Below, piece after piece: positions 1-64,000 of a stretch of DNA of 64,000 nucleotides. The notes beneath the pieces are model-generated. The model was not told the origin of the DNA, searched no databases, and saw nothing but the letters and a program-made list of their open reading frames with translations. The translations under genes were made by a program, and so were the position numbers. The stretch comes from Saccoglossus kowalevskii (lineage: Eukaryota > Hemichordata > Enteropneusta > Harrimaniidae), in NCBI RefSeq assembly GCF_000003605.2, contig NW_003154432.1:1-64000 (forward strand), given 5' to 3'. Numbering within the stretch: the first letter of the stretch is position 1; each line of letters begins with the position of its first letter.

Positions 1-3000
1 TCAGTTCTTACAGCATTCCCAATAAAATCTAACCTTTACAAAGCCACATTGATCTGAATACCACATGACATCCAGTACTGTACTTACAGCATTCTCAATA
101 AACCTAACCTTTACAAAGTCACATTCATCTGTATACCACATGACATCCAGAACTGTTCTTACAGCATTCCCAATAAACCTAATCTTTACAAAGCCACATT
201 GATCTGAATACCACATGACATCCAGTGCTGTACTTACAGCATTCCCAATAAACCTAACTTTTACAAAGCCACATTGATCTGAATACCACATGACATCCAG
301 TACTGTTCTTACAGCATTCCCAATAAATCTAACCTTTATAAAGCCACATTGATCTGAATACCACATGACATCCAGTACTGTACTTACAGCATTCCCAATA
401 AACCTAACCTTTACAAAGTCACATTGATCTGAATACCACATGACATCCAGAACTGTTCTTACAGCATTCCCAATAAACCTAATCTTTACAAAGCCACATT
501 GATTGGAATACCACAAGACATCCAGTACTGTTCTTGTAGCATTCCCAATAAACCAAACCTTTACAAAGCCACATAAATCTGAATATCACATGACATCCAG
601 TACTGTTCTTACAGCATTCCCAATAAACCTATCCTTTACAAAGTCACATTGATTTGAATACCACATGACATCCAGTACTGTTCTTATAACATTCCCAATA
701 AACCTAACCTTTACAAAGTCACATTGATTTGAATATCACATGACATCCAGTACTGTTCTTACAGCATCCCCAATAAACCTATCCTTAACAAAGGCACTTT
801 GATTTGAATATCACATGACACCCAGTACTGTTCTTACAGTATTCCCAATAAACCTAACCTTTACAAATGCACATTAATTTGAATACCACATGACATCCAG
901 TACTGTACTTACAGCATCCCCAATAAACCTAACCTTTACAAAGGCACATTGATTTGAATATAACATGACATCCAGTATTGTACTTACAGCATTCCCAATA
1001 AACCTAACCTTTACAAAGCCACATTGATCTGAATACCACATGACATCCAGCACTGTACTTACTGCATTCCCAATAAACCTAATCTTTACAAAGCCACATT
1101 GGTTGGAATACCACATGTCATCCAGTACTGTTCTTATAGCATTCCCAATAAACCTAACCTTTACAAAGGCACATTGATTGGAATACCACAAGACATCCAG
1201 TACTGTTCTTATAGCATTCCCAATAAACCTAACCTTTACAAAGCCACATTGATCTGAATATCACATGACATCCAGTACTGTACTTACAGCATTCCCAATA
1301 AACCTAACCTTTACAAAGGCACATTGATTGGAATACCACATGACATCCAGTACTGTTCTTACAGCATTCCCAATAAACCTAACCTTTACAAAGGCACATT
1401 GATTTGAATACCACATGACATCCAGTACTGTTCTTACAGCATTGCCAATAAAACTAACCATTACAAAACCACATTGATTGGAATATCACATGACATCCAG
1501 TACTGTACTTACAGCATTCCAAATAAACCTAACCTTTACAAAGCCACATTGATCTGAATACCACATGACATCCAGTACTGTAATTACAGCATTCCCAATA
1601 AACCTAACCTTTACAAAGCCACATTGATCTGAATATCACATGACATCCAGTACTGTACTTACAGCATTCCCAATAAACCTAACCTTTACAAAGGCACATT
1701 GATTGGAATACCACATGACATCCAGTACTGTTCTTACAGCATTCCCAATAAACCTAACCTTTACAAAGGCACATTGATTTGAATACCACATGACATCCAG
1801 TACTGTTCTTACAGCACCCCCAATAAACCTATCATTTACAAAGCACATTGATGTGAATATCACATGACATCCAGTACTGTTCTTACAGCGTCCCAAATAA
1901 ACCTATCCTTTACAAAGACACATTGATTTGAATAACACATGACATACAGTACTGTTCTTACAGCATCCCCAATAAACCTATTCTTTACAAAGGCACATTG
2001 ATTTGAATATCACATGACACCCAGTACTGTTCTTACAGCATTCCCAATAAACCTAACCTTTACAAATGCACATTGATTTGAATACCACATGACATCCAGT
2101 ACTGTTCTTACAGCATCCCCAATAAACCTATCCTTTACAAAGGCACATTGATTGGAATACCACATGACATCCAGTACTGTTCTTACAGCATTCCCAATAA
2201 ACCTAACCTTTACAAAGGCACATTGATTTGAATACCACATGACATCCAGTACTGTTCTTACAGCATTCCAAATAAACCTATCCTTTACAAAGGCACATTG
2301 ATTGGAATACCACATGACATCCAGTACTGTTATTACAGTGTTCCAAATAAACCTATCTTTTACAAAACAACATTGATTGGAATACCACATGACATCCAGT
2401 ACTGTTCTTACAGCATTACCAATAATCCTAACCTTTACAAAGACACATTGATTGGAATACCACATGACATCCAGTACTGTTATTACAGTATTCCAAATAA
2501 ACCTATCTTTTACAAAACCACATTGATTGGAATACCACATGACATCCAGTACTGTTCTTATAGCATTCCAAATAAACCTATCATTTACAAAGACACATTG
2601 ATTTGAATATCACATGAAATCCATTACTGTTCTTACAGCATCCCCAATAAACCTATCCTTTACAAAGACACATTGATTTGAATACCACATGACATCCAGT
2701 ACTGTTCTTACAGCATTCCCAATAAACCTATTCTTTACTAAGACACATTGATTGGAATACCACATGACATCCAGTACTGTTCTTACAGCATTCTCAATAA
2801 ACCTAACCTTTACAAAGACACATTGATCTGAATACCACATGATATCCAGAACTGTTCTTACAGCATTCCCAATAAACCTAATCTTTACAAAGCCACATTG
2901 ATCTGAATACCACATGACATCCAGTGCTGTTCTTACAGCATTCCCAATAAACCTAACCTTTACAAAGCCACATTGATCTGAATACCACATGACATCCAGT

Positions 3001-6000
3001 ACTGTACTTACAGCATTCCCAATAAACCTAACCTTTACAAAGGCACATTGATTTGAATATAACATGACATCCAGTACTGTTCTTACAGCATTCCCAATAA
3101 ACCTAACCGTTACAAAGCCACATTGATCTGAATACCACATGACATCCAGTACTGTACTTACAGCATTCCCAATAAACCTAACCTTTACAAAGCCACATTG
3201 ATCTGAATACCACATGACATCCAGTACTGTTCTTACAGCATTTCCAATAAACCTAACCTTTACAAAGCCACATTGATCTGAATACCACATGACATCCAGT
3301 ATTGTACTTACAGCATTCCTAATAAACCTAACCTTCACAAAGGCACATTGATTGGAATACCACATGACATCCAGTAATGTTCGTATAGCATTCCCAATAA
3401 ACCTAACCTTTACAAAGCCACATTGATTGGAATACCACATGTCATCCAGTACTGTTCTTATAGCATTCCCAATAAACCTAACCTTTACAAAGGCACATTG
3501 ATTGGAATACCACAAGACATCCAGTACTGTTCTTATAGCATTCCCAATAAACCTAACCTTTACAAAGCCACATTGATCTGAATATCACATGACATCCAGT
3601 ACTGTACTTACAGCATTCCCAATAAACCCAACCTTTACAAAGGCACATTGATTGGAATACCACATGACATCCAGTACTGTTCTTACAGCATTCCCAATAA
3701 ACCTAACCTTTACAAAGGCACATTGATTTGAATACCACATGACATCCAGTACTGCTCGTATAGCATTCTCAATAAACCTAACCTTTACAAAACCACATTG
3801 ATTGGAATACCACATGACATCCAGTACTGTTCTTACAGCATTCCCAATAAACCTAACCTTTACAAAACCACATTGATTGGAATACCACATGACATCCAGT
3901 ACTGTTCTTACAGCATTCCCAATAAACCTAACCATTACAAAGACACATTGATTGGAATACCACATGACATCCAGTACTGTTCTTACAGCATTGCCAATAA
4001 AACTAACCATTACAAAACCACATTGATTGGAATATCACATGACATCCAGTACTGTACTTACAGCATTCCCAATAAACCTAACCTTTACAAAGGCACATTG
4101 ATTGGAATACCACATGACATCCAGTACTGTTCTTACAGCATTCCCAATAAACCTAACCTTTACAAAGGCACATTGATCTGAATACCACATGACATCCAGT
4201 ACTGCTCTTATAGCATTCTCAATAAACCTAACTTTTACAAAGGCACATTGATTGGAATACCACATGACATCCAGTACTGTTCTTACAGCATTCCCAATAA
4301 ACATAACCTTTACAAAGCCACATTGATCTGAATATCACATGACATCCAGTACTGTTCTTACAGCATTCCCAATAAACCTATCTTTTACAAAGGCACATTG
4401 ATTGGAATACCACAAGACATCCAGTACTGTTCTTGTAGCATTCCCAATAAACCAAACCTTTACAAAGCCACATTGATCTGAATATCACATGACATCCAGT
4501 ACTGTTCTTACAGCATTCCCAATAAACCTATCCTTTACAAAGTCACATTGATTTGAATACCACATGACATCCAGTACTGTTCTTATAACATTCCCAATAA
4601 ACCTAACCTTTACAAAGTCACATTGATTTGAATATCACATGACATCCAGTACTGTTCTTACAGCATCCCCAATAAATCTATCCTTTACAAAGCCACATTG
4701 ATCTGAATACCACATGACATCCAGTACTGTTCTTACAGCATTCCCAATAAACCTAACCTTTACAAAGGCACATTGATTTGAATACCACATGACATCCACT
4801 ACTGTTCTTACAGCATTCCCAATAAACCTAACCTTTACAAAGTCACATTGATCTGAATACCACATGACATCCAGAACTGTTCTTACAGCATTCCCAATAA
4901 ACCTAACCTTTACAAAGCCACATTGATCTGAATACCACATGACATCCAGTACTGTACTTACAGCATTCCCAATAAACCTAACCTTTACAAAGCCACATTG
5001 ATCTGAATACCACATGACATCCAGTACTGTACTTACAGCATTCCCAATAAACCTAACCTTTACAAAGCCACATTGATCTGAATACCACATGACAACCAGT
5101 ATTGTTCTTACAGAATTCTCAATAAACCTAACCTTTACAAAGGCACATTGATTTGAATATCACATGACATCCAGTACTGTTCTTACAGCATTCCCAATAA
5201 ACCTAACCTTAACAAAGCCACATTGATCTGAATACCACATGACATCCAGTACTGTACTTACAGCATTCCCAATAAACCTAACCTTTACAAAGTCACATTG
5301 ATCTGAATACCACATGACATCCAGAACTGTTCTTACAGCATTCCAAATAAACCTAACCTTTACAAAGCCACATTGATCTGAATACCACATGACATCCAGT
5401 ACTGTACTTACAGCATTCCCAATAAACCTAACCTTTACAAAGCCACATTGATCTGAATACCACATGACATCCAGTACTGTTCTTACAGCATTTCCATTAA
5501 ACCTAACCTTTACAAAGCCACATTGATCTGAATACCACATGACATCCAGTATTGTACTTACAGCATTCCCAATAAACCTAACCTTTACAAAGCCACATTG
5601 ATCTGAATACCACATGACATCCAGTACTGTACTTACTGCATTCCCAATAAACCTAATCTTTACAAAGCCTCATTGGTTGGAATACCACATGTCATCCAGT
5701 ACTGTTCTTATAGCATTCCCAATAAACCTAACCTTTACAAAGGCACATTGATTGGAATACCACAAGACATCCAGTACTGTTCTTATAGCATTCCCAATAA
5801 ACCTAACCTTTACAAAGCCACATTGATCTGAATGTCACATGACATCCAGTACTGTACTTACAGCATTCCCAATAAACATAACATTTACAAAGGCACATTG
5901 ATTTGAATATAACATGACATCCAGTACTGTTCTTACAGCATTCCCAATAAACCTAACCTTTACAAAGGCACATTGATTTGAATACCACATGACATCCAGT

Positions 6001-7290
6001 ACTGCTCTTATAGCATTCTCAATAAACCTAACCTTTACAAAACCACATTGATTGGAATACCACATGACATCCAGTACTGTTCTTACAGCATTCCCAATAA
6101 ACCTTACCTTTACAAAGACACATTGATTTGAATACCACATGACATCCAGTACTGTTCTTACAGCATTGCCAATAAAACTAACCATTACAAAACCACATTG
6201 ATTGGAATATCACATGACATCCAGTACTGTTCTTACAGCATTCCCAATAAACCTAACTTTTACAAAGGCACATTGATTGGAATACCACATGACATCCAGT
6301 ACTGTTCTTACAGCATTCCCAATAAACATAACCTTTACAAAACCACATTGATCTGAATATCACATGACATCCAGTACTGTTCTTACAGCATTCCCAATAA
6401 ACCTATCTTTTACAAAGGCACATTGATTGGAATACCTCAAGACATCCATTACAGTTCGTGTAGCATTCCCAATAAACCAAACCTTTACAAAGCCACATTG
6501 ATCTGAATATCACATGACATCCAGTACTGTTCTTACAGCATTCCCAATAAACCTATCCTTTACAAAGTCACATTGATTTGAATACCACATGACATCCAGT
6601 ACTGTTCTTATAACATTCCCAATAAACCTAACCTTTACAAAGTCACATTGATTTGAATATCACATGACATCCAGTACTGTTCTTACAGCATCCCCAATAA
6701 ACCTATCCTTTACAAAGGCACATTGATTTGAATATCACATGACACCCAGTACTGTTCTTACAGTATTCCCAATAAACCTAACCTTTACAAATGCACATTG
6801 ATTTGAATACCACATGACATCCAGTACTGTTTTTACAGCATCCCCAATAAACCTATCCTTTACAATGGCACATTGATTGGAATACCACATGACATCCAGT
6901 ACTGTTCTTACAGCATTCCCAATAAACCTAACCTTTACAAAGGCACATTGATCTGAATACCACATGACATCCAGTATTGTACTTACAGCATTCCTAATAA
7001 ACCTAACCTTTACAAAGGCACATTGATTGGAATACCACATGACATCCAGTAATGTTCGTATAGCATTCCCAATAAACCTAACCTTTACAAAGACACATTG
7101 ATTGGAAAACCACATGACATCCAGTACTGTTCTTACAGCACCCCCAATAAACCTATTCTTTACAAAGACACATTGATTTGAATACCACATCACATCCATT
7201 ACTGTTCTTACAGCATTCCAAATAAACCTAACCTTTACAAAGACACATTGATTGGAAATACCACATGACATCCACTACTGTTCTTACAGC
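1..7290. repeat. Satellite domain A1 (family A monomers)
   Basis: Monomers mostly carry 'cctaacctttacaaagcc' or 'aaagtcac', 'gatctgaatacc' and 'acagcattccc', the family A signature. The domain mixes these with sub-variants such as 'ggttggaatacc' followed by 'catgtcatcc', the 'cacaagacatcc' monomer and the 'aatataacatg' monomer. These recur in the same relative order elsewhere in A1 and in the A domain at 49.6-61.6 kb. The right edge is placed near 7,290 because a monomer with an extra base ('ggaaatacc', near 7,257) is followed by the first 'cctgacctttgc', 'aaagatac' and 'catggc' variants typical of family B. Some B-like monomers occur inside it near 1.8-2.7 kb and 6.7-7.2 kb, so the edge is gradual. 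Confidence 0.85.
3601..4040. repeat. Dispersed A block, near-identical copies at 21,597-21,960 and 60,963-61,400
   Basis: All three copies contain 'aataaacccaacc', 'gctcgtatagcattctc', 'aaaaccacattg' and 'aaccattacaaagac' in the same order and spacing. The 3,601 and 60,963 copies continue into 'attgcc(c)aataaaactaacc'. Two less similar copies at 57,680 and 60,080 have 'gctcttatagc' instead. The outermost copies are 57.4 kb apart. Confidence 0.85.
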
Positions 7291-8159
7291 ATTCCAAATA
7301 AACTTATCCTTTACAAAGTCACATTGATCTGAATACCACATGACATCCAGTACTGTTCTTACAGCATTCCCAATAAACCTATTCTTTACAAAGATACATT
7401 GATTGGAATACCACATGACATCCAGTACTGTTCTTACAGTATCCTCAATAAACCTGACCTTTGCAAAGGCACATAGATTGGAATACCACATGACATCCAG
7501 TACTGTTCTTACAGTATCCCCAATAAACCTATCCGTTACAAAGGCACATTGATTTGAATACCACACGACACGCACAACTGTACTTACAGCATTCCCAATA
7601 AACCTAACCTTTACAAAGATACATTGATTGGAATACCACATGACATGCAGTACTGTTCTTACAGTATCCCCAATAACCCTGACCTTTGCAAAGGCACATT
7701 GATTGGAATACCACATGACATCCAGTACTGTTCTTACAGTATCCCCAATAAACCTATCCTTTACAAAGGCACATTGATTTGAATACCACATGGCATCCAT
7801 TACTGTTCTTACAGTATTCCCAATAAACCTAACCTTTACAAAGGCATATTGATTTGAATAGCACATGACACCCACAACTGTACTTATAGCATTCCCAATA
7901 AACCTATCCTTTACAAAGACACATTGATTTGAATATCACATGACATCCAATACTGTTCTTACAGCATTCCCAATAAACCTATCCTTTACAAAGGCACATT
8001 GATTGGAATACCACATGACATCCAGTACTGTTCTTACAGCATTCCCAATAAACCTATCCTTTACAAAGGTACATTGATTTGAATACCACATGACATCCAG
8101 TGCTGTTCTTATAGCATTCTCAATAAACCTATCCTTTACAAAGGCACATTGATCTGAAT

Positions 8160-9440
8160 ATCACATGACATCCATTACTGTTCTTACAGCATTCCCAATA
8201 AACCTATACTTTACAAAGGCACATTCATTGGAATACAACATGACATCCAGTACTGTTCTTACAGTATCCCCAATAAACCTATCCTTTACAAAGGCACATT
8301 GATTTGAATACCACACGACACGCACCACTGTTCTTACAGCATCCCCAATAAACCTAACCTTTACAAAGCTACATTGATTGGAATACCACATGACATCCAG
8401 TCCTATTCTTACAGTATCCCCTATAAACCTATTCTTTACAAAGGCACATTGATTGGAATACCACATGACATCCCATACTGTTCTTACAGCATCCCCAATA
8501 AACCTATCTTTTACAAAGGCACATTGATTGGAATACCACATGACATCTAGTACTGTTCTTACAGCATCCCCAATAAACCTATCCTTTACAAAGGCACATT
8601 GATTGGAATTCCACATGACATCTAGTACTGTTCATACAGCATCCCCAATAAACCTATCCTTTACAAAGGCACATTGATTTGAATACCACATGACATCCAG
8701 TACTGTTCTTACAGCATTCCCAATAAACCTATCCTTTACAAAGGCACATTGATTTGAATACTACATGACATCTAGTACTGTTCTTACAGCATCCCCAATA
8801 AACCTATCCTTTACAATGGCACATTGATTGGAATACCACATGACATCCAGTACTGTTCTTATATCATCCCCAATAAACTTATCCTTTACAAAGACACATT
8901 GATTGGAATATCACATGACATCCAATACTGTTCTTACAGCATTCCCAATAAACCTATCTTTTACAAAGGCACATTGATTTGAATACCACATGACATCCAG
9001 TACTGTTCTTACAGCATCCCCAATAAACTTATCCTTTACAAAGGCACATTGATTGGAATACCACATGACATCCAGTACTGTTCTTACAGTATCCCCAATA
9101 AACCTATCCTTTATAAAGGCACATTGATTTGAGTACCACATGACATCTATTACTGTTTTTACAGCATCCCCAATAAACCTATCCTTTACAAAGGCACATT
9201 GATTGGAATACCACATGACATCCGGTACTGTTCTTACAGTATCCCCAATAAACCTATCCTTTACAAAGGCACATTGATTGGAATACCACATGACATCCAG
9301 TACTGTTCTTACAGTATCCCCAATAAACCTATCCTTTACAAAGGCACAATGATTTGAATACCACATGACATCTAGTACTGTTCTTACAGTATCCCCAATA
9401 AACCTATCCTTTACAAAGGCACATTGATTAGAATTACCAC
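8160..9440. repeat. Dispersed block, copies also at 43,552-44,832 and (partly) 45,730-46,934
   Basis: Landmarks at 8,161, 8,911 and 9,447 correspond to 43,553, 44,303 and 44,839, all at an offset of 35,392. The block contains the 'cagtcctattc' variant, the 'tatcatccccaataaactt' variant and a terminal 76-bp monomer ('attagaattacc'). A third copy (45,730-46,941) has one monomer fewer between the two halves. Part of the block recurs at 34,018-34,559. 'cagtcctattc' itself occurs at 8,398, 24,142, 35,236, 37,939, 43,790 and 45,967. Confidence 0.82.
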
Positions 9441-10408
9441 ATGACATCCAGTACTGTACTTACAGCATCCCCAATAAACCTATCCTTTACAAAGGCACGT
9501 TGATTTGAATACCGCATGGCATCCAGTACTGTTCTTACAGTATTCCCAATAAACCTAACCTTTACAAAGGCATATTGATTTGAATACCACATGACATCCA
9601 GTACTGTTCTTACAGCATTCCCAATAAACCTATCCTTTACAAAGGTACATTGATTTGAATACCACATGACATCCAGTACTGTTCTTATAGCATTCTCAAT
9701 AAACCTATCCTTTACAAAGGCACATTGATCTGAATACCACATGACATCCAGTACTGTTCTTACAGTATCCCCAATAAACCTATCCTTTTCAAAGGCACAT
9801 TGATTTGAATACCACACGACACGCACCACTGTTTTTACAGCATCCCCAATAAACCTAACCTTTACAAAGATGCATTGATTGGAATACCACATGACATCCA
9901 GTCCTGTTCTTACAGTATCCCCAATAAACCTATCCTTTACAAAGGCACATTGATTGGAATACCACATGACATCCCGTACTGTTCTTACAGCATCTCCAAT
10001 AAACCTATCCTTTACAAAGGCACATTGATTGGAATACCACGTGACATCTAGTACTGTTCTTACAGCATCCCCAATAAACCTATCCTTTACAAAGACACAT
10101 TGATTGGAATACCACATGACATCTAGTACTGTTCATACAGCATCCCCAATAAACCTATCCTTTACAAAGGCACATTGATTTGAATACCACATGACATCCA
10201 GTACTGTTCTAACAGCATTCCCAATAAACCTATCCTTTACAAAGGCACATTGATTTGAATACCACATGACATCTAGTACTGTTCTTACAGCATCCCCAAT
10301 AAACCTATCCTTTACAAAGGCACATTGATTGGAATACCACATGACATCCAGTACTGTTCTTATATCATCCCCAATAAACCTATCCTTTACAAAGACACAT
10401 TGATTGGA

Positions 10409-12359
10409 ATATCACATGACATCCAATACTGTTCTTACAGCATTCCCAATAAACCTATCTTTTACAAAGGCACATTGATTTGAATACCACATGACACGCA
10501 GTACTGTTCTTACAGCATCCCCAATAAACCTATCCTTTACAAAGGCACATTGATTGGAATACCACATGTCATTCAGTACTGTTCTTACAGTATCCCCAAG
10601 AAACCTATCCTTTATAAAGGCACATTGATTTGAATACCACATGACATCTAGTACTGTTCTTACAGCATCCCCAATAAACCTATCCTTTACAAAGGCACAT
10701 TGATTGGAATACCACATGACATCCAGTACTGTACTTACAGCATCCCCAATAAACCTAGCTTTTACAAAGGCACATTGCTTTGAATACCACATGACATCCA
10801 GTACTGTTCTTACATTATTCCCAATAAATCTAACCTTTACAAAGGCATATTGATTTGAATAGCACATGACACCCTCAACTGTACTTACAGCATTTCCAAT
10901 AAACCTATCCTTTACAAAGACACATTGATTTGAATATCACATAACATCCAGTACTGTTCTTACAGCATTCCCAATAAACCTATCCTTTACAAAGGCACAT
11001 TGATTTGAATACCACATGACATCCAGTACTGTTCTTATAGCATTCTGAATAAACCTATCCTTTACAAAGGCACATTGATCTGAATATCACATGACATCCA
11101 GTATTGTTCTTACAGCATTCCCAATAATCCTAACCTTTACAAAGGCATATTGATTTGAATAGCACATAACATCCAGTACTGTTCTTACAACATTCCCAAT
11201 AAACCAATCCTTTACAAAGGCACATTGATTGGAATACCACATGACATCCAGTACTGTTCTTACAGTATCCCCAATAAACCTATCCTTTACAAAGGCACAT
11301 TGATTTGAAGGCCACACGACACGCACCACTGTTCTTACAACATCCCCAATAAACCTAACCTTTACAAAGATACATTGACTGGAATACCACATGACATCCA
11401 GTACTGTTCTTATATCATCCTCAATAAACCTATCCTTTACAAAGACACATTGATTGCAATATCACATGACATCCAATACTGTTCTTACAGCATTCCCAAT
11501 AAACCTATCTTTTACAAAGGCACATTGATTTGAATACCACATGACACCCAGTACTGTTCTTACAGTATCCCCAATAAACCTATCCTTTACAAAGGCACAT
11601 TGATTGGAATACCACATGTCATCCAGTACTGTTCTTACAGTATCCCCAATAAACCTATCCTTTATAAAGGCACATTGATTTGAATACCACATGACATCTA
11701 GTACTGTTCTTACAGCATCCCCAATAAACCTATCCTTTACAAAGGCACATTGATTGGAATACCACATGACATCCAGTACTGTACTTACAGCATCCCCAAT
11801 AAACCTATCTTTTACAAAGGCACATTGCTTTGAATACCACATGACATCCAGTACTGTTCTTACATTATTCCCAATAAATCTAACCTTTACAAAGGCACAT
11901 TGATTGGAATACCACATGACATCCCGTACTGTTCTTACAGCATCTCCAATAAACCTATCCTTTACAAAGGCACATTGATTGGAATACCACGTGACATCTA
12001 GTACTGTTCTTACAGCATCCCCAATAAACCTATCCTTTACAAAGACACATTGATTGGAATACCACATGACATCTAGTACTGTTCATACAGCATCCCCCAA
12101 TAAACCTATCCTTTACAAAGGCACATTGATTTGAATACCACATGACATCCAGTACTGTTCTTACAGCATTCCCAATAAACCTATCCTTTACAAAGGCACA
12201 TTGATTGGAATACCACATGACATCTAGTACTGTTCTTACAGCATCCCCAATAAACCTATCCTTTACAAAGGCACATTGATTGGAATACCACATGACATCC
12301 AGTACTGTTCTTATATCATCCCCAATAAACCTATCCTTTACAAAGACACATTGATCGGA
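10409..12359. repeat. Higher-order repeat unit 1, 26 monomers (1,951 bp)
   Basis: The unit begins at the 'atcacatgacatccaatactg' monomer. The next copy starts at 12,360, 1,951 bp later (26 x 75 + 1). Aligning the two by eye, only about ten scattered differences are seen. Shared rare variants include 'catccccaagaaacc', 'cattgctttg', 'tacattattccc', 'accctcaactg', 'cattctgaataaacc', 'ccaataatcctaacc' and 'tacattgactgg'. Unit 1 has one full monomer that unit 2 lacks, near 11,420-11,500. Confidence 0.85.
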
Positions 12360-14233
12360 ATATCACATGACATCCAATACTGTTCTTACAGCATTCCCAA
12401 TAAACCTATCTTTTACAAAGGCACATTGATTTGAATACCACATGACACGCAGTACTGTTCTTACAGCATCCCCAATAAACCTATCCTTTACAAAGGCACA
12501 TTGATTGGAATACCACATGTCATCCAGTACTGTTCTTACAGTATCCCCAAGAAACCTATCCTTTATAAAGGCACATTGATTTGAATACCACATGACATCT
12601 AGTACTGTTCTTACAGCATCCCCAATAAACCTATCCTTTACAAAGGCACATTGATTGGAATACCACATGACATCCAGTACTGTACTTACAGCATCCCCAA
12701 TAAACCTATCTTTTACAAAGGCACATTGCTTTGAATACCACATGACATCCAGTACTGTTCTTACATTATTCCCAATAAATCTAACCTTTACATAGGCATA
12801 TTGATTTGAATAGCACATGACACCCTCAACTGTACTTACAGCATTTCCAATAAACCTATCCTTTACAAAGACACATTGATTTGAATATCACATGACATCC
12901 AGTACTGTTCTTACAGCATTCCCAATAAACCTATCCTTTACAAAGGCACATTGATTTGAATACCACATGACATCCAGTACTGTTCTTATAGCATTCTGAA
13001 TAAACCTATCCTTTACAAAGGCACATTGATCTGAATATCACATGACATCCAGTATTGTTCTTACAGCATTCCCAATAATCCTAACCTTTACAAAGGCATA
13101 TTGATTTGAATAGCACATAACATCCAGTACTGTTCTTACAACATTCCCAATAAACCAATCCTTTACAAAGGCACATTGATTGGAATACCACATGACATCC
13201 AGTACTGTTCTTACAGTATCCCCAATAAACCTATCCTTTACAAAGGCACATTGATTTGAATACCACACGACACGCACCACTGTTCTTACAACATCCCCAA
13301 TAAACCTAACCTTTACAAAGATACATTGACTGGAATACCACATGACATCCAGTATTGTTCTTATATCATCCCCAATAAACCGATCTTTTACAAAGGCACA
13401 TTGATTTGAATACCACATGACACCCAGTACTGTTCTTACAGTATCCCCAATAAACCTATCCTTTACAAAGGCACATTGATTGGAATACCACATGTCATCC
13501 AGTACTGTTCTTACAGTATCCCCAATAAACCTATCCTTTATAAAGGCACATTGATTTGAATACCACATGACATCTAGTACTGTTCTTACAGCATCCCCAA
13601 TAAACCTATCCTTTACAAAGGCACATTGATTGGAATACCACATGACATCCAGTACTGTACTTACAGCATCCCCAATAAACCTATCTTTTACAAAGGCACA
13701 TTGCTTTGAATACCACATGACATCCAGTACTGTTCTTACATTATTCCCAATAAATCTAACCTTTACAAAGGCACATTGATTGGAATACCACATGACATCC
13801 CGTACTGTTCTTACAGCATCTCCAATAAACCTATCCTTTACAAAGGCACATTGATTGAAATACCACGTGACATCTAGTACTGTTCTTACAGCATCCCCAA
13901 TAAACCTATCCTTTACAAAGACACATTGATTGGAATACCACATGACATCTAGTACTGTTCATACAGCATCCCCATAAACCTATCCTTTACAAAGGCACAT
14001 TGATTTGAATACCACATGACATCCAGTACTGTTCTTACTGCATTCCCAATAAACCTATCCTTTACAGAGGCACATTGATTTGAATACCACATGACATCTA
14101 GTACTGTTCTTACAGCATCCCCAATAAACCTATCCTTTACAAAGGCACATTGATTGGAATACCACATGACATCCAGTACTGTTGTTATATCATCCCCAAT
14201 AAACCTATCCTTTGCAAAGACACATTGATTGGA
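12360..14233. repeat. Higher-order repeat unit 2, 25 monomers (1,874 bp)
   Basis: This is the tandem copy of the unit at 10,409. It is shorter by one monomer. At about 13,375-13,400 'aataaaccgatcttttac' fuses what are two consecutive monomers in unit 1, so it is an exact in-register deletion. A third, partial copy starts at 14,234 with the same leading monomers and then diverges near 14,620. Confidence 0.85.
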
Positions 14234-15309
14234 ATATCACATGACATCCAATACTGTTCTTACAGCATTCCCAATAAACCTATCTTTTACAAAGGCACAT
14301 TGATTTGAATACCACATGACACGCAGTACTGTTCTTACAGCATCCCCAATAAACCTATCCTTTACAAAGGCACATTGATTGGAATACCACATGTCATCCA
14401 TTACTGTTCTTACAGTATCCCCAATAAACCTATCCTTTATAAAGGCACATTGACTTGAATACCACATGACATCTAGTACTGTTCTTACAGCATCCCCAAT
14501 AAACCTATCCTTTACAAAGGCACATTGATTTGAATACCACATGACATCTAGTACTGTTCTTACAGCATCCCCAATAAACCTATCCTTTACAAAGGCACAT
14601 TGATTGGAATACGACATGATATCCATTACTGTTCTTACAGCATTCCCAATAAACCTATCCTTTACAAAGGCATATTGATTTGAATACCACATGACATCCA
14701 GTACTGTTCTTACAGCATTCCCAATAAACCTACCCTTTTTTAAAAGGCACATTGATTTGAATACCACACGACACGCACAACTGTACGTACAGCATTCCAA
14801 ATAAACCTAACCTTTACAAAGATACATTGATTGGAATACCACATGACATCCAGTACTGTTCTTACAGCATTCCCAATAAACCTATCCTTTACAAAGGCAC
14901 ATTGATTGGAATACCACATGACATCCCGTACTGTTCTTACAGCATCCCCAATAAACCTATCCTTTGCAAAGGCACATTGATTGGAATACCACATGACATC
15001 TAGTACTGTTCTTACAGCATCGCCAATAAACCTATCCTTTACAAAGTTACATTGATAGGAATAACACATGACATCTAGTACTGTTCATACAGCATCCCCA
15101 ATAAACCTATCCTTTACAAAGGCACATTGATTTGAAAACCACATGACATCCAGTACTGTTCTTACAGCATTCCCAACAAACATATCCTTTACAAAGGCAC
15201 ATTGATTTGAATACCACATGACATCTAGTACTGTTCTTACAGCATCCCCAATAAACCTATCCTTTACAAAGGCACAATGATTTGAATACCACATGACATC
15301 CAGTACTGT

Positions 15310-15490
15310 TCTTACAGTATCCCTATAAACCTATCCTTTACAAAGGCATATTGATTTGAATAGCACATGACACCCACAATTGTACTTACAGTATTGCGAA
15401 TAAACCTATCTTTACAAAGGCACATTGATTTGAATACCACATGACATCCAGTACTGTTTTACAGCATCCCCAATAAACCTATCTTTACAA
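15310..15490. other. Patch of single-base deletions (possible sequence error)
   Basis: Within about 180 bp there are 'tatccctataaacc' (one base short), 'ctatctttacaaagg' twice (15,407 and 15,481, one c lost) and 'gtactgttttacagc' (one base lost near 15,455). All are in or next to short homopolymers. Neighbouring monomers are intact. Confidence 0.7.
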
Positions 15491-16199
15491 AGGCACATTG
15501 ATTTGAATACCACATGACATCTAGTACTGTTCTTACAGCATCCCCAATAAACCTATCCTTTACAAAGGCACATTGATTTGAATACCACATGACATCCAGT
15601 ACTGTTCTTACAGTATCCCCAATAAACCTATCCTTTACAAAGGCACATTGATTTGAATACCACATGACATCCAGTACTGTTCTTACAGCATTCCCAATAA
15701 ACCTACCCTTTACAAAGGCACATTGATTTGAATACCACACGACACGCACAACTGCACTTACAGCATTCCAAATAAACCTAACCTTTACAAAGATACATTG
15801 ATTGGAATACCACATGACATCCAGTACTGTTCTTACAGCATTCCCAATAAACCTATCCTTTACAAAGGCACATTGATTGGAATACCACATGACATCCCGT
15901 ACTGTTCTTACAGCATCCCCAATAAACCTATCCTTTGCAAAGGCACATTGATTGGAATACCACATGACATCTAGTACTGTTCTTACAGCATCGCCAATAA
16001 ACCTATCCTTTACAAAGGTACATTGATTGGAATACCACATGACATCTAGTACTGTTCATACAGCATCCCCAATAAACCTATCCTTTACAAAGGCACATTG
16101 ATTTGAAAACCACATGACATCCAGTACTGTTCTTACAGCATTCCCAACAAACATATCCTTTACAAAGGCACATTGATTTGAATACCACATGACATCCAG

Positions 16200-16940
16200 T
16201 ACTGTTCTTACAGTATCTCCAATAAACCTATCCTTTACAAAGGCACATTGATTTGAATACCACATGACATCTAGTACTGTTCTTACAGCATCCCTAATAA
16301 ACCTACCCTTTACAAAGGCACATTGATTTGAATACCACACGACACGCACAACTGTACTTACAGCATTCCAAATAAACCAAACCTTTACAAAGATACATTG
16401 ATTGGAATACCACATGACTTCCAGTACTGTTCTTACAGTATCCCCAATAAACCTGACCTTTGCAATAGCACATTGATTGGAATACCACATGACATCCAGT
16501 ACTGTTATTACAGTATCCCCAATAAACCTATCCTTTACAAAGGCACATTGATTTGAATACCACACGACATGCATAACTGTTCTTACGCATCCCCAATAAA
16601 CCTATTCTTTACAAAGGCACATTGATTTTAATATCACATGACATCCCGTACTGTTCTTATATCATCCCCAATAAACATATCCTTTACAAAGACACATTGA
16701 TTGGAATATCACATGACATCCAATACAGTTCTTACAGCATTCCCAATAAACCTATCTTTTACAAAGGCACATTGATTTGAATACCACATGACATCCAGTA
16801 CTGTTCTTACAGCATCCCCAATAAACCTATCCTTTACAAAGACACATTGATTGGAATACCACATGACATCCAGTACTGTTCTTACAGTATCCCTAATAAA
16901 CCTATCCTTTACAAAGGCACATTGATTTGAATACCACATG
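16200..16940. repeat. Dispersed B block with a shared 1-base deletion; copies near 22,270 and 30,140
   Basis: The monomer containing 'tcttacgcatcccc' lacks the a of the usual 'tcttacagcatcccc'. It occurs at 16,581, 22,652 and 30,519. It is flanked each time by the same neighbours: 'gcataactg' or 'gtataactg' before it, and 'aacctattctttac', 'gattttaatatcac' and 'cccgtactgttcttatatc' after it. A related block at about 48,960-49,080 has the later monomers without the deletion, so the deletion arose before the three copies spread. Confidence 0.85.
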
Positions 16941-19164
16941 ACATCCAGTACTGTTCTTACAGTATTCCCAATAAACCTATCCTTTACAAAGGCACATTGA
17001 TTTGAATATCACATGACATCCAGTACTGTTCTTACAGCATTCCCAATAAACCTAGCCTTTACAAAGGCACATTGATTGGAATACCACATGACATCCAGTA
17101 CTGTTCTTACAGTATCCCCAATAAACCTATCCTTTACAAAGGCACATTGATTTGAATACCACACGACATGCACAACTGTTCTTACAGCATCCCCAATAAA
17201 CCTAACCTTTACAAAGATACATTGATTGGAATACCACATGACATCCAGTACTGTTCTTACAGTATCCCCAATAAACCTGACCTTTGCAAAGGCACATTGA
17301 TTGGAATACGACATGACATCCATTACTGTTCTTACAGCATTCCCAATAAACCTATCGTTTTCAAAGGCATATTGATTTGAATACCACATGACATCCAGTA
17401 CTGTTCTTACAGCATTCCCAATAAACCTACCCTTTACAAAGGCACATTGATTTGAATACCACACGACACGCACAACTGTACTTACAGCATTCCCAATAAA
17501 CCTATCCTTTACAAAGATACATTGATTGGAATACCACATGACATACAGTACTGTTCTTACAGCATTCCCAATAAACCTATCCTTTACAAAGGCACATTGA
17601 TTGGAATACCACATGACATCCCGTACTGTTCTTACAGCATCCCCAATAAACCTATCCTTTGCAAAGGCACATTGATTGGAATACCACATGACATCTAGTA
17701 CTGTTCTTACAGCATCGCCAATAAACCTATCCTTTACAAAGGTACATTGATTGGAATACCACATGACATCTAGTACTGTTCATACAGCATCCCCAATAAA
17801 CCTATCCTTTACAAAGGCACATTGATTTGAAAACCACATGACATCCAGTACTGTTCTTACAGCATTCCCAACAAACATATCCTTCAAAGAGGCACATTGA
17901 TTTGAATACCACATGACATCTAGTACTGTTCTTACAGCATCCCCAATAAACCTATCCTTTACAAAGGCACATTGATTGGAATACCACATGACATCCAATA
18001 CTGTTCTTACAGCATTCCCAATAAACCTATCTTTTACAAAGGCACATTGATTTGAATACCACATGACATCCAGTACTGTTTTTACAGCATCCCCAATAAA
18101 CCTATCTTTTACAAAGGCACATTGATTGGAATACCACATGACATCCAGTACTGTTCTTACAGTATCCCCAATAAACCTATCCTTTACAAAGGCACATTGA
18201 TTTGAATACCACATGACATCTAGTACTGTTCTTACAGCATCCCCAATAAATCTATCCTTTACAAAGGCACATTGATTGGAATACCACATGACATCCAGTA
18301 CTGTACTTACAGCATCCCCAATAAACCTATCCTTTACAAAGGCACATTGATTTGAATACAACATGACATCCAGTACTGTTCTTACAGTATTCCCAATAAA
18401 CCTAACCTTTACAAAGGCACATTGATTTGAATACCACACGACACGCACAACTGTACTTACAGCATTCCCAATAAACCTAACCTTTACAAAGATACATTGA
18501 TTGGAATACCACATGACATCCAGTACTGTTCTTACAGTATCCGCAATAAACCTGACCTTTGCAAAGGCACATTGATTGGAATACCACATGACATCCAGTA
18601 CTGTTCTTACAGTATCCCCAATAAACCTATCCTTCACAAAGGCACATTGATTTGAATACCACACGACACGCATAACTGTTCTTACAGCATCCCCAATAAA
18701 CCTAACCTTTACAAAGATACATTGATTGGAATACCACATGACATCCAGTACTGTTCTTACAGCATTCCCAATAAACCTATCCTTTACAAAGGCACATTGA
18801 TTGGAATACCACATGACATCTAGTACTGTTCTTACAGCATCCCCAATAAACCTATCCTTTACAAAGGCACATTGATTGGAATACCACATGACATCTAGTA
18901 CTGTTCTTACAGCATCCCCAATAAACCTATCCTTTACAAAGGCACATTGATTGGAATACCACATGACATCTAGTACTGTTCATACAGCATCCCCAATAAA
19001 CCTATCCTTTACAAAGGCACATTGATTTGAATACCACATGACATCCAGTACTGTTCTTACAGCATTCCCAATAAACCTATCCTTTACAAAGGCACATTGA
19101 TTTGAATACCACATGACATCTAGTACTGTTCTTAGAACATCCCCAATAAACCTATCCTTTACAA

Positions 19165-19285
19165 AGGCACATTGATGGAATATCACATGACATCCAATAC
19201 TGTTCTTACAGCATCCCCAATAAACCTATCCTTACAAAGGCACATGATTGGAATACCACATGACATCTAGTACTGTTCTACAGCA
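19165..19285. other. Patch of single-base deletions (possible sequence error)
   Basis: In about 120 bp: 'cattgatggaatatc', 'tatccttacaaagg', 'cacatgattgg' and 'gttctacagc'. Each has lost one t from a run of two or three. The surrounding monomers are of normal length. Confidence 0.7.
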
Positions 19286-20769
19286 TCCCCAATAAACCTA
19301 TCCTTTACAAAGACACATTGATTGGAATACCACATGACATCTAGTACTGTTCATACAGCATCCCCAATAAACCTATCCTTTACAAAGGCACATTGATTTG
19401 AATACCACATGACATCCAGTACTGTTCTTACAGCATTCCCAATAAACCTATCCTTTACAAAGGCACATTGATTTGAATACCACATGACATCTAGTACTGT
19501 TCTTACAGCATCCCCAATAAACCTATCCTTTACAAAGGCACATTGATTGGAATACCACATGACATCCAGTACTGTTCTTATATCATCCCCAATAAACCTA
19601 TCCTTTACAAAGACACATTGATTGGAATATCACATGACATCCAATACTGTTCTTACAGCATTCCCAATAAACCTATCTTTTACAAAGGCACATTGATTTG
19701 AATACCACATGACACCCAGTACTGTTCTTACAGCATCCCCAATAAACCTATCCTTTACAAATGCACATTGATTGGAATACCACATGTCATCCAGTACTGT
19801 TCTTACAGTATCCCCAATAAACCTATTCTTTACAAAGGCACATTGCTTTGAATACCACATGACATCCAGTACTGTTCTTACAGTATTCCCAATAAACCTA
19901 ACCTTTAAAAAGGCATATTGATTTGAATAGCACATGACACCCACAACTGTACTTACAGCATTTCCAATAAACCTATCCTTTACAAAGACACATTGATTTG
20001 AATATCACATGACATCCAGTACTGTTCTTACAGCATTCCCAATAAACCTATCCTTTACAAAGGCACATTGATTGGAATACCACATGACATCCAGTATTGT
20101 TCTTACAGTATCCCCAATAAACCTATCCTTTACAAAGGCACATTGATTTGAATACCACATGACATCTAGTACTGTTCTTACAGCATCCGCAATAAACCTA
20201 TCCTTTACAAAGGCACATTGATTGGAATTACCACATGACATCCAGTACTGTACTTACAGCATCCCCAATAAACCTATCCTTTACAAAGGCACGTTGATTT
20301 GAATACCACATGGCATCCAGTACTGTTCTTACAGTATTCCCAATAAACCTAACCTTTACAAAGGCATATTGATTTGAATAGCACATGACACCCACAACTG
20401 TACTTATAGCATTCCCAATAAACCTATCCTTTACAAAGACACATTGATTTGAATATCACATGACATCCAGTACTGTTCTTACAGCATTCCCAATAAACCT
20501 ATCCTTTACAAAGGCACATTGATTTGAATACCACATGACATCCAGTACTGTTCTTACAGTATTCCCAATAAACCTATCCTTTACAAAGGCACATTGATTT
20601 GAATATCACATGACATCCAGTACTGTTCTTACAACATTCCAAATAAACCTATCCTTTACAAAGATACATTGATTGGAATATCACATGACATCCAGTACTG
20701 TACTTACAGCATTCCAAATAAACCTATCCTTTACAAAGATACATTGATTGGAATACCACATGACATCCA

Positions 20770-21990
20770 GTACTGTTCTTACAGTGTTCCCAATAAACCT
20801 AACCTTTACAAAGTCACATTGATCTGAATACCACATGACATCCAGAACTGTTCTTACAGCATTCCCAATAAACCTAACCTTTACAAAGCCACATTGATCT
20901 GAATACCACATGACATCCAGTACAGTACTTACAGCATTCCCAATAAACCTAACCTTTACAAAGCCACATTGATCTGAATACCACATGACATCCAGTACTG
21001 TACTTACAGCATTCCCAATAAACCTAACCTTTACAAAGGCACATTGATTTGAATATAACATGACATCCAGTACTGTTCTTACAGCATTCCCAATAAACCT
21101 AACCTTTACAAGGGCACATTGATCTGAATACCACATGACATCCAGTACTGTACTTACAGCATTCCCAATAAACCTAACCTTTACAAAGCCACATTGATCT
21201 GAATACCACATGACATCCTGTACTGTTCTTACAGCATTTCCAATAAACATAACCTTTACAAAGCCACATTGATCTGAATACCACATGACATCCAGTATTG
21301 TACTTACAGCATTCCCAATAAACCTAACCTTTACAAAGCCACAATGATCTGAATACCACATGACATCCAGTGCTGTACTTACTGCATTCCCAATAAACCT
21401 AATCTTTACAAAGCCACATTGGTTGGAATACCACATGTCATCCAGTACTGTTCTTATAGCATTCCCAATAAACCTAACCTTTACAAAGGCACATTGATTG
21501 GAATACCACAAGACATCCAGTACTGTTCTTATAGCATTCCCAATAAACCTAACCTTTACAAAGCCACATTGATCTGAATATCACATGACATCCAGTACTG
21601 TACTTACAGCATTCCCAATAAACCCAACCTTTACAAAGGCACATTGATTGGAATACCACATGACATCCAGTACTGTTCTTACAGCATTCCCAATAAACCT
21701 AACCTTTACAAAGGCACATTGATTTGAATACCACATGACATCCAGTACTGCTCGTATAGCATTCTCAATAAACCTAACCTTTACAAAACCACATTGATTG
21801 GAATACCACATGACATCCAGTACTGTTCTTACAGCATTCCCAATAAACCTAACCTTTACAAAACCACATTGATTGGAATACCACATGACATCTAGTACTG
21901 TTCTTACAGCATTCCCAATAAACCTAACCATTACAAAGACACATTGATTGGAATACCACATGACATCCAGTACTGTACTTACAGCATCCC
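20770..21990. repeat. Satellite domain A2, a 1.2-kb family A island inside family B
   Basis: About 16 monomers have family A signatures ('gatctgaatacc', 'aaagccac', 'cctaacc') and are bracketed on both sides by family B. Its left part resembles A-domain blocks rich in 'gatctg'. The stretch 21,220-21,590 follows the same variant order as 51,205-51,590 and about 5,480-5,860. The stretch 21,597-21,960 is almost identical to 3,601-3,965 and 60,963-61,325, sharing the rare 'aataaaccca' and 'gctcgtatagc' variants. The island therefore looks like a transplanted piece of an A domain. The right edge is near 21,990, where 'catccccaataaacc' and an odd 'gattttattatcac' monomer appear. Confidence 0.85.
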
Positions 21991-24740
21991 CAATAAACCT
22001 AACCTTTACAAAGGCACATTGATTTTATTATCACATGACACCCACAAATGTTCTTACAGCATCCCCAATAAACCTATCCTTTACAAAGGCACATTGATAG
22101 GAATTCCACATGACATCTAGTACTGTTCTTACAGCATCCCCAATAAACCTATCCTTTACAAAGGCACATTGATTGGAATACCACATGACATCCAGTACTG
22201 TTCATACAGCATCCCCAATAAACCTATCCTTTACAATGCCACATTGATTTGAATACCACATGACATCCAGTACTGTTCTTACAGTATCCCCAATAAACCT
22301 ATCCTTTACAAAGGCACATTGATTTGAATACCACATGACATCTAGTACTGTTCTTACAGCATCCCTAATAAACCTACCCATAACAAAGGCACATTGATTT
22401 GAATACCACACGACACGCACAACTGTACTTACAGCATTCCAAATAAACCTAACCTTTACAAAGATACATTGATTGGAATACCACATGACTTCCAGTACTG
22501 TTCTTACAGTATCCCCAATAAACCTGACCTTTGCAATAGCACATTGATTGGGATACCACATGACATCCAGTACTGTTATTACAGTATCCCCAATAAACCT
22601 ATCCTTTACAAAGGCACATTGATTTGAATACCACATGACATGTATAACTGTTCTTACGCATCCCCAATAAACCTATTCTTTACAAAGGCACATTGATTTT
22701 AATATCACATGACATCCCGTACTGTTCTTATATCATCCCCAATAAACATATCCTTTACAAAGACACATTGATTGGAATATCACATGACATCCAATACAGT
22801 TCTTACAGCATTCCCAATAAACCTATCTTTTACAAAGGCACATTGATTTGAATACCACATGACATCCAGTACTGTTCTTACAGCATCCCCAATAAACCTA
22901 TCCTTTACAAAGGCACATTGATTGGAATACCACATGACATCCAGTACTGTTCTTACAGTATCCCTAATAAACCTATCCTTTACAAAGGCACATTGATTTG
23001 AATACCACATGACATCCAGTACTGTTCTTACAGTATTCCCAATAAACCTATCCTTTACAAAGGCACATTGATTGGAATACCACATGACATCCAGTACTGT
23101 TCTTACAGTATCCCCAATAAACCTATCCTTTACAAAGGCACATTGATTTGAATACCACACGACACGCACAACTGTACTTACAGCATTCCCAATAAACCTA
23201 ACCTTTACAAAGGCACATTGATTGGAATACCACATGACATCCAGTACTGTTCTTACAGTATCCCCAATAAACCTATCCTTTACAAAGGCACATTGATTTG
23301 AATACCACACGACACGCACAACTGTACTTACAGCATTCCCAATAAACCTAACCTTTACAAAGATACATTGATTGGAATACCACATGACATCCAGTACTGT
23401 TCTTACAGTATTCCCAATAAACCTGACCTTTGCAAAGGCACATTGATTGGAATACCACATGACATCCAGTACTCTTCTTACAGAATCCCCAATAAACCTA
23501 TCCTTTACAAAGGCACATTGATTTGAATGCCACATGGCATCCAGTACTGTTCTTACAGTATTCCCAATAAACCTAACCTTTACAAAGGCATATTGATTTG
23601 AATAGCACATGACACCCACAACTGTACTTATAGCATTCCCAATAAACCTATCCTTTACAAAGATACATTGATTTGAATATCACATGACATCCAGTACTGT
23701 TCTTACAGCATTCCCAATAAGCCTATCCTTTACAAAGGCACATTGATTGGAATACCACATGACATCCAGTACTGTTCTTACAGCATTCCCAATAAACCTA
23801 TCCTTTACAAAGGTACATTGATTTGAATACCACATGACATCCAGTACTGTTCTTATAGCATTCTCAATAAACCTATCCATTACAAAGGCACATTGATCTG
23901 AATATCACATGACATCCAGTACTGTTCTTACAGCATTCCCAATAAACCTATACTTTACAATGGCACATTGATTGGAATACAACATGACATCCAGTACTGT
24001 TCTTACAGTATCCCCAATAAACCTATCCTTTACAAAGGCACATTGATTTGAATACCACACGACACGCACCACTGTTCTTACAGCATCCCCAATAAACCTA
24101 ACCTTTACAAAGCTACATTGATTGGAATACCACATGACATCCAGTCCTATTCTTACAGTATCCCCAATAAACCTATCCTTTACAAAGGCACATTGATTGG
24201 AATACCACATGACATCCCATACTGTTCTTACAGCATCCCCAATAAACCTATCTTTTACAAAGGCACATTGATTGGAATACCACATGACATCTAGTACTGT
24301 TCTTACAGCATCCCCAATAAACCTATCCTTTACAAAGGCACATTGATTGGAATACCACATGACATCTAGTACTGTTCATACAGCATCCCCAATAAACCTA
24401 TCCTTTACAAAGGCACATTGATTTGAATACCACATGACATCCAGTACTGTTCGTACAGCACTCCCAATAAACCTATCCTTTACAAAGGCACATTGATTTG
24501 AATACCACATGACATCTAGTACTGTTCTTACATCATCCCCAATAAACCTATCCCTTACAATGGCACATTGATTGGAATACCATATGACATCCAGTACTGT
24601 TCTTATATCATCCCCAATAAACTTATCCTTTACAAAGACACATTGATTGGAATATCACATGACATCCAATACTGTTCTTACAGCATTCCCAATAAACCTA
24701 TCTTTTACAAAGGCACATTGATTTGAATACCACATGACAT
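21990..24740. repeat. Satellite domain B2 (family B monomers)
   Basis: Family B monomers with several 'cacacgacacgcac' variants. It includes a block around 22.3-23.0 kb that shares a 1-base deletion ('tcttacgcatcc') with blocks at 16.6 and 30.5 kb. It also includes a block around 23.9-24.4 kb that carries the rare 'cagtcctattc' variant, found at six places in the window. Confidence 0.85.
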
Positions 24741-25820
24741 CCAGTACTGTTCTTACAGCATCCCCAATAAACCTATCCTTTACAAAGGCACATTGATTTG
24801 AATATCACATGACACCCAGTACTGTTCTTACAGTATTCCCAATAAACCTAACCTTTACAAATGCACATTGATTTGAATACCACATGACATCCAGTACTGT
24901 TCTTACAGCATTCCCAATAAACCTAACCTTTACAAAGACACATTGATTGGAATACCACATGACATCCAGTATTGTTCTAACAGCATTGCCAATAAAACTA
25001 ACCATTACAAAACCACATTGATTGGAATATCACATGACATCCAGTACTGTTCTTACAGCATTCCCAATAAACCTAACTTTTACAAAGGCACATTGATTGG
25101 AATACCACATGACATCCAGTACTGTTCTTACAGCATTCCCAATAAACATAACTTTTACAAAGCCACATTGATCTGAATAATACATGACATCCAGTACTGT
25201 TCTTACAGCATTCCCAATAAACCTATCCTTTACAAAGTCACATTGATTTGAATACCACATGACATCCAGTGGTGTACTTACAGCATTCCCAATAAACCTA
25301 TCCTTTACAAAGCCACATTGATCTGAATACCACATGACATCCAGTACTGTTCTTACAGCATTCCCAATAAACCTAACCTTTACAAAGGCACATTGATTTG
25401 AATACCACATGACATCCAGTACTGTTCTTACAGCATTCCCAATAAACCTAACCTTTACAAAGTCACATTGATCTGAATACCACAAGACATCCAGAACTGT
25501 TCTTACAGCATTCCCAATAAACCTAACCTTTACAAAGCCACATTGATCTGAATACCACATGACATCCAGTACAGTACTTACAGCATTCCCAATAAACCTA
25601 ACCTTTACAAAGCCACATTGATCTGAATACCACATGACATCCAGTACTGTACTTACAGCATTCCCAATAAACCTAACCTTTACAAAGGCACATTGATTAG
25701 AATATAACATGACATCCAGTACTGTTCTTACAGCATTCCCAATAAACCTAACCTTTACAAAGACACATTGATTGGAATACCACATGACATCCAGTACTGT
25801 TCTTATAGCATCCCCAATAA
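24740..25820. repeat. Satellite domain A3, a chimeric family A island
   Basis: Reading base by base, 24,731-25,270 matches 53,298-53,837 with no difference seen (constant offset 28,567). From 25,271 to about 25,818 the sequence instead matches 50,623-51,170 (offset 25,352), including the rare 'ccagtggtgtact', 'cacaagacatccagaactg' and 'gattagaatataac' variants. The two source segments lie in the opposite order in the large A domain. The island ends in a truncated monomer ('aataaactatcacgtcac'). Confidence 0.85.
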
Positions 25821-25840
25821 ACTATCACGTCACATTGATT
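25800..25840. repeat. Truncated monomer at the A3/B3 junction
   Basis: Here 'aataaactatcacgtcacattg' replaces the usual run through 'cctatcctttacaaaggcac'. The unit is short by about 8 bases. It lies exactly where the family A island stops and family B begins. Confidence 0.85.
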
Positions 25841-28800
25841 GGAATATCACATGACATCCAGTACTGTTCTTACAGCATTCCCAATAAACCTATCTTTTAC
25901 AAAGGCACATTGATTTGAATACCACATGACATCCAGTACTGTTCTTACAGCATCCCCAATAAACCTATCCTTTACAAAGGCACATTGATTGGAATACCAC
26001 ATGACATCCAGTACTGTTCTTACAGTATCCCCAATAAACCTATCCTTTATAAAGGCACATTGATTTGAATACCACATGACATCTATTACTGTTTTTACAG
26101 CATCCCCAATAAACCTATCCTTTACAAAGGCACATTGATTGGAATACCACATGACATCCGGTTATGTTCTTACAGTATCCCCAATAAACCTATCCTTTAC
26201 AAAGGCACATTGATTGGAATACCACATGACATCCAGTACTGTTCTTACAGTATCCCCAATAAACCTATCCTTTACAAAGGCACATTGATTTGAATACCAC
26301 ATGACATCTAGTACTGTTCTTACAGCATCTGCAATAAACCTATCCTTTACAAAGGCACATTTATTAGAATTACCACATGACATCCAGTACTGTACTTACA
26401 GCATCCCCAATAAACCTATCCTTTACAAAGGCACATTGATTTGAATACCACCTGGCATCCAGTACTGTTCTTACAGTATTCCCAATAAACCTAACCTTTA
26501 CAAAGGCATATTGATTTGAATAGCACATGACACCCACAACTGTACTTATAGCATTCCCAATAAACCTATCCTTTACAAAGACACATTGATTTGAATATCA
26601 CATGACATCCAGTACTGTTCTTACAGCATTCCCAATAAACCTAACCTTTACAAAGATACATTGATTGGAATACCACATGACATCCAGTACTGTTCTTACA
26701 GTATTCCCAATAAACCTGACCTTTGCAAAGGCACATTGATTGGAATACCACATGACATCCAGTACTCTTCTTACAGTATCCCCAATAATCCTATCCTTTA
26801 CAAAGGCACATTGATTTGAATACCACATGGCATCCAGTACTGTTCTTACAGTATTCCCAATAAACCTAACCTTTACAAAGGCATATTGATTTGAATAGCA
26901 CATGACACCCACAACTGTACTTATAGCATTCCCAATAAACCTATCCTTTACAAAGACACATTGATTTGAATATCACATGACATCCAGTACTGTTCTTACA
27001 GCATTCCCAATAAGCCTATCCTTTACAAAGGCACATTAATTGGAATACCACATGACATCCAGTACTGTTCTTACAGCATTCCCAATAAACCTATCCTTTA
27101 CAAAGGTACATTGATTTGAATACCACATGACATCCAGTACTGTTCTTATAGCATTCTCAATAAACCTATCCTTTACAAAGGCACATTGATCTGAATATCA
27201 CATGACATCCAGTACTGTTCTTACAGCATTCCCAATAAACCTATACTTTACAAAGGCACATTGATTGGAATACAACATGACATCCAGTACTGTTCTTACA
27301 GTATCCCCAATAAACCTATCCTTTACAAAGGCACATTGATTTGAATACCACACGACACGCACCTCTGTTCTTACAGCATCCCCAATAAACCTAACCTTTA
27401 CAAAGCTACATTGATTGGAATACCGCATGACATCCAGTACTGTTCTTACAGTATTCCCAATAAACCTAACCTTTACAAAGGCACATTGATTTGAATACCA
27501 CACGACACGCACAACTGTACTTATAGCATTCCCAATAAACCTAACCTTTACAAAGATACATTGATTGGAATACCACATGACATCCAGTACTGTTCTTACA
27601 GTATCCCCAATAAACCTGACCTTTGCAAAGGCACATTGATTGGAATACCACATGACATCTAGTACTGTTCTTACAGCATCCCCAATAAACCTATCCTTTA
27701 CAAAGGCACATTGATTGGAATACCACATGACATCTAGTACTGTCATACAGCATCCCCAATAAACCTATCCTTTACAAAGGCACATTGAATTGAATACCAC
27801 ATGACATCCAGTACTGTTCTTACAGCATTCCCAATAAACCTAACCTTTACAAAGGCACATTGATTAGAATACCACATGACATCTAGTACTGTTCTTACAG
27901 CATCTCCAATAAACCTATCCTTTACAATGGCACATTGATTGGAATACCACATGACATCCAGTACTGTTCTTATATCATCCCCAATAAACCTATCCTTTAC
28001 AAAGACACATTGATTGGAATATCACATGACATCCAATACTGTTCTTACAGCATTCCCAATAAAAATATCTTTTACAAAGGCACATTGATTTGAATACCAC
28101 ATGAAATCCTGTACTGTTCTTACAGCATCCCCAATAAACCTATCCTTTACAAAGGCACATTGATTGGAATACCACATGACATCCAGTACTGTTCTTACAG
28201 CATCCCCAATAAACCTATCCTTTATAAAGGCACATTGATTTGAATACCACATGACATCTATTACTGTTCTTACAGCATCCCCAATAAACCTATCCTTTAC
28301 AAAGGCACATTGATTGGAATACCACATGACATCCAGTACTGTTCTTACAGTATCCCCAATAAACCTATTCTTTACAACGGCACATTGATTGGAATACCAC
28401 ATGACATCCAGTACTGTTCTTACAGTATCCCCAATAAACCTATCCTTTACAAAGGCACATTGATTGGAATACCACATGACATCTAGTACTGTTCTTACAG
28501 CATCCGCAATAAACCTATCCTTTACAAAGGCACATTGATTTGAATACCACATGGCATCCAGTACTGTTCTTACAGTATTCCCACTAAACCTAACCTTTAC
28601 AAAGGCATATTGATTTGAATAGCACATGACACCCACAACTGTACTTATAGCATTCCCAATAAAGCTATCCTTTACAAAGACACATTGATTTGAATATCAC
28701 ATGACATCCAGTACTGTTCTTACAGCATTCCCAATAAACCTATCCTTTACAAAGGCACATTGATTGGAATACCACATGACATCCAGTACTGTTCTTACAG

Positions 28801-31019
28801 CATTCCCAATAAACCTATCCTTTACAAAGGTACATTGATTTGAATACCACATGACATCCAGTACTGTTCTTATAGCATTCTCAATAAACATATCCTTTAC
28901 AAAGGCACATTGATCTGAATATCACATGACATCCAGTACTGTTCTTACAGCATTCCCATAAACCTATCCTTTACAAAGGCACATTGATTGGAATACCACA
29001 TGACATCCAGTACTGTTCTTACAGTATCCCCAATAAACCTATCCTTTATAAAGGCACATTGATTTGAATACCACATGACATCTATTACTGTTTTTACAGC
29101 ATCCCCAATAAACCTATCCTTTACAAAGGCACATTGATTGGAATACCACATGACATCCGGTACTGTTTCTTACAGTATCCCCAATAAACCTATCCTTTAC
29201 AAAGGCACATTGATTGGAATACCACATGACATCCAGTACTGTTCTTACAGTATCCCCAATAAACCTATCCTTTACAAAGGCACATTGATTTGAATACCAC
29301 ATGACATCTAGTACTGTTCTTACAGCATCTGCAATAAACCTATCCTTTACAAAGGCACATTGATTAGAATTACCACATGACATCCAGTACTGTACTTACA
29401 GCATCCCCAATAAACCTATCCTTTACAAAGGCACATTGATTTGAATACCACATGGCATCCAGTACTGTTCTTACAGCATTCCCAATAAACCTAATCTTTA
29501 CAAAGGCATATTGATTTGAATAGCACATGACACCCACAACTGTACTTATAGCATTCCCAATAAACCTATCCTTTACAAAGACACATTGATTTGAATATCA
29601 CATGACATCCAGTACTGTTCTTACAGCATTCCCAATAAACCTATCCTTTAAAAAGGCACATTGATTGGAATACCACATGACATCTATTACTGTTTTTACA
29701 GCATCCCCAATAAACCTATCCTTTACAAAGGCACATTGATTGGAATACCACATGACATCCAGTACTGTTCTTACAGCATTCCCAATAAACCAATCCTTTA
29801 CAAAGGCACATTGATTGGAATACCACATGACATCCAGTACTGTTCTTACAGTATCCCCAATAAACCTATCCTTTACAAAGGCACATTGATTTGAATACCA
29901 CACGACACGCACCACTGTTCTTACAGCATCCCCAATAAACCTAACCTTTACAAAGATGCATTGATTGGAATACCACATGACATCCAGTCCTGTTCTTACA
30001 GTATCCCCAATAAACCTATCCTTTACAAAGGCACATTGATTGGAATACCACATGACATCCCGTACTGTTCTTACAGCATCTCCAATAAACCTATCCTTTA
30101 CAAAGGCACATTGATTGGAATACCACGTGACATCTAGTACTGTTCTTACAGCATCCCCAATAAACCTATCCTTTACAAAGGCACATTGATTTGAAAACCA
30201 CATGACATCCAGTACTGTTCTTACAGCATTCCCAACAAACATATCTTTTAAAGAGGCACATTGATTTGAATACCACATGCCATCTAGTACTGTTCTTACA
30301 GCATCCCCAATAAACTTAACCTTTACAAAGATACATTGATTGGAATACCACATGACTTCCAGTACTGTTCTTACAGTATCCCCAATAAACCTGATCTTTG
30401 CAATAGCACATTGATTGGAATACCACATGACATCCAGTACTGTTATTACAGTATCCCCAATAAACCTATCCTTTACAAAGGCACATTGATTTGAATACCA
30501 CACGACATGCATAACTGTTCTTACGCATCCCCAATAAACCTATTCTTTACAAAGGCACATTGATTTTAATATCACATGACATCCCGTACTGTTCTTATAT
30601 CATCCCCAATAAACATATCCTTTACAAAGACACATTGATTGGAATATCACATGACATCCAATACAGTTCTTACAGCATTCCCAATAAACCTATCTTTTAC
30701 AAAGGCACATTGATTTGAATACCACATGACATCCAGTACTGTTCTTACAGCATCCCCAATAAACCTATCCTTTACAAAGACACATTGATTGGAATACCAC
30801 ATGACATCCAGTACTGTTCTTACAGTATCCCTAATAAACCTATCCTTTACAAAGGCACATTGATTTGAATACCACATGACATCCAGTACTGTTCTTACAG
30901 TATTCCCAATAAACCTATCCTTTACAAAGGCACATTGATTGGAATACCACATGACATCCAGTACTGTTCTTACAGTATCCCCAATAAACCTATCCTTTAC
31001 AAAGGCACATTGATTTGAA

Positions 31020-33035
31020 TACCACACGACATGCACAACTGTTCTTACAGCATCCCCAATAAACCTAACCTTTACAAAGATACATTGATTGGAATACCAC
31101 ATGACATCCAGTACTGTTCTTATAGTATCCCCAATAAACCTGACCTTTGCAAAGGCACATTGATTGGAATACGACATGACATCCATTACTGTTCTTACAG
31201 CATTCCCAATAAACCTATCCTTTTCAAAGGCATATTGATTTGAATACCACATGACATCCAGTACTGTTCTTACAGCATTCCCAATAAACCTAGCCTTTAC
31301 AAAGGCACATTGATTTGAATACCACACGACAAGCACAACTGTACTTACAGCATTCCAAATAAACCTAACCTTTACAAAGATACATTGATTGGAATACCAC
31401 ATGACATACAGTACTGTTCTTACAGCATTCCCAATAAACCTATCCTTTACAAAGGCACATTGATTGGAATACCACATGACATCCCGTACTGTTCTTACAG
31501 CATCCCCAATAAACCTATCCTTTGCAAAGGCACATTGATTGGAATACCACATGACATCTAGTACTGTTCTTACAGCATCGCCAATAAACCTATCCTTTAC
31601 AAAGGCACATTGATTGGAATACCACATGACATCTAGTACTGTTCATACAGCATCCCCAATAAACCTATCCTTTACAAAGGCACATTGATTTGAAAACCAC
31701 ATGACATCCAGTACTGTTCTTACAGCATTCCCAACAAACATATCTTTTAAAGAGGCACATTGATTTGAATACCACATGCCATCTAGTACTGTTCTTACAG
31801 CATCCCCAATAAACCTAACCTTTACAAAGATACATTGATTGGAATACCACATGACATCCAGTACTGTTCTTACAGTATCCCCAATAAACCTGACCTTTGC
31901 AAAGGCACATTGATTGGAATACCACATGACATCCAGTACTGTTCTTACAGTATCCCCAATAAACCTATCCTTCACAAAGGCACATTGATTTGAATACCAC
32001 ACGACACGCATAACTGTTCTTACAGCATCCCCAATAAACCTAACCTTTACAAAGATACATTGATTGGAATACCACATGACATCCAGTACTGTTCTTACAG
32101 CATTCCCAATAAACCTATCCTTTACAAAGGCACATTGATTGGAATACCACATGACATGTAGTACTGTTCTTACAGCATTCCCAATAAACCTAGCCTTTAC
32201 AAAGGCACATTGATTGGAATACCACATGACATCCAGTACTGTTCTTACAGTATCCCCAATAAACCTATCCTTTACAAAGGCACATTGATTTGAATACCAC
32301 ACGACATGCACAACTGTTCTTACAGCATTCCCAATAAACCTAACCTTTACAAAGATACATTGATTGGAATACCACATGACATCCTGTACTGTTCTTACAG
32401 CATCCCCAATAAACCTGACCTTTGCAAAGGCACATTGATTGGAATACGACATGACATCCATTACTGTTCTTACAGCATTCCCAATAAACCTATCCTTTAC
32501 AAAGGCATTTTGATTGGAATACCACATGACATCCAGTACTGTTCTTACAGCATTTCCAATAAACCTACCCTTTACAAAGGCACATTGATTTGAATACCAC
32601 ACGACACGCACAACTGTACTTACAGCATTCCAAATAAACCTAACCTTTACAAAGATACATTGATTGGAATACCACATGACATACAGTACTGTTCTTACAG
32701 CATTCCCAATAAACCTATCCTTTACAAAGGCACATTGATTGGAATACCACATGACATCCCGTACTGTTCTTACAGCATCCCCAATAAACCTATCCTTTGC
32801 AAAGGCACATTGATTGGAATACCACATGACATCTAGTACTGTTCTTACAGCATCGCCAATAAACCTATCCTTTACAAAGGTACATTGATTGGAATACCAC
32901 ATGACATCTAGTACTGTTCATACAGCATCCCCAATAAACCTATCCTTTACAAAGGCACATTGATTTGAAAACCACATGACATCCAGTACTGTTCTTACAG
33001 CATTCCCAACAAACATATCCTTTAAAGAGGCACAT
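31020..33035. repeat. 17-monomer (1,275-bp) tandem higher-order step
   Basis: The block beginning with 'gacatgcacaactg' near 31,028 recurs at 32,303. The 'atatcttttaaagagg' monomer at 31,740 has its counterpart at 33,015. Both spacings are 1,275 bp (17 x 75). The block is also present at about 17,165-17,890, offset 13,863 from the first copy, with one residue difference in the + strand open frame. Confidence 0.8.
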
Positions 33036-33182
33036 TGATTGGAATACCACATGACATCTAGTACTGTTCATACAGCATCCCCAATAAACCTATCCTTTAC
33101 AAAGGCACATTGATTTGAAAACCACATGACATCCAGTACTGTTCTTACAGCATTCCCAACAAACATATCCTTTAAAGAGGCA
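32883..33182. repeat. Perfect 150-bp dimer duplication
   Basis: The two-monomer stretch starting 'attgattggaatacc' near 32,884 carries 'gttcatacag', 'tgatttgaaaacc' and 'caacaaacatatcctttaa'. It is repeated immediately, 150 bp downstream, with no difference seen. The signature 'atatcctttaaagagg' therefore appears at 33,015 and 33,165. The next monomer departs from the pattern. This is the smallest clear multi-monomer duplication in the window and must be recent. Confidence 0.88.
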
Positions 33183-35987
33183 CATTGATTTGAATACCAC
33201 ATGACATCTAGTACTGTTCTTACAGCATTCCCAATAAACCTATCCTTTACAAAGGCACATTGATTGGAATACCACATGACATCTAGTACTGTTCTTACAG
33301 CATTCCCAATAAACCTAGCCTTTACAAAGGCACATTGATTGGAATACCACATGACATCCAGTACTGTTCTTACAGTATCCCCAATAAACCTATCCTTTAC
33401 AAAGGCACATTGATTTGAATACCACATGACATCTAGTACTGTTCTTACAGCATCTGCAATAAACCTATCCTTTACAAAGGCACATTGATTAGAATTACCA
33501 CATGACATCCAGTACTGTACTTACAGCATCCCCAATAAACCTATCCTTTACAAAGGCACATTGATTTGAATACCACATGGCATCCAGTACTGTTCTTACA
33601 GTATTCCCAATAAACCTAACCTTTTCAAAGGCATATTGATTTGAATAGCACATGACACCCACAACTGTACTTATAGCATTCCCAATAAACCTATCCTTTA
33701 CAAAGACACATTGATTTGAATATCACATGACATCCAGTACTGTTCTTACAGCATTCCCAATAAACCTATCCTTTAAAAAGGCACATTGATTTGAATACCA
33801 CATGACATCCAGTACTGTTCTTACAGCATTCCCAATAAACCTATCCTTTACAAAGGCACATTGATTTGAATACCACATGACATCTAGTACTGTTCTTACA
33901 GCATCCCCAATAAACCTATCCTTTACAATGGCACATTGATTGGAATACCACATGACATCCAGTACTGTTCTTATATCATCCCCAATAAACTTATCCTTTA
34001 CAAAGACACATTGATTGGAATATCAAATGACATCCAATACTGTTCTTACAGCATTCCCAATAAACCTATCTTTTACAAAGGCACATTGATTTGAATACCA
34101 CATGACATCCAGTACTGTTCTTACAGCATCCCCAATAAACCTATCCTTTACAAAGGCACATTGATTGGAATACCACATGACATCCAGTACTGTTCTTACA
34201 GTATCCCCAATAAACCTATCCTTTATAAAGGCACATTGATTTGAATACCACATGACATATATTACTATTTTTACAGCATCCCCAATAAACCTATCCTTTA
34301 CAAAGGCACATTGATTGGAACACCACATGACATCCGGTACTGTTCTTACAGTATCCCCAATAAACCTATCCTTTACAAAGGCACATTGATTGGAATACCA
34401 CATGACATCCAGTACTGTTCTTACAGTATCCCCAATAAACCTATCCTTTACAAAGGCACATTGATTTGAATACCACATGACATCTAGTACTGTTCTTACA
34501 GCATCTGCAATAAACCTATCCTTTACAAAGGCACATTGATTAGAATTACCACATGACATCCAGTACTGTACTTACAGCATCCCCAATAAACCTATCCTTT
34601 ACAAAGGCACATTGATTTGAATACCACATGGCATCCAGTACTGTTCTTACAGTATTCCCAATAAACCTAACCTTTTCAAAGGCATATTGATTTGAATAGC
34701 ACATGACACCCACAACTGTACTTATAGCATTCCCAATAAACCTATCCTTTACAAAGACACATTGATTTGAATATCACATGACATCTAGTACTGTTCTTAC
34801 AGCATTACCAATAAGCCTATCCTTTACAAAGGCACATTGATTGGAATACCACATGACATCCAGTACTGTTCTTACAGCATTCCCAATAAACCTATCCTTT
34901 ACAAAGGTACATTGATTTGAATACCACATGACATCCAGTACTGTTCTTATAGCATTCTCAATAAACCTATCCTTTACAAAGGCACATTGATCTGAATATC
35001 ACATGACATCCAGTACTGTTCTTACAGCATTCCCAATAAACCTATACTTTATAAAGGCACATTGATTGGAATACAACATGACATCCAGTACTGTTCTTAC
35101 AGTATCCCCAATAAACCTATCCTTTACAAAGGCACATTGATTTGAATACCACACGACACGCACCACTGTTCTTACAGCATCCCCAATAAACCTAACCTTT
35201 ACAAAGCTACATTGATTGGAATACCACATGACATCCAGTCCTATTCTTACAGTATCCCCAATAAATCTATTCTTTACAAAGGCACATTGATTGGAATACC
35301 ACATGACATCCCATACTGTTCTTACAGCATCCCCAATAAACCTATCTTTTACAAAGGCACATTGATTGGAATATCACATGACATCCAGTACTGTTCTTAC
35401 AGCATCCCCAATAAACCTATCCTTTACAAAGGCACATTGATTGGAATACCACATGACATCTAGTACTGTTCATACAGCATCCCCAATAAACCTATCCTTT
35501 ACAAAGGCACATTGATTTGAATACCACATGACATCCAGTACTGTTCTTACAGCATTCCCAATAAACCTATCCTTTACAAAGGCACATTGATTTGAATACC
35601 ACATGACATCTAGTACTGTTTTTACAGCATCCCCAATAAACCTATCCTTTACAATGGCACATTGATTGGAATACCACATGACATCCAGTACTGTTCTTAT
35701 ATCATCCCCAATAAACTTATCCTTTACAAAGACACATTGATTGGAATATCACATGACATCCAATACTGTTCTTACAGCATTCCCAATAAACCTATCTTTT
35801 ACAAAGGCACATTGATTTGAATACCACATGACATCCAGTACTGTTTCTTATAGCATCCCCAATAAACCTATCCTTTACAAAGGCACATTGATTGGAATAC
35901 CACATGACATCCAGTACTGTTCTTACAGTATCCCCAATAAACCTATCCTTTATAAAGGCACATTGATTGGAATACCACATGATATCC

Positions 35988-37800
35988 GGTTATGTTCTTA
36001 CAGTCTCCCCAATAAACCTATCCTTTACAAAGGCACATTGATTGGAATACCACATGACATCCAGTACTGTTCTTACAGTATCCCCAATAAACCTATCCTT
36101 TACAAAGGCACATTGATTTGAATACCACATGACATCTAGTACTGTTCTTACAGCATCTGCAATAAACCTATCCTTTACAAAGGCACATTTATTAGAATTA
36201 CCACATGACATCCAGTACTGTACTTACAGCATCCCCAATAAACCTATCCTTTACAAAGGCACATTGATTTGAATACCACCTGGCATCCAGTACTGTTCTT
36301 ACAGTATTCCCAATAAACCTAACCTTTACAAAGGCATATTGATTTGAATAGCACATGACACCCACAACTGTACTTATAGCATTCCCAATAAACCTATCCT
36401 TTACAAAGACACATTGATTTGAATATCACATGACATCCAGTACTGTTCTTACAGCATTCCCAATAAACCTAACCTTTACAAAGATACATTGATTGGAATA
36501 CCACATGACATCCAGTACTGTTCTTACAGTATCCCCAATAAACCTGACCTTTGCAAAGGCACATTGATTGGAATACCACATGACATCCAGTACTCTTCTT
36601 ACAGTATCCCCAATAATCCTATCCTTTACAAAGGCACATTGATTTGAATACCACATGGCATCCAGTACTGTTCTTACAGCATTCCCAATAAACCTATCCT
36701 TTACAAAGGCACATTGATTTGAATACCACATGACATCTAGTACTGTTTTTACAGCATCCCCAATAAACCTATCCTTTACAATGGCACATTGATTGGAATA
36801 CCACATGACATCCAGTACTGTTCTTATATCATCCCCAATAAACTTATCCTTTACAAAGACACATTGATTGGAATATCACATGACATCCAGTACTGTTCTT
36901 ACAGCATTCCCAATAAACCTATCTTTTACAAAGGCACATTGATTTGAATACCACATGACATCCAGTACTGTTCTTACAGCATCCCCAATAAACCTATCCT
37001 TTACAAAGGCACATTGATTGGAATACCACATGACATCCAGTACTGTTCTTACAGTATCCCCAATAAACCTATCCTTTATAAAGGCACATTGATTTGAATA
37101 CCACATGACATCTATTACTGTTTTTACAGCATCCCCAATAAACCTATCCTTTACAAAGGCACATTGATTGGAATACCACATGACATCCGGTTATGTTCTT
37201 ACAGTATCCCCAATAAACCTATCCTTTACAAAGGCACATTGATTGGAATACCACATGACATCCAGTACTGTTCTTACAGTATCCCCAATAAACCTATCCT
37301 TTACAAAGGCACATTGATTTGAATACCACATGACATCTAGTACTGTTCTTACAGCATCTGCAATAAACCTATCCTTTACAAAGGCACATTTATTAGAATT
37401 ACCACATGACATCCAGTACTGTACTTACAGCATCCCCAATAAACCTATCCTTTACAAAGGCACATTGATTTGAATACCACCTGGCATCCAGTACTGTTCT
37501 TACAGTATTCCCAATAAACCTAACCTTTACAAAGGCATATTGATTTGAATAGCACATGACACCCACAACTGTACTTATAGCATTCCCAATAAACCTATCC
37601 TTTACAAAGACACATTGATTTGAATATCACATGACATCCAGTACTGTTCTTACAGCATTCCCAATAAACCTAACCTTTACAAAGATACATTGATTGGAAT
37701 TCCACATGACATCCAGTACTGTTCTTACAGTATTCCCAATAAACCTGACCTTTGCAAAGGCACATTGATTGGAATACCACATGACATCCAGTACTGTTCT
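35988..37800. repeat. 16-monomer (1,201-bp) tandem higher-order step
   Basis: The rare junction 'ccggttatgttc' occurs at 35,987 and 37,188. The 76-bp variant 'attagaatta' occurs at 36,191 and 37,392. The 'gaatagcacatg' variant occurs at 36,346 and 37,547. All three pairs are 1,201 bp apart. The copies diverge after about 36,600 and 37,800. The same block occurs at 25,847-26,383, matching 36,876-37,412 at a constant offset of 11,029. Confidence 0.85.
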
Positions 37801-39737
37801 TACAGTATCCCCAATAAACCTATCCTTTACAAAGGCACATTGATTTGAATACCACACGACACGCACCACTGTTCTTACAGCATCCCCAATAAACCTAACC
37901 TTTACAAAGCTACATTGATTGGAATACCACATGACATCCAGTCCTATTCTTACAGTATCCCCAATAAATCTATTCTTTACAAAGGCACATTGATTGGAAT
38001 ACCACATGACATCCCATACTGTTCTTACAGCATCCCCAATAAACCTATCTTTTACAAAGGCACATTGATTGGAATATCACATGACATCCAGTACTGTTCT
38101 TACAGCATCCCCAATAAACCTATCCTTTACAAAGGCACATTGATTGGAATACCACATGACATCTAGTACTGTTCATACAGCATCCCCAATAAACCTATCC
38201 TTTACAAAGGCACATTGATTTGAATACCACATGACATCCAGTACTGTTCTTACAGCATTCCCAATAAACCTATCCTTTACAAAGGCACATTGATTAGAAT
38301 ACCACATGACATCTAGTACTGTTCTTACAGCATCCCCAATAAACCTATCCTTTACAATGGCACATAGATTGGAATACCACATGACATCCAGTACTGTTCT
38401 TATATCATCCCCAATAAACCTATCCTTTACAAAGACACATTGATTGGAATATCACATGACATCCAATACTGTTCTTACAGCATTCCCAATAAACCTATCT
38501 TTTACAAAGGCACATTGATTTGAATACCACATGAAATCCTGTACTGTTCTTACAGCATCCCCAATAAACCTATCCTTTACAAAGGCACATTGATTGGAAT
38601 ACCACATGACATCCAGTACTGTTCTTACAGCATCCCCAATAAACCTATCCTTTATAAAGGCACATTGATTTGAATACCACATGACATCTATTACTGTTTT
38701 TACAGTATTCCCAATAAACCTAACCTTTACAAAGGCACATTGATTTGAATACCACACGACACGCACAACTGTACTTACAGCATTCCCAATAAACCTAACC
38801 TTTACAAAGATACATTGATTGGAATACCACATGACATCCAGTACTGTTCTTACAGTATCCCCAATAAACCTGACCTTTGCAAAGGCACATAGATTGGAAT
38901 ACCACATGACATCCAGTACTGTTCTTACAGTATCCCCAATAAACCTATCCTTTACAAAGGCACATTGATTTCAATACCACACGACACGCACAACTGTACT
39001 TACAGCATTCCCAATAAACCTAACCTTTACAAAGATACATTGATTGGAATACCACATGACATCCAGTACTGTTCTTACAGTATCCCCAATAACCCTGACC
39101 TTTGCAAAGGCACATTGATTGGAATACCACATGACATCCAGTACTGTTCTTACAGTATCCCCAATAAACCTATCCTTTACAAAGGCACATTGATTTGAAT
39201 ACCACATGGCATCCAGTACTGTTCATACAGTATTCCCAATAAACCTAACCTTTACAAAGGCATATTGATTTGAATAGCACATGACACCCACAACTGTACT
39301 TATAGCATTCCCAATAAACCTATCCTTTACAAAGACACATTGATTTGAATATCACATGACATCCAATACTGTTCTTACAGCATTCCCAATAAACCTATCC
39401 TTTACAAAGGCACATTGATTGGAATACCACATGACATCCAGTACTGTTCTTACAGCATTCCCAATAAACCTATCCTTTACAAAGGTACATTGATTTGAAT
39501 ACCACATGACATCCAGTGCTGTTCTTATACCATTCTCAATAAACCTATCCTTTACAAAGGCACATTGATCTGAATATCACATGACATCCAGTACTGTTCT
39601 TACAGCATTCCCAATAAACCTATACTTTACAAAGGCACATTGATTGGAATACAACATGACATCCAGTACTGTTCTTACAGTATTCCCAATAAACCTAACC
39701 TTTACAAAGGCACATTGATTTGAATACCACACGACAC

Positions 39738-39770
39738 ACACAACTGTAGTACTGTAGTACTGTTCTTACA
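39738..39770. repeat. 8-bp micro-duplication within a monomer
   Basis: 'tagtactg' is present twice in a row (39,747-39,754 and 39,755-39,762), preceded by 'cacaactg'. The unit looks like a join between a 'cacaactgtacttac' monomer and a 'ctagtactgttcttac' monomer, with slippage at the AGTACT palindrome. The monomer is longer than 75 bp as a result. Confidence 0.8.
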
Positions 39771-39964
39771 GCATCCGCAATAAACCTATCCTTTACAAAG
39801 GCACATTGATTGGAATACCACATGACATCCAGTACTGTACTTACAGCATCCCCAATAAACCTATCCTTTACAAAGGCACATTGATTTGAATACCACATGA
39901 CATCCAGTACTGTTCTTACAGTATTCCAAATAAACCTAACCTTTACAAAGGCACATTGCTTTGA

Positions 39965-40070
39965 ATACCACATGACATCAGGTACTGTCTACAGTATTCC
40001 CAATAAACTAACCTTTACAAAGGCATATGATTTCAATACCACATGACATCCAGTACTGTCTTACAGCATC
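39965..40070. other. Patch of single-base deletions (possible sequence error)
   Basis: In about 100 bp: 'gtactgtctacag' (two bases lost), 'aataaactaacc', 'catatgatttc' and 'gtactgtcttacag'. A near-copy of the first part at about 40,560-40,630 is intact, which suggests these losses are local or technical. Confidence 0.7.
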
Positions 40071-41334
40071 CCCAATAAACCTATCCTTTACAAAGGCACA
40101 TTGATTTTAATACCACATAACATCCAGTACTGTTCTTACAACATCCCTAATAAACCTATCCTTTACAAAGGCACATTGATTTGAATACCACATGACATCT
40201 AGTACTGTTCTTACAGCATCCCCAATAAACCTATCCTTTACAAAGGCACATTGATTGGAATACCACATGACATCCAGTACTGTACTTACAGCATCCCCAA
40301 TAAACCTATCCTTTACAAAGGCACATTGATTTTAATACCACATGACATCCAGTACTGTTCTTACAGCATCCCCAATAAACCTATCCTTTACAAAGGCACA
40401 TTGATTTTAATACCACATGACATCCAGTACTGTTCTTACAACATCCCTAATAAACCTAACCTTTACAAAGGCACATTGATTGGAATACCACATGACATCC
40501 AGTACTGTACTTACAGCATCCCCAATAAACCTATCCTTTACAAAGGCACATTGCTTTGAATACCACATGACATCAGGTACTGTTCTTACAGTATTCCCAA
40601 TAAACCTAACCTTTACAAAGGCATATTGATTTGAATAGCACATGACACCCACAACTGTACTTACAGCATTTCCAATAAACCTATCCTTTACAAAGACACA
40701 TTGATTTGAATATCACATGACATCCAGTACTGTTCTTACAGCATTCCCAATAAACCTATCCTTTACAAAGGCACATTGATTGGAATACCACATGACATCC
40801 AGTACTGTTCTTACAGCATTCCCAATAAACCTATCCTTTACAAAGGCACATTGATTTGAATACCACATGACATCCAGTACTGTTCTTATAGCATTCTGAA
40901 TAAACCTATCCTTTACAAAGGCCCATTGATCTGAATATCACATGACATCCAGTACTGTTCTTACAGCATTCCCAATAAACCTAACCTTTACAAAGGCATA
41001 TTGATTTGAATAGCACATAACATCCAGTACTGTTCTTACAACATTCCCAATAAACCTATCCTTTACAAAGGCACATTGATTGGAATACCACATGACATCC
41101 AGTACTGTTCTTACAGCATTCCCAATAAACCTATCCTTTACAAAGGCACATTGATTTGAATACCACGTGACATCCAGTACTGTTCTTATAGCATTCTGAA
41201 TAAACCTATCCTTTACAAAGACACATTGATCTGAATATCACATGACATCCAGTATTGTTCTTACAGCATTCCCAATAAACCTAACCTTTACAAAGGCATA
41301 TTGATTTGAACAGCACATAACATCCAGTACTGTT

Positions 41335-41640
41335 CTTACACATTCCCAATAAACCTAACCTTTACAAAAGGCATATTGATTTGATAGCACATGACACCCA
41401 CACTGTACTTACAGCATTCCCATTAACCTATCTTACAAAGACACATGATTGAATATCACATGACATCCAGTACTGTTTTACAGCATTCCAATAACCTATC
41501 CTTAAAAAGGCACATGATGGAATACCACATGACATCCAGTACTGTTCTTACAGCATTCCCAATAAACCTATCTTTTACAAAAGGTACATTGATTTGAAAT
41601 ACCACATGACATCCAGTACTGTTCTTATAGCATTTCTCAA
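41335..41640. other. Dense patch of homopolymer indels (probable sequence error)
   Basis: More than a dozen single-base indels occur in about 300 bp, nearly all in homopolymers. Examples are 'cttacacattccc', 'acaaaaggc', 'gatttgatagc', 'ccacactgtac', 'cattcccattaacc', 'tatcttacaaag', 'cacatgattgaat', 'gttttacag', 'ccttaaaaagg', 'cacatgatgg', 'gaaatacc' and 'catttctcaat'. No other stretch of the window is this degraded. Intact monomers resume on both sides. Confidence 0.75.
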
Positions 41641-44600
41641 TAAACCTATCCTTTACAAAGGCACATTGATCTGAATATCACATGACATCCAGTACTGTTC
41701 TTACAGCATTCCCAATAAACCAATCCTTTACAAAGGCACATTGATTGGAATACCACATGACATCCAGTACTGTTCTTACAGTATCCCCAATAAACCTATC
41801 CTTTTCAAAGGCACATTGATTTGAATACCACACGACACGCACCACTGTTCTTACAGCATCCCCAATAAACCTAACCTTTACAAAGATACATTGATTGGAA
41901 TACCACATGACATCCAGTACTGTTCTTACAACATTCCCAATAAACCTATCCTTTACAAAGGCACATTGATTGGAATACCACATGACATCCCGTACTGTTC
42001 TTACAGCATCCCCAATAAACCTATCCTTTACAAAGGCACATTGATTGCAATACCACATGACATCTAGTACTGTTCTTACAGCATCCCCAATAAACCTATC
42101 CTTTACAAAGGCACATTGATTGGAATACCACATGACATCTAGTACTGTTCATACAGCATCCCCAAAAAACCTATCCTTTACAAAGGCACATTGATTTTAA
42201 TACCACATGACATCCAGTACTGTTCTTACAGCATTCCCAATAAACCTATCCTTTACAAAGGCACATTGATTTGAATACCACATGACATCTAGTACTGTTC
42301 TTAGAGCATCCCCAATAAACCTATCCTTTACAAAGGCACATTGATTGGAATACCACATGACATCCAGTACTGTTCTTATATCATCCCCAATAAACCTATC
42401 CTTTCCAGAGACACATTGATTGGAATATCACATGACATCCAATACTGTTCTTACAGCATTTCCAATAAACCTATCTTTTACAAAGGCACATTGATTTGAA
42501 TACCACATGACATCCAATACTGTTCTGACAGCATCCCCAATAAACCTATCCTTTACAAAGGCACATTGATTGGAATACCACATGACATCCAGTACTGTTC
42601 TTACAGTATCCCCAATAAACCTATCCTTTACAAAGGCACATTGATTTTAATACCACATGACATCCAGTTCTGTACTTACAGCATCCCCAATAAACCTATC
42701 CTTTAGAAAGGCACATTGATTTGAATACCACATGACATCCAGTACTGTTCTTACAGTATTCCCAACAAACCTAACCTTTACAAAGGCACATTGATTTGAA
42801 TACCACACGACACGCACAACTGTACTTACAGCATTCCCAATAAACCTAACCTTTACAAAGATACATTGATTGGAATACCACATGACATCCAGTACTGTTC
42901 TTACAGTATCCCCAATAAACCTGACATTTGCAAAGGCACATTGATTGGAATACCACATGACATCCAGTACTGTTCTTACAGTATCCCCAATAAACCTATC
43001 CTTTACAAAGGCACATTGATTTGAATACCACACGACACGCACAACTGTACTTACAGCATTCCCAATAAACCTAACCTTTACAAAGATACATTGATTGGAA
43101 TACCACATGACATCCAGTACTGTTCTTACAGTATCCCCAATAAACCTATCCTTTACAAAGGCACATTGATTTGAATACCACATGGCATCCAGTACTGTTC
43201 TTACAGTATTCCCAATAAACCTAACCTTTACAAAGGCATATTGATTTGAATAGCACATGACACCCACAACTGTACTTATAGCATTCCCAATAAACCTATC
43301 CTTTACAAAGACACATTGATTTGAATATCACATGACATCTAGTACTGTTCTTACAGCATTCCCAATAAGCCTATCCTTTACAAAGGCACATTGATTGGAA
43401 TACCACATGACATCCAGTACTGTTCTTACAGCATTCCCAATTAACCTATTCTTTACAAAGGTACATTGATTTGAATACCACATGACATCCAGTTCTGTTC
43501 TTATAGCATTCTCAATAAACCTATCCTTTACAAAGGCACATTGATCTGAATATCACATGACATCCAGTACTGTTCTTACAGCATTCCCAATAAACCTATG
43601 CTTTACAAAGGCACATTGATTGGAATACAACATGACATCCAGTACTGTTCTTACAGTATCCCCAATAAACCTATCCTTTACAAAGGCACATTGATTTGAA
43701 TACCACACGACACGCACCACTGTTCTTACAGCATCCCCAATAAACCTAACCTTTACAAAGCTACATTGATTGGAATACCACATGACATCCAGTCCTATTC
43801 TTACAGTATCCCCAATAAATCTATTCTTTACAAAGGCACATTGATTGGAATACCACATGACATCCCATACTGTTCTTACAGCATCCCCAATAAACCTATC
43901 TTTTACAAAGGCACATTGATTGGAATACCACATGACATCTAGTACTGTTCTTACAGCATCCCCAATAAACCTATCCTTTACAAAGGCACATTGATTGGAA
44001 TACCACATGACATCTAGTACTGTTCATACAGCATCCCCAATAAACCTATCCTTTACAAAGGCACATTGATTTGAATACCACATGACATCCAGTACTGTTC
44101 TTACAGCATTCCCAATAAACCTATCCTTTACAAAGGCACATTGATTTGAATACCACATGACATCTAGTACTGTTCTTACAGCATCCCCAATAAACCTATC
44201 CTTTACAATGGCACATTGATTGGAATACCACATGACATCCAGTACTGTTCTTATATCATCCCCAATAAACTTATCCTTTACAAAGACACATTGATTGGAA
44301 TATCACATGACATCCAATACTGTTCTTACAGCATTCCCAATAAACCTATCTTTTACAAAGGCACATTGATTTGAATACCACACGACATCCAGTACTGTTC
44401 TTACAGCATCCCCAATAAACCTATCCTTTACAAAGGCACATTGATTGGAATACCACATGACATCCAGTACTGTTCTTACAGTATCCCCAATAAACCTATC
44501 CTTTATAAAGGCACATTGATTTGAATACCACATGACATCTATTACTGTTTTTACAGCATCCCCAATAAACCTATCCTTTACAAAGGCACATTGATTGGAA

Positions 44601-47600
44601 TACCACATGACATCCGGTACTGTTCTTACAGTATCCCCAATAAACCTATCCTTTACAAAGGCACATTGATTGGAAAACCACATGACATCCAGTACTGTTC
44701 TTACAGTATCCCCAATAAACCTATCCTTTACAAAGGCACATTGATTTGAATACCACATGACATCTAGTACTGTTCTTACAGCATCTGCAATAAACCTATC
44801 CTTTACAAAGGCACATTGATTAGAATTACCACATGACATCCAGTACTGTACTTACAGCATCCCCAATAAACCTATCCTTTACAAAGGCACATTGATTTGA
44901 ATACCACCTGGCATCCAGTACTGTTCTTACAGTATTCCCAATAAACCTATCCTTTACAAAGGCACATTGATTTGAATACCACATGACATCTAGTACTGTT
45001 CTTACAGCATCTGCAATAAACCTATCCTTTACAAAGGCACATTGATTAGAATTACCACATGACATCCAGTACTGTACTTACAGCATTCCCAATAAACCTA
45101 TCCTTTACAAAGACACATTGATTTGAATATCACATGACATCCAGTACTGTTCTTACAGCATTCCCAATAAACCTAACCTTTACAAAGATACATTGATTGG
45201 AATACCACATGACATCCAGTACTGTTCTTACAGTATCCCCAATAAACCTGACCTTTGCAAAGACACATTGATTGGAATACCACATGACATCCAGTACTCT
45301 TCTTACAGTATCCCCAATAATCCTATCCTTTACAAAGGCACATTGATTTGAATACCACATGGCATCCAGTACTGTTCTTACAGTATTCCCAATAAACCTA
45401 ACCTTTACAAAGGCATATTGATTTGAATAGCACATGACACCCACAACTGTACTTATAGCATTCCCAATAAACCTATCCTTTACAAAGACACATTGATTTG
45501 AATATCACATGACATCCAGTACTGTTCTTACAGCATTCCCAATAAGCCTATCCTTTACAAAGGCACATTGATTGGAATACCACATGACATCCAGTACTGT
45601 TCTTACAGAATTCCCAATAAACCTATCCTTTACAAAGGTACATTGATTTGAATACCACATGACATCCAGTACTGTTCTTATAGCATTCTCAATAAACCTA
45701 TCCTTTACAAAGGCACATTGATCTGATTATCACATGACATCCAGTACTGTTCTTACAGCATTCCCAATAAACCTATACTTTACAAAGGCACATTGATTGG
45801 AATACAACATGACATCCAGTACTGTTCTTACAGTATCCCCAATAAACCTATCCTTTACAAAGGCACATTGATTTGAATACCACACGACACGCACCACTGT
45901 TCTTACAGCATCCCCAATAAACCTAACCTTTACAAAGCTACATTGATTGGAATACCACATGACATCCAGTCCTATTCTTACAGTATCCCCAATAAACCTA
46001 TTCTTTACAAAGGCACATTGATTGGAATACCACATGACATCCCATACTGTTCTTACAGCATCCCCAATAAACCTATCTTTTACAAAGGCACATTGATTGG
46101 AATACCACATGACATCTAGTACTGTTCATACAGCATCCCCAATAAACCTATCCTTTACAAAGGCACATTGATTTGAATACCACATGACATCCAGTACTGT
46201 TCTTACAGCATTCCCAATAAACCTATCCTTTACAAAGGCACATTGATTTGAATACTACATGACATCTAGTACTGTTCTTACAGCATCCCCAATAAACCTA
46301 TCCTTTACAATGGCACATTGATTGGAATACCACATGACATCCAGTACTGTTCTTATATCATCCCCAATAAACTTATCCTTTACAAAGACACATTGATTGG
46401 AATATCACATGACATCCAATACTGTTCTTACAGCATTCCCAATAAACCTATCTTTTACAAAGGCACATTGATTTGAATACCACATGACATCCAGTACTGT
46501 TCTTACAGCATCCCCAATTAACCTATCCTTTACAAAGGCACATTGATTGGAATACCACATGACATCCGGTACTGTTCTTACAGTATCCCCAATAAACCTA
46601 TCCTTTATAAAGGCACATTGATTTGAATACCACATGACATCTATTACTGTTTTTACAGCATCCCCAATAAACCTATCCTTTACAAAGGCACATTGATTGG
46701 AATACCACATGACATCCGGTACTGTTCTTACAGTATCCCCAATAAACCTATCCTTTACAAAGGCACATTGATTGGAATACCACATGACATCCAGTACTGT
46801 TCTTACAGTATCCCCAATAAACCTATCCTTTACAAAGGCACAATGATTTGAATACCACATGACATCTAGTACTGTTCTTACAGCATCTGCAATAAACCTA
46901 TCCTTTACAAAGGCACATTGATTAGAATTACCACATGACATCCAGTACTGTACTTACAGCATCCCCAATAAACATATCCTTTACAAAGGCACATTGATTT
47001 GAATACCACATGGCATCCAGTACTGTTCTTACAGTATTCCCAATAAACCTAACCTTTACAAAGGCATATTGATTTGAATAGCACATGACACCCACAACTG
47101 TACTTATAGCATTCCCAATAAACCTATCCTTTACAAAGACACATTGATTTGAATATCACATGACATCCAGTACTGTTCTTACAGCATTCCCAATAAACCT
47201 ATCCTTTAAAAAGGCACATTGATTGGAATACCACATGACATCCAGTACTGTTCTTACAGCATTCCCAATAAACCTATCCTTTACAAAGGTACATTGATTT
47301 GAATACCACATGACATCCAGTACTGTTCTTATAGCATTCTCAATAAACCTATCCTTTACAAAGGCACATTGATCTGAATATCACATGACATCCAGTACTG
47401 TTCTTACAGCATTCCCAATAAACCAATCCTTTACAAAGGCACATTGATTGGAATACCACATGACATCCAGTACTGTTCTTACAGTATCCCCAATAAACCT
47501 ATCCTTTTCAAAGGCACATTGATTTGAATACCACACGACACGCACCACTGTTCTTACAGCATCCCCAATAAACCTAACCTTTACAAAGATGCATTGATTG

Positions 47601-49856
47601 GAACACCACATGACATCCAGTCCTGTTCTTACAGCATTCCCAATAAACCTATCCTATACAAAGGCACATTGATTGGAATACCACATGACATCCCGTACTG
47701 TTCTTACAGCATCCCCAATAAACCTATCCTTTACAAAGGCACATTGATTGGAATACCACATGACATCTAGTACTGTTCTTACAGCATCCCCAATAAACCT
47801 ATCCTTTACAAAGGCACATTGATTTGAATACCACATGACATCCAGTACTGTTTTTACAGCATCCCCAATAAACCTATCCTTTACAAAGGCACATTGATTG
47901 GAATACCACATGACATCCAGTACTGTTCTTACAGTATCCCCAATAAACCTATCCTTTACAAAGGCACATTGATTTGAATACCACATGACATCTAGTACTG
48001 TTCTTACAGCATCCCCAATAAACCTATCCTTTACAAAGGCACATTGATTGAAATACCACATGACATCCAGTACTGTACTTACAGCATCCCCAATAAACCT
48101 ATCCTTTACAAAGGCACATTGCTTTGAATACCACATGACATCCAGTACTGTTCTTACAGTATTCCCAATAAACCTAACCTTTACAAAGGCATATTGATTT
48201 GAATAGCACATGACACCCACAACTGTACTTACAGCATTTCCAATAACCCTATCCTTTACAAAGACACATTGATTTGAATATCACATGACATCCAGTACTG
48301 TTCTTACAGCATTTCCAATAAACCTATCCTTTACAAAGGCACATTGATTGGAATACCACATGAAATCCAGTACTGTTCTTACAGCATTCCCAATAAACCT
48401 ATCCTTTACAAAGGCACATTGATCTGAATATCACATGACATCCAGTACTGTTCTTACAGCATTCCCAATAAACCTATCCTTTACAAAGGCACATTGATTG
48501 GAATACCACATGACATCCAGTACTGTTCTTACAGTATCCCCAATAAACCTATCCTTTACAAAGGCACATTGATTCGAATACCACACGACACGCACCACTG
48601 TTCTTACAGCATCTCCAATAAACCTATCCTTTACAAAGGCACATTGATCTGAATATCACATGACATCCAGTACTGTTCTTACAGCATTCCCAATAAACCT
48701 AACCTTTACAAAGGCATATTGATTTGAATAGCACATGACATCCAGTACTGTTCTTACAGCATTCCCAATAAACCTATCCTTTACAAAGGCACATTGATTG
48801 GAATACCACATGACATCCAGTACTGTGCTTACAGTATCCCCAATAAACCTGACCTTTGCAATAGCACATTGATTGGAATACCACATGACATTCAGTACTG
48901 TTTTTACAGTATCCCCAATAAACCTATCCTTTACAAAGGCACATTGATTTGAATACCACACGACACGCATAACTGTTCTTACAGCAACCCCAATAAACCT
49001 ATTCTTTACAAAGGCACATTGATTTGAATATCACATGACATCCCGTACTGTTCTTATATCATCCCCAATAAACATATCCTTTACAAAGACACATATATTG
49101 GAATATCACATGACATCCAATACTGTTCTTACAGCATTCCCAATAAACCTATCTTTTACAAAGGCACATTGATTTGAATACCACATGACATCCAGTACTG
49201 TTCTTACAGCATCCCCAATAAACCTATCCTTTACAAAGGCACATTGATTGGAATACCACATGACATCCAGTACTGTTCTTACAGTATCCCCAATAAACCT
49301 ATCCTTTACAAAGGCACATTGATTTGAATTCCACATGACATCTAGTACTGTTCTTACAGCATCCCCAATAAACCTATCCTTTACGAAGGCATATTGATTG
49401 GAATACCACATGACATCCAGTACTGTACTTACAGCATCCCCAATAAACCTATCCTTCACAAAGACACATTGATTTGAATACCACATGACATCCAGTACTG
49501 TTCTTACAGTATTGCCAATAAACCTATCCTTTACAAAGGCACATTGATTTGAATATCACATGACATCCAGTACTGTTCTTACAGCATTCCCAATAAACCT
49601 ATCCCTTTACAAAGGCACATTGATTTGAATATCATATGACATCCAGTAGTGTACTTACAGCATTCCCAATAAACCTAACCTTTACAAAGCCACATTGATT
49701 GGAATACCACATGACATCCAGTACTGTTCTTACAGCATTCCCAATAAACCTAACCTTTACAAAGCCACATTGATCTGAATACCACATGACAACCAGTATT
49801 GTTCTTACAGCATTCTCAATAAACCTAACCTTTACAAAGGCACATTGATTTGAATA

Positions 49857-51200
49857 TCACATGACATCCAGTACTGTTCTTACAGCATTCCCAATAAACC
49901 TAACCTTTACAAAGCCACATTGATCTGAATACCACATGACATCCAGTACTGTACTTACAGCATTCCCAATAAACCTAACCTTTACAAAGTCACATTGATC
50001 TGAATACCACATGACTTCCAGAACTGTTCTTACAGCATTCCCAATAAACCTAACCTTTACAAAGCCACATTGATCTGAATACCACATGACATCCAGTACT
50101 GTACTTACAGCATTCCCAATAAACCTAACCTTTACAAAGCCACATTGATCTGAATACCACATGACATCCAGTAGTGTACTTACAGCATTCCCAATAAACC
50201 TAACCTTTACAAAGGCACATTGATTTGAATATAACATGACATCCAGTACTGTTCTTACAGCATTCCCAATAAACCTAACCTTTACAAAGCCACATTGATC
50301 TGAATACCACATGACATCCAGTACTGTACTTACAGCATTCCCAATAAACCTAACCTTTACAAAGCCACATTGATCTGAATACCACATGACATCCAGTACT
50401 GTTCTTACAGCATTTCCAATAAACCTAACCTTTACAAAGCCACATTGATCTGAATACCACATGACATCCAGTATTGTACTTACAGCATTCCTAATAAACC
50501 TAACCTTTACAAAGGCACATTGATTGGAATACCACATGACATCCAGTAATGTTCGTATAGCATTCCCAATAAACCTAACCTTTACAAAGCCACATTCATC
50601 TGAATACCACATGACATCCAGTGGTGTACTTACAGCATTCCCAATAAACCTATCCTTTACAAAGCCACATTGATCTGAATACCACATGACATCCAGTACT
50701 GTTCTTACAGCATTCCCAATAAACCTAACCTTTACAAAGGCACATTGATTTGAATACCACATGACATCCAGTACTGTTCTTACAGCATTCCCAATAAACC
50801 TAACCTTTACAAAGTCACATTGATCTGAATACCACAAGACATCCAGAACTGTTCTTACAGCATTCCCAATAAACCTAACCTTTACAAAGCCACATTGATC
50901 TGAATACCACATGACATCCAGTACAGTACTTACAGCATTCCCAATAAACCTAACCTTTACAAAGCCACATTGATCTGAATACCACATGACATCCAGTACT
51001 GTACTTACAGCATTCCCAATAAACCTAACCTTTACAAAGGCACATTGATTAGAATATAACATGACATCCAGTACTGTTCTTACAGCATTCCCAATAAACC
51101 TAACCTTTACAAAGACACATTGATTGGAATACCACATGACATCCAGTACTGTTCTTATAGCATCCCCAATAAACCTATCAGCACATTGACTTGATACCAC
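49857..51200 (-). other. Longest satellite-derived open frame (447 codons); not considered a gene
   Basis: On the minus strand each 75-bp monomer translates to a 25-residue unit beginning MWYSNQC or MWYSDQC, followed by a VRF-IGNAV core and a TVLDV end. This run has 18 such units in a row without a stop. The upstream end (the + strand right end) begins inside the truncated monomer near 51,180, and the frame closes at a CATGTGA variant of the CATGTGG box. No unique N- or C-terminal sequence, signal peptide or recognisable domain is seen. Units differ by non-synonymous as well as silent changes. I treat this as a chance open frame set by the 3n period. Other long ones lie at 31,643-32,902 and 17,780-18,964. 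Confidence 0.8.
51160..51200. repeat. Truncated monomer inside A4
   Basis: The run 'aacctatcagcacattgac' is short by about 9-10 bases, and 'cttgatacc' lacks a further base. The lesion is at the same place in the monomer as the one at 25,820, and the 550 bp before it match the 550 bp before 25,820. The two are therefore probably related lesions, although the sequence after them differs. Confidence 0.85.
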
Positions 51201-53740
51201 ATGACATCCAGTACTGTTCTTACAGCATTTCCAATAAACCTAACCTTTACAAAGCCACATTGATCTGAATACCACATGACATCCAGTATTGTACTTACAG
51301 CATTCCCAATAAACCTAACCTTTACAAAGCCACATTGATCTGAATACCACATGACATCCAGTACTCTACTTACTGCATTCCCAATAAACCTAATCTTTAC
51401 AAAGCCACATTAGTTGGAATACCACATGTCATCCAGTACTGTTCTTATAGCATTCCCAATAAACCTAACCTTTACAAAGGCACATTGATTGGAATACCAC
51501 AAGACATCCAGTACTGTTCTTATAGCATTCCCAATAAACCTAACCTTTACAAAGCCACATTGATCTGAATATCACATGACATCCAGTACTGTACTTACAG
51601 CATTCCCAATAAACCTAACCTTTACAAAACCACATTGATTGGAATACCACATGACATCCAGTACTGTTCTTACAGCATTCCCAATAAACCTAACCTTTAC
51701 AAAGGCACATTGATTTGAATACCACATGACATCCAGTACTGCTCTTATAGCATTCTCAATAAACCTAACCTTTACAAAACCACATTGATTGGAATACCAC
51801 ATGACATCCAGTACTGTTCTTACAGCATTCCCAATAAACCTAACCATTACAAAGACACATTGATTGGAATACCACATGACATCCAGTACTGTTCTTACAG
51901 CATTGCCAATAAAACTAACCATTACAAAACCACATTGATTGGAATATCACATGACATCCAGTACTGTACTTACAGCATTCCAAATAAACCTAACATTTAC
52001 AAAGGCACATTGATTGGAATACCACATGACATCTAGTACTGTTCTTACAGCATTCCCAATAAACCTAACCATTACAAAGACACATTGATTGGAATACCAC
52101 ATGACATCCAGTACTGTTCTTATAACATTCCCAATAAACCTATCCTTTACAAAGTCACATTGATTTGAATATCACATGACATCCAGTACTGTTCTTACAG
52201 CATTCCCAATAAACCTATCTTTTACAAAGGCACATTGATTGGAATACCACAAGACATCCAGTACTGTTCTTGTAGCATTCCCAATAAACCAAACCTTTGC
52301 AAAGCCACATTGATCTGAATATCACATGACATCCAGTACTGTTCTTACAGCATTCCCAATAAACCTATCCTTTACAAAGTCACATTGATTTGAATACCAC
52401 ATGACATCCAGTACTGTTCTTATAACATTCCCAATAAACCTAACCTTTACAAAGTCACATTGATTTGAATATCACATGACATCCAGTACTGTTCTTACAG
52501 CATCCCCAATAAATCTATCCTTTACAAAGCCACATTGATCTGAATACCACATGACATCCAGTACTGTTCTTACAGCATTCCCAATAAACCTAACCTTTAC
52601 AAAGGCACATTGATTTGAATACCACATGACATCCAGTACTGTTCTTACAGCATTCCCAATAAACCTAACCTTTACAAAGTCACATTGATCTGAATACCAC
52701 ATGACATCCAGAACTGTTCTGACAGCATTCCCAATAAACCTAACCTTTACAAAGCCACATTGATCTGAATACCACATGACATCCAGTACTGTACTTACAG
52801 CATTCCCAATAAACCTAACCTTTACAAAGCCACATTGATCTGAATACCACATGACATCCAGTACTGTACTTACAGCATTCCCAATAAACCTAACCTTTAC
52901 AAAGCCACATTGATCTGAATACCACATGACAACCAGTATTGTTCTTACAGAATTCTCAATAAACCTAACCTTTACAAAGGCACATTGATTTGAATATCAC
53001 ATGACATCCAGTACTGTTCTTACAGCATTCCCAATAAACCTAACCTTTACAAAGCCACATTGATCTGAATACCACATGACATCCAGTACTGTACTTACAG
53101 CATTCCCAATAAACCTAACCTTTACAAAGTCACATTGTTCTGAATATCACATGACATCCAGTACTGTTCTTACAGCATTCCCAATAAACCTATCCTTTAC
53201 AAAGTCACATTGATTTGAATACCACATGACATCCAGTACTGTTCTTATAACATTCCCAATAAACCTAACCTTTACAAAGTCACATTGATTTGAATATCAC
53301 ATGACATCCAGTACTGTTCTTACAGCATCCCCAATAAACCTATCCTTTACAAAGGCACATTGATTTGAATATCACATGACACCCAGTACTGTTCTTACAG
53401 TATTCCCAATAAACCTAACCTTTACAAATGCACATTGATTTGAATACCACATGACATCCAGTACTGTTCTTACAGCATTCCCAATAAACCTAACCTTTAC
53501 AAAGACACATTGATTGGAATACCACATGACATCCAGTATTGTTCTAACAGCATTGCCAATAAAACTAACCATTACAAAACCACATTGATTGGAATATCAC
53601 ATGACATCCAGTACTGTTCTTACAGCATTCCCAATAAACCTAACTTTTACAAAGGCACATTGATTGGAATACCACATGACATCCAGTACTGTTCTTACAG
53701 CATTCCCAATAAACATAACTTTTACAAAGCCACATTGATC

Positions 53741-55050
53741 TGAATAATACATGACATCCAGTACTGTTCTTACAGCATTCCCAATAAACCTATCCTTTAC
53801 AAAGTCACATTGATTTGAATACCACATGACATCCAGTACTGTTCTTATAACATTCCCAATAAACCTAACCTTTACAAAGTCACATTGATTTGAAAAGCAC
53901 ATGACATCCAGTACTGTTCTTACAGCATCCCCAATAAATCTATCCTTTACAAAGCCACATTGATCTGAATACCACATGACATCCAGTACTGTTCTTACAG
54001 CATTCCCAATAAACCTAACCTTTACAAAGGCACATTGATTTGAATACCACATGACATCCAGTACTGTTCTTACAGCATTCCCAATAAACCTAACCTTTAC
54101 AAAGTCACATTGATCTGAATACCACATGACATCCAGAACTGTTCTTACAGCATTCCCAATAAACCTAACCTTTACAAAGCCACATTGATCTGAATACGAT
54201 ATGACATCCAGTACTGTACTTACAGCATTCCCAATAAACCTAACCTTTACAAAGCCACATTGATCTGAATACCACATGACATCCAGTACTGTACTTACAG
54301 CATTCCCAATAAACCTAACCTTTACAAAGCCACATTGATCTGAATACCACATGACAACCAGTAATGTTCTTACAGCATTCCCAATAAACATAACTTTTAC
54401 AAAGCCACATTGATCTGAATAATACATGACATCCAGTACTGTTCTTACAGCATTCCCAATAAACCTATCCTTTACAAAGTCACATTGATTTGAATACCAC
54501 ATGACATCCAGTACTGTTCTTATAACATTCCCAATAAACCTAACCTTTACAAAGTCACATTGATTTGAATATCACATGACATCCAGTACTGTTCTTACAG
54601 CATCCCCAATAAATCTATCCTTTACAAAGCCACATTGATCTGAATACCACATGACATCCAGTACTGTTCTTACAGCATTCCCAATAAACCTAACCTTTAC
54701 AAAGGCACATTGATTTGAATACCACATGACATCCAGTACTGTTCTTACAGCATTCCCAATAAACCTAACCTTTACAAAGTCACATTGATCTGAATACCAC
54801 ATGACATCCAGAACTGTTCTTACAGCATTCCCAATAAACCTAACCTTTACAAAGCCACATTGATCTGAATACCATATGACATCCAGTACTGTACTTACAG
54901 CATTCCCAATAAACCTAACCTTTACAAAGCCACATTGATCTGAATACCACATGACATCCAGTACTGTACTTACAGCATTCCCAATAAACCTAACCTTTAC
55001 AAAGCCACATTGATCTGAATACCACATGACAACCAGTAATGTTCTCACAG
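53741..55050. repeat. 9-monomer (675-bp) tandem higher-order step
   Basis: Bases 53,741-54,375 match 54,416-55,050 at an offset of 675 (9 x 75), with about three differences seen, two of them adjacent ('gaaaagcac' against 'gaatatcac'). Both start with the rare 'tgaataatacatg' monomer and contain 'acaaccagtaatg'. Related copies without 'aataatac' start at about 52,316 and 4,478. Confidence 0.85.
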
Positions 55051-56179
55051 AATTCTCAATAAACCTAACCTTTACAAAGGCACATTGATTTGAATATCAC
55101 ATGACATCCAGTACTGTTCTTACAGCATTCCCAATAAACCTAACCTTTACAAAGCCACATTGATCTGAATACCACATGACATCCAGTACTGTACTTACAG
55201 CATTCCCAATAAACCTAACCTTTACAAAGTCACATTGATCTGAATACCACATGACATCCAGAACTGTTCTTACAGCATTACAAATAAACCTAACCTTTAC
55301 AAAGCCACTTTGATCTGAATACCACATGACATCCAGTACTGTACTTACAGCATTCCCAATAAACCTAACCTTTACAAAGCCACATTGATCTGAATATCAC
55401 ATGACATCCAGTACTGTTCTTACAGCATTCCCAATAAACCTATCCTTTACAAAGTCACATTGATTTGAATACCACATGACATCCAGTACTGTTCTTATAA
55501 CATTCCCAATAAACCTAACCTTTACAAAGTCACATTGATTTGAATATCACATGACATCCAGTACTGTTCTTACAGCATCCCCAATAAACCTATCCTTTAC
55601 AAAGGCACATTGATTTGAATATCACATGACACCCAGTACTGTTCTTACAGTATTCCCAATAAACCTAACCTTTAGAAATGCACATTGATTTGAATACCAC
55701 ATGACATCCAGTACTGTTCTTACAGCATTCTCAATAAACCTAACCTTTACAAAGGCACATTGATTTGAATACCACATGACATCCAGTACTGCTCTTATAG
55801 CATTCTCAATAAACCTAACCTTTACAAAACCACATTGATTGGAATACCACATGACATCCAGTACTGTTCTTACAGCATTCCCAATAAACCTAACCTTTAC
55901 AAAGACACATTGATTGGAATACCACATGACATCCAGTATTGTTCTTACAGCATTGCCAATAAAACTAACCATTACAAAACCACATTGATTGGAATATCAC
56001 ATGACATCCAGTACTGTTCTTACAGTATTCCCAATAAACCTAACTTTTACAAAGGCACATTGATTGGAATACCACAAGACATCCAGTACTGTTCTTGTAG
56101 CATTCCCAATAAACCTATCCTTTACAAAGATACATTGATCTGAATATCACATGACATCCAGTACTGTTCTTACAGCATT

Positions 56180-56530
56180 CCCAATAAACCTATTCTTTAC
56201 AAAGACACATTGATTGGAATACCACATGACATCCAGTACTGTTCTTACATCACCCCAATAAACCTATCCTTTACAAAGACACATTGATTTGAATATCACA
56301 TGACATCCAGTACTGTTCGTACAGCATCCCCAATAAACCTAGTCGTTACTAAGACACATTGATTGGAATACCACATGACATCCAGTACTGTTCTTACATC
56401 ACCCCAATAAACCTATCCTTTACAAAGACACATTGATTGGAATACCACATGACATCCAGTACTGTTCTTACAGCACCCAAATAAAACTATACTTTACAAA
56501 GGCACATTTATTGGAACACCACATGACATC
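56180..56530. repeat. Cluster of irregular monomers in A4
   Basis: Two monomers 149 bp apart (56,248 and 56,397) share 'ttacatcaccccaataaacc', which is one base short. They are followed by 'cagcacccaaataaaactatac' and 'ggcacatttattggaacacc'. The monomer between them has 'cctagtcgttactaag'. These monomers are intermediate between families A and B and sit just before the 2,400-bp repeat. Confidence 0.75.
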
Positions 56531-56539
56531 CCGTACTGT

Positions 56540-59500
56540 TCTTGTAGCATTCCCAATGAACCAAACCTTTACAAAGCCACATTGATCTGAATATCACATG
56601 ACATCCAGTACTGTTCTTACAGCATTCCCAATAAACCTATCCTTTACAAAGTCACTTTGATTTGAATACCACATGACATCCAGTACTGTTCTTATAACAT
56701 TCCCAATAAACCTAACCTTTACAAAGTCACATTGATTTGAATATCACATGACATCCAGTACTGTTCTTACAGTATCCCCAATAAACCTATCCTTTACAAA
56801 GGCACATTGATTTGAATATCACATGACACCCAGTACTGTTCTTACAGTATTCCCAATAAACCTAACCTTTACAAATGCACATTGATTTGAATACCACATG
56901 ACATCCAGTACTGTTCTTACAGCATCCCCAATAAACCTATCCTTTACAAAGGCACATTGATTGGAATACCACATGACATCCAGTACTGTTCTTACAGCAT
57001 TCCCAATAAACCTAACCTTTACAAAGGCACATTGATTTGAATACCACATGACATCCAGTACTGTTCTTACAGCATTCCAAATAAACCTATCCTTTACAAA
57101 GGCACATTGATTGGAATACCACATGACATCCAGTACTGTTATTACAGTGTTCCAAATAAACCTATCTTTTACAAAACAACATTGATTGGAATACCACATG
57201 ACATCCAGTACTGTTCTTACAGCATTCCCAATAAACCTAACCTTTACAAAGACACATTGATCTGAATATCACATGACATCCAGTACTGTTCTTACAGCAT
57301 TCCCAATAAACCTATCCTTTACAAAGTCACATTGATTTGAATACCACATGACATCCAGTACTGTTCATGTAACATTCCCAATAAACCTAACCTTTACAAA
57401 GTCACATTGATTTGAATATCACATGACATCCAGTACTGCTCTTATAGCATTCTCAATAAACCTAACCTTTACAAAACCACATTGGTTGGAATACCACATG
57501 TCATCCAGTACTGTTCTTATAGCATTCCCAATAAACCTAACCTTTACAAAGGCACATTGATTGGAATACCACAAGACATCCAGTACTGTTCTTATATCAT
57601 TCCCAATAAACCTAACCATTACAAAGCCACATTGATCTGAATATCACATGACAAACAGTACTGTACTTACAGCATTCCCAATAAACCCAACCTTTACAAA
57701 GGCACATTGATTGGAATACCACATGACATCCAGTACTGTTCTTACAGCATTCCCAATAAACCTAACCTTTACAAAGGCACATTGATTTGAATACCACATG
57801 ACATCCAGTACTGCTCTTATAGCATTCTCAATAAACCTAACCTTTACAAAACCACATTGATTGGAATACCACATGACATCCAGTACTGTTCTTACAGCAT
57901 TCCCAATAAACCTAACCTTTACAAAGCCACATTGATCTGAATACCACATGACATCCAGTACTGTACTTACTGCATTCCCAATAAACCTAATCTTTACAAA
58001 GCCTCATTGGTTGGAATACCACATGTCATCCAGTACTGTTCTTATAGCATTCCCAATAAACCTAACCTTTACAAAGGCACATTGATGGGAATAACACAAG
58101 ACATCCAGTACTGTTCTTATAGCATTCCCAATAAACCTAACCTTTACAAAGCCACATTGATCTGAATGTCACATGACATCCAGTACTGTACTTACAGCAT
58201 TCCCAATAAACCTAACCTTTACAAAGGCACATTGATTTGAATATAACATGACATCCAGTACTGTTCTTACAGCATTCTCAATAAACCTAACCTTTACAAA
58301 GCCACATTGATTGGAATACCACATGACATCCAGTACTATTCTTACAGCATTCCCAATAAACCTAACCTTTACAAAACCACATTGATTGGAATATCACATG
58401 ACATCCAGTACTGTTCTTACAGCATTCCCAATAAACCTAACCTTTACAAATGCACATTGATTTGAATACCACATGACATCCAGTACTGTTCTTACAGCAT
58501 CCCCAATAAACCTATCCTTTACAAAGGCACATTGATTGGAATACCACATGATATCCAGTACTGTTCTTACAGCATTCCCAATAAACCTAACCTTTACAAA
58601 GGCACATTGATTTGAATACCACATGACATCCAGTACTGTTCTTACAGCATTCCAAATAAACCTATCCTTTACAAAGGCACATTGATTGGAATATCACATG
58701 ACATCCAGTACTGTTCTTACAGCATTCCCAATAAACCTAACTTTTACAAAGACACATTGATTGGAATACCACATGACATCCAGTACTATTCTTACAGCAT
58801 TCCCAATAAACATAACCTTTACAAAACCACATTGATCTGAATATCACATGACATCCAGTACTGTTCTTACAGCATTCCCAATAAACCTATCTTTTACAAA
58901 GGCACATTGATTGGAATACCACAAGACATCCAGTACTGTTCTTGTAGCATTCCCAATGAACCAAACCTTTACAAAGCCACATTGATCTGAATATCACATG
59001 ACATCCAGTACTGTTCTTACAGCATTCCCAATAAACCTATCCTTTACAAAGTCACTTTGATTTGAATACCACATGACATCCAGTACTGTTCTTATAACAT
59101 TCCCAATAAACCTAACCTTTACAAAGTCACATTGATTTGAATATCACATGACATCCAGTACTGTTCTTACAGTATCCCCAATAAACCTATCCTTTACAAA
59201 GGCACATTGATTTGAATATCACATGACACCCAGTACTGTTCTTACAGTATTCCCAATAAACCTAACCTTTACAAATGCACATTGATTTGAATACCACATG
59301 ACAACCAGTATTGTTCTTACAGCATTCTCAATAAACCTAACCTTTACAAAGCCACATTGATCTAAATACCACATGACATCCAGTACTGTACTTACAACAT
59401 TCCCAATAAACCTAACCTTTACAAAGTCACATTGATCTGAATACCACATGACATCCAGAACTGTTCTTACAGTATTCCCAATAAACCTAACCTTTACAAA

Positions 59501-60700
59501 GCCACATTGATCTGAGTACCACATGACATCCAGTACTGTACTTACAGCATTCCCAATAAACCTAACCTTTACAAAGCCACATTGATCTGAATACCACATG
59601 ACATCCAGTACTGTTCTTACAGCATTCTCAATAAACCTAACCTTTACAAAGCCACATTGATCTGAATACCACATGACATCCAGTACTGTACTTACAGCAT
59701 TCCCAATAAACCGAACCTTTACAAAGCCACATTGATCTGAATACCACATGACATCCAGTACTGTTCTTACAGCATTTCCATTAAACCTAACCTTTACAAA
59801 GCCACATTGATCTGAATACCACATGACATCCAGTATTGTACTTACTGCATTCCCAATAAACCTAATCTTTACAAAGCCACATTGGTTGGAATACCACATG
59901 TCATCCAGTACTGTTCTTATAGCATTCCCAATAAACCTAACCTTTACAAAGGCACATTGATTGGAATACCACAAGACATCCAGTACTGTTCTTATATCAT
60001 TCCCAATAAACCTAACCATTACAAAGCCACATTGATCTGAATATCACATGACATCCAGTACTGTACTTACAGCATTCCCAATAAACCCAACCTTTACAAA
60101 GGCACATTGATTGGAATACCACATGACATCCAGTACTGTTCTTACAGCATTCCCAATAAGCCTAACCTTTACAAAGGCACATTGATTTGAATACCACATG
60201 ACATCCAGTACTGCTCTTATAGCATTCTCAATAAACCTAACCTTTACAAAACCACATTGATTGGAATACCACATGACATCCAGTACTGTTCTTACAGCAT
60301 TCCCAATAAACCTAACCTTTACAAAGCCACATTGATCTGAATACCACATGACATCCAGTACTGTACTTACTGCATTCCCAATAAACCTAATCTTTACAAA
60401 GCCTCATTGGTTGGAATACCACATGTCATCCAATACTGTTCTTATAGCATTCCCAATAAACCTAACCTTTACAAAGGCACATTGATGGGAATAACACAAG
60501 ACATCCAGTACTGTTCTTATAGCATTCCCAATAAACCTAACCTTTACAAAGCCACATTGATCTGAATGTCACATGACATCCAGTACTGTACTTACAGCAT
60601 TCCCAATAAACCTAACCTTTACAAAGGCACATTGATTTGAATATAACATGACATCCAGTACTGTTCTTACAGCATTCTCAATAAACCTAACCTTTACAAA
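56540..60700. repeat. 32-monomer (2,400-bp) higher-order repeat, copy 1 and most of copy 2
   Basis: With an exact 2,400-bp offset, 56,540-56,900 matches 58,940-59,300 almost perfectly, and 57,481-58,300 matches 59,881-60,700 with about four mismatches. Shared rare variants include 'cctcattggttgg', 'attgatgggaataacac' and 'gtcactttgatttg'. The middle 575 bp or so (56,905-57,480 against 59,305-59,880) keeps the same length but has different monomer variants. Copy 2 ends abruptly at the odd junction near 60,701. Confidence 0.85.
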
Positions 60701-60715
60701 GCACGAGGATTGATT
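60695..60715. repeat. Monomer with a 3-base insertion at a block boundary
   Basis: The run 'acaaagcacgaggattgatt' contains 'gcacgagg', unlike any other monomer in the window. The usual form is 'acaaaaccacattgatt'. The net gain is 3 bases, so the minus-strand frame stays open. The 2,400-bp higher-order repeat copy stops matching its partner exactly here. Confidence 0.85.
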
Positions 60716-61589
60716 GGAATACCACATGACATCCAGTACTGTTCTTACAGCATTGCCAATAAAACTAACCATTACAAAACCACATTGATTGGAATATCAC
60801 ATGACATCCAGTACTGTACTTACAGCATTCCCAATAAACCTAACCTTTACAAAGGCACATTGATTGGAATACCACAAGACATCCAGTACTGTTCTTATAG
60901 CATTCCCAATAAACCTAACCTTTACAAAGCCACATTGATCTGAATATCACATGACATCCAGTACTGTACTTACAGCATTCCCAATAAACCCAACCTTTAC
61001 AAAGGCACATTGATTGGAATACCACATGACATCCAGTACTGTTCTTACAGCATTCCCAATAAACCTAACCTTTACAAAGGCACATTGATTTGAATACCAC
61101 ATGACATCCAGTACTGCTCGTATAGCATTCTCAATAAACCTAACCTTTACAAAACCACATTGATTGGAATACCACATGACATCCAGTACTGTTCTTACAG
61201 CATTCCCAATAAACCTAACCTTTACAAAACCACATTGATTGGAATACCACATGACATCCAGTACTGTTCTTACAGCATTCCCAATAAACCTAACCATTAC
61301 AAAGACACATTGATTGGAATACCACATGACATCCAGTACTGTTCTTACAGCATTGCCCAATAAAACTAACCATTACAAAACCACATTGATTGGAATATCA
61401 CATGACATCCAGTACTGTACTTACAGCATTCCCAATAAACCTAACCTTTACAAAGGCACATTGATCTGAATACCACATGACATCCAGTACTGCTCTTATA
61501 GCATTCTCAATAAACCTAACTTTTACAAAGGCACATTGATTGGAATACCACATGACATCCAGTACTATTCTTACAGCATTCCAATAACC

Positions 61590-64000
61590 AATCATTTACA
61601 AAGGCACATTGATTGGAATACCACGTGGCATCCAGTACTGTTCTTACAGCATCCCCAATAAACCTATCCTTTACAAAGACACATTGATTGGAATACCACA
61701 TGACATCTAGTACTGTTCATACAGCATCCCCAATAAACCTAACCTTTACAAAGATGCATTGATTGGAATACCACATGACATCCAGTCCTGTTCTTACAGT
61801 ATCCCCAATAAACCTATCCTTTACAAAGGCACATTGATTTGAATACCACATGACATCCCGTACTGTTCTTACAGCATCCCCAATAAACCTATCCTTTACA
61901 AAGACACATTGATTGGAATATCACATGACATCCAATACTGTTCTTACAGCATTCCCAATAAACCTATCTTTTACAAAGGCACATTGATTTGAATACCACA
62001 TGACACGCAGTACTGTTCTTACAGCATCCCCAATAAACCTATCCTTTACAAAGGCACATTGATTGGAATACCACATGTCATCCAGTACTGTTCTTACAGT
62101 ATCCCCAAGAAACCTATCCTTTATAAAGGCACATTGATTTGAATACCACATGACATCTAGTACTGTTCTTACAGCATCCCCAATAAACCTATCCTTTACA
62201 AAGGCACATTGATTGGAATATCACATGACATCCAATACTGTTCTTACAGCATTCCCAATAAACCTATCTTTTACAAAGGCACATTGATTTGAATACCACA
62301 TGACACGCAGTACTGTTCTTACAGCATCCCCAATAAACCTATCCTTTACAAAGGCACATTGATTGGAATACCACATGTCATCCAGTACTGTTCTTACAGT
62401 ATCCCCAATAAACCTATCCTTTATAAAGGCACATTGATTTGAATACCACATGACATCTAGTACTGTTCTTACAGCATCCCCAATAAACCTATCCTTTACA
62501 AAGGCACATTGATTGGAATACCACATGACATCCAGTACTGTACTTACAGCATCCCCAATAAACCTAACTTTTACAAAGGCACATTGATTTGAATACCACA
62601 TGACATCCAGTACTGTTCTTACAGCATTCCCAATAAACCTATCCTTTACAAAGATACATTGATCTGAATATCACATGACATCCAGTACTGTTCTTACAGC
62701 ATTCCCAATAAACCTATCCTTTACAAAGGCACATTGATTTCAATACCACATGACATCCAGTACTGTTCTTACAGCATTCCCAATAAACCTATCCTTTACA
62801 AAGGCACATTGATTGGAATATCACATGACATCCAGTACTGTACTTACAGCATCCCCAATAAACCTAACCTTTACAAAGGCACATTGATTTGAATACCACA
62901 TGGCATCCAGTACTGTTCTTACAGTATTCCCAATAAACCTAACCTTTTCAAAGGCATATTGATTTGAATAGCACATGACACCCACAACTGTACTTATAGC
63001 ATTCCCAATAAACCTATCCTTTACAAAGACACATTGATTTGAATATCACATGACATCCAGTACTGTTCTTACAGCATTCCCAATAAACCTATCCTTTAAA
63101 AAGGCACATTGATTGGAATACCACATGACATCCAGTACTGTTCTTACAGCATTCCCAATAAACCTATCCTTTACAAAGGTACATTGATTTGAATACCACA
63201 TGACATCCAGTACTGTTCTTATAGCATTCCCAATAAACCAATCCTTTACAAAGGCACATTGATTGGAATACCACATGACATCCAGTACTGTTCTTACAGT
63301 ATCCCCAATAAACCTATCCTTTACAAAGGCACATTGATTTGAATACCACACGACACGCACCACTGTTCTTACAGCATCCCCAATAAACCTAACCTTTACA
63401 AAGATGCATTGATTGGAATACCACATGACATCCAGTCCTGTTCTTACAGTATCCCCAATAAACCTATCCTTTACAAAGGCACATTGATTGGAATACCACA
63501 TGACATCCCGTACTGTTCTTACAGCATCTCCAATAAACCTATCCTTTACAAAGGCACATTGATTGGAATACCACGTGACATCTAGTACTGTTCTTACAGC
63601 ATCCCCAATAAACCTATCCTTTACAAAGACACATTGATTGGAATACCACATGACATCTAGTACTGTTCATACAGCATCCCCAATAAACCTATCCTTTACA
63701 AAGTCACATTGATTTGAATACCACATGACATCCAGTACTGTTCTTACAGCATTCCCAATAAACCTATCCTTTACAAAGGCACATTGATTTGAATACCACA
63801 TGACATCTAGTACTGTTCTTACAGCATCCCCAATAAACCTATCCTTTACAAAGGCACATTGATTGGAATACCACATGACATCCAGTACTGTTCTTATATC
63901 ATCCCCAATAAACCTATCCTATACAAAGACACATTGATTGGAATATCACATGACATCCAATACTGTTCTTACAGCATTCCCAATAAACCTATCTTTTACA
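61590..64000. repeat. Satellite domain B4 (family B monomers, runs off the window)
   Basis: Family B monomers resume with 'catccccaataaacctatcc' and 'catctagtactg'. The domain contains a 299/300 identical 4-monomer tandem duplication (61,921-62,520). The block 63,046-63,651 has the same variant order as 9,434 onward. The array is cut mid-monomer at 64,000. Confidence 0.85.
61921..62520. repeat. Tandem duplication of a 4-monomer unit (2 x 300 bp)
   Basis: Bases 61,921-62,220 and 62,221-62,520 are identical except for one position (g at 62,109, t at 62,409). That is 299 of 300 matches, with no length change. The same four-monomer module opens the 26-monomer units at 10,409 and 12,360. Adjacent monomers within the module differ by many bases, so the module duplicated as a block, and recently. 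Confidence 0.93.

What the first reader, a model, noticed from the sequence alone, without database searches (positions are those of the whole stretch)
24731..25820. Small A island is a chimera of two A4 segments joined in reversed order
Bases 24,731-25,270 match 53,298-53,837 and 25,271-25,818 match 50,623-51,170, with no differences seen by eye. In the A4 domain the second segment lies 2.7 kb before the first. A circle (or tandem duplication) of about 3.2 kb spanning roughly 50,621-53,837 would create exactly the 53,837|50,621 join seen in the island. The join falls inside sequence both partners share ('gaataccacatgacatccagt' region), so it is in register. This fits insertion or conversion from an extrachromosomal satellite circle, or duplication followed by deletion. 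The direction of copying cannot be told from the sequence.
Basis: partly seen in the sequence, partly recalled or inferred. Interest (0 to 1): 0.7.

Follow-up and report, generated by a model that had tools for sequence, protein, structure and literature searches.

The report
Patchwork repeat copied within satellite DNA
A 1.1-kb patch inside a long run of a 75-base repeat is a recent, error-free copy of two pieces of another part of the same run, pasted in swapped order, which is a clear but ordinary example of how such repeat arrays reshuffle.

Summary
The window is one 75-bp satellite array. Bases 24,731-25,270 equal 53,298-53,837 (540 of 540) and 25,249-25,822 equal 50,601-51,174 (574 of 574), sharing 22 bp at the join. 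Nowhere else in the window has this order.

New here: the island is an insertion into B-type array. Leaving out 24,731-25,922, the flanks align without a gap to an uninterrupted B copy at 7,476-9,586 (37 differences in 2,111 bp). B sequence is repeated on both sides (92-160 bp). So direction can be inferred: A4-like source into B. The left junction lies in 68 bp shared by A4 and B; the right one is a scar in a 67-bp monomer, and the donor tract stops at a 65-bp monomer at the same place.

Reversed order is not special: 18 of 36 comparable block pairs run backward. The 22-bp join is no longer than chance. A circle is possible but nothing favours it. Best reading: break-repair synthesis with template switching, a published model for satellite arrays. 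No reads were available and the genome search did not complete, so assembly error is unlikely but not excluded.

The parts
24731..25270 (+). island piece 1, copy of 53,298-53,837
   Evidence: 540 of 540 identical; next best place 26 differences
25249..25822 (+). island piece 2, copy of 50,601-51,174
   Evidence: 574 of 574 identical
25249..25270 (+). 22-bp join shared by both donors, in register
   Evidence: run length at or above 22 in 42% of random in-phase A4 pairs
24731..24798 (+). left junction: 68 bp identical in A4 donor and in B copies, so the switch lies somewhere in it
   Evidence: 4 of 158 in-phase A4 places share 68 or more with B copies at 34,098 and 36,951 (2 of 158 with the copy at 44,378)
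25823..25830 (+). right junction scar inside a 67-bp monomer (25,799-25,865)
24639..24798 (+). left copy of the B sequence that flanks the island on both sides
   Evidence: 159 of 160 identical to 25,831-25,990, only difference at 24,669
25831..25990 (+). right copy of that B sequence
25831..26671 (+). right flank, exact 841-bp match to 36,860-37,700; possible third donor of the same event
   Evidence: chain 24,584-26,671 has 1 mismatch
53298..53837 (+). donor 1 in the A4 domain
50601..51174 (+). donor 2 in the A4 domain
51151..51215 (+). 65-bp truncated A4 monomer where donor 2 stops matching
   Evidence: shortest of 853 complete monomers; the island's 67-bp one is next
7476..9586 (+). uninterrupted B copy (empty site)
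   Evidence: joined flanks align over 2,111 bp, 37 differences, no gap
43088..45956 (+). second uninterrupted B copy (empty site)
   Evidence: joined flanks: 2,757 matches, 36 differences, one 76-bp gap away from the junction

Best explanation
The island is a young insertion of about 1.1 kb of A-type satellite into a B-type stretch of the same array, made by homology-guided repair synthesis. A broken B end paired with A4-type sequence in the 68-bp shared stretch, copied about 540 bp, re-started about 3.2 kb further back on A4 sequence through a 22-bp in-register match, copied about 574 bp up to a defective monomer, and was then joined to B sequence with a small scar and a 92-160 bp repeat of B. 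Shown: the two exact matches, the order, the join, the empty sites, the repeated flank, the scar. Inferred: the break, the direction of synthesis, and that the backward step happened during the copying rather than in the source beforehand.
For: Exact matches and join. Empty sites: joined flanks align to two B copies with 37 differences in 2,111 bp without a gap, and with 36 differences and one 76-bp gap away from the junction. Of the 12 best left-flank and 12 best right-flank diagonals, 6 pair up, and each of the 6 gives the same 92-bp overlap. Left junction favoured by homology: 68-bp runs in 0.3% of random in-phase B-A4 pairs. The join has only chance-level homology and the right end has a scar, as expected of template switching plus end joining. 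The source-end scar and the island scar lie in the two shortest of 853 complete monomers. Both island blocks have 0 mismatches, the only one of 66 adjacent long-block pairs to do so, so they are of one age. Published model: out-of-register re-initiation behind the fork gives duplications in satellite arrays (PMC8997354, PMC11034957, passages read).
Against: The same sequence would result if the A4 source already carried the backward order (tandem duplication in a sister, a homologue or an earlier state). The two B flank copies differ at 24,669 and the right one carries the allele of the 36.9-kb copy, so they are not a simple duplication of one target. Unguided alignment of the whole region to four B copies put the long gap elsewhere, with 50-159 differences, so the empty-site result rests on the diagonal search and the joined-flank alignments. 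The flank repeat alone is not outstanding in this background (score 149; next best 131 at another offset). No reads or second assembly.
Confidence: 0.45

Rival explanations
1. Unequal exchange first, copying second: an A4 version on a sister, a homologue or at an earlier time carried a 3.2-kb tandem duplication with the 53,837|50,601 join (or an A array outside the window has this order), and one contiguous 1.09-kb tract was copied from it into B.
For: One continuous tract with 0 differences in 1,092 bp; join in register. A4 holds other recent in-register repeats at 675, 2,100, 2,250 and 2,400 bp, so duplications of this size happen there. Unequal out-of-register exchange is the classical model (PMC8997354 passages).
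Against: No such duplicated order is present in the window. The join shows no enrichment of homology over chance, weakly against a long-homology crossover.
Confidence: 0.3
2. Circle: a 3.2-kb extrachromosomal circle of A4 satellite was formed at the 22-bp join and a part of it was captured at a break in B.
For: Gives the join directly. Satellite circles of 0.5-8 kb in multiples of the monomer are common in plants (PMC2543021, passages). A circle opened at the defective A4 monomer would explain why the right edge falls there.
Against: Only about one third of the circle is present, so a second assumption is needed; circle formation in that paper depends strongly on similarity, whereas the two partners here differ at 33 of 350 bases around the 22-bp match. 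No part of 51,194-53,297 shows up as an exact long block elsewhere in the mosaic (its best block, 52,166-53,137 with 4,329-5,300, has 4 differences).
Confidence: 0.12
3. Assembly or library artefact: the island is a chimera made by the assembler or by amplification.
For: The joins lie in repeats, all parts exist elsewhere in the window, and no reads could be examined.
Against: A join through only 22 shared bases and a right edge with 8 bases found in neither parent are not what overlap assembly makes (general knowledge). Both flanks are 1-2% different from their nearest empty-site copies, so the island sits in its own distinct context.
Confidence: 0.1

Closest known systems
Break-induced replication / template-switching model of satellite array evolution (Talbert and Henikoff 2022, PMC8997354; Showman et al. 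2024, PMC11034957)
   Same: Out-of-register re-start behind the starting point, mosaic of nearby templates, net gain of sequence; both papers describe this for centromeric arrays (passages seen).
   Different: Here it is inferred from one footprint in an unnamed organism with a 75-bp repeat; no proteins, breaks or time course.
Unequal crossing over in tandem arrays (Smith 1976, cited in PMC11034957; paper itself not read)
   Same: In-register exchange at multiples of the monomer.
   Different: Does not by itself give the scarred right edge or an A piece inside B.
Satellite-derived eccDNA (PMC2543021, passages)
   Same: Circle size would be about 3.2 kb, within the reported 0.5-8 kb range.
   Different: No circle seen; only a third of it would have been captured.
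Small tandem duplications at breaks with long overhangs (PMC8355091, abstract only)
   Same: Short direct repeat of target sequence on both sides of a repaired break.
   Different: The two repeats differ at one base and one carries another copy's allele.

Membership tests
Satellite DNA array | Long head-to-tail array of one monomer | tested here: met
   TRF: period 75, 853.5 copies, 90% matches, 4-64,000
Non-allelic copy (conversion/BIR-type) tract | Near-identical donor elsewhere, with an uninterrupted target sequence | tested here: met
   0 of 1,092 differences to the donors; empty-site copies at 7,476-9,586 and 43,088-45,956
Template switching | Joins between separate templates at short homologies, not in a single contiguous source | tested here: inconclusive
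   22-bp join at chance level; a contiguous source outside the window cannot be excluded because the genome search did not complete
eccDNA re-insertion | Circular junction molecule exists | not testable with these tools
   needs circle-enriched or long reads
eccDNA re-insertion | Inserted sequence is the circle, permuted | tested here: not met
   only 1.09 of about 3.2 kb is present, so at best a fragment
Target-site duplication by staggered break | Identical repeats of the target on both sides | tested here: inconclusive
   159 of 160 identical, but the differing base at 25,861 matches the copy at 36,860

The most novel reading that the evidence does not exclude
One repair event wrote the whole stretch from about 24.73 to 26.67 kb by visiting three templates in turn (53.3 kb, 50.6 kb, 36.9 kb), and the matching defective monomers at 25,799-25,865 and 51,151-51,215 are linked scars of that event. 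The chain 24,584-26,671 has a single mismatch in 2,088 bp, the longest such stretch in the window (next 1,586), against 595 mismatches in 64,000 on the whole path. This would be a natural three-template footprint in satellite DNA with both ends readable.
Probability: 0.25. Interest if true: 0.45.

Novelty: new member of a known kind. Interest (0 to 1): 0.27.

Why it matters
It is a satellite exchange whose donors, order, junctions and empty target can all be read, because the two array types (A and B) act as markers and the copy is still error-free. Such dated footprints let one separate crossover, circle and template-switching models of array evolution once the rest of the array and other haplotypes are available.

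Tried and rejected
Rejected: that reversed order is itself evidence for a circle. Among 66 adjacent pairs of mosaic blocks of 200 bp or more, 36 have donors within 10 kb, and 18 of these run backward (the island pair included). Rejected: that the join needed special homology; 42% of random in-phase A4 pairs share 22 bp or more at a random column. Rejected: that A4 or another A domain in the window holds the island order.

Led nowhere: search for the motif in viral contigs and in genome contigs, 0 stretches each; four short strings of the repeat in the paper library, 0 papers; phrases such as '75-bp satellite', 6 papers in the listing, titles on mouse and ibis DNA, none followed up; Rfam on 24,000-26,500, 0 matches; paper searches for satellite circles re-inserting, 1 listed and 1, neither read; a last search for mosaic satellite conversion, 30 papers hold the terms, 12 listed, none read. 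A preferred step of 16 monomers was looked for and not seen: offset 16 ranks 19th of the 25 listed. The other small A domain (20.6-22.0 kb) shows no flank repeat as good as the island's (best score 122 against 149), so I cannot say that the two arose alike. Unguided global alignments placed the insertion gap at other positions because the repeat lets the aligner slide; I used them only as a warning.

Full report
What the window is. Tandem Repeats Finder sees a single array of period 75 over 4-64,000 (853.5 copies, 90% matches). My own phase fit gives 853 complete monomers, 806 of the 855 pieces exactly 75 bp long. The organism is not known: the motif is in 0 stretches of the viral and prokaryote collections searched, and four strings of it are in 0 papers of the library. 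The own-genome search did not complete (7 tries).

The observation. 24,731-25,270 equals 53,298-53,837 (540 of 540) and 25,249-25,822 equals 50,601-51,174 (574 of 574). They overlap by 22 bp, in the same monomer phase in both donors. These are the 4th and 2nd longest of 315 exact repeat pairs of at least 150 bp. Next-best places differ at 26 of 540 and 23 of 574 bases. A Viterbi copy-mosaic that was told nothing of the finding puts its borders at 24,731, 25,249 and 25,822.

How special is it? Exact long copies are common in this array: the mosaic has 209 blocks, 595 mismatches in 64,000 bases, and nine blocks of 250 bp or more without a mismatch (these include the island's two blocks and one of them seen from the donor side). 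Of 66 adjacent pairs of blocks of 200 bp or more, 36 have donors within 10 kb of each other; 18 run forward and 18 backward, the island pair being one of the 18. So the reversed order is what a coin would give. What does stand out is that the island pair is the only one of the 66 with no mismatch in either block, which says the two pieces are of one young age.

Direction. The left flank ends, and the right flank begins, inside the same B copies. Of the 12 best left-flank and 12 best right-flank diagonals, 6 pair up (8,986/8,895; 44,378/44,287; 46,480/46,389; 34,098/34,007; 36,951/36,860; 28,097/28,006), and each of the 6 gives a 92-bp overlap. With the island and one copy of the overlap left out, the joined flanks align to 7,476-9,586 over 2,111 bp with 37 differences and no gap, and to 43,088-45,956 with 36 differences and one 76-bp gap away from the junction. 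Unguided alignment of the region with the island left in put the gap elsewhere, at the cost of 83-159 differences for the three longer comparisons and 50 for the shortest; in a 75-bp repeat the aligner can slide, so I rely on the diagonals. The copies are related to each other, so the six are not independent witnesses. Still, the simplest history is that B was uninterrupted and the A piece came in.

The edges. On the left, A4 matches from 24,731 on, and two B copies (34,098 and 36,951 diagonals) match on to 24,798, so the switch lies within 68 shared bases. Runs that long occur in 0.3% of random in-phase B-A4 pairs and at 4 of 158 in-phase A4 places for this target (2 of 158 if the 44,378 copy is taken). 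That end looks chosen by homology. The join inside the island has a 22-bp run, reached by 42% of random in-phase A4 pairs. On the right, 25,823-25,830 fits neither parent, in a 67-bp monomer. The donor stops matching in a 65-bp monomer at the same place. These are the two shortest of 853 complete monomers. Their deletions are alike but not the same, so either the copied tract reached the defect and ended there, or the defect changed again. I cannot tell which; the coincidence is the least explained part.

The B repeat. 24,639-24,798 and 25,831-25,990 agree at 159 of 160 bases. It would pass for a target duplication, but the one difference (24,669 / 25,861) is an allele that the right copy shares with 36,860, with which the right flank is identical for 841 bp. 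In this background such a repeat is not rare by itself: the next best between the same flanks scores 131 against 149. It may thus mark a switch to a third template at 36.9 kb. The whole chain 24,584-26,671 has one mismatch in 2,088 bp, the longest such stretch in the window; the second (1,586) is the 36.7-38.3 kb partner region. The 36.9-kb copy could also be the receiver; the sequence does not say.

How it most likely arose. Repair synthesis that began in homology, re-started backward once, and ended with a scar fits all edges. This is what the break-induced replication model of satellite arrays describes (re-starting behind the fork gives duplications; template switching can bring in sequence from elsewhere; passages of PMC8997354, and PMC11034957). 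Copying from an A4 version that already had the order is nearly as good. A circle is allowed, since satellite circles of this size exist (PMC2543021 passages), but it needs the extra assumption that a third of it was caught, and nothing in the window asks for it.

Verdict. The process is known; the example is unusually legible. The main limits are that no reads, second haplotype or rest of the array could be examined.

Noticed in passing
25,831-26,671 and 36,860-37,700: Longest exact repeat of the window (841 bp), beginning at the first base after the island's scar.
   Followed up: partly
36,006-36,499 and 37,207-37,700: Exact 494-bp repeat at a spacing of 1,201 bp (16 monomers plus 1), also equal to part of 26,178-26,704: a recent local duplication.
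   Followed up: no
39,734-41,543: Cluster of small insertions and deletions, with monomers of 91, 71, 70 and 69 bp: a worn stretch in the B domain.
   Followed up: no
24,453-24,583: Five differences (24,453, 24,461, 24,533, 24,554, 24,583) that set the left flank apart from each of the four B copies listed, just before the island: a possible small patch or mutation cluster.
   Followed up: no
20,600-22,000: A second small A domain inside B, itself a mosaic whose blocks match 25.4, 5.3 and 3.4 kb (the last two in backward order).
   Followed up: partly
56,525-60,702: A4 repeats itself at a spacing of 2,400 bp (56,533-56,903 with 58,933-59,303; 57,477-58,301 with 59,877-60,701).
   Followed up: no
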